DNA from: Neptunomonas japonica DSM 18939
Lineage (GTDB): Bacteria > Pseudomonadota > Gammaproteobacteria > Pseudomonadales > Balneatricaceae
Assembly: GCF_000422765.1 (NCBI RefSeq)
Contig: NZ_AUGR01000006.1
Coordinates: 186,001-250,000, forward strand
Reading direction: 5' to 3'
Length of the DNA: 64,000 nucleotides
Part shown: positions 1 through 64,000 of the stretch, piece after piece
How the letters are laid out: each line of letters begins with the position of its first letter
Position numbering within the stretch: the first letter of the stretch is position 1
Notes under the pieces: generated by a model
The model's database searches: none
What the model was told of the DNA's origin: nothing
What the model saw: the letters and a program-made list of their open reading frames with translations, nothing else
Made by a program: the position numbers and the translations under genes

Positions 1-611
1 TTGATGATCATGACTAATAACGCCACTACAAATATAGGCCCTAAGTAGTTGTGAGCTAGCTTACAGGCTGTGGCGTAGTTGCCCCAAAGCGAATCGCCTA
101 ATGCGGCGCGTAGGAAGAACTTCCCGTAGAGCAGGGTTAAGCCCGAAATGGCCAAGATGATAAACAGTGTGGCAACCGTCCAATGCATGGCGCGATCAAA
201 ACGCTTCCAACGCTCAACTGTGCTACCCGTACGGGGGGAGTCAAGCTTATTTTGTCCCACCAGAATATAAAACAAAAGCAGTACGGCAAGCGTGCCGCCC
301 ATAGCATAGGCGCCTGCTGGTGTTACCCATTGGTTACGCCATTGCCGCCACTCTTCACCTTGCACATTGATGAGCTGATTGGCTTCTCTTGTTTGTGATT
401 GTGTTTGTCCTGCTTCACCTTGTTGTATGGCTCTCCAGTATTCAGGGCCTGCAAAGCTCGCGACTTTTCTTTCAGCGGGCCTCGCTTCTGAAGAGTTGGA
501 TGCTTGTGTTAGCCCAGAGAACAGCAGCGTGAATGCTAATGTGAGTGCCAGCAAGGGCAGCAGTAAGGTATGAAATGGCAGTGTAACACTGGGCCATTTA
601 TGTGGAATCAT
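1..611 (-). CDS. fdhC: formate dehydrogenase gamma subunit (cytochrome b556), C-terminus outside window
   Basis: Membrane anchor that carries electrons from the periplasmic formate dehydrogenase to the quinone pool. The reverse strand reads from ATG at 611 (MIPHKWPSVTLPF...) for 203 residues and runs off the left edge. A hydrophobic N-terminal segment (about residues 10-35) could be a signal peptide or membrane helix. It is followed by a loop with GPEYWRAIQQGEAGQ, a second membrane segment (WVTPAGAYAMGGTLAVLLLF) and the conserved RFDRAMHWTVATLFIILAISG helix, whose His is a probable haem ligand. This N-terminally extended form is usual for gamma subunits of three-subunit enzymes. It is the last gene of the alpha-beta-gamma set, 61 bases after the beta stop, with a hairpin in between. 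The identification is by family resemblance. Confidence 0.9.
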   Translation of the reverse strand, partial: MIPHKWPSVTLPFHTLLLPLLALTLAFTLLFSGLTQASNSSEARPAERKVASFAGPEYWRAIQQGEAGQTQSQTREANQLINVQGEEWRQWRNQWVTPAGAYAMGGTLAVLLLFYILVGQNKLDSPRTGSTVERWKRFDRAMHWTVATLFIILAISGLTLLYGKFFLRAALGDSLWGNYATACKLAHNYLGPIFVVALLVMII

Positions 612-630
612 AGATCCCCCTAATAATAAG

Positions 631-650
631 GCGCCGGAGTGTTCCGGCGC
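631..650 (-). terminator. intercistronic hairpin between fdhB and fdhC
   Basis: A perfect 8-bp stem (GCGCCGGA / TCCGGCGC) with a GTGT loop lies between the beta stop and the gamma start. No T-run follows on the minus strand, so it is more likely an mRNA-stabilising or attenuating hairpin inside the operon than a full terminator. Confidence 0.5.
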
Positions 651-672
651 GTTAAGGGTTAAGAGCTAAAGT

Positions 673-1293
673 TTAGGCTTTAGGTTGCGTCGCATCATAA
701 GCCAAGTCTGTTTCGTTCTGAAGTGTTGTTTGTGCCCACGCACCATCATTGTGACCTCGGTAGATCACACGCTCACGGAAGATATCAGACACTTCGGCAG
801 CATCACCTGCCAACAGTGCTTTGGTGGAGCACATTTCAGCACACATGGGCAGCTTGCCTTCGGCAATACGGTTGGCACCGTATTTGGCTTTTTCTTCTGG
901 GCTGTTGTCCTCTTCAGGGCCGCCTGCACAGAAAGTACACTTATCCATTTTCCCACGTTCACCAAAAGCAGCATCGCTCGGGAATTGTGGCGCTCCAAAT
1001 GGGCAGGCAAATAAGCAGTAGCCACAGCCGATGCAACCATCTTTATTGTGTAGCACGATGCCATCTTCCGTTTGATAAAAAACGTCAGTAGGGCAGACGG
1101 CCATACAAGGCGCGTCTGTGCAGTGCATACACGCAACCGAGATGGAGGTTTCACCGGGTTCGCCGTCATTAATAGTGACGACACGGCGGCGCTGGATGCC
1201 CCACTCAACGTTGTTCTCATTTTTACAAGCGGTGACACAGCCGTTGCACTCGATGCAGCGCTTAGAGTCACAGAGGAATTTCATTTTAGCCAT
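673..1293 (-). CDS. fdhB: formate dehydrogenase beta subunit, four-cluster iron-sulfur protein
   Basis: Electron-transfer subunit that wires the catalytic alpha subunit to the cytochrome b subunit. The 206-residue protein has the four-cluster ferredoxin layout of FDH beta subunits: CIECNGCVTAC near residues 13-23, CMHCTDAPCMAVCP near 55-68, CIGCGYCLFACP near 88-99, and the split pair CTFC and CAEMC further on. There is no signal peptide, as expected for a subunit exported together with its Tat-bearing partner. It starts 13 bases after the alpha stop, so the two are translated together. It lacks the C-terminal transmembrane helix of E. coli FdnH, which matches the shorter FDH3-type beta subunits. 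Confidence 0.95.
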   Translation of the reverse strand: MAKMKFLCDSKRCIECNGCVTACKNENNVEWGIQRRRVVTINDGEPGETSISVACMHCTDAPCMAVCPTDVFYQTEDGIVLHNKDGCIGCGYCLFACPFGAPQFPSDAAFGERGKMDKCTFCAGGPEEDNSPEEKAKYGANRIAEGKLPMCAEMCSTKALLAGDAAEVSDIFRERVIYRGHNDGAWAQTTLQNETDLAYDATQPKA

Positions 1294-1306
1294 AATCTGT
1301 TACCCC

Positions 1307-4171
1307 TTATGCGGTAGCTTTATTGATACGACACAAGGTAACTTTCGTTTCCTGCATCTGAGTGACTGGGTCATAACCGTATGTGGTGGCTGTATTGGCC
1401 GCCTCACCGGTCACATAAGGTGCAGCACCTTTAGGGTATTTATCGGTGAGATCTTTACCCTGGAAGTGGCCACCGAAGTGGAACGGCATAAACACCACAC
1501 CTTCATCAACACGACGAGTGACTAATGCTTTAACGCGAACCTTGCCGCCTTCAGCACCTTCAACCCATACATCGTCACCATCACGAAAGCCCATGTTGTT
1601 CGCATCAACAGGGTTTACTTCAACAAACATCTCTTGTTGAAGCTCCGCTAACCACGGGTTAGAGCGTGTTTCTTCACCACCGCCTTCATACTCAACTAAG
1701 CGGCCAGATGTGAGAATAATGGGATACTCTTTAGAAAGATCCTTGTCTTGAATTGATTTGTACAGCGTTGGTAGGCGGTACATGGATTCAGAGTCGTCCC
1801 ATGTTGGGTATTTGCTGACTAGGTCACGGCGTGGTGTATAGAGTGGCTCACGATGAAGTGGCACTTTATCGGGGAAGGTCCATACCACGGCACGTGCTTT
1901 AGCATTACCGAAAGGTGAGCAGCCATGCTTGATAGCGACACGCTGAATACCGCCTGATAGATCGGTTTTCCAGTTTTTACCTTCAGCTTGGGCTTTTTCC
2001 TCTGCAGTTAAGTCATTCCACCAGCCCAGTTTTTTCAGCAGTTTATCGCTAAATTCTGGATAGCCATCTCTGATATCTGAATCTTTAGAGAATGAGTTCT
2101 CAGCGAGTAGGTTTTGACCTTCGCGCTCTACACCAAAACGGGCACGGAAGGTTAATCCACCTTCAGCGACAGGCTTACTGGTATCGTACAAGATTGGTGT
2201 ACCTGGGTGCCCTTGCTCCGCGGTTCCCCAGCATGGCCACGGCATACCGTAGTATTCACCGGATATAGGGCCGCCTTCACCTTTCAGTGTATCGTAATTG
2301 AAGGTGTGCCAGTTTTTCTGGTGCAGCTTCAAACGCTCAGGGCTTTGACCGGTGTAACCGATTGTCCACATACCCTTGTTGATTTCGCGGGTAATGTCTT
2401 CGATGACCGGTTGGCCGTTTTTAATCTCGATATTCTTGAAAAGCTCTTCACCAAAACCTAATTTGTTAGCGAACAAGTTCATGATCTCGTGATCAGGTTT
2501 CGACTCGAACAGTGGCTCAATGACTTGGTCACGCCATTGAATTGATCTGTTGGAGGCAGTCACTGAGCCGGATGTCTCAAACTGAGTACAGGCGGGTAAC
2601 AGATATACACCATCTTTACGATCAGACATTACCGCCGCGTGTGTTGGGTAAGGGTCAACAATCACCAGCGTATCGAGTTTCTCGATCGCTTTTTTCATCT
2701 CTACACCGCGTGTCTGAGAGTTGACGGCGTGGCCCCAGCATACCATGACACGCAGGTTATCTTTTTGGTCGATCTGCGCTTTATCTTCAAGCACACCATC
2801 AATCCAGCGAGAAACAGGAATACCCTTGTTATTGATAGGCTTTAGTTTGCGATAAACTTTTTGATCGAAGCGGTTTTGAAGCCACTCTAGATCGACATCC
2901 CACACTTTAGACCAATGCTTCCAAGCGCCATCAGATAATCCGTAGTAGCCAGGTAGTGTATGCGACAAAATGCCTAAGTCGGTCGCGCCCTGTACGTTAT
3001 CATGGCCACGGAAGATGTTAGTACCGCCACCCGATTTACCCATGTTGCCTAAAGCCAACATCAGGATGCAGTAAGCACGCGTGTTGTTGTTACCCGTGGT
3101 GTGCTGGGTTCCTCCCATACACCAGATAATCGTACCCGGGCGGTTTTCAGCTAGCTCTTTAGCGGCGCGGCGCATTTGATCGCCTTTAACACCGGAAACA
3201 TTTTCAACCTCTTCCGGTGTCCATTTACTGACCTCTTCACGTACTTCTTCCATGCCATAAACACGCTGTTGGATGAACTGATCATCTTCCCAGCCGTTTT
3301 CAAAAATATGCCACAACAGGCCCCAGACAAACGCAACATCAGAACCCGGACGAATACGAATATATTCATTAGCGTGAGCAGCTGTTCGGGTGAAGCGCGG
3401 ATCAACACAGATGATGTGTGCTTTATTACGCTCTTTAGCACGCAGAATATGCTGCATCGCTACGGGGTGAGCTTCTGCAGGGTTGGAACCAATAAGAATA
3501 ATCGATTTAGAAAAATGGATGTCATTGAACGAGTTGGTCATCGCTCCATAACCCCAGGTGTTTGCAACACCGGCTACGGTAGTTGAGTGGCAAATACGCG
3601 CTTGATGGTCGACGTTATTGGTACCCCAAAGAGCCGCGTATTTACGGAATAGATAAGCCTGCTCATTGCTGAATTTTGCTGAGCCAAGCCAGTAAACTGA
3701 ATCTGGACCAGACTCTTGGCGAACTTGCAGCATTTTGTCGCCGACTTCATCGATAGCTTGCTCCCATGAGAGCTTTTTCCATTGGCCATCTACCAGCTTC
3801 ATTGGGTATTTTAAACGACGGTCACCGTGGCCGTGTTCTCGTACGGCTGCGCCTTTAGCGCAATGAGCACCTAAATTAAACGGGTGATCAAAAGCAGGTT
3901 CTTGGCCTGTCCAAATACCATTTTGTACTTCGGCATAAACACCGCAACCAACTGAGCAATGAGTACAGATCGTACGTTTTACTTCTGTTGGTGCTCCTGT
4001 GGGTACGATGGCTGCTTGTGCTTGCTGCATCATGCCGGGTGCCATCATGCCTGCTGTTGCTACACCACCGGCAGCGATACCAGAGTTTTGCAAGAAGCGC
4101 CGACGACTCAGGCCTAGTCCCGATGTATTGGACGTAGCGGACGGCTGATCAGATTTTTTTGTTAGTCTCAT
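1307..4171 (-). CDS. fdhA: formate dehydrogenase catalytic alpha subunit, cysteine type, Tat-exported
   Basis: Oxidises formate to CO2 at a molybdenum or tungsten bis-MGD centre. The 954-residue protein opens with a twin-arginine signal (SRRRFLQ, residues 22-28) and an alanine-rich hydrophobic stretch. A [4Fe-4S] site follows, with Cys69, Cys72, Cys76 and Cys104. The metal ligand is Cys194 followed by His195 (HQARICHSTT), where E. coli FdnG/FdoG carry selenocysteine, so no UGA recoding is needed. Motifs such as WCMGGTQHTTGNNNTRA and the C-terminal molybdopterin-dinucleotide domain (ILTSGRLVEYEGGGEETRSNP) are typical. It lies between a small Tat protein and the beta subunit. The metal cannot be read from sequence, but the tungstate transporter at 14322-16626 points to tungsten as at least one natural metal. 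Confidence 0.97.
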   Translation of the reverse strand: MRLTKKSDQPSATSNTSGLGLSRRRFLQNSGIAAGGVATAGMMAPGMMQQAQAAIVPTGAPTEVKRTICTHCSVGCGVYAEVQNGIWTGQEPAFDHPFNLGAHCAKGAAVREHGHGDRRLKYPMKLVDGQWKKLSWEQAIDEVGDKMLQVRQESGPDSVYWLGSAKFSNEQAYLFRKYAALWGTNNVDHQARICHSTTVAGVANTWGYGAMTNSFNDIHFSKSIILIGSNPAEAHPVAMQHILRAKERNKAHIICVDPRFTRTAAHANEYIRIRPGSDVAFVWGLLWHIFENGWEDDQFIQQRVYGMEEVREEVSKWTPEEVENVSGVKGDQMRRAAKELAENRPGTIIWCMGGTQHTTGNNNTRAYCILMLALGNMGKSGGGTNIFRGHDNVQGATDLGILSHTLPGYYGLSDGAWKHWSKVWDVDLEWLQNRFDQKVYRKLKPINNKGIPVSRWIDGVLEDKAQIDQKDNLRVMVCWGHAVNSQTRGVEMKKAIEKLDTLVIVDPYPTHAAVMSDRKDGVYLLPACTQFETSGSVTASNRSIQWRDQVIEPLFESKPDHEIMNLFANKLGFGEELFKNIEIKNGQPVIEDITREINKGMWTIGYTGQSPERLKLHQKNWHTFNYDTLKGEGGPISGEYYGMPWPCWGTAEQGHPGTPILYDTSKPVAEGGLTFRARFGVEREGQNLLAENSFSKDSDIRDGYPEFSDKLLKKLGWWNDLTAEEKAQAEGKNWKTDLSGGIQRVAIKHGCSPFGNAKARAVVWTFPDKVPLHREPLYTPRRDLVSKYPTWDDSESMYRLPTLYKSIQDKDLSKEYPIILTSGRLVEYEGGGEETRSNPWLAELQQEMFVEVNPVDANNMGFRDGDDVWVEGAEGGKVRVKALVTRRVDEGVVFMPFHFGGHFQGKDLTDKYPKGAAPYVTGEAANTATTYGYDPVTQMQETKVTLCRINKATA

Positions 4172-4199
4172 ATTCTCAGATCCTCACCTGTTCGTATTA

Positions 4200-4400
4200 T
4201 TAGTTACGTAATGTGTCGTAATAACTACGAACATGTTCCGTTTCTTGGTAACCAGAACTTTTAGTTTCTTCTTCTGTTTCTGCGGTTACTTGTGCATTAA
4301 CGGTGCCGGTAACGGCAACAGCGCCAACGGCTGTTCCTGCTAGTCCCAGTGTTTTCAGAAACCCGCGACGCCCTGTATCAGGCTTTTCTTGCTGGCTCAT
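4200..4400 (-). CDS. small twin-arginine signal protein of formate dehydrogenase loci
   Basis: A 66-residue protein, MSQQEKPDTGRRGFLKTLGL..., with a clear Tat motif (GRRGFLK, residues 10-16), a hydrophobic alanine/glycine stretch to about residue 36, and a short acidic tail ending in HVRSYYDTLRN. Proteins of this shape occur almost only just upstream of formate dehydrogenase alpha genes (the 'formate dehydrogenase region TAT target' family). The biochemical role is not known; a part in assembly or export of the complex is inferred from position. It is 28 bases upstream of fdhA and downstream of the TorD-type chaperone. Confidence 0.85.
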   Translation of the reverse strand: MSQQEKPDTGRRGFLKTLGLAGTAVGAVAVTGTVNAQVTAETEEETKSSGYQETEHVRSYYDTLRN

Positions 4401-4447
4401 AATTTATCTCCGCTCTGTAAGTCGCTTAGTGGTTAAGCATCCTGTTT

Positions 4448-5077
4448 TTATTGTTGTCCGCTCTCACGTGCGGCAGGTGATAACTGCAGGAACCAGTTAT
4501 CTTCCTGTTGCATAAAAGCGGTGCCTAACAAGCCGGCAGCGGTGTAAAACACAGCGTTATCCGCATTCTGCAAATCTGTAAAAAACTTAGTAGCCCAGCT
4601 TTGTAAATGTTGCTGCCAAAACTGGTGTTGTGCTGTATAGCCATGGCCGTTAGTGATGAGTAAGCTCATTACTTCGCACAGCGCTGCAATGTGATCTTCC
4701 GGTTCTTTAACGCTGGGTTGGCGCTCAAAACCGAGTCGGTTTAAGTCTTCGCGTAGTAAAACGAGAGGCTTTTCCATGAGTGACCCGGTTAAGTACCAAC
4801 AGGCAAAAGGCATAAGCTCACCACGACCAACGCCAATAAAAAGGTGATGGTATTCATTATCAAGCTGTTGGGGTCGGCTATGTTTAGCGGCCAGTGCTAA
4901 CGTGCTCCAGCCGCGCGCCATGGGTGTGTCTTCGTCTTGATCAGATTCAAGGCTTGCTAGCCACTCGAGCAGATCGCCGTTTGGTGCTTGGCGCAACAGC
5001 GTGGCGAGCAGGGCGTAGATGTCGGCTCTTAACTGGTCGGTTTCCTGCAGAGCAGGAGTCGCGTTAATCATATTCAT
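4448..5077 (-). CDS. TorD/DmsD-family molybdoenzyme chaperone
   Basis: A cytoplasmic redox-enzyme maturation protein, expected to hold the apo alpha subunit and its Tat signal until the metal cofactor is inserted. It is all-helical in character. It shows the family core ADIYALLATLLRQAPNGDLLEWL near the N-terminus, then LDNEYHHLFIGVGRGELMPFACWYLTGSLMEKPLVLLREDL (given here as a description of residues about 75-115) and a PEDHIAALCEVM stretch. The frame can be extended to 5107, but the start at 5077 has a GGAG ribosome site and leaves a 19-base gap after the ferredoxin stop. The longer form would overlap that gene. It sits between the polyferredoxin and the Tat protein in the FDH operon. Confidence 0.88.
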   Translation of the reverse strand: MNMINATPALQETDQLRADIYALLATLLRQAPNGDLLEWLASLESDQDEDTPMARGWSTLALAAKHSRPQQLDNEYHHLFIGVGRGELMPFACWYLTGSLMEKPLVLLREDLNRLGFERQPSVKEPEDHIAALCEVMSLLITNGHGYTAQHQFWQQHLQSWATKFFTDLQNADNAVFYTAAGLLGTAFMQQEDNWFLQLSPAARESGQQ

Positions 5078-5096
5078 GGTCTCTGACTCCTTAATC

Positions 5097-6797
5097 TTAC
5101 AGTTCAAGTTGCTTTTCAGGGTGTTGTGTTAGGTCGACATAAATGTCTTGAACCCGGCAGTCCTCGCACATTTTTAGTCGGTTAATAGCCTCCCCCTGAA
5201 ACATGCGGTGTTCACTCAGCTTATCGAGCATTTTTTCGACAGTACGTTTGGGTGCAAAAGGCTTACTGCACGTGATGCACTCAAAAGCTTCATCTGTATG
5301 GATCTCGATAGCGTGCTTACGTGTATCCGAAAGCAACAGGCGTGGCTCTAAGGTGATGGCATTTTCGGGGCAGGCGCGCTCGCACAGGTTGCACTGAACA
5401 CAGTTTTTTTCAGTAAAATTAAGCGCCGGCTTTTCCCCTCCACTGGTCAGGGCCTGCGTCGGGCAGACCGCAACACAGGACAAGCATAATGTGCAGCTTG
5501 AGGAGTCGATGGAGACTTGGCCAAAAGGAGAACCCGCCGGCAGGGTGAGGTGTTCGGGTAGTGCTTGAGGTGCGTTTTCAGCTAGGTGACCTAGCGCAGC
5601 AAACAGTGTGTCGCGTTTGTTCTCATGTGAAGTGTTGAAAGCCGCTGGTACTGCTTGCTGGGTAAGCAGGCCATTCAATTGTTCTGGCAAGTCTGTACTC
5701 AGCTGCTCACGACCAATCACTTGGACTTGAGAAGGCTGGTAGCCCAAACCGCTTAACATGGTTTGCGTGAGTTTTACTTCGCGGTTAAGCAGTGTGTGAA
5801 TGGATTCAGGTACAGCCGGTGTATCTAACAACAATATATGGCTAGTGCCTGCGGCCAATGCTGCAAGCCATATTTCTTGGCCTGCTGAGGTTATTTCTTC
5901 TAGTTCAATGGGTATAAGGTTACTAGGTAGCTGTGGCAGCAACTCAGTGACTATCTGTTGGCCTTGTTCGTGATCATGAAGTAATAGGGCAGGTTGCGTG
6001 CCGCCAGCTTCTTGGTAAGCCAGTAAAAGTTTTTGAATATAGTCTAGTAAGCGAGCTGGTTGTGGGAGTGTGTATGTGATTGCACCGGTTGGGCACGCGG
6101 TTGTACATCCTCCTGCACCGTGGCAAATGTGCGGGTCAATATTGATGATATCTTTTATCGAGCTAATAGCGTTTGCTGGGCATACATCTAAGCAGCGAGT
6201 ACATCCGGTTTGCCCTCGGCTTGAGTGCGCACAAATGTCATTATTGATCTGAAAGTAGCGTGGTTTTTCAAATTTGCCAATGTATTCAGGAAGCTGCTGT
6301 ATTACTTCACTGAAGTTATCTGCATGAGGTGATATATGGAAATAACCGGCAGGTGCCAGTTCAGCATTTACAAATAATGACTCTTTGCCCACGTTTAGAA
6401 CTAAATCAAAGGTAGCGCGGTTTTGAGTGAGTTTGGCAAGTTCAATCGATTGTTCTTCATGATGAACAATGACTTGGAACTGGCCTAAAAAGCCTTTAAT
6501 ACCTTCTATTTTTGTTTGGTAGGCGGGTAGGTTTGCTGCCGCGGCTAATGCCTGTTCTAAATGCGTCGTGTCGGTATTTTGTATTGCTTCGGTACACAAT
6601 AGGGTGATGCTGGCCATCTCTTGTAGCTGTTCGGCTGCAAGACGGATCATATCTTCTGGGCCAGTAATTAACAGGTGCCCTTGGGTGCTAAAGCTCACCG
6701 TGGCAGGTGCTAAATTGTGTGGCGGCGTGACACGCGCTTGCGCTGTTTGGCGTGCGGTTTGCTGTGTCAGACTGTTCAAGGGTTGCTCGTTTGTCAT
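5097..6797 (-). CDS. multi-cluster 4Fe-4S ferredoxin-domain protein of the formate dehydrogenase cluster
   Basis: A 566-residue soluble protein with two pairs of ferredoxin motifs: CTRCLDVCPANA and CHGAGGCTTACPTGA in the middle, and CTLCLSCVAVCPTQA with CVQCNLCERACPENA later. Two extra paired cysteines follow (CITCSKPF and CEDCR) and could bind a further metal. The N-terminal part has no recognised motif. Proteins of this architecture recur beside FDH structural genes and FdhD. Their exact role (electron transfer or maturation) is not settled, so the call is by architecture and context. The ATG at 6797 has an AGGTGAGG-type ribosome site. It is preceded by a 282-base leader holding a sigma-54 promoter candidate. 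Confidence 0.85.
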   Translation of the reverse strand: MTNEQPLNSLTQQTARQTAQARVTPPHNLAPATVSFSTQGHLLITGPEDMIRLAAEQLQEMASITLLCTEAIQNTDTTHLEQALAAAANLPAYQTKIEGIKGFLGQFQVIVHHEEQSIELAKLTQNRATFDLVLNVGKESLFVNAELAPAGYFHISPHADNFSEVIQQLPEYIGKFEKPRYFQINNDICAHSSRGQTGCTRCLDVCPANAISSIKDIINIDPHICHGAGGCTTACPTGAITYTLPQPARLLDYIQKLLLAYQEAGGTQPALLLHDHEQGQQIVTELLPQLPSNLIPIELEEITSAGQEIWLAALAAGTSHILLLDTPAVPESIHTLLNREVKLTQTMLSGLGYQPSQVQVIGREQLSTDLPEQLNGLLTQQAVPAAFNTSHENKRDTLFAALGHLAENAPQALPEHLTLPAGSPFGQVSIDSSSCTLCLSCVAVCPTQALTSGGEKPALNFTEKNCVQCNLCERACPENAITLEPRLLLSDTRKHAIEIHTDEAFECITCSKPFAPKRTVEKMLDKLSEHRMFQGEAINRLKMCEDCRVQDIYVDLTQHPEKQLEL

Positions 6798-6945
6798 TTA
6801 ATACCTCACCTGACCACTGACAACATGTGCAACCTTTAGCGGTTACGGACAGTCCGTCTTTGGTATCGGCGGCTGCTTATTATTCATGTTGTTAGGGTTG
6901 CCAACCTGTACTCACCCGAACAGATTGAAATCACTGATATAAATA

Positions 6946-6963
6946 AAGCAAAAGCGACACCAG
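6946..6963 (-). promoter_or_regulatory. sigma-54 type promoter for the ferredoxin-torD-fdhABC genes
   Basis: On the minus strand the sequence reads TGGTGT-CGCTT-TTGCT. It has the invariant GG (6961-6960) and GC (6949-6948) exactly ten bases apart and a perfect TTGCT -12 element. The -24 element matches only its TGG core. It points at the ATG at 6797 and implies a leader of about 140 bases. A palindrome shared with the other FDH promoters lies about 78 bases upstream. Confidence 0.55.
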
Positions 6964-7031
6964 AAAAATCTGAAAAAAGCGCCTTAAAATGGGTGTAGAC
7001 CAGGGCGCTATGTTACGAATTGCTTCACTGT

Positions 7032-7046
7032 GGGACATATTGTCTG
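7032..7046. promoter_or_regulatory. candidate activator site, GGGACA-TAT-TGTCTG
   Basis: One of four copies of a GGGWCA-N3-TGNCCC-like palindrome found only in the intergenic regions of the formate dehydrogenase and tungstate genes. Its centre (7039) is about 78 bases upstream of the -24 element of the minus-strand promoter at 6946-6963, a usual distance for an enhancer-binding protein site. That it binds the activator encoded at 12620-14017 is inferred. Confidence 0.5.
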
Positions 7047-7079
7047 CCTGCCCTGTGGCGTGTGTGTCAATTCGGCGCG

Positions 7080-7775
7080 TTAGCCTTCCAAGTCTGCGTC
7101 GCCAAGATCATCTTCTATCTCTGCAAGTGTCTCTATCTCCTTATCAGTCAATGAGTTGCTGACAGGTGTGGTCGTTTCTTGTGTTTGTTTCTCATTCTCT
7201 TGTGATGAGAGATGTTCGTTTTGTTTTGGTATTAGCGTTTCTTGCTCTTCTGATGTGAGCTCTGTTGTAAGTTCATCTTGTTTTTCATGCATCCAACTAC
7301 GCATTTTGGCGGCAACTTCTTGTGCTAATGCCGGCATCTTGCTGAAGTCTTCGTCATAATCATTGAGGCCGTCACGAATATTGAATTGCGGTAAGTTAAA
7401 CAGCCTGCGTAGTGCTAAATTGCGTAACTCATCACTAACACCCGAGGAGAAAAACTGGCTGAAATCAGACTCTTCACTCAGGCTTTCTAAAGGGGGCATG
7501 TCTTCATCAGAGAGTGGTGGAATGTCGGCTAACTCAAGGTTCTCCTCTGTGCTGCTTTCACTTGTGTTGCTTTTATCTGCATCGCTTTCATGCGGCAGGG
7601 GAGTTGTTTCAATTGATGAGTCGCCAGAGGCACTCTCGACAAGAGTGCGCTCTTGTAGCTTGCTCTGTGATGCAAGGAGTGTGTCGTCCAGCTGATTAGG
7701 TTTGGTTTCTAGCGCTTGCGCTGCTCGTTCTGACTTGAGGCGAGACCAGCGAGAGATAAAAGTCTTATCGTTCAC
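7080..7775 (-). CDS. DUF3306 family protein
   Basis: A 231-residue, highly acidic and Ser/Glu-rich protein without signal peptide or membrane segment. The N-terminus (FISRWSRLKSE) and the core NLALRRLFNLPQFNIRDGLNDYDEDF (residues about 117-142) are characteristic of DUF3306, which is encoded beside formate dehydrogenases with DUF3305. The flanking stretches are low-complexity and probably disordered. It starts with GTG at 7775 and overlaps the end of the DUF3305 gene by 11 bases, so the two are translationally coupled. Function unknown; a role in formate dehydrogenase assembly is inferred from context. Confidence 0.85.
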   Translation of the reverse strand: MNDKTFISRWSRLKSERAAQALETKPNQLDDTLLASQSKLQERTLVESASGDSSIETTPLPHESDADKSNTSESSTEENLELADIPPLSDEDMPPLESLSEESDFSQFFSSGVSDELRNLALRRLFNLPQFNIRDGLNDYDEDFSKMPALAQEVAAKMRSWMHEKQDELTTELTSEEQETLIPKQNEHLSSQENEKQTQETTTPVSNSLTDKEIETLAEIEDDLGDADLEG

Positions 7776-8214
7776 TACTGCGCCCCTTGCCTCTTTTTTT
7801 CTTTTTCTTGCCTTCGTCTATAAGCTCGCCATGTATTCCTAGGTAGCTATCTACCCAGCATTGAACGGCGGCTGGCATAGGTGTTTCTAATATCTGATGC
7901 TCACCGTCCATAAATGAAGCGGCGTCATCTTGGCTGGCAGTCATGTGCACGGGAGTTAATGTGCCGTCTGTTTCATCTTCATCACAGAGCACAAAAAGGT
8001 GAGGTGATGCTGAGTTCAGGTTAAAGCGATATGCCGTACGCTCATCTTTATAGAGTTCTAAATCTATATTGATGTAGCTTTCTCGCTCATCTGATCTGGG
8101 TATTAATTCCTTAATACTCCAGCGCTCTGTTTCCCAACCGCGAGTCAGCACAGGTTCATGCTGTAGGGCTATTTGCATGGGCCAACGATCAATGCTTTTG
8201 CTGGCGGACATCAT
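7765..8214 (-). CDS. DUF3305 family protein
   Basis: A 149-residue cytoplasmic protein. Its N-terminal half (WPMQIALQHEPVLTRGWETERW, described here as residues 11-32) is the conserved DUF3305 signature. The middle resembles a small beta-rich domain (YRFNLNSASPHLFVLCDE), and the C-terminus is a basic KKKKKRGKGR-like tail. The start has an AGGAG ribosome site, and a second ATG follows directly. It is the first gene behind the sigma-54 promoter at 8246-8262 and overlaps DUF3306. The family is known only by its association with FDH genes, and its function has not been established. Confidence 0.85.
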   Translation of the reverse strand: MMSASKSIDRWPMQIALQHEPVLTRGWETERWSIKELIPRSDERESYINIDLELYKDERTAYRFNLNSASPHLFVLCDEDETDGTLTPVHMTASQDDAASFMDGEHQILETPMPAAVQCWVDSYLGIHGELIDEGKKKKKRGKGRSSER

Positions 8215-8245
8215 CCGGCTCCTGTTGTAAATGTATTTAAAGCCT

Positions 8246-8262
8246 TAGCAAGGGATGGGCCA
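8246..8262 (-). promoter_or_regulatory. sigma-54 type promoter for DUF3305-DUF3306
   Basis: The minus strand reads TGGCCC-ATCCC-TTGCT, one mismatch from the sigma-54 consensus TGGCAC-N5-TTGCT, with GG and GC spaced by ten bases. The predicted transcription start falls near 8236, about 20 bases before the DUF3305 ATG. That leaves room for the visible ribosome site. Confidence 0.7.
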
Positions 8263-8403
8263 GCACTGTTTGTTCAGTGTTAATAGTCTGTTGGGACGCG
8301 GCGCATAGGGAGGTTAGCTTGGTCAGCGAAAAGCAGATAAAGGGGGCGAGTAGGTTTGAATCTGAACCTGAGTGGTAAAAAAGGGACAGATATAAAAGTG
8401 TGT

Positions 8404-8418
8404 GGGACATTTTGGCCC
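8404..8418. promoter_or_regulatory. candidate activator site in the DUF3305/fdhD divergent region
   Basis: GGGACA-TTT-TGGCCC, flanked by T and A so that TGGG/CCCA also pairs. It matches the motif at 7032 and 14071. It lies about 150 bases from the leftward -24 element and about 107 bases from the rightward fdhD promoter, so one site could serve both directions. A second GGGACA half-site lies at 8383-8388. Confidence 0.5.
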
Positions 8419-8516
8419 ATGGGGCGAGTAATCCTTTAGTCAGCAATGTCTGTATTTGTCTGTATTTACTGGTGTTTCGTGGAAAGGGGCTGGGTATTGC
8501 TCGTAAGCCGCTTGGC

Positions 8517-8532
8517 AGGAACAGAAATTGCA
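8517..8532 (+). promoter_or_regulatory. weak sigma-54 type promoter for fdhD
   Basis: AGGAAC-AGAAA-TTGCA keeps GG (8518-8519) and GC (8530-8531) with the required ten-base gap and has a perfect TTGCA -12 element. The -24 hexamer has two mismatches. The predicted start near 8543 leaves a short leader before fdhD. Confidence 0.4.
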
Positions 8533-8570
8533 AAGTTAGTCATAACGGATAAAAACTAACGGGTATGCTA

Positions 8571-9440
8571 ATGAGCAGTCAAAATACACAGTTGGTATTG
8601 AGTAAGGCCGCAACGAATTTAACAGAGTCGGTTCAGGCATTAGATGAAAAGGGTGAGCTTCGTGTTGTCGAGATAGCGTGTGAGCGCCCTTTAACGATAT
8701 ATCTCAACAAGCGTGAAATCGTCACTCTGATGACGCTGGGCAGTGACCCTGAAGCACTGGTGCTAGGTTATTTGCGTAATCAAGGGTTTATTCTTACCTT
8801 GGATGAGGTGCGAGCTGTTCAGGTAGATTGGGATGTTGAAGTGGCGGTTGTCGTTACTAATGGCGAGCCACCGGGGCTGGAGGAAAAACTACAGCAACGC
8901 ACAGTAACAACCGGTTGTGGGCAGGGGACTATGTTCGGCAGCCTAATGGATAAAATTGCTGAAGTATCGCTGCCCAAAGCTGACATTAAACAGAGTACCG
9001 TTTACGCACTCCTTAATAATCTTAATCTGCACAATGAAACCTATAAAAATGCAGGTGCAGTGCATGGTTGTGCTATTTGTGAGGGTGAGGAGGTCGTTGC
9101 CTTTGTGGAAGATGTGGGGCGTCACAACGCGGTTGATACGCTAGCGGGGCGAATGTGGCTCGACGGCATTAATGAAAAGAATAAAATTTTCTATACCACA
9201 GGGCGCTTAACCTCTGAGATGGTGATTAAAGTGGCGCAGATGGGTATTCCTATATTGCTGTCGCGTTCAGGTGTTACTCAAATGGGGTTAGCCTTAGCGA
9301 AGGAACTTGGCATTATTATGTTAGCGCGGGCCAAGGGTAAGCACTTCTTAGTATTTAGCGGTGAAGATTCACTGCTGCTAGATGCTATGTCTGCACCTAA
9401 AATTGACGTCAAAATAAAAGCAACGGAAGCTGTATCGTGA
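8571..9440 (+). CDS. fdhD: formate dehydrogenase accessory sulfurtransferase FdhD
   Basis: Transfers sulfur from the cysteine desulfurase IscS to the bis-MGD cofactor, a step needed for active formate dehydrogenase. Family signatures are present: a TLGSDPEALVLGYL helix, the loop TTGCGQGTMFG, HGCAICEGEEVVAFVEDVGRHNAVDTLAG (residues about 165-193) and YTTGRLTSEMVIK. In E. coli the active loop is CGxC; here the second cysteine is Gly (CGQG), so only the first cysteine remains. An ATG at 8565 is also possible, but the one at 8571 has a better spaced GGG ribosome site. It is divergent from the FDH operon and overlaps the next gene by four bases. Confidence 0.95.
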   Translation: MSSQNTQLVLSKAATNLTESVQALDEKGELRVVEIACERPLTIYLNKREIVTLMTLGSDPEALVLGYLRNQGFILTLDEVRAVQVDWDVEVAVVVTNGEPPGLEEKLQQRTVTTGCGQGTMFGSLMDKIAEVSLPKADIKQSTVYALLNNLNLHNETYKNAGAVHGCAICEGEEVVAFVEDVGRHNAVDTLAGRMWLDGINEKNKIFYTTGRLTSEMVIKVAQMGIPILLSRSGVTQMGLALAKELGIIMLARAKGKHFLVFSGEDSLLLDAMSAPKIDVKIKATEAVS

Positions 9441-10345
9441 GCGAGTTACCCCCTACCTTTTTAAATGTTCGTCAATTGACTGAATATCTGCATCTTAATG
9501 AGAAAAAAATCTATGTGATGGCAGCTGAAGGGAAGATCCCTGCAACAAAGCTGACCGGAAAATGGCTGTTTCCTAAGGTGCTGGTGGATCGCTGGTTATT
9601 GGATAGCTGTCATGGTGGTTTGATGACAGATCGCCTGATTTTAGGGGGGAGTGATGATCCGTTGCTACAAGCGGCGGCCATTCGTCTTACACAGCAGCTC
9701 AGGGCGCAAGCGCTGTTTAGTTATACCGTAACGGGTACAACAATGGGGCTTGAGTTGTTGGCGCAAGGGCATGCCGACGCCTGTGTGATTCATTGGGGCA
9801 GAGCGGAAGAAAGTGAAGTACGCCACCCTGCGTTAATCCAGCAATACAGTGCCTCTAAGAATTGGATACTCGTTCATCTTTTTTGCCGCAGCCAAGGACT
9901 CATTGTACGTGCGCAAGATCAATCACGTTTTGAAGATCCAACAACAGCGCTAGATCATAATACGCGCTGGGCGGTACGACAAAAAGGAGCAGGATCTCAG
10001 CGTTTTTTAAAGGAATGGTTGATGACCCACTCATATCCCTTTGAGCGGCTAACGATCACTAATACCGCGTATTCAGAGCGTGAGATGGTGTCTATGATTG
10101 CTCGGGGAGAAGCCGATATTGGCCCAGGTACACTCAGTGCTGCTAAGGAATTTGGTTTAGGGTTTATTCCTGTGTGTGAAGAGAGCTTTGATCTTGTGGT
10201 GCCACGCAGTGTGTATTTTAGGAAGTTGTTACAGCAGTTGTTCGAATTTTTGCAGGGCTCTGAGGGCGTTATGTTAGCGCATCGTTTGCAAGGATATGAC
10301 CTTAGCCGCAGTGGGCGGTTAGTCTGGAACTCTGAGGGTGAATAA
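9437..10345 (+). CDS. HTH regulator with periplasmic-binding-like domain, probable molybdate/tungstate or cofactor sensor
   Basis: A 302-residue one-component regulator. The N-terminus (residues about 8-55, FLNVRQLTEYLHLNEKKIY...GKWLFPKVLVDRWL) is an excisionase/MerR-like helix-turn-helix. The remainder is a PBP-like domain (GTTMGLELLAQGHADACVIHWG, then ...QKGAGSQRFLKEWL and ARGEADIGPGTLSAAKEFGLGFIPV), as in the PF12727 proteins near molybdenum genes. There is no signal peptide. The GTG start sits inside the fdhD stop (GTGA overlap), so the two are translationally coupled. A hairpin follows. The ligand is unknown; an oxyanion or cofactor-related small molecule is inferred from the domain and neighbours. 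Confidence 0.8.
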   Translation: MSELPPTFLNVRQLTEYLHLNEKKIYVMAAEGKIPATKLTGKWLFPKVLVDRWLLDSCHGGLMTDRLILGGSDDPLLQAAAIRLTQQLRAQALFSYTVTGTTMGLELLAQGHADACVIHWGRAEESEVRHPALIQQYSASKNWILVHLFCRSQGLIVRAQDQSRFEDPTTALDHNTRWAVRQKGAGSQRFLKEWLMTHSYPFERLTITNTAYSEREMVSMIARGEADIGPGTLSAAKEFGLGFIPVCEESFDLVVPRSVYFRKLLQQLFEFLQGSEGVMLAHRLQGYDLSRSGRLVWNSEGE

Positions 10346-10355
10346 CTAAAATAAG

Positions 10356-10384
10356 GCAGCACCAAAATAACTAGTTAGTGCTGC
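10356..10384. terminator. bidirectional hairpin between convergent genes
   Basis: A 7-bp GC-rich stem, GCAGCAC / GTGCTGC, with a 15-base loop. On the plus strand GTGTTTCTT follows, and on the minus strand CTTATTTT. It lies between the regulator gene ending at 10345 and the kinase gene ending at 10392, and probably serves both. Confidence 0.6.
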
Positions 10385-10391
10385 GTGTTTC

Positions 10392-12623
10392 TTAGGTTTG
10401 TTCATCTGCGAGTGAGCGGCGATTGGTACGCTCTGCTGCAGTCAATCCGTCAAGTATCCCTTCCAGTTTGCTGTCTGTAGAGATATTGGCGCGGTGTAAT
10501 AGGTACACAGAAAATACAGTGCCTTCACCAACGACTGAGGATACTTTGATATCACCGCCATGGCGGCGCACAATACCGTAACTGACAGATAGGCCAAGAC
10601 CGGTACCGCTCTTTTTTGTGGTGAAGAAGGGATCAAAAATATGCTGTAGGTTCTGCTCGCTAATCCCTAGTCCTTTATCTATAACGCGAATAATGACGCC
10701 TTTAACATTGCCTTGTGTACTCTCATTATCAGCACCTTTTTTGTCGATGCTGTCTTTCTCTGCATCATCACTCTCGATCCAATCAGAAGTGTATAACTGG
10801 ACGCTGCCAGGCTCAGTTAGTGAGTGTGACGCGTTAAGAATTAGGTTAACTAAGACTTGCTGGATTTGCTGGTAATTGATCTGTACAGAGCAGCTAGCAT
10901 TGTAACTTTTCTTTATACTGACCTGTTGCTTTTCCAGAGCATGAGAGACTAGGAGTAGAGTGTCATCAATGACTTGGTTTATCTGGTGGCTTTGGTAACT
11001 ATCTACGTAGTGATCTGGGCGGCTGTACTGCAACAGGTTGTTGATCAGTGAGCGGATACGATACACCTGACGAATGACCATATCGACTTCTTCTTGAGCA
11101 GGCTCTACTGCATCTCCTAGCTCTGCTACCAGTAAATCCATATTGCCGAGTATCACCGCCGCTGGGTTATTTATTTCATGAGCAATACCGGCGGTTAGCT
11201 CGCCTAATACTGCCAGTTTTTCATTATCTAATAATTTCTTTCGCGTGGTTTTTAGTAAGCGTATATGTTGTTTAAGTGCGTCTGTTCGGTTGCGTAGTGA
11301 GCTGGTACGTTTTTCGACGGTAATCTCTAGCTGATCGTGAGCTTGCAGTATTTCCTGCTCACGGCTTTCAAGTAAATCTAACATGGCATCAAATTGATGG
11401 GCTAGGTCAACTAATTCATCGGAGGTGTCCAACTTGCCAATTCTCGGGTGTATGGATCCATCATCACGTACCGCTGTCACCACAGAGTGGATGCGAGCCA
11501 GAGGGCTGATGAGTACACGAGTACGTTGCAGTATTACAAACCCGGATATCAGCATAATGAGCCCAATCAGGCTGCCTGATTCAAACAGCGTCTTATAATA
11601 AATCCTGCTGAACGGTGCTTCTGTAAAACCGGTATAGATCATACCTATGCGCTGGCCGGTTAAATCTATGAGAGGTTGATAAGCAGAGATATACCAGTCA
11701 TTAACGACAAAGGCGCGGTTAATCCAGGTTAAGCCGCGTGTCATGACGTAGTTGTGCACCTCGGCAGATACGCGTGTGCCAATAGCGCGCTCTTGCAGAG
11801 ACATCTGTCTTTTATTGCTTGAGTTGTCATCATGAGCAGCGTTCGGGCTGTCAGAAAAATTTTGGTTTTGTGGCACATTGGTACTTATGCGAACATCATC
11901 AAGAAAGAGTGTAACCGTACCAATACCGCCTGCTGGAAGAGTGCCGGGGCCATAAACTAGATCACGAATGGTATCGACTGCACGTGTGGTGTTGTTAAGA
12001 ATACTGCCAGAATCGAGTATGCCGATCAGCTCACCAAATTCATCTTTAACGGGTAGTAATGTCCTAATAACCATCGCTTTATCTTCAATCAAGCGGTTAG
12101 TAGGGATGGCTCTGGGTGTTTCCGTTAAGGATATTTGGGCTTGTTTCTCAAGACCAAGGCTGATGAGGTCGAGCATTTTTTTATCAAGTACTGTGAGTCC
12201 TTTTAACGGCTCTCCGCGATATAGGCGGGGCAGTAGCGGCGCTAGTGCGGGGTCTTTGATATCAGCAATTAGATCGGTAGAGAGAAAGCGCAAAAAATCC
12301 AGTTGACGCCCTTGGCGTGTTTCGAGCATTTGTACTTGAATAGCGCGTTGGTTATCAAGCTGAAGATTAGTGCGAAACTCGTAGCTACCTGCTAGCTGGG
12401 TGAGCACATTGAGCTGCTCTTGTTGCATTATGTCCAGCGTACCCTTGGCTACTGAAAGATCAGCTCTGACTTTCATATAGAGCTGCTGATCGGTATAGCT
12501 GCTGGCCCAGTAGGCGGCCATAATGACAAAGCCAATGGCAGTTAATATGAGAGGCGCCAAGGTCAGTAATAATAGCTTGTTGCGTAGCGAGCTATTAATT
12601 TTTTGCCACAAGGCCCAGATCAT
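10392..12623 (-). CDS. membrane-bound sensor histidine kinase with extracytoplasmic sensor domain
   Basis: Sensor of a two-component pair with the sigma-54 activator just upstream. Order in the 743 residues: transmembrane helix about 17-40, a periplasmic double-cache-like sensor region of about 300 residues, a second helix near 350-370 (SGSLIGLIMLISGFVIL), a HAMP-like linker and a coiled coil. Then come HisKA with the phospho-acceptor His482 (GIAHEINNPAAV), N-box VNLILNASHS, G1 DKGLGIS and G2 GTGLGLSVSYG. All catalytic boxes are intact. A stretch of charged residues (about 615-640) is inserted in the ATPase domain. Its ATG overlaps the regulator stop by four bases. The signal is unknown; formate, an electron acceptor or tungstate are possibilities from context. 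Confidence 0.9.
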   Translation of the reverse strand: MIWALWQKINSSLRNKLLLLTLAPLILTAIGFVIMAAYWASSYTDQQLYMKVRADLSVAKGTLDIMQQEQLNVLTQLAGSYEFRTNLQLDNQRAIQVQMLETRQGRQLDFLRFLSTDLIADIKDPALAPLLPRLYRGEPLKGLTVLDKKMLDLISLGLEKQAQISLTETPRAIPTNRLIEDKAMVIRTLLPVKDEFGELIGILDSGSILNNTTRAVDTIRDLVYGPGTLPAGGIGTVTLFLDDVRISTNVPQNQNFSDSPNAAHDDNSSNKRQMSLQERAIGTRVSAEVHNYVMTRGLTWINRAFVVNDWYISAYQPLIDLTGQRIGMIYTGFTEAPFSRIYYKTLFESGSLIGLIMLISGFVILQRTRVLISPLARIHSVVTAVRDDGSIHPRIGKLDTSDELVDLAHQFDAMLDLLESREQEILQAHDQLEITVEKRTSSLRNRTDALKQHIRLLKTTRKKLLDNEKLAVLGELTAGIAHEINNPAAVILGNMDLLVAELGDAVEPAQEEVDMVIRQVYRIRSLINNLLQYSRPDHYVDSYQSHQINQVIDDTLLLVSHALEKQQVSIKKSYNASCSVQINYQQIQQVLVNLILNASHSLTEPGSVQLYTSDWIESDDAEKDSIDKKGADNESTQGNVKGVIIRVIDKGLGISEQNLQHIFDPFFTTKKSGTGLGLSVSYGIVRRHGGDIKVSSVVGEGTVFSVYLLHRANISTDSKLEGILDGLTAAERTNRRSLADEQT

Positions 12624-14017
12624 AGAGCGCTCTCGTACTCGGTTGTCGTTTGCTCTTCACTTGCCCAGCTCGTTAGTTTACGGTCTAGTGTTTTTCTTGA
12701 AACACCCAGTGCACGAGCGGCAGAGGATTTATTGCCGCTATGTTGCTCAAGGGTAAGTAGGATATGCTGCTTTTCGACAGCGTCCATTGTCCACCCTGCA
12801 AAGTTGCCTGTTGTTTTCGAGTCATTTGCGTTTTGCTCACGGAAGTACTCGGCCGGCAATTTTCCTAATAAAATACAACGTTCAATGAGGTTTTTGAGCT
12901 CGCGAATATTTCCCGGCCAATGATAATGCTGCATTTCCTTGAGGTCGTCGTGGCTAAAAGGAATGGCTGCAAGCCCTAATTCAAGCGATAACGTATTTGA
13001 AAAATGATGGATGAGTTCAGGTATATCTTCGCGGCGATCTCTTAGTGGAGGCAAGGTAATGCTAAGTACGTTGAGACGATAATACAGATCTTCACGAAAG
13101 CGTCCTGAGGATACTTCATCTTTTAGCTGTCGGTTAGTTGCTGCAATAATACGCACATCAATACTGATCTCTTGCTCGCTACCGACAGGGCGCACTGCCT
13201 TTTCTTCTAAGGCGCGCAGTAGCTTTGCTTGCATTAGTAAGGGCATTTCACCCACTTCATCAAGAAATAGTGTGCCACCATTGGCAAAGCTAAATAGTCC
13301 ATCGCGTGCTTTGAGGGCGCCAGTAAAAGAGCCTTTGGTGTGGCCGAAGAGCTCTGCTTCCAATAACTCAGGAGAGATGGCCCCGCAATTAATGGGTACA
13401 AATGCACCGCTGCGGTTACTAAATTGATGCAGCATTCTGGCAGCGAGTTCTTTGCCTGTACCAGATTCACCCTCAATCATGACGGCAGAAGGTGTTGGAG
13501 CTACACGATGAATAACTTCCTGTACTTGGCGTATAGAGGGGCTGTTGCCCATCATATTGGTAATTGGGAAAGCTTTTTCAACATCGCGTTGCAGAACAAA
13601 ATTCGCCCGAGTCATAGCGCGGCGCTCTAGGCAGCGCTCAACGGCATTCATCATCTGTTCTAATCGGAAGGGTTTGAGGATGAAGTCGCTGGCACCTGCA
13701 CGAAGTGCTTTGATGACTGTTTCAAGATCAGCGAAGGCCGTCATAAAAATAATATCGCTACTACGCTTGGTTTGTTCCATTGCTTCGCTCCACTCCATCC
13801 CAGAGCGTCCCGGTAATTTTATATCGACAATCAGCAAATCAAAGTGACAGCGTTTACGTAACTCTTCGGCTTCTTCAATGCTGCCGGCGGTTTCAACTAA
13901 AGCAAATTTCTTTTTGAGCGCTTTATTAAGAAAGCTGCACATCCCAGGCTCGTCATCGACTACCAATACAGAAACAGCAATAGGGGATGGGCTAATTTTA
14001 TCTGAATCCGATTTCAT
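12620..14017 (-). CDS. sigma-54-dependent response regulator (NtrC family)
   Basis: A DNA-binding activator of sigma-54 promoters. The 465 residues contain a receiver domain (acidic D21-D22, phospho-acceptor Asp65 in VDIKLPG, LKPF near 115-120) and an AAA+ domain with Walker A GESGTGKE, Walker B GTLFLDEVGEMP and the sigma-54 contact loop GSFTGA. They end in a Fis-type helix-turn-helix (ARALGVSRKTLDRKL). The contact loop has Ser in place of the usual Ala of GAFTGA, a variant seen in some members. It is the first gene of the pair and divergent from tupA. The shared palindromes at 7032, 8404, 14071 and 14106 are its likely sites, though this is inferred. Confidence 0.93.
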   Translation of the reverse strand: MKSDSDKISPSPIAVSVLVVDDEPGMCSFLNKALKKKFALVETAGSIEEAEELRKRCHFDLLIVDIKLPGRSGMEWSEAMEQTKRSSDIIFMTAFADLETVIKALRAGASDFILKPFRLEQMMNAVERCLERRAMTRANFVLQRDVEKAFPITNMMGNSPSIRQVQEVIHRVAPTPSAVMIEGESGTGKELAARMLHQFSNRSGAFVPINCGAISPELLEAELFGHTKGSFTGALKARDGLFSFANGGTLFLDEVGEMPLLMQAKLLRALEEKAVRPVGSEQEISIDVRIIAATNRQLKDEVSSGRFREDLYYRLNVLSITLPPLRDRREDIPELIHHFSNTLSLELGLAAIPFSHDDLKEMQHYHWPGNIRELKNLIERCILLGKLPAEYFREQNANDSKTTGNFAGWTMDAVEKQHILLTLEQHSGNKSSAARALGVSRKTLDRKLTSWASEEQTTTEYESAL

Positions 14018-14070
14018 TTAAGTCTCTCTGCATGACCTTTATGGGTAGCGCCGCGATCAAAAGCATATTG

Positions 14071-14093
14071 GAGAGGGACAAATTGACCCTCTC
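14071..14093. promoter_or_regulatory. 23-bp near-perfect palindrome, candidate activator site 1
   Basis: GAGAGGG and CCCTCTC arms around an A/T centre. All 11 base pairs match except one A-A pair (14078/14086). The core is GGGACA-AAT-TGACCC. It lies between the divergent regulator and tupA genes, about 180 bases upstream of the tupA sigma-54 promoter, and could also autoregulate the two-component genes. Confidence 0.6.
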
Positions 14094-14105
14094 TATTTTT
14101 CGGTT

Positions 14106-14118
14106 GGTCATTATGACC
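14106..14118. promoter_or_regulatory. 13-bp perfect palindrome, candidate activator site 2
   Basis: GGTCA-TTA-TGACC, followed by C so that it fits the same GGNCA-N3-TGNCC core. Its centre is exactly 30 bases from that of the neighbouring palindrome, about three helical turns. This fits cooperative binding of an enhancer-binding protein on one face of the DNA. It is about 140 bases upstream of the -24 box. Confidence 0.6.
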
Positions 14119-14258
14119 CATATTAATCGCTTTTGCAGTTAAGACTATTGTCTCGATTTAGTATTAATCAAATAAAATCACCGCTTATTACCTATCGAAA
14201 CCTCGTAATAGCGGGGTTTTAAATGGCTTTTGGGCATTGGCTTTGTGTCGTATTGGGT

Positions 14259-14274
14259 TGGCATTTAAATTGCT
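14259..14274 (+). promoter_or_regulatory. sigma-54 promoter of the tupABC-mobAB-moeA-moaA operon
   Basis: TGGCAT-TTAAA-TTGCT, with GG at 14260-14261 and GC at 14272-14273, ten bases apart. This is one mismatch from the consensus. The predicted start near 14285 is about 37 bases before the tupA ATG. Two palindromic sites lie upstream at a suitable distance. Confidence 0.8.
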
Positions 14275-14321
14275 CTAAAGCTAACTAGCCAGATAAAAAA
14301 TTTATTAAAGAGTAAGCAATA

Positions 14322-15149
14322 ATGAAAAAATGGATCTCATGTTTGTTCTCAATAGTGCTGTTGTTGAGTGTCTCGTTAGGGGCTAGTGCTACAGAAAATA
14401 TCATTCGCCTAGCAACCACTACCAGTACGTATAACTCAGGCTTGCTAGATAAATTATTACCTGTGTTTGAGCAAAAATTCGGTGTTAAGGTTCATGTGAT
14501 TGCTGTTGGAACGGGCAAAGCGTTACGCATGGGTAGGGACGGTGATGTGGATCTTGTAATGACTCATGCCCCGGCTGCTGAAAAAGCTTTTATCGATCAG
14601 GGGCACGGTATTGAAGCAAAAAGCGTGATGTATAACGATTTTGTTGTGGTTGGACCAGCTAGTGATCCGGCAAAAATCAAAGGCAGCATGGATGTAGAGC
14701 AGGCATTGCGCGCTATCGCTGCGAGTAAATCACAGTTTATCTCTCGTGGTGATGATTCAGGTACGCATAAGAAAGAGTTAGCTCTTTGGAAAGCGGCAGA
14801 TGCAGCCCCTACCTTTGATGGTTATAAGCAGATAGGCCAAGGCATGGGGAAAGTGTTACAGGTTTCTGATGAGCTGCAAGGTTACACCATGACCGATCGT
14901 GGGACATGGTTAGCTTACCAGGCGCGTTTGAATCTTGAACTGATGGTTGCAGGGGATAAGCGTTTGTTTAACCCGTACCAGGTGATGTTAGTGAATCCTG
15001 AGCGTTACAAAGGGCTTAATACTGAGGGAGCACGCTCGTTAGCGCAGTGGTTAGTGTCTGCACAAGGGCAGAAAATGGTTAATGATTTTCGTATTAATGG
15101 AGAAGTGCTGTTTCATGGCTCTGCTCAACAAATCGTGACGGCTCAGTAA
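14322..15149 (+). CDS. tupA: tungstate ABC transporter substrate-binding protein
   Basis: Periplasmic oxyanion-binding protein that delivers tungstate to TupBC. It has an N-terminal signal peptide (MKKWISCLFSIVLLLSVSLGASA, about 23 residues), then the TupA signature ATTTSTYNSGLLDKL and the binding-loop motifs VGTGKALRMGRDGDVDLVMTH, SRGDDSGTHKKE and YTMTDRGTWLAY. The TTTS element and the RGDDSGTH segment distinguish TupA from molybdate-specific ModA. It is the first gene of a long operon behind a sigma-54 promoter. At 275 residues it has the usual length. Discrimination between tungstate and molybdate cannot be proved from sequence. Confidence 0.93.
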   Translation: MKKWISCLFSIVLLLSVSLGASATENIIRLATTTSTYNSGLLDKLLPVFEQKFGVKVHVIAVGTGKALRMGRDGDVDLVMTHAPAAEKAFIDQGHGIEAKSVMYNDFVVVGPASDPAKIKGSMDVEQALRAIAASKSQFISRGDDSGTHKKELALWKAADAAPTFDGYKQIGQGMGKVLQVSDELQGYTMTDRGTWLAYQARLNLELMVAGDKRLFNPYQVMLVNPERYKGLNTEGARSLAQWLVSAQGQKMVNDFRINGEVLFHGSAQQIVTAQ

Positions 15150-15192
15150 TGATGAATGCAATGTCGCTTGTGATAGTGAGCAGTGATTACTG

Positions 15193-15894
15193 ATGGAGAT
15201 GAGTTTACTCGACACCTGTATTGATGCCATCAGGCTGCTATTTAGCGGTAATACTGAGCTATGGAGCATCATATGGGTGTCTTTTTGCGTTTCAATGACC
15301 GCTATTTTGATATCTGCAGTACCGGCTATTTTTGTGGGTTTTTTGTTGGCAATGGTTGATTTTCCTGGGCGCTGGATGGTCATCGCATTATTCAATGCAT
15401 TGATGGCTATTCCTACTGTGGTAGTGGGGTTGACGCTTTATTTGTTGCTGTCTCGTAGCGGCCCTTTTGGCGAGTTACATCTGTTATTTAGCCAACCGGC
15501 AATGGTGATAGGGCAGGTTTTGCTTTGTTTTCCTGTGTTGGTTTGTATGAGTCATGCTGCGTTTCAGGGAATTGACCGGCGTGCCTGGGAAACAGCACGC
15601 ACACTGGGTGCTCATTGCGGGCGGGCAGCGTTAACCATTGCCTGTGAAGCGCGGTTTTCTCTATTGGGGGCGATGTTGGCTGGCTTTAGCCGCATCATAT
15701 CTGAAGTGGGTTGCTCAATGATGGTTGGCGGAAATATCTTGGGTTATACCCGCAATATACCAACCGCTATTGCATTAGAAACCAGTAAAGGAGAGTTCTC
15801 GCAAGGCGTTGCTCTCGGGTTAGTTCTCTTAATGTTGGCGCTTGTTTTGAACTTCACGTTGGCTTCGGTGCGCGGTAAAGGGCAATTGATCTAA
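15193..15894 (+). CDS. tupB: tungstate ABC transporter permease
   Basis: Inner-membrane channel of the TupABC importer. The 233 residues carry about five to six membrane segments, beginning after a short N-terminal amphipathic stretch. The ATPase-contact (EAA-like) loop reads ETARTLGAHCGRAALTIA. The stretch ISEVGCSMMVGGNI is a common TupB signature. It starts 43 bases after tupA. The ATG at 15193 has a possible GTGA/GGAG-type site upstream. Confidence 0.9.
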   Translation: MEMSLLDTCIDAIRLLFSGNTELWSIIWVSFCVSMTAILISAVPAIFVGFLLAMVDFPGRWMVIALFNALMAIPTVVVGLTLYLLLSRSGPFGELHLLFSQPAMVIGQVLLCFPVLVCMSHAAFQGIDRRAWETARTLGAHCGRAALTIACEARFSLLGAMLAGFSRIISEVGCSMMVGGNILGYTRNIPTAIALETSKGEFSQGVALGLVLLMLALVLNFTLASVRGKGQLI

Positions 15895-15948
15895 AAGAAT
15901 AAATGAGCTGTTTTGTGTTCTTGGAAATGATTTTATGAGGAAAGTAGC

Positions 15949-16626
15949 GTGGGACTTGAATTAAAAATAGATAACCTTGTGAAGCGCTTTGGAACTCGTG
16001 AGATATTTCGCATCGAGCAACTTCATGTTCAAGAAGGCCAGAGCCTGCACTTAAAAGGTGAAAATGGTGTCGGTAAAACGACCTTAATGAAAATTATGGC
16101 AGGGCTTGAAAAGCCTTGTAGTGGTAATGTTTCAGTCACGCCAAATCATCGCCGCTGGTGGTCTGATCGCCTTCATCCAGACGTTATTTATCTGCATCAA
16201 ACGCCTTATGTTTTCATGAGTAACGTCGTTGATAACGTTGCTTATGGTTTAAAGCTGCGTAAGGGGAATCGGCATGATGTTAAAAACAAGGTGCAGCAAG
16301 CGTTAGCATGGGCGCGCTTAGAGCACCTGGCAGAACAACCGGCATATTCGTTATCCGGTGGTGAAAGGCAACGCCTTGCTCTGGCACGAGCTTGGATTTT
16401 GGCTCCGCGTTTGCTGTTTCTTGATGAGCCAACAGCCAATTTAGACCGTCGCTCGGTGAGTACTGTTGCCGAGTTAGTAGGGCAGTTGTTAGAGCAGGGG
16501 ACGACTATCATGGTGTCTAGCCATCAAAGCAATACAGTGACTGAGCTGTGTAACCGACATCTTCAGTTAGAGGATGGCGCTTTGCATGAAGTAGAGTCAC
16601 TAACGCAGGTGAAACGTTATGCATAG
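15949..16626 (+). CDS. tupC: tungstate ABC transporter ATP-binding protein
   Basis: Cytoplasmic ATPase of the tungstate importer, 225 residues. Walker A is GENGVGKTT, the signature is LSGGERQRLALARA and Walker B is LLFLDEPTANLD, followed by the H-loop SSHQ. It has no C-terminal Mop/regulatory domain of the ModC kind, so tungstate feedback through this subunit is not expected. The start is GTG at 15949 with a GAGG ribosome site. The end overlaps the mobAB start by eight bases. Confidence 0.93.
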   Translation: MGLELKIDNLVKRFGTREIFRIEQLHVQEGQSLHLKGENGVGKTTLMKIMAGLEKPCSGNVSVTPNHRRWWSDRLHPDVIYLHQTPYVFMSNVVDNVAYGLKLRKGNRHDVKNKVQQALAWARLEHLAEQPAYSLSGGERQRLALARAWILAPRLLFLDEPTANLDRRSVSTVAELVGQLLEQGTTIMVSSHQSNTVTELCNRHLQLEDGALHEVESLTQVKRYA

Positions 16627-17755
16627 TGAGCAGATTACTGCCGTTGTATTGGCGGGGGGCATGGCCAGGCGGATGGGTGGTGTTGATAAAGGCTGGGCTG
16701 ACCTCAATGGCAAGCCGCTCATTCGTCATGTGTTGGATAGGGTATTACCACAAGTATCGCGTTGCTTGATTAATGCAAACCGCAGCTTAGATGCCTATGG
16801 CACTTTGGGTTTGCCAGTCGTGACTGACCTTGAAGGCGGTTTCGAAGGACCCTTAATGGGCATTGCTACTGGTTTGCATCATGCCACAACGGATTGGGTG
16901 TTATTTATCCCCTGTGATGGACCCTTTCTGCCGCAAGAGTTAGTCACACGTATGCTCGCTAAGGCAGAGCAAAGTGATGTAGAAATCGCAGTGGCGCATG
17001 ATGGTAAGCGTCTGCAGCCGGTGGTGGCTTTAATTAAGCGTGAGCTGTTAGAAAGCGTGCGCGCGATATTGGCAACCGGTGAGAGAAAGATTGATCGTTG
17101 GTACGTACAACAGCGCATGGTTGAAGTGGATTTCTCTGATTACCCTGATGCTTTTGTTAATGTGAACCGCAAAGATGATATCGCACAGTTGCAGCAGGTG
17201 CCTAAACTACTTGGACTGGCTGCTTGGAGTGGCACAGGCAAAACGACACTGCTTAAGCAGTTGCTACCTGAACTAAAAGCACGAGGTGTTCGGGTGGGTG
17301 TGATCAAACATGCTCATCATCAGTTTGACGTGGACCACCCCGGAAAAGACAGTTATGAAATACGCCATGCCGGTGCTGATCAGATGCTGATCTGTTCTTC
17401 AAAGCGATGGGCTTTAATGTCTGAAGAGCCGCAAAGTGCTACGCCATCACTCTCTAGTATGCTTAATAAGTTGGAGCACTCCGCATTAGACTTGGTGATG
17501 GTCGAAGGCTTTAAAAAAGAGGTATTCCCTAAAATTGAGCTGTACCGGCGAGAAGTTAATAAACCTCAATTACATGGCGAGGATGAAAACATTATTGCAG
17601 TGGCGAGTGATGAAGCTATTCAGCTTGTACGTGACCTACCCTTATTGGATTTGAATAATATAGGGAGCATTGTCGCTTTTATTTTGTCATACCTAAATGA
17701 AAAGGGTATTAAGGGTGGCTCTTTTCACAACGCGGCTGTTGGAGACAAATTATGA
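16619..17755 (+). CDS. mobAB: fused molybdopterin guanylyltransferase MobA / adaptor MobB
   Basis: A bifunctional 378-residue protein. The first about 190 residues are MobA, which joins GMP to the metal-pterin to make the guanine dinucleotide cofactor: AVVLAGGMARRMGGVDKGW is the nucleotide-binding loop and FIPCDGPFLP the Asp-containing metal site. From about residue 200 it is MobB, a P-loop GTPase-like adaptor (GLAAWSGTGKTTLLKQLL; GVIKHAHHQFDVDHPGKDS). MobA and MobB are separate in E. coli; fusions are known in other bacteria. It overlaps both tupC and moeA, so it is part of one transcript. bis-MGD is the cofactor form needed by the FDH encoded here. Confidence 0.93.
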   Translation: MHSEQITAVVLAGGMARRMGGVDKGWADLNGKPLIRHVLDRVLPQVSRCLINANRSLDAYGTLGLPVVTDLEGGFEGPLMGIATGLHHATTDWVLFIPCDGPFLPQELVTRMLAKAEQSDVEIAVAHDGKRLQPVVALIKRELLESVRAILATGERKIDRWYVQQRMVEVDFSDYPDAFVNVNRKDDIAQLQQVPKLLGLAAWSGTGKTTLLKQLLPELKARGVRVGVIKHAHHQFDVDHPGKDSYEIRHAGADQMLICSSKRWALMSEEPQSATPSLSSMLNKLEHSALDLVMVEGFKKEVFPKIELYRREVNKPQLHGEDENIIAVASDEAIQLVRDLPLLDLNNIGSIVAFILSYLNEKGIKGGSFHNAAVGDKL

Positions 17756-19011
17756 GTCGTACTGGCAACTGCTTTGACCCAGCAGCAAATCCCGGTGGAA
17801 TGTTCACGGTTACAGAGAGTATTGCGCGTATTTTAGCGCAAATAGCGAAGCCTACTCAGGTTGAAATGGTAGCGCTTTCCCAAGCGCACAACAGAGTGTT
17901 GGCACAAGATGAAGTGTCCTCTTTTAATGTGCCTCAACATACTAACTCTGCCATGGATGGTTACGCTATTTGCGCTGAGCATCTTTCCAGTCAGGAGTCA
18001 TACACGCTAACGGTTGTTGGGCAAGTGTTTGCGGGTGGTGCTTTTAATGGCACTTTAGCGCCTGATGAAGCGGTTGAGATAATGACAGGCGCAGCATTAC
18101 CCGCAGGTGCCGACTCTATTGTTATTCGAGAAGCGGTTGAACGAGATGTCAACCAGATAGCATTTTCTGATGCGGTGAAAATTGGCCAGCATGTACGCCA
18201 AAAAGGTGAAGACATAAAGGCAGGTTCAGTGGCATTATCGGCGGGTTGCCTGATTCGCCCGCAAGAGCAAGGTTTGTTAGCATCACTGGGTAAGCAGCAA
18301 GTTGGTGTTTTTAAGCAGCTCAGTGTAGCTATATTCTCAACAGGTGATGAAGTTGTCGCTCAAGGGCAGCCATTACCAGAAAATTGCATCTATGATACCA
18401 ATCGCTTTACGCTGACCGGATTATTGCAGCGTATGGGGTGCCATGTTGTTGATTTAGGTATTATTGAAGATTCGCAAGCCTCTATGGAGCGGGTGCTGAG
18501 TAGTGCTGCCACACAAGCGGATATGGTTATCTCTTCGGGCGGTGTTTCTATGGGGAAGGCCGACTATATAAAGCAGGCACTCGAGGCTGTGGGTGATATC
18601 GCTTTTTGGCGAGTAGCTATGCGACCTGGTAGGCCGTTAGCGTTTGGGGCGGTAGGTGATACACCGTTCTTTGGTTTACCGGGTAACCCGGTAGCTGTAA
18701 TGGTAACTTTTCTGCAATTTGTGCAGCCCACGTTACGAAAAATGATGGGGCAATTGGATTGGCAGCCACATAAAATGTCGGCGATTGCACAAGAAACAAT
18801 TAAGTCCCGTGAGGGGCGAATTGATTATAGCCGTGGCGTATACCGTATAAATGATCAAGGTGAACTGGTGGTGCGCACGACGGGCGCACAAGGCTCCGGA
18901 ATTTTAACCTCTATGATACAAGCCAACTGCTTGATAGAGATCAAAGAGCAATATAGCGAAGTTGAGGCAGGTGATCGTGTATTGATCCAGCCTTTTAGTG
19001 ACTTACTGTAA
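17752..19011 (+). CDS. moeA: molybdopterin molybdenumtransferase MoeA
   Basis: Inserts molybdate (or, in some paralogues, tungstate) into adenylylated molybdopterin. Motifs visible in the 419 residues include the HTNSAMDGYAI loop, EIMTGAALPAGADSIVIREAV, the SSGGVSMGKADY substrate motif, RPGRPLAFG and the GLPGNPVAVMVTFL end of domain III. The N-terminus has an extra about 15 residues before the usual start. An internal ATG at 17800 (MFTVTES) would give a shorter form, but the four-base overlap with mobAB supports the longer one. Its place with TupABC suggests it may serve tungsten; that is inference. Confidence 0.93.
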   Translation: MSRTGNCFDPAANPGGMFTVTESIARILAQIAKPTQVEMVALSQAHNRVLAQDEVSSFNVPQHTNSAMDGYAICAEHLSSQESYTLTVVGQVFAGGAFNGTLAPDEAVEIMTGAALPAGADSIVIREAVERDVNQIAFSDAVKIGQHVRQKGEDIKAGSVALSAGCLIRPQEQGLLASLGKQQVGVFKQLSVAIFSTGDEVVAQGQPLPENCIYDTNRFTLTGLLQRMGCHVVDLGIIEDSQASMERVLSSAATQADMVISSGGVSMGKADYIKQALEAVGDIAFWRVAMRPGRPLAFGAVGDTPFFGLPGNPVAVMVTFLQFVQPTLRKMMGQLDWQPHKMSAIAQETIKSREGRIDYSRGVYRINDQGELVVRTTGAQGSGILTSMIQANCLIEIKEQYSEVEAGDRVLIQPFSDLL

Positions 19012-19026
19012 AGATGAAGGTGAAAC

Positions 19027-20022
19027 ATGGCGAGTGAACGGCTGATAGACAAATTTGGACGAGAGATCACTTATCTTCGAATGTCAGTAACGGATCGCTG
19101 TGATTTTCGCTGTGTGTATTGCATGAGTGAGAAAATGACCTTCTTGCCGCGTGAGCAAGTGTTGTCACTGGAAGAGATACACATGATTGCAAAAGCATTT
19201 ACTGAGCTGGGTATTAGTAAAATCCGCTTTACCGGTGGCGAGCCACTGGTACGCAGGGATGTTATAAAGCTGTTTAAAGGAGTGGGTGCGTTACCGGGTT
19301 TGAAGGACTTTTGTTTAACCACTAATGGATCGCAGTTGCCCCGTTATGCGCAACAACTTAAAGATGCAGGGCTAACACGCATTAATATCAGCTTGGACAG
19401 TTTGCAAGAGACACGCTTTAAAGCACTGACACGTATCGGTGATTTACATCAGGTGATTGCGGGTATTGATGCCGCCTGCCGCGTTGGCTTTAAGGGGATT
19501 AAGCTTAATGCGGTGGTACTACAAGGCCGCAACGATGATGAAGTCGTCGAGCTCGTTAAATTTGCCAGAGAGAAGCAGGTAGATCTTAGCTTTATAGAAG
19601 AGATGCCTCTAGGTGTGATTGCAGAGCATGACCGAGCTGAAACCTATTTTAGCAGTGAGCAGGTAAAGGAGCTCATTACCGAGCAATTCCCTCTGCTACC
19701 TACGACCGAGAACAGTGGTGGCCCTGCTAAATACTGGCGCATGGGCGATAGTGAGAGCCGTATTGGATTTATATCTCCTCATAGCAATAACTTTTGTGGT
19801 GACTGTAATCGTGTACGCGTAACGGCTGAAGGCTTACTGCTCTTGTGTTTGGGTAATGAACACTCCGTTGACCTAAAAGCAATTCTGCGCCGCTACCCGG
19901 GAGATACCGAACGCTTAAAGCAGGCGATTCGCACAGCTATCGAGCATAAGCCCGAAGAGCACCGCTTTACGTCTGATGGTGATGTGCAGATAGTCCGTTT
20001 TATGAATATGACGGGGGGATAA
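19027..20022 (+). CDS. moaA: GTP 3',8-cyclase MoaA (radical SAM)
   Basis: First step of molybdopterin synthesis, converting GTP to 3',8-cyclo-7,8-dihydro-GTP. The radical-SAM cluster cysteines are Cys25, Cys29 and Cys32 ([13 protein letters not shown]). The C-terminal substrate cluster is [18 protein letters not shown], and the protein ends in the conserved GG. The 331-residue length is normal. It begins 15 bases after moeA with an AAGGTGA ribosome site and ends at a strong hairpin. The companions moaB, moaC, moaD and moaE are not in the window and must lie elsewhere. Confidence 0.95.
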
Positions 20023-20029
20023 TTGTCTG

Positions 20030-20064
20030 CTTGATGCCTCGTATAGATAACACGAGGCATCAAG
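20030..20064 (+). terminator. strong 13-bp hairpin ending the tup-mob-moe-moa operon
   Basis: A perfect inverted repeat, CTTGATGCCTCGT / ACGAGGCATCAAG, with a nine-base loop, begins eight bases after the moaA stop. There is no clear T-run, so it may be a weak intrinsic terminator or an mRNA 3' stabiliser. Confidence 0.6.
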
Positions 20065-20159
20065 AATTGCCTTCTACCTCAAGTGCATTAACAATATTTT
20101 CCTTCTGGCATGGCCGAATCCATCACTTTTATTTTCATTACTTAATCCTTAAATTGTTA

Positions 20160-20174
20160 TGTTATAGTGTAACA
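20160..20174. promoter_or_regulatory. candidate Zur (zinc uptake regulator) box
   Basis: TGTTATAGTGTAACA differs from the gammaproteobacterial Zur core TGTTATANTATAACA at a single base, and the palindrome extends outward as AAT/ATT. It sits 34 bases before the translation start of the DUF1826 gene, where it would cover the promoter. That matches zinc-repressed control. Confidence 0.7.
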
Positions 20175-20207
20175 ATTAAATTTTTATTTTATGGGATAGG
20201 TGATTGT

Positions 20208-20888
20208 GTGGGTGCTGCGGAGCTAGTAGAAAGTAATGTTTATGTAAAAAGTTACCAGAGTGAAGATAACCATATAACAGGGGACTCTCCTGAGGTGCTA
20301 ACAACTATCTATGAAGAGCAGGTAAATTTGGTGATATTGCAACGCTCGTTGCCCGGTGAAGTCACCAGTTACTGTCAAAAACTAGTAGATAACAATCCAA
20401 ACTTTAATCTACGCTCAGTTCTCAGTCATAAGACGCCAACACAGTCGCTTACATCTTTACTACCAGATTTGGCGGGACAGTCCGCATTTATAGAAGACCT
20501 AGCTTTGTTATTGGATATGTATAGCTGCTTGTTCGATCTTGGTGAAGTTGGCCTAAGGTTACAAGTGTTAGACCGTGCGATGTGCCCACGTTTTCATACC
20601 GATAAACTGGGCTGTCGTTTGGTTTCAACTTATTATGGGCAAGGAACGGAATGGCTCGGCAATTGCAGTGTGGATCGCAGTAAACTCGGTGCAGGTAACA
20701 TGGGGTTAAGCGATGATGAATCGGGTTTATACCCCCACGCTGCTAGTATTCAACAAGCCAGTGAGGGTGACGTTGTGCTGTTAAAAGGCGATGGTTGGTT
20801 CGGCAATGACGGGTTTGGTGCGGTCCATCGATCTCCAGCCTTAACATTGGGTGAGAAGCGCGTTGTTGTAACGATGGATTTTGCCTGA
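20208..20888 (+). CDS. DUF1826 family protein, probably zinc-regulated
   Basis: A roughly 226-residue soluble protein of unknown function. The family core is VGLRLQVLDRAMCPRFHTDK followed by CRLVSTYYGQGTEWL (residues about 120-155) and ends in AVHRSPAL. The conserved His, Asp, Cys and the second His look like metal-site residues. The open frame extends upstream to 20031, but that part runs through the Zur box and the operon hairpin. The GTG at 20208 has an AGGTGA ribosome site, so this start is chosen. DUF1826 genes are often found near Zur-controlled zinc genes (COG0523 GTPases); here it stands alone. Confidence 0.82.
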   Translation: MGAAELVESNVYVKSYQSEDNHITGDSPEVLTTIYEEQVNLVILQRSLPGEVTSYCQKLVDNNPNFNLRSVLSHKTPTQSLTSLLPDLAGQSAFIEDLALLLDMYSCLFDLGEVGLRLQVLDRAMCPRFHTDKLGCRLVSTYYGQGTEWLGNCSVDRSKLGAGNMGLSDDESGLYPHAASIQQASEGDVVLLKGDGWFGNDGFGAVHRSPALTLGEKRVVVTMDFA

Positions 20889-21496
20889 GTAGAGACAGAT
20901 CTGTGTAAACCTATCCGCAGTAGTTACACACGTATTATGGGGGACTGACTTTTTAGGGGGGTTAAATAGGCCTTAATGTTGAGACCTTAGCGGTACATCA
21001 ATCTGATTACTATGCTGTCAGTTATAGATAACTTGAAGTGTTATCAGTGAACTTTGGTAGGCGATGCTTTATGTCTCCAGTGTGCCAAAAGCAGAATTTA
21101 AGGTACTGCTAATATAATATCGCATCAGCTAACCCGCAGCTCAAGAAGGGGACGAATAATAGGCTGATCCTGCTGCCTAATAGGCTCGATTTTATGAGCG
21201 TTTAGATACAGTATTTGTGAATGATATTGCTGTCAGCCCCTTGTTCAGTGGACCCCCTTCCCCTTAATAAGGATGAAAGTAGCGTTAACATATTGATCTT
21301 TAAAGAAAATCGTTTATGCTCACAAACAACGGAATGAATAACAACAAGAGCATGGAGGCTTCGTTTGTCTATCAACGCCACTTCCATAAGCTCTTCAGGT
21401 TATTGATTTATAAGATTATGTGCCGCGATCTTTGATTTTTTCACCCTTGTTAATGGGGCCAAAGAGTTATAAGGCCCCGGTCTATATAATTAGCTG
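20889..21496. other. gene-poor stretch upstream of the cassette array
   Basis: About 600 bases with no convincing gene. Short frames on both strands (for example minus 21202-21387 and plus 21316-21438, 40 codons) show no family resemblance, codon bias or ribosome site. A GGGGCC / GGCCCC hairpin with a 12-base loop lies at 21455-21478 just before the first cassette boundary. The left part has A/T-rich sequence and a G-run (20938-20966) with nothing recognisable. Confidence 0.5.
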
Positions 21497-21515
21497 TTAG
21501 TGGGCAGGAAGACTC

Positions 21516-21911
21516 ATGAATCAAGCTATTCATTTCAAGACATCCATGTTTGATGTTTCAAAAGAGAAAGAGAATCCTATAAATCCTATATATGGGTTGT
21601 CGCTTTTGGAATGGTTAAGAAAAGAACTGCGAAGCGAACTTGTGATCTCCGAACCCGACGCGGAAGATTGGGGCTGGTACAGCGAATTGGAATATGAGGG
21701 CAACAATTATCTCATTGGATCTTGTACTTTCTTCGAGCAAGGCGACGATCCAGCTGCTGAGCTAGAGTGGGTGTTCCAAGTCGACAAATATCGTAGCTTT
21801 AAAGAAAAGCTCTTTGGTAAAAATAAAATGAGCACTTCTGATGAGTGTTTTGTTTATTTTAAAGAGTTATTTGAAAAACACCCAAATATCACAGAGGTTG
21901 AAATTGGGTAA
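21516..21911 (+). CDS. cassette-borne protein of unknown function
   Basis: 131 residues, acidic, without signal peptide or membrane segment. Recognisable patches are LSLLEWLRKELR, DAEDWGWYSELEYEGNNYLIG and DPAAELEWVFQVDKYRSFKEKLFG. The aromatic-rich core suggests a small alpha/beta domain, and I could not assign it to a named family. The ATG has a GGCAGGAAG ribosome site. The stop codon abuts the attC. A defence, immunity or toxin-neutralising role is common for cassette proteins, but nothing in the sequence proves it. Confidence 0.7.
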   Translation: MNQAIHFKTSMFDVSKEKENPINPIYGLSLLEWLRKELRSELVISEPDAEDWGWYSELEYEGNNYLIGSCTFFEQGDDPAAELEWVFQVDKYRSFKEKLFGKNKMSTSDECFVYFKELFEKHPNITEVEIG

Positions 21912-21986
21912 GCCACTAACAAGCAAAGGCAGCATCGCCCTGCGGGCTGGACGCGCTAACGCGCGCCGTTGCTTTGGGCGTTAGCT
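21912..21986 (+). repeat. attC recombination site of cassette 1
   Basis: R'' GCCACTAAC (21912-21920), a three-base spacer, L'' CAAAG, two internal hairpins (GCCC-TGC-GGGC and CGCG-CTAA-CGCG), L' CTTTG, spacer GGC and R' GTTAGCT (21980-21986). The imperfect fold, conserved ends and length of about 75 bases fit the attC class. Confidence 0.8.
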
Positions 21987-21993
21987 GTCAACA

Positions 21994-22374
21994 ATGACAA
22001 AGATTATATTTATTGCTGCATTAATAATTTCATCTATCGCACAAGGAGAAACAAAAGTGCAATGGCCAGATTTATCAATAATTAAATATGTTGCTGACAG
22101 GCCTGCAACAGAAACAGATATAAATGAGGGTGCTGCCGTCTTCTTACTACAATCAGAAGGTGTCAATATTGGCGTTCCAATGAATATCCAAATACCACAA
22201 TATGCAATTCACACTGACGGCGAAACAAATACAAAATCAAATGTCGTGGTAATCCAGGCCGAGCAAACCGATGATCAACAAGTCATAGGCGCCTTAATTG
22301 TTGGCACAAATGAGTTCATGGCAGGCTTATCGCACGAATTTGAGCTTTTAGGTCAAACAAATCCGGAGTTCTAA
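21994..22374 (+). CDS. cassette-borne secreted protein of unknown function
   Basis: 126 residues with a clear signal peptide (MTKIIFIAALIISSIAQG, cleavage near residue 18), then a small domain: WPDLSIIKYVADRPATETDINEGAAVFLLQSEG (described as residues about 24-56), PQYAIHTDGETN, NVVVIQAEQTDDQQVIGALIVG and LSHEFELLG. There are no cysteines, so disulfides are not expected. I recognise the pattern as one seen in cassette proteins but cannot give a function. The start is only 13 bases inside the cassette, normal for these elements. Its stop precedes attC2. Confidence 0.7.
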   Translation: MTKIIFIAALIISSIAQGETKVQWPDLSIIKYVADRPATETDINEGAAVFLLQSEGVNIGVPMNIQIPQYAIHTDGETNTKSNVVVIQAEQTDDQQVIGALIVGTNEFMAGLSHEFELLGQTNPEF

Positions 22375-22376
22375 AT

Positions 22377-22470
22377 GCAGCTAACAAGCACAAGCACGTT
22401 TGCCCCTTCGGGGCCGGACCTCCACTCCAGCGCTTCGCGCTTCCATTTCGGCCCGTGTTGTGGGGAACAC
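22377..22470 (+). repeat. attC site of cassette 2, R' end not recognisable
   Basis: R'' GCAGCTAAC (22377-22385), L'' with CACAA-G-CACG, a CCCC-TTCG-GGGG hairpin and a GCGC-TTC-GCGC hairpin, then L' CGTG-TTGTG. The unpaired G opposite the L' arm is the typical extrahelical base. After L' one expects a GTTRRRY core, but the sequence reads GGGGAACACC, so the right end is decayed or recombined. Confidence 0.65.
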
Positions 22471-22698
22471 CATGCCTGCTTTGGATCGCTTTGCGACTTA
22501 AATGGCTTTGAGTCGAACCAGATTAGCGTTTTGGCAAGCTTGCGCCAATTGCCGATCTCTATAGCTATTTTAAACGCCCGGTATTAATCAGTCATTATCC
22601 AATGCCTATTTAAAATATCTGTGTGCGATACTTGGATCAAACTACATCACTCTTAGTAAAACGCTATGTGCGATCCGTATGTAAAGTGCGCGCGTAGC

Positions 22699-22806
22699 TT
22701 AAGTAGACTGTCCCGTAATTCGCATACCGAGAACGTTTTGATAATACTCAACAGTCTCTTTAGCATCTTTGCAGCGATAAGCTACATGATGAAAACCATT
22801 TAGTTG
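22699..22806 (-). pseudogene. N-terminal remnant of a VOC/glyoxalase-family protein
   Basis: The minus strand reads LNGFHHVAYRCKDAKETVEYYQ and on to NVLGM, a typical start of a vicinal-oxygen-chelate domain with its first metal-binding His (FHHVAYRC). It then stops at 22699-22701 after about 34 residues. There is no ATG or GTG in front; a hairpin terminator lies there instead. A normal family member needs over 120 residues, so the rest is missing. The break lies on the side of the cassette region, pointing to loss by rearrangement. Confidence 0.6.
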
Positions 22807-22810
22807 GAGT

Positions 22811-22835
22811 GGGGGGCTCTGACGCCCCCCTTTTT
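22811..22835. terminator. rho-independent terminator hairpin
   Basis: GGGGGGC-TCTGAC-GCCCCCC followed by TTTTT on the plus strand, right after the HPPD pseudogene end on the minus strand. The T-run favours plus-strand use (end of the cassette region), but it may also stop leftward transcription. Confidence 0.75.
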
Positions 22836-22836
22836 C

Positions 22837-23917
22837 TCATTTTTTCCCAGTATTCAATACACCACGATTAATTTGGTCACGTTCAATAGATTCGAATAAT
22901 GCTTTAAAGTTACCTTCACCAAAACCGTCATCGCCTTTGCGCTGAATAAATTCAAAGAATACTGGACCCAACTGGGTTTCAGAGAATATTTGAAGCAGTA
23001 ATCGAGGGCCACCTTCAGTGGTGCCATCCATTAATATGCCACGTGTTTGAAGTTCTTCAACAGGCTCTCCATGGTTAGGTAAGCGACCTTCAAGCAATTC
23101 ATAATATGTTGCTGGTGGCGCTGTCATGAAAGGCATGCCCATTTTTTTTAAGCGATCCCAACATGTAACTAAGTCATCGCAACTAAAAGCAATATGTTGA
23201 ATACCTTCACCATTAAATGCTCTTAAGAACTCTTCAATTTGCCCTTTACCGCCTTCGCCTTCTTCGTTAAGCGGAATGCGAATCTTACCATCTGGTGCCG
23301 TTAGTGCTTTGGAGGTTAGCCCGGTGTATTCACCTTTGATATCAAAGAAGCGAATTTCTTGGAAATTAAACAACTTCTCATAGAAATCGGCCCAATATTT
23401 CATGCGACCGCCATACACGTTGTGAGTTAAGTGGTCGATTACTTTGAAGCCTGCTCCCACTGGATTGCGGCCTACGCCATCAATGTATTCAAAATCAATG
23501 TCATAAATAGATAATTCATCGCCATATCGGTCAATAAGGTAGATGATCGCGCTGCCAATACCTCTAATTGCTGGTAGACGCAGTTCCATAGGGCCCGTTT
23601 CGACTAGAACGGGTTCAGCGCCTTGTGCCAATAAGTGCTTATATGCTTTTACTGCATTTTTAAACGCGAAAGCCCATGCCACATGCGGACGGTCCATGTT
23701 CACGAGCAAAGTACCATGCTGCTGATTTTGGCTCGTAATTCGCGATTAAATTAATGCCGCCCTGACGCCATAGTTGCGCGTCTTTAGTGCGGTGATTGGC
23801 AATATGGGTAAAACCCATCGCTGTAAATACGGTTTCTAGTTGGCCCTTTTCAGGTGATGAAAATTCGATGAATTCAAAGCCATCTAAGCCTACTGGGTTT
23901 TCAAATAAATCTGCCAT
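22837..23917 (-). pseudogene. hpd: 4-hydroxyphenylpyruvate dioxygenase, disrupted by a one-base frameshift
   Basis: The first 85 codons ([19 protein letters not shown]... to ACGMGFRV) end in a TAA at 23660-23662. In the next frame the protein continues at once as [23 protein letters not shown]... to the normal end. Dropping one base within 23657-23664 (the run TTTTTAAA) joins both into a 359-residue HPPD, the usual size. All three iron ligands are intact: His in [11 protein letters not shown], His in [10 protein letters not shown] and Glu in [18 protein letters not shown]. The C-terminal frame looks well conserved, so the change is recent or a sequence error. The enzyme converts 4-hydroxyphenylpyruvate to homogentisate in tyrosine degradation. 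An intact second copy lies at 27087-28127. Confidence 0.9.
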
Positions 23918-24091
23918 TGTTTACTCCCTTTGGTCATTCTTAAAATCAGATGAAGGTGCGTTTTATTAGAATTTGGTTTTAGGTATTACTTACCTCAATA
24001 GTACAAGGGTAAGTTTCATTGTGGCATTGAGTGATTTTAATCTTCGTTACTACACATCGTTCAAGCTTCTTTAATTCTCTGTATTTGTTCT

Positions 24092-25402
24092 TTATTGCTT
24101 GTTTAAGACATTAGCCATTGCTTGCATTGCTCTGGAAAAATTAAGCGTGTTAAAGCCAGATAAGTTTACTCGTCCGTTGTTAACGATATAGATGCCGTAC
24201 TCTTCACGTAACTGTAGAATTTCCTCTGCCGACAACGGAAATAAGGCAAACATACCTCTGCCATCTATCAGAAAGCGCCAATCTTTATCGGGAACAGACT
24301 CGCTTAGTGTGTTGAATATATTGTGTCGAACGTCGCGTAATCGGGCGCTAATCGTTTCTAGTTCGGTTTCCCAGAGTTTTCGTAACTCATTATTATTGAG
24401 TATTTTTCTAACAAGACTTGCTCCATGCGCTGGTGGCGTAAAGTAGTGTTGGGTTGCTAGTTGCATCCATTGCTTTGACACCATTGAGCATCGCTCAGCA
24501 TCAGCTGTGATAGCCATCACCATTCCTGTGCGGTCACGATACAGGCCAAAATTCTTAGAGCAGGTATAGCAGAGCAATAACTCGGGTAGTTCAGAAGCCA
24601 TAATCTGCAGACCTTGGCGATCGGCCTCTAGGCTGTTTCCTAGTCCGTGGTAAGCCATATCAATGATGGGTAATAGTTCTTTTTGTGCGCAAAATTGAGC
24701 CAGCCTGTGCCATTCATCGTTGCTTAAATCGAGCCCTGTAGGGTTATGGCAGCTCGCTTGTAACAGAATGGCGTCGCCTGCTTTTGCTGAATTAAGGCTG
24801 TCCAGCAGCGCTTCGAAGCCCAATGGGCCTTTTGCAGGGTCGTAATAGCTGTATCTTTGCTGCGCTAGCCCTGCAGCATTGGCGATAGGAAGGTGTACTT
24901 GCCAGGTCGTATCGCTGAGCCATAGTGATCTATCGGCGTTATTTTCTGACAACAGCTCAAACGCTAAACGTAATGCGCCAACCCCTCCGGGAGTCTGCGC
25001 ATAGGCTAGTCTGTCTGTTAATACTTCAACAAGATCTTCGCCTAGCGCTAAACTAGCAATAGCTTGACAGAAGGGAAGGTCACCAAGGGGGCCAATATAG
25101 GTCTTATCTTCTTCGGTATCGACACGCCATTGTTCTGCATGTTTAACGGCTGAAAAAACCGGTGATTGGTTGATGTGATCTCGATAGACGCCTATGCCTA
25201 GATCAATTTTATTACTGCGGCTGTCTTGTCGAAACTGCTGTAACAGCTCAAATATGGGGTCTTCTTTGATGTGCGTTGTGATTGAACCAAGTTGTAGTTT
25301 TTGTTGGGTTTTCGGCACTAAAGCGCGGCTGTTCATGGTTTGATTTACGATGTCTGGGCGATTGTCGAGAGCACCCTTTAGCGGTTTTAAATTCATATAC
25401 AT
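24092..25402 (-). CDS. aromatic/aspartate aminotransferase (class I, PLP)
   Basis: Transfers the amino group of tyrosine, phenylalanine or aspartate to a keto acid and supplies the hydroxyphenylpyruvate used by the HPPD genes on either side. The 436-residue protein shows GIGVYRDHINQSP, QTPGGVGALRLAF, ASCHNPTGLDLS, PIIDMAYHGLG and the PLP-lysine motif CSKNFGLYRDRTG, all typical of the AspC/TyrB family. About 40 extra residues precede the usual start; an ATG at 25396 or the methionine near residue 23 could be the true start. Substrate choice cannot be told from sequence, but the neighbourhood favours tyrosine. Confidence 0.88.
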   Translation of the reverse strand: MYMNLKPLKGALDNRPDIVNQTMNSRALVPKTQQKLQLGSITTHIKEDPIFELLQQFRQDSRSNKIDLGIGVYRDHINQSPVFSAVKHAEQWRVDTEEDKTYIGPLGDLPFCQAIASLALGEDLVEVLTDRLAYAQTPGGVGALRLAFELLSENNADRSLWLSDTTWQVHLPIANAAGLAQQRYSYYDPAKGPLGFEALLDSLNSAKAGDAILLQASCHNPTGLDLSNDEWHRLAQFCAQKELLPIIDMAYHGLGNSLEADRQGLQIMASELPELLLCYTCSKNFGLYRDRTGMVMAITADAERCSMVSKQWMQLATQHYFTPPAHGASLVRKILNNNELRKLWETELETISARLRDVRHNIFNTLSESVPDKDWRFLIDGRGMFALFPLSAEEILQLREEYGIYIVNNGRVNLSGFNTLNFSRAMQAMANVLNKQ

Positions 25403-25548
25403 TATCTTTTAATTAGTTTGCTGGAGAGGCTTAGGCTTAATACAGCCCGCTGTGTCTGTTATCGCATTAGTGAATATGGCATTGGGATAGTAAGTAGAGG
25501 TGGTAAACGATCTGTAGTGACCGTTTACCGAGAGTTATAGAGCTATAT

Positions 25549-26961
25549 TTATAGGTTAATTACGCCCAAGGCATTGAGGAATACAATCACGATACCGATC
25601 GGAGTGAGGTAGCGCATAGCAAACTGCCACGTTTTGAACAGTAAGCCCGCGCCCATGCCTAACTCTTCTTCTGCGACCTTTGATTTGATAACCCATGCGG
25701 CAAATATTGCGATACACAGACCGCCTAGTGGCATCATCAGATTTGCAGTTAGGAAGTCGATCAGATCAAAAAACGTCTTACCAAATAGCTTTTTATTTTC
25801 CCAGACGTTAAAGGAGAGCACAGTACCAATACCTAGCAACCATAAACTAAGACCTGACGTGATACAGGCTTTTAGGCGAGAGAACTGGCGCTTCTCGGTT
25901 AACCAAGAGACCGCAGGTTCTATTAGCGAAATAGCCGATGTGATAGCGGCTATCGACAACATGATAAAGAATAGAGAACCAAACAGTGTTCCAAATGGCA
26001 TCTGGCCGAAAGCGATAGGCAGGGTGACAAAGATCAGCCCCGGCCCTGCGCCAGGCTCAAGCCCGTAGGCAAACACGATAGGGAAAATAGCCATACCTGC
26101 TAGTAACGCTACTGCAGTATCAACAAAGCCGACCGCCATTGAAGTTTTAACAATGGATGTATTTTTAGGAAGGTATGAGCCATATGTCATAATAGCGCCG
26201 GATGCTAAGCTCAGCGTGAAGAAGGCATGCCCCAGAGCAACCAATACGCTTTCTGTAGAGAGCTTGCTGAAATCAGGCGCAAAAAGGAATTTAACACCTT
26301 CAATAAAGTGGCCGGTACTCATCGCGTAGCCAACCATTATCAGGATCAGTACAAGCAAGCCTGGCATCAAAAAGTTAACTGCTTTTTCTAAACCTGCATT
26401 AACGCCTCGACCAACAATATACATAGTGACAATAACAACCAGAGTACTCCAGGATAAGAGTCGGATAGGGTCGGCCAGCATGCCGCCAAACATAGCACCG
26501 GCTTGGTCGGGGGTGATATCGACAAAGGCACCGCTGCTTGCGGTAAATATGTACGAAACAGCCCAGCCAGCGATGACGGTATAGAAGCTGAGGATCAGGA
26601 AGCCACAAATAACGCCCATCCATCCCACGCTTTTCCAAATAGGGTTCGCTTTGGCTTCTCGTGCCAAGGTTTCCATCGCCTCTGCGGGGTTCTTTTGCGC
26701 ACGACGGCCGATCATTATTTCGGCCATCATCACTGGGATACCAATCAGTAAAATACAGGCTAAGTAAACTAATACGAAAGCGCCACCGCCGTTCTCACCG
26801 GTAATATAGGGGAATTTCCAGATGTTACCAAGACCAACAGCGGAGCCCGCTGCTGCTAAGATGAAAGCCATACGGCTTGACCACTGAAGGCGTTTTTTTC
26901 CAGTTGCGACAGCGCTGCTGTCATCTGCTGGTGCTGAGATTGCACCGGTTAGGTCAGACAT
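25549..26961 (-). CDS. sodium-dependent amino acid symporter, NSS (SNF) family
   Basis: Inner-membrane importer coupling Na+ entry to uptake of an amino acid, here probably tyrosine or another aromatic one. About 470 residues with 11-12 membrane helices. The family core in helix 1 is AAAGSAVGLGNIWKFPYITG with the unwound glycine stretch. Further motifs are NGGGAFVLVYLACILLIGIP and SGAIMTYGSYLPKN. The frame opens at 27054, but the methionine at 26961 (MSDLTGAI) has an AAGGAA ribosome site, so it is preferred. It sits between aminotransferase and HPPD genes on the same strand. Confidence 0.9.
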   Translation of the reverse strand: MSDLTGAISAPADDSSAVATGKKRLQWSSRMAFILAAAGSAVGLGNIWKFPYITGENGGGAFVLVYLACILLIGIPVMMAEIMIGRRAQKNPAEAMETLAREAKANPIWKSVGWMGVICGFLILSFYTVIAGWAVSYIFTASSGAFVDITPDQAGAMFGGMLADPIRLLSWSTLVVIVTMYIVGRGVNAGLEKAVNFLMPGLLVLILIMVGYAMSTGHFIEGVKFLFAPDFSKLSTESVLVALGHAFFTLSLASGAIMTYGSYLPKNTSIVKTSMAVGFVDTAVALLAGMAIFPIVFAYGLEPGAGPGLIFVTLPIAFGQMPFGTLFGSLFFIMLSIAAITSAISLIEPAVSWLTEKRQFSRLKACITSGLSLWLLGIGTVLSFNVWENKKLFGKTFFDLIDFLTANLMMPLGGLCIAIFAAWVIKSKVAEEELGMGAGLLFKTWQFAMRYLTPIGIVIVFLNALGVINL

Positions 26962-27086
26962 AGGTATTCCTTGTTTATTATTTTTTTGTATTTGTAAGTT
27001 TTCAGGTACAGCAACCCCGTTCCCTCTGCATAGAAAAGGGAGTGGGGTTTTCATCTACTCATGTTTTTTGTGTTGGGTTGTGCTGT

Positions 27087-28127
27087 CTAGATAACGCCGC
27101 GACGTTCTTGATCGCGCTCAATTGAGTCGAATAACGCCTGGAAGTTACCTTCACCAAAGCCATTATTGTTTTTGCGTTGGATTAGCTCGATAAAGATCGG
27201 GCCGAATAGATTTTTGGTAAAGATCTGAAGCAGATAGCCTGAATCATCGCCATCCAGAAGCACTTGGTGGTGCTTAACGCGGGCAGGGTCTTCAGATACG
27301 CCGGGTACTCGATTGAACACTTCTTCGTAGTAATCGTCGCTAATATCTAGGGTGTCGATTACATCATGGTCTAGCTTGTCCAATGATGTTAGCAGGTCGT
27401 TAGAGCGAAAAGCGATATGCTGTACGCCTGGGCCGTTATACATAGTTAGATATTCGTCGATTTGGTTATTGTTATCGTCTTTTCCTTCATTGATTGGAAT
27501 GCAGAAGCTGCCATCGGGTGACTGCAGCGCATAAGAGATCAATGCGGTTTTCTCACCTTTAATATCGAAGTAGCGTACTTCGGTAAAACCAAACACATTC
27601 TTATAAAAGTCAGCCCATTTATGCATGGTGCCCTTATAGACGTTGTTGGTTAGGTGGTCGATATTCATAAAACCTTTATCTTCAACAATGACGGGCTGAT
27701 CGAGATGGTTAAAGTCAGTTTCATAGATAGTGCCTTTTGCACCGAACTTATCAATAAAATAGATCAGGCTGTCGCCAATGCCATAAATTGCCGGGTAAGG
27801 CAGGTCTTTATTGTCGTCATCTGCGGCTTTAGCGCCACGTTCAATCGCTGTTTTATAAGCATAGTCAGCATCTTCTACCCGCCAGCCCATAGAGCAGATG
27901 GCAGGGCCATGGCTCTTAGCAAATCCGGCTGAGAATCCGGCTTTTTCATTATTGAGTAAAAAGTGGATATCGTTCTGGTTGTAGTAAGTGATGTCTTTGG
28001 TGCTGTGCTGCTTTAACTTGGAAAAACCAAATGCGACAAAGACATCGTGCATGAACCTAGAATCGGTGCTGGCAAATTCGGTAAATTCTATGCCTTGTAG
28101 TCTCAGAGGATTGCTTTGAACGGTCAT
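27087..28127 (-). CDS. hpd: 4-hydroxyphenylpyruvate dioxygenase, intact paralogue
   Basis: Non-haem Fe(II) enzyme that makes homogentisate. The 346-residue protein has both VOC halves and all iron ligands: His in NIDHLTNNVYKG, His in VQHIAFRSND and Glu in IFIELIQRKNNNGFGEGNF. It differs clearly from the frameshifted copy at 22837-23917 (the N-terminal half in particular), so it is an old paralogue and not a recent duplicate. It is the first gene of the leftward tyrosine set. If the other copy is truly broken, this one carries the activity. Confidence 0.92.
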   Translation of the reverse strand: MTVQSNPLRLQGIEFTEFASTDSRFMHDVFVAFGFSKLKQHSTKDITYYNQNDIHFLLNNEKAGFSAGFAKSHGPAICSMGWRVEDADYAYKTAIERGAKAADDDNKDLPYPAIYGIGDSLIYFIDKFGAKGTIYETDFNHLDQPVIVEDKGFMNIDHLTNNVYKGTMHKWADFYKNVFGFTEVRYFDIKGEKTALISYALQSPDGSFCIPINEGKDDNNNQIDEYLTMYNGPGVQHIAFRSNDLLTSLDKLDHDVIDTLDISDDYYEEVFNRVPGVSEDPARVKHHQVLLDGDDSGYLLQIFTKNLFGPIFIELIQRKNNNGFGEGNFQALFDSIERDQERRGVI

Positions 28128-28407
28128 TTGTTTATTCCTTTCTTATTCTGTTGTTAGTGAGTAATAGACTATGGCTTCGATGCTTCATGAATCTTAGAAG
28201 TCATCTGAGGCTGTTCGACCTATAAACTTGATTTAAGTCATTTTCGTTTGAATGATGATAAAAAAAAAGAATAATATTTCGCTAAAGATGATCAAATAAT
28301 TTGATGTTGTTGGGCGAAGGTTTACCTGATGAGATAGCTAAGGGTTGCTTTAGGGTTTAGCAGGTGCTTAGTTTGCTGCTAGTTGGCTTTTACAGGGTGT
28401 AGCGTTT

Positions 28408-29301
28408 CTAGCGGGAAAGCGCTTCGAATTCTGAAAGCACTTCACTCAAGATTAATTCGCCGGCTTTACCCAGTGGTAGCTCTGCAGAATGGACTAATTT
28501 TGGCGTGAATGCATGGCGGGAGCTTGTGTAATCTACTTCTACCAGTTCGCCACAGGCGAGTTCTGTTTCAATCAGTGACAATGGCATCCAGCCATAACCT
28601 AGGCCCATCAGTAGGCAGGTTTTTTTGCTATCAAAGCCGTGTAAGTAAAACACTTTGTCGCCGCCAAATTGCAGGGAATCTAGCTTGCTAGTAGGAAGTT
28701 CGCTGGTGTCATGAATAGTTAGCTCGACATAGTTAAGTAGCTGGTTAAGGTCTACTTCCTTTTGTTGGGCCAAGCAGTGATCCTTAGAGGTGACTAATAT
28801 CATAGGCACTTCTGGCAACGGGATGGCATTTAGTTTGGGGCTAGGGGTGTAATCCACAACAAGCATCATATTGGCTTCATCCTGATCAAAACGCATCTGG
28901 ACACCTCCTAATGCTTCTACCTTAATTTGGATTTTGGTTGGGATCTCTTTCTCAGCTAACGCCTTCATGGCCCGCATCACAGGCTCCAATGGTAGAGCGC
29001 CATCGATTACAAGTTCAAAAGTGGGTTCCCAACCTTTTGAGTAGTGATCAGCTAGGTTTTCGATCCGTATAGCTTGTTGTAGAAGTTGTCGGCCCTCTTG
29101 CCATAGCGCTCGTCCTTGAGGTGTTAGTTCTGCTCGATAGCTGCTGCGATCGAAGATAGGGACGTCAAATTGCTGTTCTAGCTTTTTTATCTGATAGCTA
29201 ATGGCCGATTGAGCTTTGTGCAATTTAGCGGCCGCTTTGGCAAAACTGCCTTCTTGGATAACGACATCAAGAACACGTAGAGCTTCGATATCAAGACGCA
29301 T
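28408..29301 (-). CDS. LysR-family transcriptional regulator
   Basis: 297 residues. The N-terminal winged helix-turn-helix reads LRVLDVVIQEGSFAKAAAKL, AQSAISYQIKKLEQQF and FDRSSYRAELTPQGRAL. The ligand-binding domain follows. It lies upstream of the tyrosine catabolism genes on the same strand and divergent from an OprD-like porin at 29539. Control of one or both is plausible but unproved. The effector is unknown; an aromatic keto acid is a candidate. Confidence 0.9.
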   Translation of the reverse strand: MRLDIEALRVLDVVIQEGSFAKAAAKLHKAQSAISYQIKKLEQQFDVPIFDRSSYRAELTPQGRALWQEGRQLLQQAIRIENLADHYSKGWEPTFELVIDGALPLEPVMRAMKALAEKEIPTKIQIKVEALGGVQMRFDQDEANMMLVVDYTPSPKLNAIPLPEVPMILVTSKDHCLAQQKEVDLNQLLNYVELTIHDTSELPTSKLDSLQFGGDKVFYLHGFDSKKTCLLMGLGYGWMPLSLIETELACGELVEVDYTSSRHAFTPKLVHSAELPLGKAGELILSEVLSEFEALSR

Positions 29302-29538
29302 AAAACGTTACCTCATGGCTGAATGTTTGATCATGTTGGACTGCAATTTTGCGGCATTACCCTATCAGTTAAATCGATGGAGATGATAGGAAATATATAC
29401 TTTTTATGAATTTTTAAACATATAAACTGATTCGCCTCATGGAGATTTGGTTGTTTAGTGTGTAGGGCACATGGCTTTGCTTAACCATTATCTAGGGCTT
29501 CGTGAGAATGTTTCTGATTAAGTGAATAAAAATAATTA

Positions 29539-30756
29539 ATGGTAAATTTAATGATACTAAAAAAAATAGCACTCGCCACAATTGCATTGAGTTCTGTCAC
29601 TACTGGGCATGTGGTAGCGGCTGAAACTGATAATGAAATGCAGATTAACCTTGGCTTACGTACTTTTTACATGAATCGAGATTTTGATGCGGGCATCCCA
29701 GATACGATCGCTGCGGGGCAGGCATTTCGTGCTGATATATCGTCACCTTTATGGGGAGGTATGATTGGCTTTGATGTATCTGTTGTGCATGTGGCAAAGC
29801 TGGAAGGTGATAAAACCATTAACTCTTCTGATGTTCTGACGCCAGAGGGGCAGGGCTATACCACGCTAGAGCAAGCCTTTGTAAAACTAAAACCCACCGG
29901 AAACAGCAGTATTCGCCTAGGGCGGATGGTTTTGATGACACCGCTATTGAACGATCTGACTTCTCGTATATCGGCACCTAGCACTCAGGCTGTACACGCT
30001 ACTCTAAAACTGGGCGATGGTGAAATTTACGCATTTTATTCGGATAAAGCGTCAAACAATAACAGTGAAAAATTTACTTCTTATTCAGCTAATGGTGGTG
30101 AGTATGAAGTGGCTTCTGTCGGTGGGACTTATAAATTCAACAATGGGTTAGGTGTGCATTTACAATATGCAGTAGCCGACGAATACCAGAAACAAACTTA
30201 TATAAACTTGAATTACCCGACTCAGTTAGGCGGTTATGATCTGTTATTAGACCTGGCACATATGAGCGGTGAAGATGACGGTGTTTTATACGGTAGTGAT
30301 TACAATAGTAATTTGACGGGGCTAACAGCGCGCTTATCCAAAGGTGATTTTGCTTATACTCTGGCCTATCAGAGAGTTGGCGGGGATGATGGTTACGACC
30401 AAAAATGGGGCGGGCAAGATAATACTCAATTCTTTACTTGGGGTGCGGTGCAGCTGTTGGATTTCAATGCTAAAGATGAGCAGTCTCTACAGGCGCGTAT
30501 CGATTATGATGTGCCAAGTATCAAGGGCTTAAGCCTTATGGCGCGACATACTGAATCTTGGGATATTGATCATAGTGGTGGTGATAATGGGAAGCGTCAT
30601 GAAACTAACTTTGATGCGAAGTACACGCTACAAAGTGGTGCTGCTAAAGGGTTGAATTTACGCTTGCGTGTTGCTCATGCCGATGGCGATGATGCAGTTG
30701 TTCCGCGCATCAATGATATTCGTTTCATCGTGAATTATCGTACTGACGTGCTATAG
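29539..30756 (+). CDS. outer membrane porin, OprD family
   Basis: A substrate-specific channel for small carboxylates or amino acids. 405 residues with signal peptide (ILKKIALATIALSSVTTGHVVA, cleaved before AETDNE near residue 26). The beta-barrel pattern includes LGRMVLMTPLLNDLTSRISAPSTQAV, a typical OprD stretch (residues about 132-157), YDLLLDLAHMSGEDDGVLYG and a final strand ending in Leu. A second in-frame ATG at 29551 may be the start; neither has a strong ribosome site. The gene is divergent from the LysR gene and may import aromatic acids for the neighbouring pathway; this is inference. Confidence 0.85.
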   Translation: MVNLMILKKIALATIALSSVTTGHVVAAETDNEMQINLGLRTFYMNRDFDAGIPDTIAAGQAFRADISSPLWGGMIGFDVSVVHVAKLEGDKTINSSDVLTPEGQGYTTLEQAFVKLKPTGNSSIRLGRMVLMTPLLNDLTSRISAPSTQAVHATLKLGDGEIYAFYSDKASNNNSEKFTSYSANGGEYEVASVGGTYKFNNGLGVHLQYAVADEYQKQTYINLNYPTQLGGYDLLLDLAHMSGEDDGVLYGSDYNSNLTGLTARLSKGDFAYTLAYQRVGGDDGYDQKWGGQDNTQFFTWGAVQLLDFNAKDEQSLQARIDYDVPSIKGLSLMARHTESWDIDHSGGDNGKRHETNFDAKYTLQSGAAKGLNLRLRVAHADGDDAVVPRINDIRFIVNYRTDVL

Positions 30757-30844
30757 AAAACAGAGTTTGTTGCAGAAGGTATTGTTGCGAATCCCCTTCA
30801 GCAGTTAATGCCTATCTGTAATGTGTCTTATGTTCTCCAGGCTT

Positions 30845-30872
30845 GGTGGGGGTTGTGCCTCCACCTTTTTTT
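30845..30872 (+). terminator. rho-independent terminator after the porin gene
   Basis: GGTGGGGG-TTGTG-CCTCCACC hairpin with one mismatch, followed by seven T residues, 90 bases after the porin stop. Confidence 0.8.
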
Positions 30873-30934
30873 AACTACTTACTATTAGTAGTGTCACTTC
30901 ATGATGAGGTGATACGTACAAATATCTTGCTGTA

Positions 30935-31576
30935 TTAGCGATTACGAGGTTTTCGTGATTTAGCTGTCGAGGAACGATTTTGTGTCGTATGCGCATTTTT
31001 TGAAGGTGTTTTCTGGCTTTTAGACATAGGCGCTATATTAACTGTCTCTTCTCTAAACTCTCCGGGTTGAAGCATTTCTAAACACCAGTTACCAATGGCA
31101 TATCGGATTAGGCGTAATGTAGGAAAGCCAACGGCCGCTGTCATGCGTCTGACTTGACGATTTTTTCCTTCGGTTATTTTTAATTCTATCCAGCTAGTCG
31201 GTATCTCTTTGCGGTCGCGGATGGGTGGGGTTCTTTGCCATACATTGGGTTCTGGTATTAGCTTGGCTTTTGCTGGTCGTGTTTTTCCGTCTTTGAGCTC
31301 TACACCATTGCGCAGTTGCTCTAAGGCGCTATCAGTAACATCGCCTTCTACTTGTGCCCAATACGTCTTTTCCATCTTGAATTTAGGGTGTGCAAGCGTG
31401 TGTTGTAGTGCCCCGTCATTCGTCAGAATAAGCAATCCTTCTGAGTCGTAATCAAGCCTGCCTGCTGCGTAAAACCCCGGTTTTTTGATGAAGTCAGCCA
31501 GTGTTTTTCGGCCGTCTTGATCAGTGAACTGAGTGAGTACTTGAAAGGGCTTGTTGGTAATCAAGATATTAGACAT
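30935..31576 (-). CDS. rluE: 23S rRNA pseudouridine synthase, RluE type
   Basis: RsuA-family enzyme that isomerises a uridine (U2457 in E. coli) of 23S rRNA. The catalytic Asp lies in [19 protein letters not shown], and the family [12 protein letters not shown] and [22 protein letters not shown] motifs are present. The C-terminus is a basic, low-complexity tail (about 25 residues). The frame runs to 31654, but the methionine at 31576 ([11 protein letters not shown]) has an AGGAT ribosome site and fits the family start. It is divergent from icd, as in E. coli. Confidence 0.9.
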
Positions 31577-31698
31577 AGATCCTGTTTCTGTAGTATGAGT
31601 AAAGTAGGGCGGCGTAATAGTTCGGATTATTTTGTTAATTATGCCTGCTGACACATATTTCTACGAATCTATTTAATAGCTATTAATGGAGTAGAGCG

Positions 31699-32955
31699 AT
31701 GACATACAGCAATATTCAAATACCGGCTCAAGGTGAGAAGATTACCGTTAACGCAGACTATTCACTGAATGTGCCTCTTAATCCTATCATTCCCTATATT
31801 ACTGGTGACGGAATAGGTGTGGATGTTACGCCGCCTATGATGAATGTAGTTAATGCCGCTATCGAAAAAGCCTATGGAGGAAAACGCAAGATCTCTTGGA
31901 TGGAAGTTTATGCAGGTGAAAAAGCAACTCAGTTATATGACCAAGATACATGGATGCCTGAAGAGACGCTGGCCGCATTTAAAGAGTTTGTTGTTGGCAT
32001 TAAAGGGCCTTTGACTACACCGGTGGGCGGTGGTATTCGTTCTTTAAATGTGGCTTTGCGACAAGAATTAGATCTGTACGTTTGTCAGCGCCCTGTAATG
32101 TGGTTTAAAGGCGTGCCGAGTCCTGTTGTGCAGCCTGAAGATGTTGATATGGTTATTTTTAGGGAAAACTCTGAAGATATCTATGCAGGAATTGAGTGGA
32201 AAGCAGGGTCTGCAGAAGCAAAAAAGGTGATCCAGTTTCTAACACAGGAAATGGGCGTCACACAAATTCGCTTTGAAGATAACTGTGGTATAGGTGTTAA
32301 GCCTGTATCCAAGGAAGGTACGCAGCGCTTAGTGCGGAAAGCGTTACAGTATTGTATTGATAATAATCGTGAGTCGTTAACGCTGGTGCACAAAGGTAAC
32401 ATCATGAAGTTTACCGAAGGTGCCTTTAAAGAGTGGGGTTATGAGCTGGCGGTTCAAGAGTTTGGCGCTGAATTATTAAATGGTGGGCCATGGATGGTCT
32501 TTAAGCATCCAAAAACGGGTAAGGATATAGTAGTAAAAGATGTTATTGCAGATGCCATGCTGCAGCAAATATTACTGCGCCCGGCAGAGTACGATGTTAT
32601 AGCAACATTAAACCTTAATGGGGATTACTTGTCTGATGCATTAGCAGCAGAAGTGGGGGGGATTGGTATTGCGCCAGGAGCAAATTTGTCAGACAGCATT
32701 GCTATTTTTGAAGCAACGCATGGAACGGCACCAAAATATGCAGGGCAAGATAAGGTAAACCCTGGGTCTTTAATTTTGTCCGCAGAGATGATGCTGCGGC
32801 ATATGGGTTGGACTGAAGCGGCAGATTTAATACTTAAAGGTGTCAATGCTGCTATTGGTGAGAAAACAGTGACTTATGATTTTGAGCGTTTAATGGACGG
32901 CGCAACTTTACTGACATCTTCTGAGTTTGGTGAAGCTATTATTCAAGGCATGTGA
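31699..32955 (+). CDS. icd: NADP-dependent isocitrate dehydrogenase
   Basis: TCA-cycle enzyme converting isocitrate to 2-oxoglutarate. 418 residues, the normal homodimer size. Motifs: [18 protein letters not shown] with the substrate/phosphorylation Ser region, [40 protein letters not shown] and [17 protein letters not shown] ribosome site precedes the ATG. Divergent from rluE and convergent with cspD. Confidence 0.97.
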
Positions 32956-32977
32956 AGAAGGAATAGAAAGCTGATGA

Positions 32978-33007
32978 CAAAAACCAGCTAGGTTTAGCTG
33001 GTTTTTG
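32978..33007. terminator. bidirectional terminator between icd and cspD
   Basis: A 13-bp perfect stem, CAAAAACCAGCTA / TAGCTGGTTTTTG, with GGTT loop. It has T-runs on both strands and lies between convergent genes. Confidence 0.9.
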
Positions 33008-33017
33008 TAGCGTCAAT

Positions 33018-33260
33018 TTACACTTGTGCCTCTACTTCTACCGGTTGTTGCTGCGGCAATGGAGTTATATTGACGGCATGAAGGCCTTTGGGGCCTGGAG
33101 TTGTTTCAAAGCTGACGGGTTGCCCTGCTTTTAGGCTTTTGTACCCTTCGACTTGAATGGCTGAATAATGGGCAAATAGGTCTTCGTTTTGGTTTTCATC
33201 TGCGATGATAAATCCGAAGCCTTTGGCATTATTGAACCACTTTACTTTCCCTGTCTGCAT
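33018..33260 (-). CDS. cspD: cold-shock domain protein CspD
   Basis: Single-stranded nucleic acid binding protein of 80 residues. GKVKWFNNAKGFGFI is RNP-1 and DLFAHYSAIQ is RNP-2. The C-terminus is a Pro/Gln/Val-rich tail. The start at 33260 (MQTGKV) has a GGAG site eight bases upstream; the frame extends four codons further. Its place opposite clpS-clpA is the classical order seen for cspD, where it acts in stationary-phase replication control. Confidence 0.93.
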   Translation of the reverse strand: MQTGKVKWFNNAKGFGFIIADENQNEDLFAHYSAIQVEGYKSLKAGQPVSFETTPGPKGLHAVNITPLPQQQPVEVEAQV

Positions 33261-33485
33261 TTCAAACTCCAATTTTGGCTAATTTACAGGTCTACTAGCA
33301 GAGAGTATGCCTGAACTGCAAAGCTCACACCTGCTACAATGGTTCTATTGTAAGAGGCGTGACTCATGAATGCAGGGACTTCTGGTAGTAGGTTTACCAC
33401 ACCTGTTTAAATCGAGTATAACATTGTGGTTCGATGACGCTAATTGTTCTTAAGTTTATCTATCATTTTTTATTAGAGATTGTTC

Positions 33486-33854
33486 ATGAAGGCCGAAAGA
33501 TATAAAAATGTGATTCGTGGTGCATCAGAGGGAGAGCAAGGAGATGAGCCTTTTTCAGATGACGGAAGTTTGGCAACGCAAGAGGCAAAGCCTAAGCTAA
33601 AAAAGCCACCTATGTATCGTGTGCTATTGTTAAATGACGATTACACCCCCATGGAGTTTGTTGTTGAGGTGTTAATGATTTTTTTCAGTATGACTCAAGA
33701 GCAGGCGACGCAGGTCATGTTGGCTGTTCATAATGAAGGTAAAGGCGTGTGTGGTGCTTTTTCTCGTGATGTTGCTGAAACTAAAGCGGCTCAAGTGAAT
33801 CAATACTCTAAAGATAATAAGCATCCTTTGTTATCTGAAGTAGAAGCTGTTTAG
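33486..33854 (+). CDS. clpS: ATP-dependent Clp protease adaptor ClpS
   Basis: Delivers N-degron substrates to ClpAP. 122 residues: a disordered acidic N-terminus, then [20 protein letters not shown] and the His/Asp-containing binding pocket, then [10 protein letters not shown]. The start is ATG at 33486 (MKAERYK), with a TTG possible two codons earlier. Fourteen bases ahead of clpA. The N-end-rule genes bpt and aat are close by at 36513-37939. Confidence 0.95.
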
Positions 33855-33867
33855 CGGAGACGTAGCT

Positions 33868-36123
33868 ATGTTAAATCGTGAACTTGAAGATACATTAAGT
33901 GCTGCTTTCAAAGGTGCACGTGAAAACCGCCATGAATTTATGACGGTTGAGCATCTGCTGTTAGCTCTGCTCGATAATAGAGATGCATACAGAGTGCTAG
34001 CCGCGTGTGGTGCTGATGTCGATACAATACGAACAGCGTTGAGCTTGTTTATTGACGAAACAACGCCGCTATTGCCCGAAAATATTCCGGCGATGGAAAC
34101 GCAGCCTACTTTAGGTTTTCAGCGTGTTTTACAGCGTGCTGTATTCCACGTGCAGTCTTCGGGTAAAAATGAAGTAACGGGGGCGAATGTAGTTGTTGCC
34201 ATCTTTAGTGAGCAAGAAAGCCACGCAGTTTTCGTTTTGCAGCAGCAAGGTGTTGAGCGTATTGATGTGGTTAACTATCTTTCACACGGCATTTCTCGTG
34301 TAAGTCAGGATGAGCATGATGGTGAGGGCTTGCTGGAGTCCGATGAGGCCACAAAAAACAGTGAGCCAAGTGCACTAAGCAAGTATGCCGTTAATCTTAA
34401 CCAGGAAGCTGGAGAAGGGCGCATAGACCCATTGATTGGACGTAGTTCTGAGGTTGAGCGTGTCATTCAGATTCTTTCTAGGCGCCGTAAGAATAACCCA
34501 TTATTAGTTGGCGAGGCGGGGGTTGGTAAAACAGCTATTGCAGAAGGCTTAGCTAAGCTGATAGTTGAAGAAAAAATCCCTGAGGTAATGAACGGCAGTG
34601 TCGTTTATTCACTTGATCTTGGTGCATTGCTTGCGGGTACTAAATATCGTGGTGATTTTGAAAAACGTCTTAAAGCATTGTTGAATGAAGTCAAAGTTAA
34701 AGACAACGCGATTCTGTTTATCGATGAAATTCATACAATTATTGGCGCCGGGGCTGCTTCGGGTGGTTCGATGGATGCTTCTAATCTATTAAAGCCCTTA
34801 CTTAGCTCGGGTGACTTGCGTTGTATTGGTTCTACGACCTTTCAAGAATTCAGAAGCATTTTTGAGAAAGATCGCGCCTTAGCCAGACGCTTTCAAAAAG
34901 TTGATGTGCTTGAGCCTAATGTGCAGGACACATATGAGATTTTGTGTGGGCTACGCAAGAAATTTGAGCAGCATCACGAAATTGAATATACCGATGAAGC
35001 GTTACGAGCTGCTGCAGAGCTTGCTGACCGATATATCAATGATAAGCATATGCCTGATAAGGCTATTGATGTTATTGATGAAGCGGGTGCCTATCAGCGT
35101 TTGTTGAGCGAAGAAGAGCGAACCCCGATCATTGATGTTCATGAAGTCGAATCAGTTGTTGCTAAGATTGCGCGCATTCCGCCAAAAACTGTTTCCGTAT
35201 CTGATAAAGAGCAGCTTAAAAAGCTTGATAACAACCTGAAAATGGTTGTGTTGGGCCAAGAAGAAGCGATCTCTTCATTATCCTCGGCTATTCGTTTATC
35301 ACGTGCAGGTCTGAATGACCCACATAAACCCGTGGGTAACTTCTTGTTCTCAGGCCCTACCGGTGTTGGTAAAACAGAGGTGACAACCCAGCTTGCACGC
35401 ATCCTGGGGATTGAATTAATTCGCTTTGATATGTCTGAGTATATGGAGCGTCATACCGTATCTCGTTTAATTGGTGCACCTCCTGGGTACGTTGGTTATG
35501 ACCAAGGTGGTCTATTAACTGAGGCTGTAACCAAGTCTCCACACTGTGTGTTGTTATTGGATGAGATTGAAAAAGCTCACCCTGAGGTGTTCAACATTCT
35601 TTTGCAGGTGATGGATAACGGTACATTGACGGATAACAACGGCCGTAAAGCGGATTTTCGTAATGTGATATTGGTTATGACAACCAATGCCGGTGCTGAT
35701 GCAATGAGCCGTCCTTCCATTGGCTTTTCTCATCAAGATCACTCGACAGATGGTATGGAAGCGATTAAGCGTTTGTTTTCACCTGAGTTTCGCAATCGTC
35801 TTGATGCTGTCATTCAGTTTAAAGCCTTGTCGCCAGATATCATTATGGGTGTGGTTGATAAGTTCTTAACAGAGCTGCAGGCGCAGTTAGACGATAAGAA
35901 AGTGGTCTTGCATGTTAATGATGATGCGCGTACTTGGTTGGGTGAGCATGGTTACGATGAAAAAATGGGTGCTCGTCCAATGAAACGCTTGATTCAAGAG
36001 AAGCTTAAAAAGCCATTGGCTGAGATGATTCTATTTGGTGATCTTGCAGAAGAGGGTGGAGAAGTGCAGGTGTCAGTGGATGATCAAAATGAAATAGTGC
36101 TAAATGTAACAGTGGCAGCCTAA
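33868..36123 (+). CDS. clpA: ATP-dependent Clp protease ATP-binding subunit ClpA
   Basis: Hexameric AAA+ unfoldase that feeds proteins to ClpP. 751 residues: N-domain, D1 with Walker A GEAGVGKTAIAEG, D2 with Walker A GPTGVGKTEVTTQ and the pore loops (KYRGDFEKR; GYVGYDQGG). A GGAGA-type ribosome site precedes the ATG. Co-transcribed with clpS; the stop codon sits inside a perfect hairpin. Confidence 0.97.
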   Translation: MLNRELEDTLSAAFKGARENRHEFMTVEHLLLALLDNRDAYRVLAACGADVDTIRTALSLFIDETTPLLPENIPAMETQPTLGFQRVLQRAVFHVQSSGKNEVTGANVVVAIFSEQESHAVFVLQQQGVERIDVVNYLSHGISRVSQDEHDGEGLLESDEATKNSEPSALSKYAVNLNQEAGEGRIDPLIGRSSEVERVIQILSRRRKNNPLLVGEAGVGKTAIAEGLAKLIVEEKIPEVMNGSVVYSLDLGALLAGTKYRGDFEKRLKALLNEVKVKDNAILFIDEIHTIIGAGAASGGSMDASNLLKPLLSSGDLRCIGSTTFQEFRSIFEKDRALARRFQKVDVLEPNVQDTYEILCGLRKKFEQHHEIEYTDEALRAAAELADRYINDKHMPDKAIDVIDEAGAYQRLLSEEERTPIIDVHEVESVVAKIARIPPKTVSVSDKEQLKKLDNNLKMVVLGQEEAISSLSSAIRLSRAGLNDPHKPVGNFLFSGPTGVGKTEVTTQLARILGIELIRFDMSEYMERHTVSRLIGAPPGYVGYDQGGLLTEAVTKSPHCVLLLDEIEKAHPEVFNILLQVMDNGTLTDNNGRKADFRNVILVMTTNAGADAMSRPSIGFSHQDHSTDGMEAIKRLFSPEFRNRLDAVIQFKALSPDIIMGVVDKFLTELQAQLDDKKVVLHVNDDARTWLGEHGYDEKMGARPMKRLIQEKLKKPLAEMILFGDLAEEGGEVQVSVDDQNEIVLNVTVAA

Positions 36124-36178
36124 GGCTGCCACTGGGGAACTTTCGAATCTGGTTTTAACAATAAAGTTAAGCCAGATC
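36111..36178. terminator. terminator hairpins between clpA and infA
   Basis: A perfect 10-bp inverted repeat, AGTGGCAGCC / GGCTGCCACT, has the clpA stop TAA as its loop (36111-36133). It is followed by a second hairpin, ATCTGG..TTAAC / GTTAA..CCAGAT (36147-36178), near the infA end. Together they likely stop both convergent transcripts. Confidence 0.7.
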
Positions 36179-36185
36179 GATTGTA

Positions 36186-36404
36186 CTAACGGGCACGATA
36201 TACGATGCGGCCTTTGGTCAAATCGTATGGTGTTAGTTCAACTTTTACTTTGTCACCCGTTAAAATACGGATGTAGTTTTTACGCATTTTGCCTGAGATA
36301 TGAGCGGTAACTACGTGACCATTCTCAAGCTCTACGCGAAACATGGTGTTGGGTAGCGTGTCAACCACGGTACCTTCCATTTCAATGCTATCTTCTTTAG
36401 CCAT
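36186..36404 (-). CDS. infA: translation initiation factor IF-1
   Basis: 72-residue S1/OB-fold protein ([20 protein letters not shown]...) that occupies the ribosomal A site during initiation. Length and sequence are near invariant in bacteria. Last gene of the leftward set aat-bpt-infA and convergent with clpA. Confidence 0.98.
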
Positions 36405-36512
36405 TCGTTACCTACCTGTGAAAGGGCTGATTTCGAACAATGTCCTATTATCAGAGCGCAGTATTCTGCCTGAATTATCTAAGGATATCAAAGAGTATTG
36501 GCTCTTTTATTG

Positions 36513-37226
36513 TTATCTAATGAGAATCCATTGGCCATCGATTAAAAACTCTAAAGGACGATAGGCGATTTTATACTTCATTTTGCGACAAGACTGTACC
36601 CAATAGCCCATATATAGGTATTCAAGGTTGAGTCGGCGACATTCTTCAATTTGCCAAAGAATAGCGTAAGACCCTAAACTCCGCTTTTGCAAATCAGGGT
36701 CTGGATCGAAAAAAGTGTAGGTAGCAGACAGTCCTTGTACGAGTTGATCGGTAACGGCGACACCAATAAGTTTGTCGTCTAAGTAAAATTCTAAAAAATC
36801 ACACGGTTGCTCACCTTCAATTAAGAAGTTTATAAACTGTTCTTTGTTGGGGGGAAACATGTCACCATCGGCGTGGCGATGTGTTATGTAATCAGAATAG
36901 AGTTTGAAGTATTTATCGCTGTAGTGAGGCGTTGATTTTTTTACAACAAGATCTTTATTCTTATTAATAATGCGGCGTTGTGTTTTATTAGGTTGAAACA
37001 GATCAACAGGAACTCTGACAGAAATACAGGCTTGGCAATTATCGCAATGAGGGCGGTAGATATGTTTGCCGCTGCGCCTGAAACCAAGATTAGATAGCTG
37101 GCTAAAGGCATTGACTGAGATGCTTGAGTGCGGATCGACGAACAGAGTTTTAGCCTTGTAGCCTTCAATATAACTACAGTTGTGCTCAGGGGTTGCAAAA
37201 AAATGTAACTCTTTAAGCTCTGTCAT
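36513..37226 (-). CDS. bpt: aspartate/glutamate leucyltransferase (Bpt)
   Basis: Transfers leucine from Leu-tRNA to N-terminal Asp or Glu, creating an N-degron for ClpS/ClpAP. 237 residues with CSYIEGYKAKTLFVDP, the cysteine cluster HCDNCQACISVRV, FTYFDPDPDLQKRSLG-like stretch (TYTFFDPDP) and YMGYWVQSCRKMKYK near the end. Starts one base after the aat stop (TAATG overlap). The relation to clpS-clpA nearby is functional. Confidence 0.96.
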   Translation of the reverse strand: MTELKELHFFATPEHNCSYIEGYKAKTLFVDPHSSISVNAFSQLSNLGFRRSGKHIYRPHCDNCQACISVRVPVDLFQPNKTQRRIINKNKDLVVKKSTPHYSDKYFKLYSDYITHRHADGDMFPPNKEQFINFLIEGEQPCDFLEFYLDDKLIGVAVTDQLVQGLSATYTFFDPDPDLQKRSLGSYAILWQIEECRRLNLEYLYMGYWVQSCRKMKYKIAYRPLEFLIDGQWILIR

Positions 37227-37939
37227 TAACTTTCAATACCTAGCGTAGCGATGGGCTCACCGAAACTCCAAGGGTGATGCGTTTCTGTATCTATATATTG
37301 TCTAATGTAATGTATAAATTCCTCGCGGGGAATATTAGTAGCCCCTAAGCTTTCTAAATGGTCATTATGAACCTGGCAATCAATTAGCGGGTACCCCCAT
37401 ATTTTTAATTGTTTACACAGCGCAATAAAAGCAATTTTTGATGCGTTTACTTGAAAGCTGAACATGGACTCACCAAAAAATAGTTTGCCTATTCCTAGCC
37501 CGTATAAGCCACCAATTAATTGCTCGTTCTCCCACACTTCCACAGAATGGGCAACACCTTGCTGGTGGAGTTCGATGTAGGCTTCTTGCATCTCTGGCGA
37601 TATCCAAGTGCCTGTAGACTCTTCACGGATGCTCGCGCAGGCTTGTATGACGTCTGTAAAGGCTTCATCAAAAGAAACACGGTAGTGGCTCTTTTTGAGA
37701 TGCTTACGCATGCTGCGAGAGATATGTATTCGTTCAGGAAATAATACGCAACGAGGGTTTGGGCTCCACCAAAGAATTGGGTCATCTTGGCTGAACCATG
37801 GGAAAACACCGTGCTTATAAGCCGCAATTAACCGTTCTGGTGAAAGGTCGCCACCGGCTGCGAGCAAGCCATCAGGTTTATCTAGTGCTGAGCTCGTATC
37901 GGGGAAGATTAATTTAGTTGGATGTAACCAAGGGATCAT
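37226..37939 (-). CDS. aat: leucyl/phenylalanyl-tRNA-protein transferase
   Basis: Adds Leu or Phe to N-terminal Lys or Arg, marking proteins for ClpS/ClpAP. 237 residues: [30 protein letters not shown] at the start, [33 protein letters not shown] and [16 protein letters not shown]. All are strongly conserved. First gene of the set, preceded by the trxB terminator. Confidence 0.96.
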
Positions 37940-37950
37940 GTGAAATGTTC

Positions 37951-37983
37951 AAAAAAGACCAAAGGCAAATTAACCTTCGGTCT
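37951..37983 (-). terminator. rho-independent terminator of trxB
   Basis: On the minus strand: AGACCGAAGG, loop, CCTTTGGTCT (one mismatch) and a run of six T residues. It lies between trxB and the aat start. Confidence 0.85.
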
Positions 37984-38012
37984 GTTGTAGTTATGTTTGG
38001 CTATCTAAGCAC

Positions 38013-39002
<990 letters not shown>

Positions 39003-39029
39003 TTATAAAAAATATGATGGGGGGAGTGC

Positions 39030-39875
39030 TTAAGAAATACAATCCTCAAGAGAAGATATTTTTCTAATCTGTGCTGATAACTTTTCGATACACAGCATCA
39101 TGTAGCGTTGTCCTGACTTATGTCTTAGATAGCCTTTTAACGGCTCGTGACTGAGCGCTTGTGCTGTTTGTGTATCAAGGTTATCTATTTCGTAGTCAAT
39201 AATGTCATCGACCTCATCTAGTGCTAAAGAGAAAGAGGGGGTTTTGCCGTCAAGTGTAAGGTGGATGATGACGGGGTGCATGTCTCGCTTAAGAATGTCT
39301 GTGATTTGATCTAATGAGCGCAACAGTTTTCTAAGCGTCGTACCTTTTTCGATCGACAGTAACCGTATGGCGCGTTCAGCATCCCCACTATTTTTCATTT
39401 CTAGTAGAACGTCAGCCAGTTGATGAATTAGTTGATGAGGCTTATCAATCTTCTCTAGTATAGCGAGAAGGTCGGAATCTTCTGTTTTAAAACTATAGAA
39501 CCACTGCCCAAACGCACACATTTTCGGATCCCTTGAGAGAGTGAAGTTTTCATCCGAAGTAATGCTTCGCTCAAGTGCCTGAATCCAGTCGGTGTGTGCT
39601 TGCTTATAAGTGTCAATATCAGCAATTAGTTGGTTTTTATCATCCCAGTTTCGTTTTCTATTAAGTAAGGTCGCACTATCATAAACATTAATCAGCGTAT
39701 CTCGGTAATCTAAATAACCAAGAAAGCTAGGATGCTGGGCAGTACTGGCGAGTTGTATCTGTTTATATTCATCTGAAAAAGAGAGGATATTGCAGGCATC
39801 TATGCCAAAATGGCTATTAGCGATCGTAAAGGTCAATACACGCGAGTTGTTTTGAAACAGATTGGCTAAACTCAT
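39030..39875 (-). CDS. CheW-like protein with an inserted CZB zinc-sensing domain
   Basis: Probable chemotaxis scaffold that links a receptor to the CheA kinase. The two ends resemble the halves of a CheW/SH3-like domain (VLTFTIANSHFGIDACNIL at the front and IIHLTLDGKTPSFSLALDEVDDII near residue 210). Between them (about 90-200) is a chemoreceptor zinc-binding domain. Its ligands are visible: His101, Cys127 in CAFGQW, and His154 and His158 in HQLIH. The frame extends to 39896, but the methionine seven codons on (39875) has a GAGG ribosome site. Residue numbers here refer to the longer form. Zinc sensing is known for CZB domains; the link to CheA is inferred. Confidence 0.78.
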   Translation of the reverse strand: MSLANLFQNNSRVLTFTIANSHFGIDACNILSFSDEYKQIQLASTAQHPSFLGYLDYRDTLINVYDSATLLNRKRNWDDKNQLIADIDTYKQAHTDWIQALERSITSDENFTLSRDPKMCAFGQWFYSFKTEDSDLLAILEKIDKPHQLIHQLADVLLEMKNSGDAERAIRLLSIEKGTTLRKLLRSLDQITDILKRDMHPVIIHLTLDGKTPSFSLALDEVDDIIDYEIDNLDTQTAQALSHEPLKGYLRHKSGQRYMMLCIEKLSAQIRKISSLEDCIS

Positions 39876-40087
39876 GTCTATAACCTCATATGACATTGGA
39901 TGGGGATTTTAGTCTTCAATTATAACTATAGCGTGTTATTGGTGGGATAATAGTGAGTGTTTAATTAATTAGCGGGTTGTTAACAGTATGTAGTTGTCTT
40001 TATCTATCAAGAGCCTTCGATACCATTAGTTGAATTGTGTTATTTTTAAATGTTCGTAGTAAGTATTTAAGATTAAAAGGAATATGA

Positions 40088-42757
40088 GTGAAAAATAAGC
40101 TCCCAACAAGCCCCTATGCTTTTTCTGAGCTGCTAGCGCGTGTAGTAAAAGTTTGCGTGTTGTTTTTAATTATCATGAGTTGTACCTATATGCTTTTAGG
40201 TATGCTCGGTTATCACCCCAAAGATCCCGGTTGGTCTCACCTTGGTTACCACCCTGGCGTGAGTAACTGGACGGGTATATTCGGGGCCTGGATGACAGAC
40301 TTGCTGTTTTCTTTTCTAGGAATAGCGGCTTGGCTTTTACCCGTTATTATCATTGTTCCTACTGTGCGCTTTATGGTGCGAAAAGAGGTGTCGCTTTTAG
40401 ACGGGCTGCCCTTTGCTATGTTGCGCACATTCGGCATTCTTTTATTGATGGCCTCTTTATGCGCTTTGGCGTCGATTCATCTTTCAAACCAATCGTTAGG
40501 CTTTCCCTTTACGAGTGGTGGCATTGTCGGCCAAGCATTATCTGACTGGATGGTTTCTTGGTTTAGTTTGCTTGGTAGTACTGTGCTTTTGATAACGGCG
40601 GCGGGTATGGGGTGTACCTTCTATATGGAGCTTTCGTGGGATAGTATCCAAAACCGTTTAGGCGCATGGGTGTTATCTGCATATCGTGGACTTTCAGCAT
40701 TGTTGAGCCCAGGCAGTGAGAGTAATAACGCTGAAGAGCGCATTCCAGAAAGTGAGAACAATGTAGCTAGTGCAGAGTACAGCACAACAAAATCACTAAA
40801 AGAACGTATAAGAGAGCGCTTTGAGCCAAGCTTACATAGTGGGGCTGAGGAGCACTTTTCGACATCGTCGGGACCATCATTTAATGCGGTGAATGGAGAG
40901 TCTGCGTCTGCTCATCATGAGCGGACTTCACCGCAGGTATTATCAGGAAACGATAAGAGAAATGCCGTGCCTCCTTTAGTGACGGACATTGTTAACCCGG
41001 ACAATGTTAGGCAAGAGGTCGTAAAACGCTCTTTGCCTATCAGGGACTCTAGGCCAGAGTCAGGTGGTCATGAGTTATCTATGTCTTCTGAGGTGGAAAA
41101 ATCGCAGCCTCAGAATACCGTGATGCAAACACCCTCTGCTGCTAAAGAACCTAAGAAAGAACTTAAAATTGTGCCATTGGCAGAAGCGCACCAGCCTATT
41201 CAAAGTGATGACCAAGATAATAATGCTCAAAACAAAGAGCGCCGCCCGGTTCGCTCATTACGAAAAATACCCTCACTCGATTTGTTAGACCCTCCTGAGC
41301 TGCAAGCGGACCACGGGTATTCGGAAGAAGAGTTGGAAGATATGTCACGCTTGCTTGAAAGTAAGCTAAAAGATTTTGGCGTTATTGCTGAGGTGGTGGA
41401 AGTCAATCCGGGTCCTGTTATTACACGTTTTGAGATACAGCCTGCCCCGGGTGTTAAGGTGAGCAAAATCACTAATTTGGCCAAAGATTTGGCGCGCTCC
41501 TTAGCGATATCGAGTGTACGTGTTGTAGAAGTTATTCCTGGCAAGTCCGTTGTTGGTATTGAGATTCCTAATGCGAGCCGCCAAATGGTGCGCTTGAGCG
41601 AAGTGCTTAACTCAAAGCCATACAACGAGGCATCTTCTCGGTTAACGTTGGCGTTGGGTAATGACATAGCCGGTAATCCAGTGGTGGCTAACCTTGCAAA
41701 AATGCCGCATTTATTGGTTGCGGGTACTACAGGTTCAGGTAAGTCTGTGGGTGTTAATGCCATGATTCTGAGCCTGTTGTTTAAGGCAACGCCAGAAGAA
41801 GTACGCTTGATGATGGTTGACCCCAAAATGTTGGAACTTTCAATTTATGAAGGCATTCCGCATCTGCTCACACCTGTTATCACTGATATGAAGGAAGCGG
41901 CTGGCGGCTTGCGCTGGTGCGTAGGTGAGATGGAGCGCCGTTATCGCTTAATGGCAAAAATGGGCGTGCGTAACCTTGCTGGTTTCAATGACAAGGTTAA
42001 AGCTGCAGAGCAGCAAGGCAAGCCATTACTTGATCCGCTTTGGAATGCAGAAGAGCATGGCGAGCCGTTTGGCACGCCAGCACCCGCCTTAGAAACGTTG
42101 CCTTATATTGTCGTCATCATTGATGAGTTTGCTGACATGATGATGATTGTTGGTAAAAAAGTAGAAGAGCTAATTGCACGTATTGCTCAAAAAGCGCGGG
42201 CGGCAGGTATTCATCTGATTTTGGCAACGCAAAGACCTTCCGTTGATGTTATTACGGGCTTGATAAAGGCTAACGTGCCTACAAGAATTGCATTCCAAGT
42301 GTCTTCGAAAATTGATTCACGGACGATTCTAGATCAGTCCGGTGCTGAAAACTTACTGGGTAACGGTGATATGTTGTATCTACCTGCCGGAACCAGCGTT
42401 CCTAACCGAGTACATGGTGCTTTTGTTGGCGATGAAGAAGTACACCGTGTAGTTGAAGCATGGAAGCAGGTAGGTGCTCCTGTGTATATTGATGCGGTAT
42501 TAAGTGATTCGGGGGCGGAAGGAGGTGCGGCATCTGGAGGCTTATTTGATGATGAGCAAGACCCTCTTTATGACGAAGCGGTCGCTTTTATTACTGAAAC
42601 TCGCAAAGCATCTATCTCAAGTGTGCAGCGAAAAATGAAAATTGGTTATAACCGAGCGGCCAGAATGATAGAAGCAATGGAAGCTGCAGGGGTTGTTACT
42701 GAGGCCGGATCCAACGGCCAGCGAGAAGTATTGGCCCCCCCTCCGGTAAGAGGTTAA
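40088..42757 (+). CDS. ftsK: DNA translocase FtsK
   Basis: Septum-anchored motor that segregates chromosome ends at division and activates XerCD at dif. 889 residues: four N-terminal membrane helices (about 15-200), a long low-complexity linker (about 210-400), the alpha/beta translocase with Walker [14 protein letters not shown] and Walker [12 protein letters not shown], and the C-terminal gamma winged helix ([26 protein letters not shown] in part). It starts with GTG at 40088, with AGGA upstream; an overlapping ATG frame stops at once. The order ftsK-lolA-rarA-crcB-serS is conserved. Confidence 0.95.
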
Positions 42758-42791
42758 TCGTTGTAAGCCAAATAGTTTAATAGGGTAAAGA

Positions 42792-43433
42792 ATGAATAGA
42801 TTATATAAATTGTGTGCGACTCTCTCTTTAGCGGTTATGCCAATGCTAGCCTTGGCGGAGGCATCAACACCTACAGAGGCTTTAACGCAGGTGCTAAAGG
42901 GTTACGATCGTTTTAGCGCTAACTTTGAGCAGGTAACCCGTAGCGATCAGAGTAATGCGGCCGAAGTCTCTAAAGGCTCAATGAAAGTGGCACGTCCAGG
43001 GCAGTTTCGCTGGGAAACGCAAAGCCCGTTCCCGCAGCTTATTGTGAGTGATGGTGAGTATGTTTGGATTTATGACCCAGATCTTGAGCAAGCAACGCGT
43101 AAACCGGTTGATCCTAAACAAACCAATGGTGCTGCACTTATTTTGAATGGCAATGTTGTAGAGCTGGCCGAAAAATTTGAAATATTCTTACCTATTAATC
43201 AAGAGAATGAGCAGCTATTTGAGTTGTTACCAAAAGATGATCAAAGCAGCTTTCAGCGGATTCGCTTGTATTTTATCGATGGAGTTATGTCCGAGTTGAT
43301 GTTGCAAGATGTACTGGGCCAACAAACAACTATCTTATTGCGTGATTCTGTCATTAACGACTCCATGGATGATGCTTTATTTAAGTTTACACCTCCCAAA
43401 GGTACTGATGTTATTGTGAGTGATGAGGCCTGA
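42792..43433 (+). CDS. lolA: outer membrane lipoprotein carrier protein LolA
   Basis: Periplasmic shuttle that carries lipoproteins from LolCDE to LolB. 213 residues with signal peptide (ends near ALAEAS, about residue 22), then [48 protein letters not shown], given as a region of residues about 40-85. It overlaps the rarA ATG by one base (TGATG). Confidence 0.95.
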
Positions 43434-44782
43434 TGAGCGACCTGTTTGATGATGTAACACCTCCTTATCAACCGCTGGCGGCAAGAATGCGGCCTAGCGG
43501 CTTGGAAGGTTACGTCGGTCAGTCTCATCTACTGTCAGCAGGAAAACCCCTTCGCCAAGCGATAGAGCAGAACGCATTGCACTCTATGATATTTTGGGGG
43601 CCGCCTGGTGTTGGTAAAACCACCTTGGCAAAAATTATTGCACATACCTGCGATGCACATTTTATGACACTTTCAGCTGTTTTGTCCGGTGTTAAAGAGA
43701 TTAGAGCTGCAGTAGAAGAAGCAAAGCAGATGAGGGCTTCTCGGCAATGCAAGGCGATTTTATTTGTTGATGAGGTGCACCGCTTTAACAAATCTCAGCA
43801 AGATGCTTTCTTGCCTTATATTGAAGACGGCACTTTTTTATTTATAGGCGCTACCACCGAAAACCCTTCGTTTGAATTGAATAACGCCTTGTTATCGCGT
43901 GCACGAGTATATCTGTTGCGTAATCTGACTGATGACGAATCTTTAGAGGTTATTCAACATGCGTTAGCCGATAAGGACAAAGGCTTTGGAGGGCATGCTT
44001 TTGAGTTTGAAGAAGGGGCGTTAGAGCAACTTGCTCGAGCCGCTGATGGTGATGCTCGTCGTGCCTTAAATCTGCTAGAAATAGCCGTGGATTTAGCTGT
44101 TTCTGACAAGGGTGTTGAGAAAATATCGCAGTCGGTTTTAAAAGAGGTGCTACAAAGTAGTGGGCGCCGTTATGACAAACAAGGCGATATTTTTTACGAT
44201 ATGATTTCTGCATTTCATAAGTCGGTACGCGGCTCTTCTCCTGATGGTGCCTTGTATTGGTATTGTCGTATGCTAGAAGGTGGTTGCGACCCTCTTTATA
44301 TCGCACGTCGTTTAGTTGCGATAGCCTCCGAAGATATAGGCAATGCTGATCCACGTGCTATGCAGGTGGCATTATCAGCGTGGGATGCCTTTGAGAGAGT
44401 AGGTCCTGCAGAAGGTGAGCGCGCTATTGCTCAAGCTGCTATTTATTGTGCCAGTGCGCCCAAAAGCAATGCTGTGTATATGGCATTTAATGAGTGCCGG
44501 GCACAAATACGTAGTGATCCTGATTATGCCGTTCCGGTGCATTTACGTAATGCACCTACGTCACTAATGAAAGACCTCGGTTACGGCGAAGAATACCGCT
44601 ATGCGCATAACGAGCCCAATGCTTATGCTGCGGGGGAGAAATTCCATCCAGAAGAGATCGCATCTCGACGTTATTATCAGCCGAGTGAGCGTGGTCTTGA
44701 GCAGAAAATAAGTGCTAAACTTCAACAGCTTGGGATGCTAGATGAGCAAAGCCCAATCAAACGGTATCAGAATAAAGGATAA
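43433..44782 (+). CDS. rarA: replication-associated recombination protein A (RarA/MgsA)
   Basis: AAA+ ATPase acting at stalled replication forks. 449 residues: the P-loop [12 protein letters not shown], Walker [19 protein letters not shown], the [17 protein letters not shown] sensor region and a C-terminal tetramerisation domain ending [17 protein letters not shown]. Overlaps lolA by one base; crcB follows after three bases. Confidence 0.96.
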
Positions 44783-44785
44783 GGT

Positions 44786-45157
44786 ATGCAAACTATCCTG
44801 GCAGTCGCTGTCGGAGGCGCTTTAGGGGCGGCCAGCCGTTTCTGGTTGGCTGGTGCTCTCAATGATAAGGCCGATAAGCTACCTGTAGGAACGCTGGCCT
44901 GTAATGTCTTGGGTTCGCTTGTTATGGGTGTTTTATTTGTTCTTATTATGGAGAAAACGCGATTGTCTCCGGAATTAAGACCATTGTTGATGGTTGGTTT
45001 TCTGGGTGCCTTTACAACTTTTTCATCTTTCTCTCTAGAGACAGTGGCGCTGGTGCAGGAAGGACATATAATGTCCGCATTAATTTATGTATTATTAAGT
45101 GTTTTGATGTGCATTGCTGCTCTGTCAGCTGGTATATGGATCACCCGCCTGTTTTAG
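44786..45157 (+). CDS. crcB: fluoride ion channel CrcB/Fluc
   Basis: Exports fluoride from the cytoplasm. 123 residues, four membrane helices, with GALGAASRFWLAG at the start, the LACNVLGSLVMGVLF helix and GFLGAFTTFSSFSLET with the Phe-box of the pore. Four bases after rarA and 20 before serS. Confidence 0.93.
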   Translation: MQTILAVAVGGALGAASRFWLAGALNDKADKLPVGTLACNVLGSLVMGVLFVLIMEKTRLSPELRPLLMVGFLGAFTTFSSFSLETVALVQEGHIMSALIYVLLSVLMCIAALSAGIWITRLF

Positions 45158-45171
45158 ATAAGGTAGTTTAA

Positions 45172-46452
<1,281 letters not shown>

Positions 46453-46460
46453 GTAATAGC

Positions 46461-46496
46461 TTGGCCGGCAATTTAGTTGTTGTCGGCCAATTTTTT
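46461..46496 (+). terminator. rho-independent terminator of the ftsK-serS group
   Basis: TTGGCCGGCAA, eight-base loop, TTGTCGGCCAA, then TTTTTT; one G-T pair in the stem. Confidence 0.9.
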
Positions 46497-46570
46497 ATCA
46501 TCATAATATTTTTCCATTCCTCTGTTGAGAGTCTGTGTACTCAACCTTGATTAGCTAACCGGTTATTACC

Positions 46571-47722
46571 TTGCCGTATATACGTCTATCAGGTTTCTAT
46601 TTTTTCTACTTTGCGCTTTTAGGCGCTATGATCCCTTATTGGTCTTTATATCTAGAATCACTAGATTTTGATGCTAAGACAATTGGTTTGTTGATGGCTA
46701 CACTGCATTTTTCACGTATTTTGGCGCCTGCTTTATGGGGGTGGATCGCGGACAGAACCGGACAGCGGTTACGTGTAATACGTGCTGGCGCTTTATTAAC
46801 TTGGGTGATTTTCATTGCAATGTTTTGGCAAGACACTGCTATTGGAATTGCGCTTGTTATGCTGGGATATAGCTTTTTCTGGAACGCGGTATTGCCCCAG
46901 TTTGAAGTGGTGACACTCAACCACCTTGGTGCTGCGCAGTCCAAGTATAGTCGGGTGCGTTTATGGGGCTCAATAGGCTTCATTAGTACTGTTTTACTTG
47001 TGGGCTATATCTTAGATAAGGTCTCGGTAAGCTGGATTCCTTTAATACTACTCATTTTAATGGTTTTTATATGGTTGAACTCGCTACTGATACCAGAGGT
47101 TAGTAAGCCTGAAGATGGTAGCCTGTTAGAAAGCTCAAGCTTTCGAGATGTGGTTTTTAAACCGCACATCATTGCTTTCTTTATTATCACATTGCTCATT
47201 CAATTTTCTCACGGACCTTACTACACGTTCTTTAGTTTGATGATGCAAAAGCTGGAGTATACACGCACAGAAATTGGCATGCTGTGGTCTTTAGGTGTCG
47301 TTGCAGAGATACTCGTTTTTGTTGTTATGCATACCCTTATTATTCGCGTGGGTTTGCGTTTTATTATGCTTGTTAGCTTAGTATTATGTGTGGTGAGGTG
47401 GGTTTTATTAGCTTTTTGGCCAGAAAATATTTTCATGGTTATTATTGCTCAGCTGCTCCATGCTGCAACATTTGGCAGCTTGCATGCTGTTGGTATTTCG
47501 CTAGTGCATTACTACTTTCCCGGCACCATGCAAGGTCGTGGTCAGGCATTATTTTCTAGTATTGGTTTTGGTCTAGGTGGGACAGCAGGAGCTGTAGTCG
47601 CAGGCTTGCTCTGGGATAGTTATGGTTCAGCGGTGACTTTTAGTGTGGCCGCTGCCGTTTCTCTTGTGGCTATCGTGTTGGCATATGTATGGGTTCATCC
47701 GGGAAAAGTGCAGCAAAATTGA
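46571..47722 (+). CDS. MFS transporter, HcaT/LacY-like (MFS_1_like)
   Basis: A 383-residue inner-membrane permease with 12 helices. It opens with LSGFYFFYFALLGAMIPYWSLY and carries the cytoplasmic loop APALWGWIADRTGQRLRV, as in phenylpropionate/nucleoside-type MFS proteins. The end of the reading frame on the 5' side is fixed by a stop at 46556, leaving only a TTG at 46571 as the likely start, without a strong ribosome site. The substrate is unknown. It follows the serS terminator and has no functional partner close by. Confidence 0.85.
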   Translation: MPYIRLSGFYFFYFALLGAMIPYWSLYLESLDFDAKTIGLLMATLHFSRILAPALWGWIADRTGQRLRVIRAGALLTWVIFIAMFWQDTAIGIALVMLGYSFFWNAVLPQFEVVTLNHLGAAQSKYSRVRLWGSIGFISTVLLVGYILDKVSVSWIPLILLILMVFIWLNSLLIPEVSKPEDGSLLESSSFRDVVFKPHIIAFFIITLLIQFSHGPYYTFFSLMMQKLEYTRTEIGMLWSLGVVAEILVFVVMHTLIIRVGLRFIMLVSLVLCVVRWVLLAFWPENIFMVIIAQLLHAATFGSLHAVGISLVHYYFPGTMQGRGQALFSSIGFGLGGTAGAVVAGLLWDSYGSAVTFSVAAAVSLVAIVLAYVWVHPGKVQQN

Positions 47723-47804
47723 TGCTAATATTTTGCACTGCAGTAAGTATCGCTATATAGTTAAGAAGAGTCTTTTATTCTGCTGCATAACAAAGGGTTA
47801 TGAC

Positions 47805-48059
47805 ATGAATTTTAAAGTAGATGTTGAGATGACGCCGAATGAGTTGCGTCAAGTTATGGGGCTTCCAGATGTTGGGTCACTTCAGGATGAAATGATCGCA
47901 AAAGTCAGGGAGCAAATGGATGCCGGAGCAGAAGGTTACGATCCATTAACACTGCTCAAACCTTACATTACTAATAGTGTTGGCTCGATGGAATCACTGC
48001 AGAAGCTGATATTTAATATGATGCAGGGTTATGGGAAATCCGACAATAATAAAAGCTAA
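47805..48059 (+). CDS. DUF6489 family protein, PHA-locus associated
   Basis: A small 84-residue protein (MNFKVDVEMTPNELRQVMGLPDV...) with helix-rich composition. The longer reading frame from 47643 overlaps the transporter gene and is not real upstream of the ATG at 47805, which has an AAAGGG ribosome site. It lies directly ahead of phaR, a common arrangement in PHA-making proteobacteria. Its function is not known, and a role in granule formation is only suggested by position. Confidence 0.82.
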   Translation: MNFKVDVEMTPNELRQVMGLPDVGSLQDEMIAKVREQMDAGAEGYDPLTLLKPYITNSVGSMESLQKLIFNMMQGYGKSDNNKS

Positions 48060-48106
48060 TCACTACTCATCGTTAGAGATGCTGTAGAAAAGAGAGAGAG
48101 AACACG

Positions 48107-48601
48107 TTGCGAATTCTTCGAAAATATACCAATCGACGCCTTTATGATACTTCACGTAGTTGCTATGTCACACTTGAAGATGTCAAAGAACTGGTTTTAA
48201 GCAGCGAAGCATTTCAAGTACTCGATTCGAAAACAGGTAATGATCTGACTCGAAATATTCTTCTTCAAATCATTAGTGAGCAAGAAGGAGACGGGCATGG
48301 AACGCTACTGACAAATCAGGTGTTACAGCAGCTTATTCGTTTTTATGGCGATAGCATGCAAGGAATGATGAGCCAGTATTTGGAACAAAGTATCGCATCA
48401 TTTCTTGAGCATCAAGACCGTATCAAAGAACAGATGCAAACTATGATGGGGGTGGCTAATCCTCTTACTATGATGAACAGCATTGCTGATCGTAATATGG
48501 CTGTGTGGAATATGTTCAAACCAGGTGAGGGGCCAGCTGACGGAGCACCTGCTGAGTCAGAAAGTAATGTGAAAGACTCAGAAAAGCCTTCTGATAAGTA
48601 A
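48107..48601 (+). CDS. phaR: polyhydroxyalkanoate synthesis repressor PhaR
   Basis: DNA-binding repressor that also binds PHA granules and controls phasin genes. 164 residues: the conserved N-terminus is LRKYTNRRLYDTSRSCYVTLEDV (residues about 4-26). The C-terminal half is glutamine/methionine-rich. The start is a TTG at 48107 behind a purine-rich AGAGAGAG stretch; no ATG is in frame nearby. Convergent with phaC. Confidence 0.9.
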   Translation: MRILRKYTNRRLYDTSRSCYVTLEDVKELVLSSEAFQVLDSKTGNDLTRNILLQIISEQEGDGHGTLLTNQVLQQLIRFYGDSMQGMMSQYLEQSIASFLEHQDRIKEQMQTMMGVANPLTMMNSIADRNMAVWNMFKPGEGPADGAPAESESNVKDSEKPSDK

Positions 48602-48615
48602 AAACATACAAAAAT

Positions 48616-48650
48616 TTAGGGAAGGTAAGTCTTGTTCTTACTTTCCTTAA
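48616..48650. terminator. bidirectional hairpin between phaR and phaC
   Basis: 14-bp stem with two G-T pairs, TTAGGGAAGGTAAG / CTTACTTTCCTTAA, seven-base loop, between convergent genes; the phaC stop lies inside it. Confidence 0.7.
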
Positions 48651-49717
48651 TCTCTTTCTAAAAGCCAGTCGTTAATTTTCTTGGGCACTATGGCTTGTGA
48701 TTTCCCGCTAACGAACACCCCTATATGTCCCGCTTTTATTTCTTCTTCCTGATAGTCTTTACTTCCAATATATTGTCTTAAGGCAATAGATGCGTCTGGT
48801 GGTACTAAGTGGTCATAAGAGCCGAATATATTGAGTACAGGCTGGGTAATGTTAGCTAATCTTACGGGATGTTCACCGATGCTAAGTTGATTTTTAATCA
48901 GACGATTCTCCTGAAAAAACCACTTAATAAACTCTCTGAATGCTTCTCCTGCTTGGTCTGGACTATCGTAGATCCACTTTTCCATGCGCAAAAAACTGAG
49001 CGCACTTTCTGTATTATGAAGATGGTTAGGCATGCCTAGATTTTTTTGAATGCCTAAGCGCATAGGCATTAAAGAGTTATAAGAATCATTGAGCATTTCG
49101 CCAGGGATATTGCCGTAAGTGGATACGGCGAGATCTACATCAATAGAGCGTGCCAACAAGCTAAGTAGATTTGTTTCTGTCTGAAAGTCGACAGGAGTAA
49201 CCATGGTGATGAGATTATTGATTTTTTCGCCATGAATTGCGGTGTAGCACAGGCTTAGTGTACCGCCTTGGCAGATGCCTAGTAAGTTTGTTTTTTTAAC
49301 ATGTGCATGTAGGCATACTTGATCAACGCAATTGTTAATATACTCGTTAATATAATCATCAAGATCGTTAAATCGATCAGCAGGATCAGGATATCCCCAG
49401 TCAATGACGTAAACATCTAGCCCAAGATTGTTGAGTGTTTTCAATAATGATTTTTTAGGTTCCAGGTCAATCATATACCAGCGATTAACGAGTGCGTATG
49501 TGATTAATAGTGGCGTTTTGCAACGTGTTTCTACGGCCTTATTGCCTGAAAAGTATAAAAGCTTCAGTTTATCTTGAGCGAATATTTCTACTGCTTGAGA
49601 TTGAGCAACATCAATTTGTGATATCCCTTTTAGTGTCTCATAGCTACTTTGTAATTTTTGCTCTAAGTCGATGAGTTCATCTTGGATCTTGCTTGGATCA
49701 AGTTTAAGATTTTTCAT
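48647..49717 (-). CDS. phaC: class III poly(3-hydroxyalkanoate) synthase subunit PhaC
   Basis: Catalytic subunit polymerising hydroxyacyl-CoA. 356 residues, the short class III size. The lipase-like box is LLGICQGGTLSLCY with the catalytic Cys, the Asp lies in GSYDHLVPPDAS and the His in KAGHIGVFVSGKS. It overlaps the phaE end by 14 bases, so the two are coupled. Confidence 0.95.
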   Translation of the reverse strand: MKNLKLDPSKIQDELIDLEQKLQSSYETLKGISQIDVAQSQAVEIFAQDKLKLLYFSGNKAVETRCKTPLLITYALVNRWYMIDLEPKKSLLKTLNNLGLDVYVIDWGYPDPADRFNDLDDYINEYINNCVDQVCLHAHVKKTNLLGICQGGTLSLCYTAIHGEKINNLITMVTPVDFQTETNLLSLLARSIDVDLAVSTYGNIPGEMLNDSYNSLMPMRLGIQKNLGMPNHLHNTESALSFLRMEKWIYDSPDQAGEAFREFIKWFFQENRLIKNQLSIGEHPVRLANITQPVLNIFGSYDHLVPPDASIALRQYIGSKDYQEEEIKAGHIGVFVSGKSQAIVPKKINDWLLERD

Positions 49718-50708
49718 CAGTACCGGCCAAGGTTGATATTAATGTTGGGGATTTTAGCTCAGATAGTTCTTGTTTAAGGTCGTTAATATCTGAGGAAAGT
49801 TGTTGCACAGTGCTTTTTAACTCAGAGATTAATATTTGGTTTTGTACTTCTTTTATATCAGCGAGAGTTTTGTTCATTTTTCGCATATCTTTGCGTAAAG
49901 CATGTTGGCGCTGTAAAGCTGTATCCAAGCCTTTACGGGTTGCTAGTCCGACTGCCTCAAATTGAATGTCACGCATATCTTGAGCATATTTACGTAAATG
50001 CATAAGTGCATTGGATACTCTTCCATGACTTTGCTGGTATTGTTGGGTGTAAAGGCATTCAGAGTAAGCCGCTTCGTAACAATTTACCCAAAGGTTGTGC
50101 AGCTCTCCAAGTGTTTCTACGCTCTTTGAGCCTTGTATTAACTCCTGCATCAGTGCATGGCTTGTGTGCAGGTTTATTTGGCTATATTGCTCAATATACT
50201 CCGCTAGTGAGTCTTGGTACTCGAGTAGAAGCTTAATCCCGTCACTTGTATTCTTCTGCAACTCATGTGTTGTTCCGACAGAAGGAGTGTTGAGTAAGCT
50301 TTTCAGTCCGCTAATGTATGGATTTTCAAATAAAATATCATCACTAAAGCTATGTTTCCTGAATAGGGCAGCAACGTTTTCAGGTAGTTTCCACTGCTTG
50401 AGCAAGGCTTCTCCTGTTTGTTGCTGCACAAAATCACGAAACTGTTTGAGCGGGCCTTCGATAGTAACTTTCAAAGTGCTGCTGTTCGAAGAACTTTTAC
50501 CCGTATGTTCAAGTATTGTTTGACCAAAGCGTAGAAACTCGGTCGTTTGTGTTGCAAGGATTGCTGAGACGCGTGCTAAATCTTGTGATTCATGTGGAGG
50601 AATGTTTTCACAAGCAGCACTTGTTGTTTGCTCATCAATCCATTGTTTGAAAAGAGCTTGCTGCTGTTCAAGTAGCGCCTGCATGGGGTCATTTGTCTCA
50701 CTAGGCAC
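49704..50708 (-). CDS. phaE: class III poly(3-hydroxyalkanoate) synthase subunit PhaE
   Basis: Partner subunit of PhaC, needed for activity of class III synthases. 334 residues, mostly helical, with WVNCYEAAYSECLYTQQYQQSHGRVSNALM (region about 205-235) and a C-terminal coiled coil (about 270-325). No catalytic motif, as expected. Confidence 0.88.
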   Translation of the reverse strand: MPSETNDPMQALLEQQQALFKQWIDEQTTSAACENIPPHESQDLARVSAILATQTTEFLRFGQTILEHTGKSSSNSSTLKVTIEGPLKQFRDFVQQQTGEALLKQWKLPENVAALFRKHSFSDDILFENPYISGLKSLLNTPSVGTTHELQKNTSDGIKLLLEYQDSLAEYIEQYSQINLHTSHALMQELIQGSKSVETLGELHNLWVNCYEAAYSECLYTQQYQQSHGRVSNALMHLRKYAQDMRDIQFEAVGLATRKGLDTALQRQHALRKDMRKMNKTLADIKEVQNQILISELKSTVQQLSSDINDLKQELSELKSPTLISTLAGTDEKS

Positions 50709-50780
50709 GCGTCTACCTCAAATCATACTTAATATAGGGAGTGTAATAGAGCTAACTTGGATTATGAATAGCCATAAAGA

Positions 50781-51641
50781 TTAAGATAGCATATCAACTA
50801 GCTTGCTGGCTGCATTCGAGAGCGTTCTATCTCGATGATGTATATAGCCTAGGTGACGCTTAATAGGCTCTGAACCTGTTTCTAGTACTGTTAGCGATTT
50901 ATCAATCATGGTTTCTGGTAAAAGGCTCCAGCCTAATCCAATGCTTACCATCATACGGATCGTATCAAGGTAATTGGTAGATATTGCTACATTTAGGTTA
51001 AGAGATTTTTTTTGAAACTGCTCCGCCACAATCTGCTGTGTAAATGTTGATGCACCAGGAAGTATGGCTGGGTAGTGAGTTAGCTCCTTTAAACTCACCG
51101 TTTTTTGACGAGCAAGAGGGTGATCTTGTGCGACAACATACTTAAGTTGATCCACCCATATCGACTGAGAGTGGATCGCTGGATCGGGCTTAGGTGCAAG
51201 TGTGATTAGTGCTAGTTCAAGATCTCCATGCAGCACGCCATTATAGGCAATTTCAGACTCATCAAAGCGCAAGCTTAACTGAACCTCCGGGTACTCTTTT
51301 GTAAACCGACGTAAGATGGGAGGTAGCCTGTGTAAGCTAATATGGTGGCTTGCTGCGAGTGATAAAGGACCTTTTACAATACCGGATAAATTCCCCATGG
51401 CGCGCCCCGCATCTTTAATTGCATTAACGATAGTTTTTGCTTTGGGGAGGAGTTCACGGCCGGCTTCTGTTAACGTTACTTTTCGACCAATCCTATCAAA
51501 TAGCTTTTGATTGAGTTGCTCTTCCAGTGTGGCTATGCGCTTGCTAACAGCTGATTGTGTGATGAATAGTTGTTGCGCAGCCAGTGAAAAAGAGTGGCTT
51601 TCTGCAACCGCAATAAAAGCTGATAGTGTATTGGTATCCAT
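50781..51641 (-). CDS. LysR-family transcriptional regulator
   Basis: 286 residues with the N-terminal helix-turn-helix (LSAFIAVAESHSFSLAAQQLFITQSAVSKRI in part) and LysR effector domain (SLAASHHISLHRLPPILRRF). Similar to CysB/CbbR-like general forms; no target can be assigned. It is 72 bases from the phaE start on the same strand and may be unrelated. Confidence 0.88.
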   Translation of the reverse strand: MDTNTLSAFIAVAESHSFSLAAQQLFITQSAVSKRIATLEEQLNQKLFDRIGRKVTLTEAGRELLPKAKTIVNAIKDAGRAMGNLSGIVKGPLSLAASHHISLHRLPPILRRFTKEYPEVQLSLRFDESEIAYNGVLHGDLELALITLAPKPDPAIHSQSIWVDQLKYVVAQDHPLARQKTVSLKELTHYPAILPGASTFTQQIVAEQFQKKSLNLNVAISTNYLDTIRMMVSIGLGWSLLPETMIDKSLTVLETGSEPIKRHLGYIHHRDRTLSNAASKLVDMLS

Positions 51642-51913
51642 AAAATCCTGCTGGCCGTATCGCTAATGCAAAGTCGTGAACGGGAAGGGTATGAAGTATA
51701 GCCTTTAACCTACAGGTTGGCGCGATTAATGGGGTTTACTCTGGATCTGGCGTTGTTACATTGGCTTCTTTCAGAAGCGATAAAAAGTACAAACAAGAAT
51801 GTACGCCATGTCAGTAGTCATAATGTATGCTTCTTGGTATGTCAGTATATTTGGAGTGATGGAAGGGGTATAGCTTCTTAGAAGCTATACCGTAAAAAGC
51901 GCTATGCTAACGT

Positions 51914-52645
51914 TTAATGCATTTGTTTGTTGTTTCGCGTTGATGCGCCAATACCGGCAAGCCCGAGCATTAACAATAAGATACTGCCTGGTTCTGGAAC
52001 AGAACTAGTTCCAGAGCGGGTGAACTGCAGATCGTCAAAGACAGAGTGAAACCCGAGTAGCTCAATATAAGCAATATCTGCATTGTCTCGCTTGATTCCT
52101 CTGAATGCCCCGTCATTATTGCTGCTAGGCGTGTTAATACTGGTGCTGTCAGATCTGTTAATTACAAATTCTTCCAATAATGTCGAACCAGAATCGTATG
52201 CACTTAGGCTAACAGCACCATTGTCCGCATCTCTTCTAGAGAAATAGTTCATGAAAAAACCAAAACTAGAGATGTTGCCTGAATTAAAGTCGATTCTTAC
52301 AGGAAAAACATTGACGTTATCAGGTTGAGATATGCCTAAGAATCCGTTTCTGCCCGAGTTCCACTCTTGGTTATTACTAAGATCCCACGTTGTATTTGTT
52401 AACCACAGATCTTCAGGATCTTGTGTGGTTGAAACTTTAATATCTTCACCGATCGACGTGCCAATATTGATCGGTCCATTTACGCTGTGGTGCTGGTTAC
52501 TTCCAGTAAATTCACTGAAATCTATCAGGTTAACTGCACCTGTTAAACTTGAAACATCAGTAATAAAGGCTGCATTAGCAGGCTGTAGCGCTAAAATAGA
52601 TAAAAGGCTTAGAGTGCCCAATATTTTATTTTTCAATGTGTTCAC
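51914..52645 (-). CDS. PEP-CTERM sorting-domain protein, exported
   Basis: A 243-residue exported protein with a signal peptide (KNKILGTLSLLSILALQPANA, about residue 26). A middle domain without recognised family follows (residues about 30-215, with Asn/Ser/Thr-rich sequence as in extracellular proteins). The PEP-CTERM tail is VPEPGSILLLMLGLAGIGAS followed by a short basic end. Such tails are cut by exosortase; no exosortase gene is in the window. The GTG at 52645 is given, but a TTG three codons on has a better spaced AGGTGA site. Confidence 0.85.
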   Translation of the reverse strand: MNTLKNKILGTLSLLSILALQPANAAFITDVSSLTGAVNLIDFSEFTGSNQHHSVNGPINIGTSIGEDIKVSTTQDPEDLWLTNTTWDLSNNQEWNSGRNGFLGISQPDNVNVFPVRIDFNSGNISSFGFFMNYFSRRDADNGAVSLSAYDSGSTLLEEFVINRSDSTSINTPSSNNDGAFRGIKRDNADIAYIELLGFHSVFDDLQFTRSGTSSVPEPGSILLLMLGLAGIGASTRNNKQMH

Positions 52646-52750
52646 CTAAAGTCCATTTAATATTTAGTGGTATTATAATTAATTATGGCGATTAATCATA
52701 CATATGTTTCAAAGTGGTCTACACTTAGAGGTTAGCTGTTTTTTCTTTTT

Positions 52751-53674
52751 CTAGTCATGATTATGGTTAGATATGGGTGTTACCATTTGCTCGCTAGCCC
52801 AAGGGTGGTCGCCAATCATCTCCATCATGTGATCGATGAATAGTCTGACTTTAGGGTTCAAGTGTCTGCGGCTAGGGTAAAGGGCGTTAACTTCGATGGG
52901 AGGGGGCGAGTACTCGCTTAGAATTTCAACAAGATCCCCTTGCTGTACGCTGTTACAGCAGAACACACGAGGCATCCTTGCAATGCCCATATCTTGCAAT
53001 AGCAGTTCGCGAATAAAACTGATGCTATTTGCTTTTAAATGCCCTGTCACTTCGACTACTTCATTCCAGTTGTCAAATTCCCAGTGTTCGATGGCTTTTA
53101 ATATTCCATAGCATTCATGATTTTGAAGGTCATCAGGTGTTTTTGGTGTGCCATGTTTGGCGAGGTAGGCAGGCGAGGCGTATAAGCCTCGTGAAACGCT
53201 AGCGACACGGCGAGCGATAAGGCTAGAGTCTGCAAGTTCGCCAACACGAATGGCTAAATCTATGCCTTCTTCAATCAGGTCAATCACCCGGGTGCTCAGC
53301 TCTACCTCAAGCATTATTTGAGGGTAGCGTTTCATGAAAGTGCCAACGACCTCGTTCATCATAAAAACCCCCAGCTCTGACGGCATAGTGATGCGTAAGC
53401 GTCCACGAGGGTTGCTTTGAGTGGCAGATAGGTGGTCTTTCGCGGTATCTAGTTCATTAATAAGAGGTTGGCAGCGACCAAATAACTCTTCTCCATCGTC
53501 CGTGAGCTTTAATTTACGCGTTGTTCTTTGTAATAAGCGTACGCCTAGCTCATCTTCAAGTTGAGCGATACGGCGACTGATAGTCGATTTTTGAATGCCC
53601 AAGCTTTCTGCAGCAGAGGTAAAGCTTCCTGTTTCAACAATGCGAATAAAAAGGCTTACATCGTTAAGATTCAT
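52751..53674 (-). CDS. LysR-family transcriptional regulator (CrgA-like)
   Basis: 307 residues: N-terminal LFIRIVETGSFTSAAESLGIQKSTISRRIAQLEDELG (as a region, residues about 6-42) and an effector domain with the GRLRITMPSELGVFMM and IDLAIRVGELADSSLIARRV motifs typical of the CrgA/AaeR-like group. No neighbouring target is obvious. Confidence 0.9.
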   Translation of the reverse strand: MNLNDVSLFIRIVETGSFTSAAESLGIQKSTISRRIAQLEDELGVRLLQRTTRKLKLTDDGEELFGRCQPLINELDTAKDHLSATQSNPRGRLRITMPSELGVFMMNEVVGTFMKRYPQIMLEVELSTRVIDLIEEGIDLAIRVGELADSSLIARRVASVSRGLYASPAYLAKHGTPKTPDDLQNHECYGILKAIEHWEFDNWNEVVEVTGHLKANSISFIRELLLQDMGIARMPRVFCCNSVQQGDLVEILSEYSPPPIEVNALYPSRRHLNPKVRLFIDHMMEMIGDHPWASEQMVTPISNHNHD

Positions 53675-53859
53675 GGTGCTATCGCTTTGTTGAAAGTGAA
53701 TGAGTGTGCCGCATTTGGCAAAGAGTAGAGCCGGCTTAGTTGTTCTTTTTTAACTTCTTTTATCGCTATTAGTGCTAGGGACGCTACACAGAATCTTCTG
53801 TTATTGCTGTGCAAAGATCAAGAACTAGAACGATTAGTATAAAAATGGGGTTAAAGTAT

Positions 53860-55536
53860 TTATTTGGCAAGATGCTTTATCTGATTAATGATTGCTTGCA
53901 CGCCATTGGTTCGTGAAGGGCTTAGGTAACTAGTTAATTTGCATGACTGAAGTAGTTTTTTGGTTTGTAGGGATTGAATGGATTCGCTTGTCTGGTGTTG
54001 AACCGCAGACAAAATCAGATAAATAATGCCACGCATTAGCTTTGCATCAGAGTCGATAGCAAATTCCCAAGTCAGGTCTGGTTGTTGTTGTGCAACAAGC
54101 CATACTTTGGACTCACAACCTGCGATGCGGTGCTCATCAATTTTGTAATGGGTAGGGAGTACGGATAGCTTTTTTCCTGTGCTAAGAAGTAAATCAAAAC
54201 GAGCTTGCCAGCTAGTAGCAGAGCTTAGCTTTTCAACGAGCAGTGGGTGGTTTTCTGTTTTGCAATAAGACAGAGAGCTATTTTCTGGGGGTGTATCAAT
54301 ATCTGTTGGAGTGTTACCTCTAAGTTGTGTAATACAGTCTTGCAGTACTTCGGCAAAACGAGTTACTTCTGCTTGGGTATTATATAAGGCAAACGAAGCG
54401 CGGACAGTGCCGTTGCAGTGTAAATACTCCATAAGGGGCATAGTGCAGTGGTGCCCGCTTCGAACAGCGATTCCAGACTGGTCTAGTAAGGCTGCTAAGT
54501 CCTGATTATGAACGCCTTCAACCATCAGTGACAAGATGCCGACATTATCAGGCTCTGCTGCCAGTAGTGTTATGCCATCAATGTTTTGGCAGTACTGGAT
54601 AGCAATATCTCTGAGGTTTTTCTCATGTGCAGCGACCGCTTTACGATCTAGATTAGCTAGGTATCTTAGCGCCTCAGCCAGTGCTATAGCGTCAGCAATG
54701 GGAGGAGTGCCTGCTTCAAACTTAAAGGGGATGCGGTTGAAAGTAGTGCCAGAAAAGCTGACGTTTTCAATCATTTCACCACCACATTGCCAAGGCGGCA
54801 TCTGTTCAAGTAATGCTTTGCGCCCCCAGAGTGCTCCAATGCCTGTTGGACCATAGCATTTATGCCCTGAAAAGAAGTAGAAATCGCATCCAATATTTTG
54901 AACATCAACTAGCTCATGAGCAATAGCTTGGGCTCCATCTATAACGACAGTTGCGCCCACTGATTTGGCCATCTCTGTGATTTTTTCTACCGGATTTATT
55001 ACGCCTAGTGCATTAGATACATGGGTGAGCGTAACAATTTTAGGGCGATGCTTAATCAGTAGTTGTTGGTACGCTGCTAGATCTAGTTCGCCTGTTGGTG
55101 TTAAAGGTATCACCGCAATATGCGCATGCCTTTTATGGGCTGCTTGTTGCCAAGGCACAATATTGGCGTGATGCTCCATCACTGATAATAAAATAGTATC
55201 GTCAGGAAGTAATATTGAATCAGCGTAGGATTGAGCAATTAAATTAACGGCCTCAGTCGCTCCACGTGTCCAAATAACCTCTTCTACATGGGGCGCGTTA
55301 ATTATGCTTGCTACTTGCTCTCTCGCTGCTTCAAATTCGCTGGTTGCTCTGTTTGAGAGGGTATGTGAGCCTCTGTGAACATTGCTATTAGCAGATTTAT
55401 AAAAGCGCGAAAGGCTATCGATAACAGCGCGCGGCTTTTGGGTTGTTGCTGCATTGTCAAGGTAGATCAATGGTTGCCCATTGATCCTGCTTGATAATAT
55501 CGGGAAGTCGCGCCTGATTTTTGAGGGATCAAACAT
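53860..55536 (-). CDS. fused cysteine desulfurase SufS / sulfur acceptor SufE
   Basis: Both steps of sulfur mobilisation for iron-sulfur assembly in one chain of about 558 residues. SufS (1 to about 400) has the PLP-binding FFSGHKCYGPTGIGALWG and the catalytic-loop cysteine in RSGHHCTMPLM. SufE (about 425 to the end) has the acceptor cysteine in HRIAGCESKVWLVA. The usual partners sufBCD are not nearby. The frame opens at 55578, but the methionine at 55536 (MFDPSKIRRDFP) is the normal SufS start and lies one base after the DUF2069 stop. Confidence 0.93.
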   Translation of the reverse strand: MFDPSKIRRDFPILSSRINGQPLIYLDNAATTQKPRAVIDSLSRFYKSANSNVHRGSHTLSNRATSEFEAAREQVASIINAPHVEEVIWTRGATEAVNLIAQSYADSILLPDDTILLSVMEHHANIVPWQQAAHKRHAHIAVIPLTPTGELDLAAYQQLLIKHRPKIVTLTHVSNALGVINPVEKITEMAKSVGATVVIDGAQAIAHELVDVQNIGCDFYFFSGHKCYGPTGIGALWGRKALLEQMPPWQCGGEMIENVSFSGTTFNRIPFKFEAGTPPIADAIALAEALRYLANLDRKAVAAHEKNLRDIAIQYCQNIDGITLLAAEPDNVGILSLMVEGVHNQDLAALLDQSGIAVRSGHHCTMPLMEYLHCNGTVRASFALYNTQAEVTRFAEVLQDCITQLRGNTPTDIDTPPENSSLSYCKTENHPLLVEKLSSATSWQARFDLLLSTGKKLSVLPTHYKIDEHRIAGCESKVWLVAQQQPDLTWEFAIDSDAKLMRGIIYLILSAVQHQTSESIQSLQTKKLLQSCKLTSYLSPSRTNGVQAIINQIKHLAK

Positions 55537-55537
55537 A

Positions 55538-55936
55538 CTATTTAGGTGCTGGCTCTGAATCGCGAGATAAACGAGCATATCGGCTCTGCCAGCGAATATA
55601 CATCATGGCTGCAGTAAACAATGTGCTAACCAGTAGTGTATAGGCAATGCCAAAACTACGTGTTTCTAGGCTCATTGTTGTTGCTAAAACTGCTTCAATA
55701 AAATAGATCAACAGTACAAAGCAAAGCCATGCATGACTGCGTGGATTTCCCGATATGATAGCAGGGATAAAGCCGGCTAATGGCAGTACATGAACAGCCC
55801 ATATAACCCAAGGCTTCCCTGTTTCTAAAGGGTGAATCACCATGTACCATAGGGTGAACAACAGCATTAATCCCACATAGCTGGCGATGGTGATTACGCG
55901 TGTGATGCGTGCTTTTTTACGTAGGGTTTCCATCAA
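55538..55936 (-). CDS. DUF2069 inner-membrane protein
   Basis: 132 residues with four hydrophobic segments (VITIASYVGLMLLFTLWYMV; WAVHVLPLAGFIPAII; HAWLCFVLLIYFIEAVLATT; IAYTLLVSTLFTAAMMYIRW). The family has no known function. It is usually beside wrbA and arsC-like genes in Pseudomonadales and Oceanospirillales. The stop touches the sufS-sufE start. Confidence 0.88.
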   Translation of the reverse strand: MMETLRKKARITRVITIASYVGLMLLFTLWYMVIHPLETGKPWVIWAVHVLPLAGFIPAIISGNPRSHAWLCFVLLIYFIEAVLATTMSLETRSFGIAYTLLVSTLFTAAMMYIRWQSRYARLSRDSEPAPK

Positions 55937-55947
55937 AGGTCCTGTGC

Positions 55948-56556
<609 letters not shown>

Positions 56557-56907
56557 TTATAAAATCTCCAGCACTGACTCGGGTGGGCGTCCGATGCGTG
56601 CTTGGCCGTTTTTGAATACGATAGGGCGCTCAATCAATTTTGGATTAGCGACCATAACTTCAATGATTTGTGCATCACTAAGTTCTGGGTTGCTAAGATC
56701 GTTATCTTTATATTCTTGCTCGTTTTTACGTAACAATTCACGCGCGCTTATACCAAGTGAAATTAAGACTTGGTTCAATTCTGCAGCAGAAGGGGCTTCT
56801 TTCAGGTATTCGCGGATATCTGGATCGATCCCTTGCTCTTTAATCAGCTCTAGTGTCTGACGTGATTTTGAACAGCGAGGATTATGGTAGATTGTCACTT
56901 GGCTCAT
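56557..56907 (-). CDS. ArsC-family (YfgD-type) thioredoxin-fold reductase
   Basis: 116 residues with the ArsC signature YHNPRCSKSRQTLELI (active Cys near residue 12) and LIERPIVFKNGQARIGRPPESVLEIL at the end. Members beside wrbA, often named arsenate reductase, may not act on arsenate in vivo. No other arsenic genes are present here. Confidence 0.9.
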   Translation of the reverse strand: MSQVTIYHNPRCSKSRQTLELIKEQGIDPDIREYLKEAPSAAELNQVLISLGISARELLRKNEQEYKDNDLSNPELSDAQIIEVMVANPKLIERPIVFKNGQARIGRPPESVLEIL

Positions 56908-57027
56908 TCTGATTTCCCGTGCAAACTGTTATAAAACAGCCATTAAAGTGATAAAGCCGTTATTGTATACGTCTAAGAAGGCGCAACAAAGGCTCATCAT
57001 AAAAGTTTTATTGTAAGGAATCGTTAA

Positions 57028-58296
57028 ATGAGTGGGTTACTGGATTTTCCAGCAGTACGTTTTTTACGTTATTTATTACGCCAATTTCTTGGCAACGGTG
57101 GTGTTATTAATGCCTCTGCGCTGACATACACAACGTTATTTGCAGTTGTACCTTTAATGACGGTGTCTTTTGCTATGTTAGCTGCCATACCTTCTTTTCA
57201 GGGGGTTGGGGAGCAAGTGCAGGGATGGGTTTTTTCTAATTTTGTGCCAACAACGGGTGAGGAGATCCAAAATTACCTTAAAGATTTTACGAATCAAGCG
57301 CAAAAGTTAACAGCGGTGGGTGTCGGGTTTCTTGTTGTGACATCTATCATGATGATGCGCAATATTGAGGTGGCATTTAATCGTATTTGGCGAGTTTCAG
57401 ATCAACGTAAAGGTATGTCTAGTTTTTTGTTGTATTGGGCTATTTTGAGCCTCGGTCCGATTCTTATAGGTTTGGGGATATTGGTATCGTCATATATTGC
57501 ATCGCTACCTTTAATATCCGACGCCACAAATCTTGTTGGAAAATCTAGATTGCTTACTATGCTGCCGATTGTTATGTCTGCAGCCGCATTTACCTTACTT
57601 TATGCTGCAGTACCTAACTGTAAAGTCCCTCTTAAAAATGCTTTTATCGGGGCTGTTGTGGTGGCAATTTTATTTGAAAGCGCTAAACGTGGTTTTGCTT
57701 TTTATGCGACACAATTTCCATCATATGAATTGATATACGGAGCATTTGCAGCGATCCCTCTGTTTCTAGTTTGGATTTTTATCTCCTGGTTTATTATTTT
57801 GATGGGGTGCGAGCTGACTCGTGCGTTGACGGTTTATCAGTCTAGAGGGCGAGTACGTGAGAAGTCGCATTTACATACTGTTGTTGGTGTATTGCATCGC
57901 TTGTGGGAAGGGCAAAAAGTTGGGCAGGCATTGAGTGATGATCAGTTATTGCAGCAAGTGAATGGGTTAGATCAATCCAGCTGGGATGAATATGTTCAGA
58001 TGCTAATGTCTCAGAATCTGGTTCGACGTACAGATCAAGGTGAATATTTGCTATCGCGTGGGTTGAATACGATAACGTTGAATGAGTTATGCCGTCTTTT
58101 ACCTTGGCCGATACCGGATCCTTTGTCGGCTACTGGTCATGATGCAGCTTGGGAAAATAATTTAGATGGCTGTCTGAATGATGTTAAAAAAATGCAGGAG
58201 CGTGACCTTAATATTACACTAGAGCGACTATTTTCAAATACTAAAACCGATGTAGGTAATGTGACAAACGAGGCTTTGTCAGTTGTTAAGCGGTAG
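57028..58296 (+). CDS. YihY/virulence factor BrkB-family inner-membrane protein
   Basis: 422 residues: about six membrane helices in the first 270 residues (GGVINASALTYTTLFAVVPLMTVSFAML region, then IWRVSDQRKGMSSFLLYWAILSLGP), then a soluble C-terminal domain of about 150 residues. The old name ribonuclease BN refers to a different protein. Function unknown. It is divergent from the arsC-wrbA set, a conserved arrangement. Confidence 0.9.
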   Translation: MSGLLDFPAVRFLRYLLRQFLGNGGVINASALTYTTLFAVVPLMTVSFAMLAAIPSFQGVGEQVQGWVFSNFVPTTGEEIQNYLKDFTNQAQKLTAVGVGFLVVTSIMMMRNIEVAFNRIWRVSDQRKGMSSFLLYWAILSLGPILIGLGILVSSYIASLPLISDATNLVGKSRLLTMLPIVMSAAAFTLLYAAVPNCKVPLKNAFIGAVVVAILFESAKRGFAFYATQFPSYELIYGAFAAIPLFLVWIFISWFIILMGCELTRALTVYQSRGRVREKSHLHTVVGVLHRLWEGQKVGQALSDDQLLQQVNGLDQSSWDEYVQMLMSQNLVRRTDQGEYLLSRGLNTITLNELCRLLPWPIPDPLSATGHDAAWENNLDGCLNDVKKMQERDLNITLERLFSNTKTDVGNVTNEALSVVKR

Positions 58297-58329
58297 ATTT
58301 ATAGTTAAAAATATAAGAGGAAGTGAGTC

Positions 58330-58623
58330 GTGGCAAAAATATGTATTAATGCTTTTGTTACTGGCAAGGTTCAAGGTGTCTGGTTTCGTCAATCTACAAT
58401 GGATGAGGCGTTGTCGCATGGCTTAGCAGGATGGGTTAGAAACCTTTCTGATGGGCGGGTTCAAGTTATGTTGTGTGGTGAAAGCAATGCGGTTCGTCAA
58501 GTTGAGGCATGGTTACAAATAGGGCCTGCACTTGCCAATGTTGCGCAAGTTATATCTGAGTCACTACCATATGATGAGAACTTGAACGGTTTTGTTGTGC
58601 GGCGTGATGAAAGGGAATGTTAA
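58330..58623 (+). CDS. acylphosphatase
   Basis: 97-residue small enzyme that hydrolyses acyl-phosphate bonds. The signature VTGKVQGVWFRQSTMDEALSHGL holds the catalytic Arg and the conserved GWVRNLSDGRVQVMLCG with the Asn. It starts with GTG at 58330 after a GAGGAAGTGA ribosome site. Confidence 0.93.
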   Translation: MAKICINAFVTGKVQGVWFRQSTMDEALSHGLAGWVRNLSDGRVQVMLCGESNAVRQVEAWLQIGPALANVAQVISESLPYDENLNGFVVRRDEREC

Positions 58624-58646
58624 CGGTTTAAGTAAATCAAAAGCAT

Positions 58647-58682
58647 AAAAAAGGCTGCTCACATTAAGAGGCAGCCTTTTTT
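58647..58682. terminator. bidirectional terminator between acylphosphatase and proS
   Basis: AAAAAAGGCTGC, loop, GCAGCC and TTTTTT: a stem of at least six G-C rich pairs with poly-A and poly-T arms. Confidence 0.9.
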
Positions 58683-58698
58683 GATATTGCTGTTGGTA

Positions 58699-60414
58699 TT
58701 AGCCCGTGACTTTTTGCGTTAGGAATTCAACAATGCCTTCAGCTGAGACATCTTGTTTTTCACTATCGCGACGGCCTTTGTATTCGTAAGCACCGGCTTC
58801 AATACCGCGCTCAGAGATGACCAGGCGGTGAGGTAGCCCCATTAGTTCCATATCGGCAAATTTCACACCAGGGCGTTCTTTACGGTCGTCTAGTAATACT
58901 TCGATGCCTGCTGATTGAAGTGCTGTGTAGATTTCATCGGCAACATTGCGAACTTTTTCAGACTTATCATAGTTCAATGGAACTAAAGCAATCTGGAATG
59001 GAGCAAGGCTTGCTGGCCAAATAATCCCATTTTCATCATGGTTTTGCTCGATTGCAGCAGCAACTACGCGTGTTACCCCTACACCGTAACAACCCATTTC
59101 CAATACGGTCGCTTTACCATTTTCATTTAATACTGTGGCACTCATTGCTTCAGAGTACTTCGTGCCTAGTTGGAAAATATGCCCTACTTCAATACCGCGT
59201 TTAATTTGCAGTGTTCCTTGACCGCAAGGGCTAGGGTCGCCTTCTTGAACATTGCGCAGGTCTGCAATAGTGGGTGTAGGTAGGTCACGTTCCCAGTTGA
59301 TATTGGCGTAGTGTTTATCTTCAATATTGGCGCCAGCAGCAAAGTCAGCCATGTTGGCAACGCTGCTATCAATAATGCATGGGATAGTCAGATTGAGTGG
59401 GCCTAGTGACCCCGGACCTGCACCCATTACTTTGAGAATTTCTTCTTCAGTAGCAAAACATAGTGGTGCCGCTACATCGGGTTGCTTCTCTGCTTTAATT
59501 TCGTTTAAGTCATGGTCACCACGTACCAATAAAGCTACAAAATCGGCTTCACATTCTTCTGATGCGACAACGACGAGTGTTTTGACGGTTTTTTCAATAG
59601 GTAGGTTAAATTGCTCGACCAGCTCATTGATAGTTTTTGCATTAGGTGTGTCAAAGAGTGCCATTTCATCTGTTGGAGCTGCTCTTTCACCGAGTGTCAG
59701 CGCTTCGGCCATTTCAACGTTAGCGGCGTAATCGCTGCTATCAGAGAAGGCAATATCATCTTCACCAGAGGAAGCTAGTACATGGAATTCATGCGAGCCA
59801 TTGCCGCCAATAGAGCCGTTATCTGCAATCACTGGACGAAAATCAAGGCCCAAGCGTGTAAAGATGTTGGTATAGGCTTGATACATCACGTCATAGGTCG
59901 CTTCCAAAGACTCACGTGAAGAATGGAAAGAATAGGCGTCTTTCATGATGAACTCGCGAGAACGCATTACACCAAAGCGAGGGCGAATCTCATCGCGAAA
60001 TTTGGTTTGAATCTGATAAAAATTAGCAGGTAATTGTTTATAACTTCTAATTTCGTTACGCACGATATCAGTGATAACTTCTTCATGTGTAGGGCCTACA
60101 CAAAAAGAGCGGCCGTGACGGTCGTTTAAGCGCAATAGTTCTGGACCATATTGTTCCCAACGTCCCGACTCTTCCCAAAGCTCTGCAGGTTGAACAGCAG
60201 GCATAAGTATTTCCATTGCGCCTGCGTTATCCATCTCTTCTCTCACAATACGCTCAACTTTACGAAGCGTACGTAAGCCCATAGGTAGCCAAGAATAGAG
60301 TCCTGATGCTTCTCTTCTAACCATACCTGCGCGTAGCATCAGCTGATGGCTGATGACTTCAGCGTCAGAAGGAGTCTCTTTGAGCGTTGCGATAAGAAAT
60401 TTGCTTGCGCGCAT
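58699..60414 (-). CDS. proS: prolyl-tRNA synthetase
   Basis: Charges tRNA-Pro. About 571 residues of the bacterial class with an inserted editing domain (about 225-395) that removes alanine. Conserved: [53 protein letters not shown] (motif 2) and [20 protein letters not shown] (motif 3), each given as a region. The frame opens at 60441, but homologues begin at [15 protein letters not shown], so the start at 60414 is preferred. Confidence 0.95.
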
Positions 60415-60455
60415 GGCAGTATTGACCTTTACAGAGTTCACTTGAAAATCGCATT

Positions 60456-60484
60456 ATTCTATGGATATGTGTCGTTAGGGACAA
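60456..60484 (-). promoter_or_regulatory. sigma-70 type promoter candidate for proS
   Basis: On the minus strand: TTGTCC, 17-base spacer, TAGAAT. The spacing is ideal and the -10 has five of six consensus bases. It lies about 45 bases upstream of the preferred proS start. Confidence 0.45.
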
Positions 60485-60744
60485 GTAAGAGAGTCATTAA
60501 TAGCGACTTTTTGAACGATTATCCTGAGAAAATCAAGATTCGTGTGAGATTCTAACTATTTGCAGGTGTCGGTTAGCGTTTTTGATATGCTTAAATATCG
60601 AGTACAAGAGTTCGTGATGCCCTTATTTTTACTGAGTTGTTTATCCGCAATGATGCGGGTAATCTTGGTCGGATAAAGTAGTGTTTTTATAAGATTTAAA
60701 TTGTTAACAGTGTTTTGTAGTTATTTGATTATACTTGGATTTAT
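60485..60744. other. intergenic region between proS and the histidine kinase gene
   Basis: Part of a roughly 330-base gap between divergent genes. Apart from the proS promoter candidate it holds a small hairpin (CCGCA-ATGA-TGCGG, 60646-60659) and A/T-rich sequence ahead of the kinase ATG. No other feature is supported. Confidence 0.5.
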
Positions 60745-62217
60745 ATGAAAAATATTTTAGTTTTAATGTTGTTGGTAATGCAGTCTTCATGGGTGCATGC
60801 AGGGATCACCAGTATCTTTAAAGATGCTAATGGTAAAACTAATTGGCAAATTTTGGCTAACTGGAGCAGCGGTACACTGATCATCTTGCTTTCTATTGTA
60901 GCGATAGGCTTATATTTTGCCCGCCGCCGTGCTTTTAAAACGAATATTGAGTTAACTGAAATACGAAAAGATCTTGAACTGCGAGTAAAAGATCGTACTG
61001 CAACGCTTGATGAGTCTAATAAACTTTTAAAGCACAGTAATCAGTTATTAGAAGATGAGGTGTCGCAACATGTGGTTACGAGCGACCGGCTGCGTTCTTC
61101 TGAATCCTATATCAAGGATATTTTAACGTCTATGCCATTGATGTTGGTGGGGCTGGATAACGAAGGTCGAGTGACGCAATGGAATAAACAGGTAGAGAAA
61201 GTTTCGGGAATCCCTGTAACTCAAGCCCTGGGGAAAACTTTATGGGAAGCTTATCCTACGGTATCTATATCGCCCGAGCAGATTCAGCAGGTGATCGAAA
61301 AGAATACCCCCATCCACTTTAAGCAAAGCCTGAGAAGTGTAGCGCATTACGATATTACAATTTATCCCCTGCAGGGCCAGGCTGAACAGGGTGTTGTTAT
61401 TTTGGTTGATGATGTGAGTAAGCAGACCTCTGCTGAAAACATGCTGATCCACAACGATAAGATGTCATTTATGGGGGAGTTAGCTTCAACGATGGCACAT
61501 GACATTAATGTTCCGTTGCAGGCCATTTTAATGGATCTAAAAAGCTTCCAGCATACGCTTGCCGATAAAGCAAACGTTGAAGCGGCAGCTGATGATAAGC
61601 AGGCAAGGCAGTTGAATACTATTCTTCATGATATGTCAGATAAAGGGGAGCAGGTATCGACTATTATCAGTAACTTGTTGTCATTTGCACGCAGTCGTCA
61701 TGATAAGAAGCAGTTAGCAAATATTGTAGACGTAATGGAAAATGCAATTGGCTTGGCAAACGACGTTATCTCGGTTTCAGCTAATTTGCCGTTTAGTAAG
61801 GTAGCTTTGGAGCGCAATTACGAAAAGAATTTGCCGTTAACACCTTGTTACATTACTGAGCTTCAGCAAGTCTTTTTAGGTCTGTTTCGTCATGCATGTC
61901 ATGCACTAGAAATGAAAATGGAAGAGACGCATCGCTCCGAAGAGTTTAAGCCAACCATTAAGATTATTCTGGCTGAATGTTATGACAGTCTCTGGATTAA
62001 GGTTCAGCATAATGGCGTTGGTTTAACTAATGAGGAGCAGATGTATTTATTTGAACCTTTCTTTAGTAACAAGGCTCCAGAAGCTGACTTTGATGCAGGT
62101 GAGCGGTTATCCTTCTCTTATTACATCGTCACTGAGCAGCACCAAGGCGATATGGCAGTAACATCAGATCTTAATGTTGGCTCAACTGTGCATATACAGT
62201 TACCGATTAATCACTGA
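60745..62217 (+). CDS. PAS-domain histidine-kinase-like protein with degenerate ATPase domain
   Basis: 490 residues: N-terminal signal-like segment and one membrane helix (about 40-60), coiled coil (about 68-118), a PAS domain (about 120-225, ILTSMPLMLVGLDNEGRVTQWN) and HisKA with H252 (MAHDINVPLQAI). The ATP-binding domain is atypical. The N-box asparagine is replaced (FRHACHAL, H383), the G1 Asp is His (HNGVGL, 422-427) and the G2 glycine box is DAGERLSFSY. So ATP binding may be weak or lost. No response regulator is next to it. Its target is unknown; umuDC, convergent on its 3' side, has its own LexA control. Confidence 0.75.
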   Translation: MKNILVLMLLVMQSSWVHAGITSIFKDANGKTNWQILANWSSGTLIILLSIVAIGLYFARRRAFKTNIELTEIRKDLELRVKDRTATLDESNKLLKHSNQLLEDEVSQHVVTSDRLRSSESYIKDILTSMPLMLVGLDNEGRVTQWNKQVEKVSGIPVTQALGKTLWEAYPTVSISPEQIQQVIEKNTPIHFKQSLRSVAHYDITIYPLQGQAEQGVVILVDDVSKQTSAENMLIHNDKMSFMGELASTMAHDINVPLQAILMDLKSFQHTLADKANVEAAADDKQARQLNTILHDMSDKGEQVSTIISNLLSFARSRHDKKQLANIVDVMENAIGLANDVISVSANLPFSKVALERNYEKNLPLTPCYITELQQVFLGLFRHACHALEMKMEETHRSEEFKPTIKIILAECYDSLWIKVQHNGVGLTNEEQMYLFEPFFSNKAPEADFDAGERLSFSYYIVTEQHQGDMAVTSDLNVGSTVHIQLPINH

Positions 62218-62247
62218 ATGGAGGCGTTAGTAAGTGTTGGTTGCATG

Positions 62248-63519
62248 CTAGCGAATGCTAGGAATATCACTCCATTGTGTAGTGTAAGCAGGGGATAGCT
62301 TCTCTTGCTTCATCTTCCAGCCGTGTGAGCGCTGTTGTCCTGCAAAGCAAATGTGTCCCTTGCCACTCTTATTGATTTTATCGATAGCTTGCATGAGTGC
62401 GGTCGAATTTCTAAAAGGTGAAGGTTTGTCCCAGAGTGTTGCCTGAAATGTGCCAGGCTCATAGAAATCAGCGAGCATCACGCCCGTCTTCATGTAGAGA
62501 AGGCCTTCTTTGTATATCGTTTTTAATAACTGAATAGCTGCTTGGGTTATATCACGAGTGTCATGGGTAGGTGTGTCTAGAATACAGCTGGCGCTATCGC
62601 GATAATAACTTTGATTTGGGCTGAAAGGGCTGGTTTTGATAAATATTGAAACCACACGTGCTTGTTTACCTTGCTCCCGTAGTTTTTCCGTTGCCCGTTC
62701 ACAATGCTTGCACAGTGCCGCATGCATATCTTTGTAATCAGCAACACGCACACCAAAGGTTCGGCTGCATAAAATCTGTTTTTTGGCGGGTGGCGATGAT
62801 TCCATATCTATACATGATAAGCCGTTCAATTCACGAACGGTTCGTTCAACACTGATAGAGAACTGTTGTCGAATCCAGCCGGGTTGGCTGCGTGCTAATT
62901 GTAAGGCAGTGTCTATGCCAACGTTGTTTAGTTGTTTGGCAAGGCGCGAACCAATCCCCCATACTTCTTTAACCGGCGTTATGTTTAGGAGCTTTTCTTG
63001 TCTTTTTGCTGAGGTAAGGTCTACTACACCTGCAGTTTTTCGATAACGTTTAGCGGCATTGTTGGCGAGCTTTGCTAACGTTTTAGTGGGTGCTATACCT
63101 ACGGACACCGAGATGCCAACCCAGTTTTCAACACGCTGTTTTATTTTAATGCCAAATGCTTCTGCAGACGATGCATTATCGATGCTGTTTAGATCTAAAA
63201 AGGCCTCATCGATTGAGTAGACTTCTATATCAGCTACCATCTGCTCCAAAATATTCATGACACGCGCCGAAATGTCGCCATAAAGTGCATAGTTAGAGGA
63301 AAATACCTGCACGTTTTCATGAAGTAATTGTTCCTGCACTTCAAATAATGGAACAGCCATGCGAATGCCTAATGCTTTGGCTTCTGCGCTGCGGGCCACA
63401 ATACAACCGTCGTTATTTGATAAAACCACAATGGGTCGGCCCCGTAGGTCAGGCCTGAAGAGGCGCTCGCAGCTGGCATAAAAGTTATTACAGTCGACCA
63501 ACGCAAAGCAAGATGTCAT
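62248..63519 (-). CDS. umuC: DNA polymerase V catalytic subunit UmuC
   Basis: Y-family translesion polymerase. 423 residues: FALVDCNNFYASCERLFRPDL with the first metal Asp, VVLSNNDGCIVARSAEAKALG, IEVYSIDEAFLDL with the catalytic Asp-Glu, and VGIAPTKTLAKLANNAAK. The C-terminus is the little-finger region with a DUF4113-like tail. Starts three bases after the umuD stop. Confidence 0.95.
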   Translation of the reverse strand: MTSCFALVDCNNFYASCERLFRPDLRGRPIVVLSNNDGCIVARSAEAKALGIRMAVPLFEVQEQLLHENVQVFSSNYALYGDISARVMNILEQMVADIEVYSIDEAFLDLNSIDNASSAEAFGIKIKQRVENWVGISVSVGIAPTKTLAKLANNAAKRYRKTAGVVDLTSAKRQEKLLNITPVKEVWGIGSRLAKQLNNVGIDTALQLARSQPGWIRQQFSISVERTVRELNGLSCIDMESSPPAKKQILCSRTFGVRVADYKDMHAALCKHCERATEKLREQGKQARVVSIFIKTSPFSPNQSYYRDSASCILDTPTHDTRDITQAAIQLLKTIYKEGLLYMKTGVMLADFYEPGTFQATLWDKPSPFRNSTALMQAIDKINKSGKGHICFAGQQRSHGWKMKQEKLSPAYTTQWSDIPSIR

Positions 63520-63522
63520 TAC

Positions 63523-63954
63523 TTAGCCTCTTAATGAGTGGATGACTGTGGTGACAACACCGAACAGTTCGAGCTCATTACCTTCATTGAGAGTGATCGT
63601 TGAGTAGGCTTTGTTCATAGGTCTAAGCTGTACAGAATTTGAGCTGATAATTAACTGTTTAACGGTGAACTCATCATGAAGGCATGCAATGACAATATCG
63701 CTAGAGCGGGCTGTTAAAGAGCGGTCTACGATAAGAATATCTCCTGAAAAGATACCGGCATCGATCATAGAGTTTCCTTGAGCGCGTACAAAGAAGGTTG
63801 CTGCAGGATGTTTGATGCATAGCTCGTTTAGATCCAGGGTTTTCTCAATGTAATCTTGTGCTGGCGATGGGAAGCCAGCAGCAACTGGGTCTTGAAAAAG
63901 AGGAATGTCATGGTTCTGTTGTTGAGAGAACCGACCTAGTAGAGTTGTTAGCAT
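63523..63954 (-). CDS. umuD: translesion polymerase accessory protein UmuD
   Basis: Self-cleaving subunit of DNA polymerase V. 143 residues of the S24 peptidase family: probable cleavage at Ala26-Gly27 (VAAGFPSPAQDY; E. coli has Cys24-Gly25), catalytic Ser62 in QGNSMIDAG and Lys99 in FTVKQL. The offset of two residues against E. coli UmuD is constant. Operon with umuC. A LexA-type box lies just upstream. Confidence 0.95.
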   Translation of the reverse strand: MLTTLLGRFSQQQNHDIPLFQDPVAAGFPSPAQDYIEKTLDLNELCIKHPAATFFVRAQGNSMIDAGIFSGDILIVDRSLTARSSDIVIACLHDEFTVKQLIISSNSVQLRPMNKAYSTITLNEGNELELFGVVTTVIHSLRG

Positions 63955-63966
63955 AATAATCCATAG

Positions 63967-63982
63967 CTGTATTTATATATGG
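63967..63982. promoter_or_regulatory. LexA (SOS) box upstream of umuD
   Basis: CTGTATTTATATATGG matches the SOS consensus CTGTATATATATACAG at 13 of 16 positions and lies 12 bases before the umuD ATG. That is a normal place for LexA repression. Confidence 0.75.
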
Positions 63983-64000
63983 GGTATCCCCTTAGCTCCA

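Follow-up and report, generated by a model that had tools for sequence, protein, structure and literature searches.

Genes and regulatory sites of the locus

The window analysed here is a 64-kb stretch of the genome of the marine bacterium Neptunomonas japonica. It hosts a block of formate dehydrogenase (fdh) and tungstate-uptake-like (tup) genes, with a sensor kinase and a response regulator (RR) between them. The genes of the block are:

673-1293, minus: fdhB, 4Fe-4S subunit, adjoining fdhA (domain search)
1307-4171, minus: fdhA, formate dehydrogenase alpha subunit (Pfam molybdopterin domains; best model TIGR01591, 484.1 bits, below its 666.25 cut-off)
4200-4400, minus: formate_TAT small protein, 66 aa (TIGR02811)
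4448-5107, minus: TorD-like chaperone (Pfam Nitrate_red_del; TorD model below cut-off)
5097-6797, minus: Fd566, a multi-4Fe-4S protein of 566 aa (domain search)
7080-7775, minus: DUF3306 protein (domain search)
7765-8214, minus: DUF3305 protein (domain search)
8565-9440, plus: fdhD (Pfam FdhD-NarQ, 259.6 bits; TIGR00129, 140.5 bits, just below its 140.9 cut-off)
9437-10345, plus: regulator with HTH_17 and PBP_like domains, which we take to be TaoR-like
10392-12623, minus: sensor kinase (two-module periplasmic Cache domain, sCache_3_3; HAMP, HisKA, HATPase)
12620-14017, minus: RR (REC, sigma-54 AAA+ with GSFTGA, Fis HTH)
14322-15149, plus: tupA-like binding protein (NF041772 TupA is the only model match, E 2.8e-72; 243.3 bits, below its 400 cut-off)
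15193-16626, plus: tupB-like and tupC-like genes (TupB 180 of 320 bits; TupC 113.9 of 400 bits)
16619-20022, plus: cofactor genes mobAB, moeA and moaA, 3' of tup (mobAB scores above the cut-offs of both MobA and MobB)

Tup is a working name, because the proteins fall short of the trusted NCBIfam cut-offs for TupA, TupB and TupC; generic ABC models outscore the TupC model for the tupC-like protein. The names moeA and moaA come from the translations and the conserved gene order.

Three promoter regions of the block carry four palindromes, with the consensus tGGGWCA-WWW-TGWCCCa, and four sigma-54-like promoters. The promoters are GG-N10-GC elements, scored in bits with a hand-written sigma-54 matrix.

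7032-7046, unstranded: palindrome C, 2 mismatches to GGGWCANNNTGWCCC, centred 77-78 bp away from its promoter
8404-8418, unstranded: palindrome B, 1 mismatch to GGGWCANNNTGWCCC, flanked by two divergent sigma-54 promoters
14075-14089, unstranded: palindrome A1, 0 mismatches to GGGWCANNNTGWCCC, between RR and tupA
14105-14119, unstranded: palindrome A2, 1 mismatch to GGGWCANNNTGWCCC, in tandem with A1, 30 bp apart
6947-6962, minus: sigma-54-type promoter of the Fd566-torD-formate_TAT-fdhA-fdhB operon, 9.3 bits, the weakest of the four
8247-8262, minus: sigma-54-type promoter of DUF3305-DUF3306, 14.8 bits
8517-8532, plus: sigma-54-type promoter of fdhD-taoR-like, 11.7 bits
14259-14274, plus: sigma-54-type promoter of tupA (TGGCATTTAAATTGCT), 13.3 bits

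A preliminary description of this DNA had reported palindromes in the intergenic regions of the block and four GG-N10-GC promoters. All four promoters were recovered, as were the palindromes, in the form of four 15-mers. The starts given for two of these, 7032 and 8404, were exact, while 14071 and 14106 are corrected to 14075 and 14105. With up to two mismatches allowed, the window contains seven sites, four of which fall inside the three intergenic regions, 936 bp in all (with 4.1 sites per 64 kb expected under a Markov-1 model, Poisson p is about 5e-7). Sigma-54 matches of at least 9 bits number 43 in the window, and four of them lie in the same regions (p about 0.004).

A further sigma-54-like match before fdhA (4293-4308) was discarded, being inside the formate_TAT gene and shared, at the equivalent position of region D, by no genome other than the closest relative (G007). 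Riboswitch control was also looked for, but the window has no Rfam match at or above the gathering score.

The site and promoter are conserved together

The preliminary description had made its proposal depend on the palindromes being kept in relatives, and they are. Counting Neptunomonas itself, 11 genomes bear the cluster. A palindrome is present in region A (RR-tupA) of all 11, as two sites in eight of them, and in every case a sigma-54 match faces the target gene. Palindrome B and the promoters of DUF3305-DUF3306 and of fdhD-taoR-like are each found in 11/11. The promoter of the Fd566 operon is likewise present in all 11, and palindrome C, at a site-promoter spacing of 77-78 bp, is recognisable in 10, having decayed in one genome (G003).

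For a wider survey we defined a composite as a sigma-54 element that has a site 50-230 bp upstream of it, and examined loci outside the training set of the site matrix. A composite precedes a target gene in 17/25 class-wide RR loci, in 16/16 RR loci of the Shewanella/Oceanospirillum type and in 3/5 loci with an OFA-family transporter; Markov shuffles of the same sequences yielded 0.5, 0 and 0 composites, respectively. The eight class-wide loci that have no composite before a recognised gene include several on cut contigs and three with a composite but no recognised gene. All 16 genomes tested from the genera Shewanella, Oceanospirillum, Marinospirillum and Marinobacterium have an RR ortholog, which in every case is divergent from tupABC.

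The named fdh loci were also scanned. In Shewanella the sites are degenerate: a strict scan suggested that most loci have none, but the matrix scan identified a site and promoter before DUF3305 in 58/58. Shewanella fdhD has a composite in 31/58 genes (11 bits), and Fd566 an upstream site in only 1/57. Outside Shewanella the composite is found in 15 of 19 fdh loci, one of which (L167, the G030 locus) had been used in training, and before the fdh genes of Oceanospirillum in 0/4, though RR is present. As judged from these scans for site and promoter, the pair is conserved across Gammaproteobacteria.

The palindrome alone is a poor marker. A whole-genome motif scan was the check that the preliminary description had suggested, and in it lone palindromes did not rise above the control. 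At a threshold of one mismatch, which leaves two-mismatch sites such as 7032 outside, the Neptunomonas genome has 15 sites versus 15 for a reversed control. Three of these are in the fdh/tup block, 11 are in ORFs (one with a promoter-like match within the same ORF) and one is intergenic without a sigma-54 element. Across 57 genomes there was likewise no excess of lone palindromes, and the exact 13-mer core was found 39 times in 13 genomes versus 38 in the control. Sixteen of the 39 lie in fdh/tup clusters and 23 elsewhere, mostly in ORFs; two of the ORF sites, L403 and L405, have a promoter-like match at a suitable distance, and none of the 23 is intergenic with a sigma-54 match of 10.5 bits or more. 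We therefore rejected the lone palindrome as a regulon marker. The specific signal is a site plus a sigma-54 element in intergenic DNA, and only this composite marks the regulon.

A proposed model for formate-driven regulation

RR has the architecture of an NtrC-family sigma-54 response regulator (REC, AAA+ with a GAFTGA-type loop, Fis HTH) with its cognate kinase adjacent. It is intact, with Asp65, the VDD acidic pair, the Walker motifs and the GSFTGA loop, and, going by sequence only, palindromic sites stand upstream of -24/-12 promoters as is usual for this family.

We propose that the kinase senses periplasmic formate and then phosphorylates RR, which would bind GGGWCA-N3-TGWCCC sites, often paired about three helical turns apart. 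RR would then activate the sigma-54 promoters of four units: Fd566-torD-formate_TAT-fdhAB, DUF3305-DUF3306, fdhD-taoR-like and tupABC-mobAB-moeA-moaA. Formate would thereby co-induce the dehydrogenase, its sulfurtransferase, chaperones, tungstate uptake and pterin-cofactor synthesis, a substrate-driven feed-forward. The TaoR-like protein would be among the targets and probably contributes metal feedback. We give this model a probability of roughly 0.78. The domains, sites, promoters, conservation, regulator linkage and formate-type residues that it draws on are present in the sequences themselves. From them we infer that RR binds DNA and drives transcription, that the signal is formate, that Tup carries tungstate and not molybdate, and what the TaoR-like protein does.

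The ligand of the kinase

The kinase is probably a formate sensor. Its sensor region matches Pfam sCache_3_3 (E 1e-24, 87.0 bits versus a cut-off of 28.8), and a sequence-profile search of the PDB gave just two matches below E 0.01, 8py1 and 8py0, both formate-bound chemoreceptor domains. Foldseek with a model of the kinase (pLDDT 93) placed formate chemoreceptor domains at ranks 2, 3 and 8, behind another chemoreceptor, 9heh; in fold, the resemblance to the formate sensors is limited to one module, at a TMq of about 0.29. In the available text of a citing paper (PMC12501870), the formate residues of PacF are R142, T145 and T158. The apparent counterparts in the window kinase are R245, T248 and T283, and, numbered on that text, R, T and T/S stand jointly at the equivalent positions in 53/54 kinases.

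It is unlikely that the two-component system works as described but responds to tungstate or molybdate, the signal in the labels of its counterpart in S. oneidensis. SO_4717 is printed as a 'Tungstate-responsive histidine kinase' (PMC5148205), and 'regulator for tungstate (molybdate) transport' is the label elsewhere (PMC2667191); the RR-kinase pair also adjoins tupABC in 10/10 Shewanella examined. However, the available parts of these two papers offer no experiment behind the labels. The formate-type residues of 53/54 kinases and the formate-bound state of the nearest solved sequence relatives argue against tungstate, as do four genomes that keep the sensor residues and have the pair before a monocarboxylate-type transporter, with no tupA or tupB in the 20 kb covered. 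The sCache_3_3 evidence thus favours formate over tungstate as the signal, against the printed S. oneidensis label.

Some other small carboxylate, e.g. L-lactate, seems to us a distinctly improbable ligand. The suggestion comes from the rewired lineages, in which the system precedes a transporter of the OFA family that is best matched by an L-lactate MFS model, not by an oxalate/formate antiporter model. Against this, in the accessible portion of a paper on gut receptors the lactate sensors are sCache_2 domains with other residues, and formate is assigned to sCache_3_3 (PMC12415202).

The regulator that uses the palindromes

The palindromes could also be operators of the TaoR-like protein, with the sigma-54 system incidental. 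Its gene does stand beside fdhD in many clusters, and two fragmented genomes (G397 and G170) have TaoR and a composite with no RR detected. These are two of 16 TaoR loci whose genomes have no full-length RR match above 43%; a third candidate, G371, is not counted because an RR fragment lies beside its TaoR. That fragment, at a contig edge, fell below the threshold, and an RR may have escaped detection in G397 and G170 in this way too. The other 14 of the 16 have no composite. Conversely, RR-bearing genomes without a close TaoR have a site and promoter before a target gene in 6/10 cases. In one of them (G133, L282) a whole fdh/tup cluster with RR, and no TaoR at E <= 1e-25, carries a tandem of mismatch-free palindromes with a strong sigma-54 promoter on either side. 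In three more (G009, G018 and G031) RR is present, TaoR matches are weak and limited to the PBP part, and a composite precedes the OFA transporter. A location 50-230 bp upstream of sigma-54 elements also fits an enhancer. The site and promoter thus appear to track RR more than the neighbouring TaoR-like protein, and we consider TaoR-like ownership of the palindromes very unlikely. The claim of the preliminary description that RR and the kinase jointly drive the dehydrogenase, its accessory genes and tungstate uptake has survived this comparison (6/10 versus 2/16), the one that threatened it most, and gains support from the sequences.

Relation to known systems

The presumed orthologs of the window pair are SO_4717 and SO_4718, a kinase and sigma-54 regulator beside tupAB in S. 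oneidensis. The link is drawn through Shewanella sp. ANA-3, where RR (63%) and the kinase (45%) are divergent from tupA, S. oneidensis being outside the genome set searched. In S. oneidensis, TupA and TupB are SO_4719 and SO_4720. What is available of the SO_4717/SO_4718 literature gives no operator, FDH link or formate signal; these we propose here from comparison.

FhlA of E. coli also activates formate dehydrogenase genes with sigma-54 in response to formate, but it detects the formate directly, in the cytoplasm, and is not known to be a response regulator. The window system, in contrast, relies on a receiver domain and a kinase in the membrane. RR reaches 241.1 bits of the 830 cut-off of the FhlA model (NF011958), through the AAA+/HTH part only, and has a receiver at its N-terminus, which sets it outside FhlA. 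RR shares the REC-AAA+-Fis layout and enhancer-like palindromes upstream of sigma-54 promoters with AtoC, NtrC and ZraR, but it has its own operator and lies far below their NCBIfam equivalog cut-offs (AtoC 387.6/714, NtrC 376.9/558.6, ZraR 355/760). PacF, 8py0 and 8py1 have a similar Cache_3-type module with the R/T/T residues; however, their output is chemotaxis, whereas the window sensor would signal to a histidine kinase and to genes for the metal cofactor. TaoR of Desulfovibrio, reportedly described by Rajeev et al. in 2019, is said to be an excisionase-like HTH plus PBP-like protein adjoining tungsten genes. The 9437-10345 protein has the same HTH_17 and PBP_like architecture and is a further regulator in the block, but a poor account of the palindromes.

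No earlier report of an fdh/tup regulon is among the literature matches listed, from a coverage outside which most subscription journals fall. What looks new is the sCache_3_3 kinase as a candidate formate sensor. The analysis offers a putative operator and regulon, and a ligand that can be tested, for a two-component system that many Gammaproteobacteria share and that carries a tungstate-responsive label in its S. oneidensis counterpart, S. oneidensis being a standard electron-transfer organism. Should the kinase bind formate, tungsten supply would follow the substrate by feed-forward, unlike the usual metal-feedback view, which would be useful for engineering W/Mo formate dehydrogenases for CO2 reduction.

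Loss of the kinase

The adjacent kinase is missing beside 8/64 homologous RRs, and at 7/63 RR loci it is absent from the whole genome. Neither the kinase-loss counts nor the tree include the second RR of G356 (L306), since that genome has a kinase beside its other copy. In six of the seven kinase-less RRs the phosphorylation residues are damaged, with D65 lost in four of the seven, yet the operators are still present.

It is an even call, in our view, whether these observations fit a broader picture. The kinase would have been lost in at least five lineages, with the receiver residues mostly decayed and the activator, operators and promoters kept, so that the regulator would work without phosphorylation, perhaps gated by a metal-sensing TaoR-like protein. 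In the same picture, a family of formate-sensing kinases and sigma-54 regulators would make the supply of metal cofactor, by tungstate uptake and pterin synthesis, depend on the substrate of the enzyme, not on the metal, and in a side branch the same operator would have been rewired to a monocarboxylate transporter. The parallel losses of kinase and phosphorylation residues are potential natural cases for studying how response regulators become phosphorylation-independent.

Gene block and promoter sites

The genes studied here occupy 673-20022 of the window, in a genome of 4.39 Mb assembled in 39 contigs, and the nearest kin of this locus are Neptunomonas sp. OB1, of the same genus, followed by N. 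qingdaonensis and N. antarctica. The block reads as follows.

From 673, minus strand: fdhB, fdhA, a small formate_TAT gene, a torD-like gene, the gene of a 566-aa polyferredoxin (Fd566), DUF3306 and DUF3305
Next, plus strand: fdhD and a TaoR-like HTH_17/PBP_like gene
Next, minus strand: a sensor kinase (10392-12623) and an NtrC-type response regulator (12620-14017)
To 20022, plus strand: tupABC, mobAB, moeA and moaA

FdhA, FdhD, TupA, TupB and TupC match their NCBIfam models below the models' own cut-offs, so these are working names, and tungstate rather than molybdate is at most the likely cargo of Tup; moeA and moaA were named from their translations. The formate_TAT protein passes its model, TIGR02811, with 80.9 bits (cut-off 48.45). 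It is a twin-arginine protein of 66 aa, encoded at 4200-4400 on the minus strand, and because this small gene fills the gap between torD and fdhA, the gene order suggests one operon running through torD, formate_TAT, fdhA and fdhB. A sigma-54-like match at 4200-4400 was discounted as a promoter, as it lies inside the formate_TAT coding sequence.

The preliminary description claimed that palindromes and four sigma-54 promoters make this block a local regulon driven by the regulator and kinase. All four palindromes and all four GG-N10-GC elements are present, two of the palindromes a few bases from where they had been placed. Four of the seven window sites with up to two mismatches fall inside the same 936 bp of intergenic DNA (p about 5e-7), as do 4 of the 43 sigma-54-like matches of at least 9 bits (p about 0.004).

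Conservation of the sites

Regulator orthologs (52-95% identity) occur in 14 genomes besides our own among 57 searched, and 11 genomes, our own included, carry the fdh/tup cluster. Between the regulator and tupA (mobAB in G036), a palindrome with up to two mismatches is found in 11/11 genomes, with two sites in 8/11, and a sigma-54 element points at the target gene in every one. Between DUF3305 and fdhD a palindrome sits between two outward promoters, again in 11/11. Upstream of Fd566, after DUF3306, the promoter is present in all 11, and the palindrome can be recognised in 10 of them, that of G003 having decayed (PWM 1.8); here the palindrome centre lies 77-78 bp from the promoter element. 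The spacing of paired sites is mostly 27-34 bp, and about 82 bp for the two strongest tup sites of Shewanella. The weight matrix, built from 42 sites, has the consensus tGGGWCA-WWW-TGWCCCa.

Relatives with the cluster keep the sites. Lone sites are not enriched genome-wide. With one mismatch allowed, our own genome holds 15 sites, against 15 for the reversed control; 11 are in ORFs, three in the fdh/tup block and one is intergenic without a sigma-54 element. Lone palindromes show no excess in the 57 genomes, and the exact 13-mer core gives 39 sites in 13 genomes (control 38).

An inverted repeat like AGACTATTGTCT lies at 14142-14153, past the paired palindromes and ahead of the tupA promoter, and its core ACTATTGTC recurs in 5/8 loci compared (four Neptunomonas and Amphritea). 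It may serve a different regulator or belong to the regulator gene's own promoter.

Breadth across the Gammaproteobacteria

In 16 tested genomes with Fd566 (10 Shewanella, 4 Oceanospirillum, one Marinospirillum and one Marinobacterium), the regulator is always present (61-78%) and divergent from tupABC, and tupA is always preceded by a sigma-54 element of at least 13 bits. A class-wide sample yielded the regulator (E <= 1e-120) in 26 of 369 genomes, our own included. Using loci kept out of matrix building, we counted composites, i.e. a palindrome 50-230 bp upstream of a sigma-54 element, before target genes: 16/16 Shewanella/Oceanospirillum-type regulator loci have one (Markov shuffles 0), as do 17/25 class-wide regulator loci (shuffles 0.5).

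For the fdh arm, 80 named loci were available: 58 from Shewanella, 19 others and three from Neptunomonas that had already been used. Composites precede DUF3305 in 58/58, fdhD in 31/58 and Fd566 in 1/58 of the Shewanella loci, close kin that should be counted as few events; the arm therefore reaches DUF3305 and in part fdhD, and the site upstream of Fd566 is mostly absent. Among the other 19, which include one training locus (L167, from G030), DUF3305 has a composite in 15 and Fd566 in 10. None of the four named Oceanospirillum fdh loci has one. Separately, in two Oceanospirillum species (L251 at 10443, L252 at 10755) a palindrome within the regulator gene is followed by a sigma-54-like match 64 bp before the kinase gene.

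Regulator or TaoR-like protein

The palindrome could instead belong to the TaoR-like protein, which is also encoded within the block and probably provides metal feedback. Ten genomes have the regulator and no close TaoR: G009, G018, G029 and G031 give merely weak matches to the PBP part, G133, G179, G356 and G374 nothing at E <= 1e-25, and G086 and G217 relatives of only 31-35%. Six of the ten (G133, G356, G086, G009, G018 and G031) have a composite before a target gene; G029 and G217 have paired palindromes but no promoter that reaches 11 bits, G179, which is weak, lacks a recognised target, and in G374 the palindrome is absent. In the opposite direction, a composite occurs at two of 16 TaoR loci, from 15 genomes with no full-length regulator match above 43%: the fdh loci L336 in G397 (180 contigs) and L339 in G170 (560 contigs), both fragmented assemblies. 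These exceptions may be assembly gaps, since in G371 a regulator fragment at a contig edge fell below the search threshold.

A rewired branch

The 20 kb retrieved with the regulator-kinase pair of G009, G018, G029 and G031 contain neither fdh genes nor tupA or tupB. Directly downstream of each pair are one or more palindromes, a sigma-54 element and the gene of an MFS transporter of the OFA family, a transporter found in 0/13 other genomes asked. The palindromes of G018 and G029 have two mismatches, and the G029 promoter just 9.7 bits. G217 adds a fifth locus of this kind, in which no promoter match was found. The five are L076 (6091-8050), L077, L078 (11817-13769), L080 and L302, and 3/5 have a composite (shuffles 0). 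The best model of the transporter is the L-lactate MFS model NF049980 (325.2 bits in G009, 317.6 in G031, cut-off 320), and oxalate/formate antiporter models score it lower. The four regulators cluster (97/96) and adjoin fdh/tup-type regulators of the same family (88/72).

The kinase signal

The periplasmic part of the kinase has a confident structure prediction (pLDDT 93.2, pTM 0.90). Against PDB sequences, the alignment profile of this part finds only 8py1 and 8py0 below E 0.01, both chemoreceptor sensor domains solved with formate; in Foldseek 8py0 ranks 2-3 and 8py1 rank 8 among many Cache domains, over a match spanning one module, and the chemoreceptor MkcA (9heh) ranks first. Passages of a gut-receptor study assign formate to sCache_3_3 domains (PMC12415202), and passages on the formate chemoreceptor PacF report an effect on formate binding when R142, T145 and T158 were changed (PMC12501870). 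The matching R, T and T/S are jointly present in 53/54 kinases (all but L290), and OFA-type kinases keep them in 5/5. The gap from T to T/S is exactly 12 residues, as in PacF, in 17 of the 53 and 13 to 34 in the others; Neptunomonas, with stretch 249-282 between T248 and T/S283 in the window kinase, is among the longest. Formate is most likely the ligand.

Tungstate has been attached to this system by name. The S. oneidensis kinase is labelled 'Tungstate-responsive histidine kinase' (PMC5148205); in PMC2667191 the regulator is given as one 'for tungstate (molybdate) transport'. The passages of these papers describe no experiment on the signal behind the labels. Unpublished data cited in PMC2667191 also place SO4718 with the regulators that anaerobic iron-reducing conditions induce, and passages of PMC5826389 report that fdh genes and tupAB are both lowered in a fur mutant, which indicates co-expression at most.

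We propose that formate would act through the kinase on the regulator, which would act from the paired enhancer on the sigma-54 promoters of the FDH, FdhD/TaoR-like, DUF3305/3306 and tungstate/cofactor genes; every arrow of this chain is our reading of sequence. No earlier report of the regulon proposed here was among the matches listed in our literature searches, which covered few subscription papers.

Kinase loss and receiver decay

Eight of 64 regulator loci lack an adjacent kinase. The second copy in G356 was set aside because a kinase adjoins the other copy, leaving 63 loci, which are not a random sample. In the seven genomes concerned (G036, G086, G127, G318, G267, G376 and G134; loci L079, L287, L296, L298, L299, L300 and L305) the sensor was not found genome-wide, the sole match, in G127, being 4.5e-4 to the HAMP end; control searches gave E <= 1e-16 in 8/8 genomes. 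Asp65 is lost in 4/7 kinase-less and 0/56 kinase-linked regulators (Fisher 6e-5, relatedness ignored), and counting any change in Asp65 or in the acidic pair, 6/7 and 0/56 are affected (Fisher 1e-7, relatedness likewise ignored), G086 being intact. When the receiver is left out of the tree, kinase loss takes seven changes, and well-supported branches force at least five of them; some branches are long. The kinase-less regulators largely keep their AAA+ motifs, and palindromes and sigma-54 elements are kept at 7/7 of these loci.
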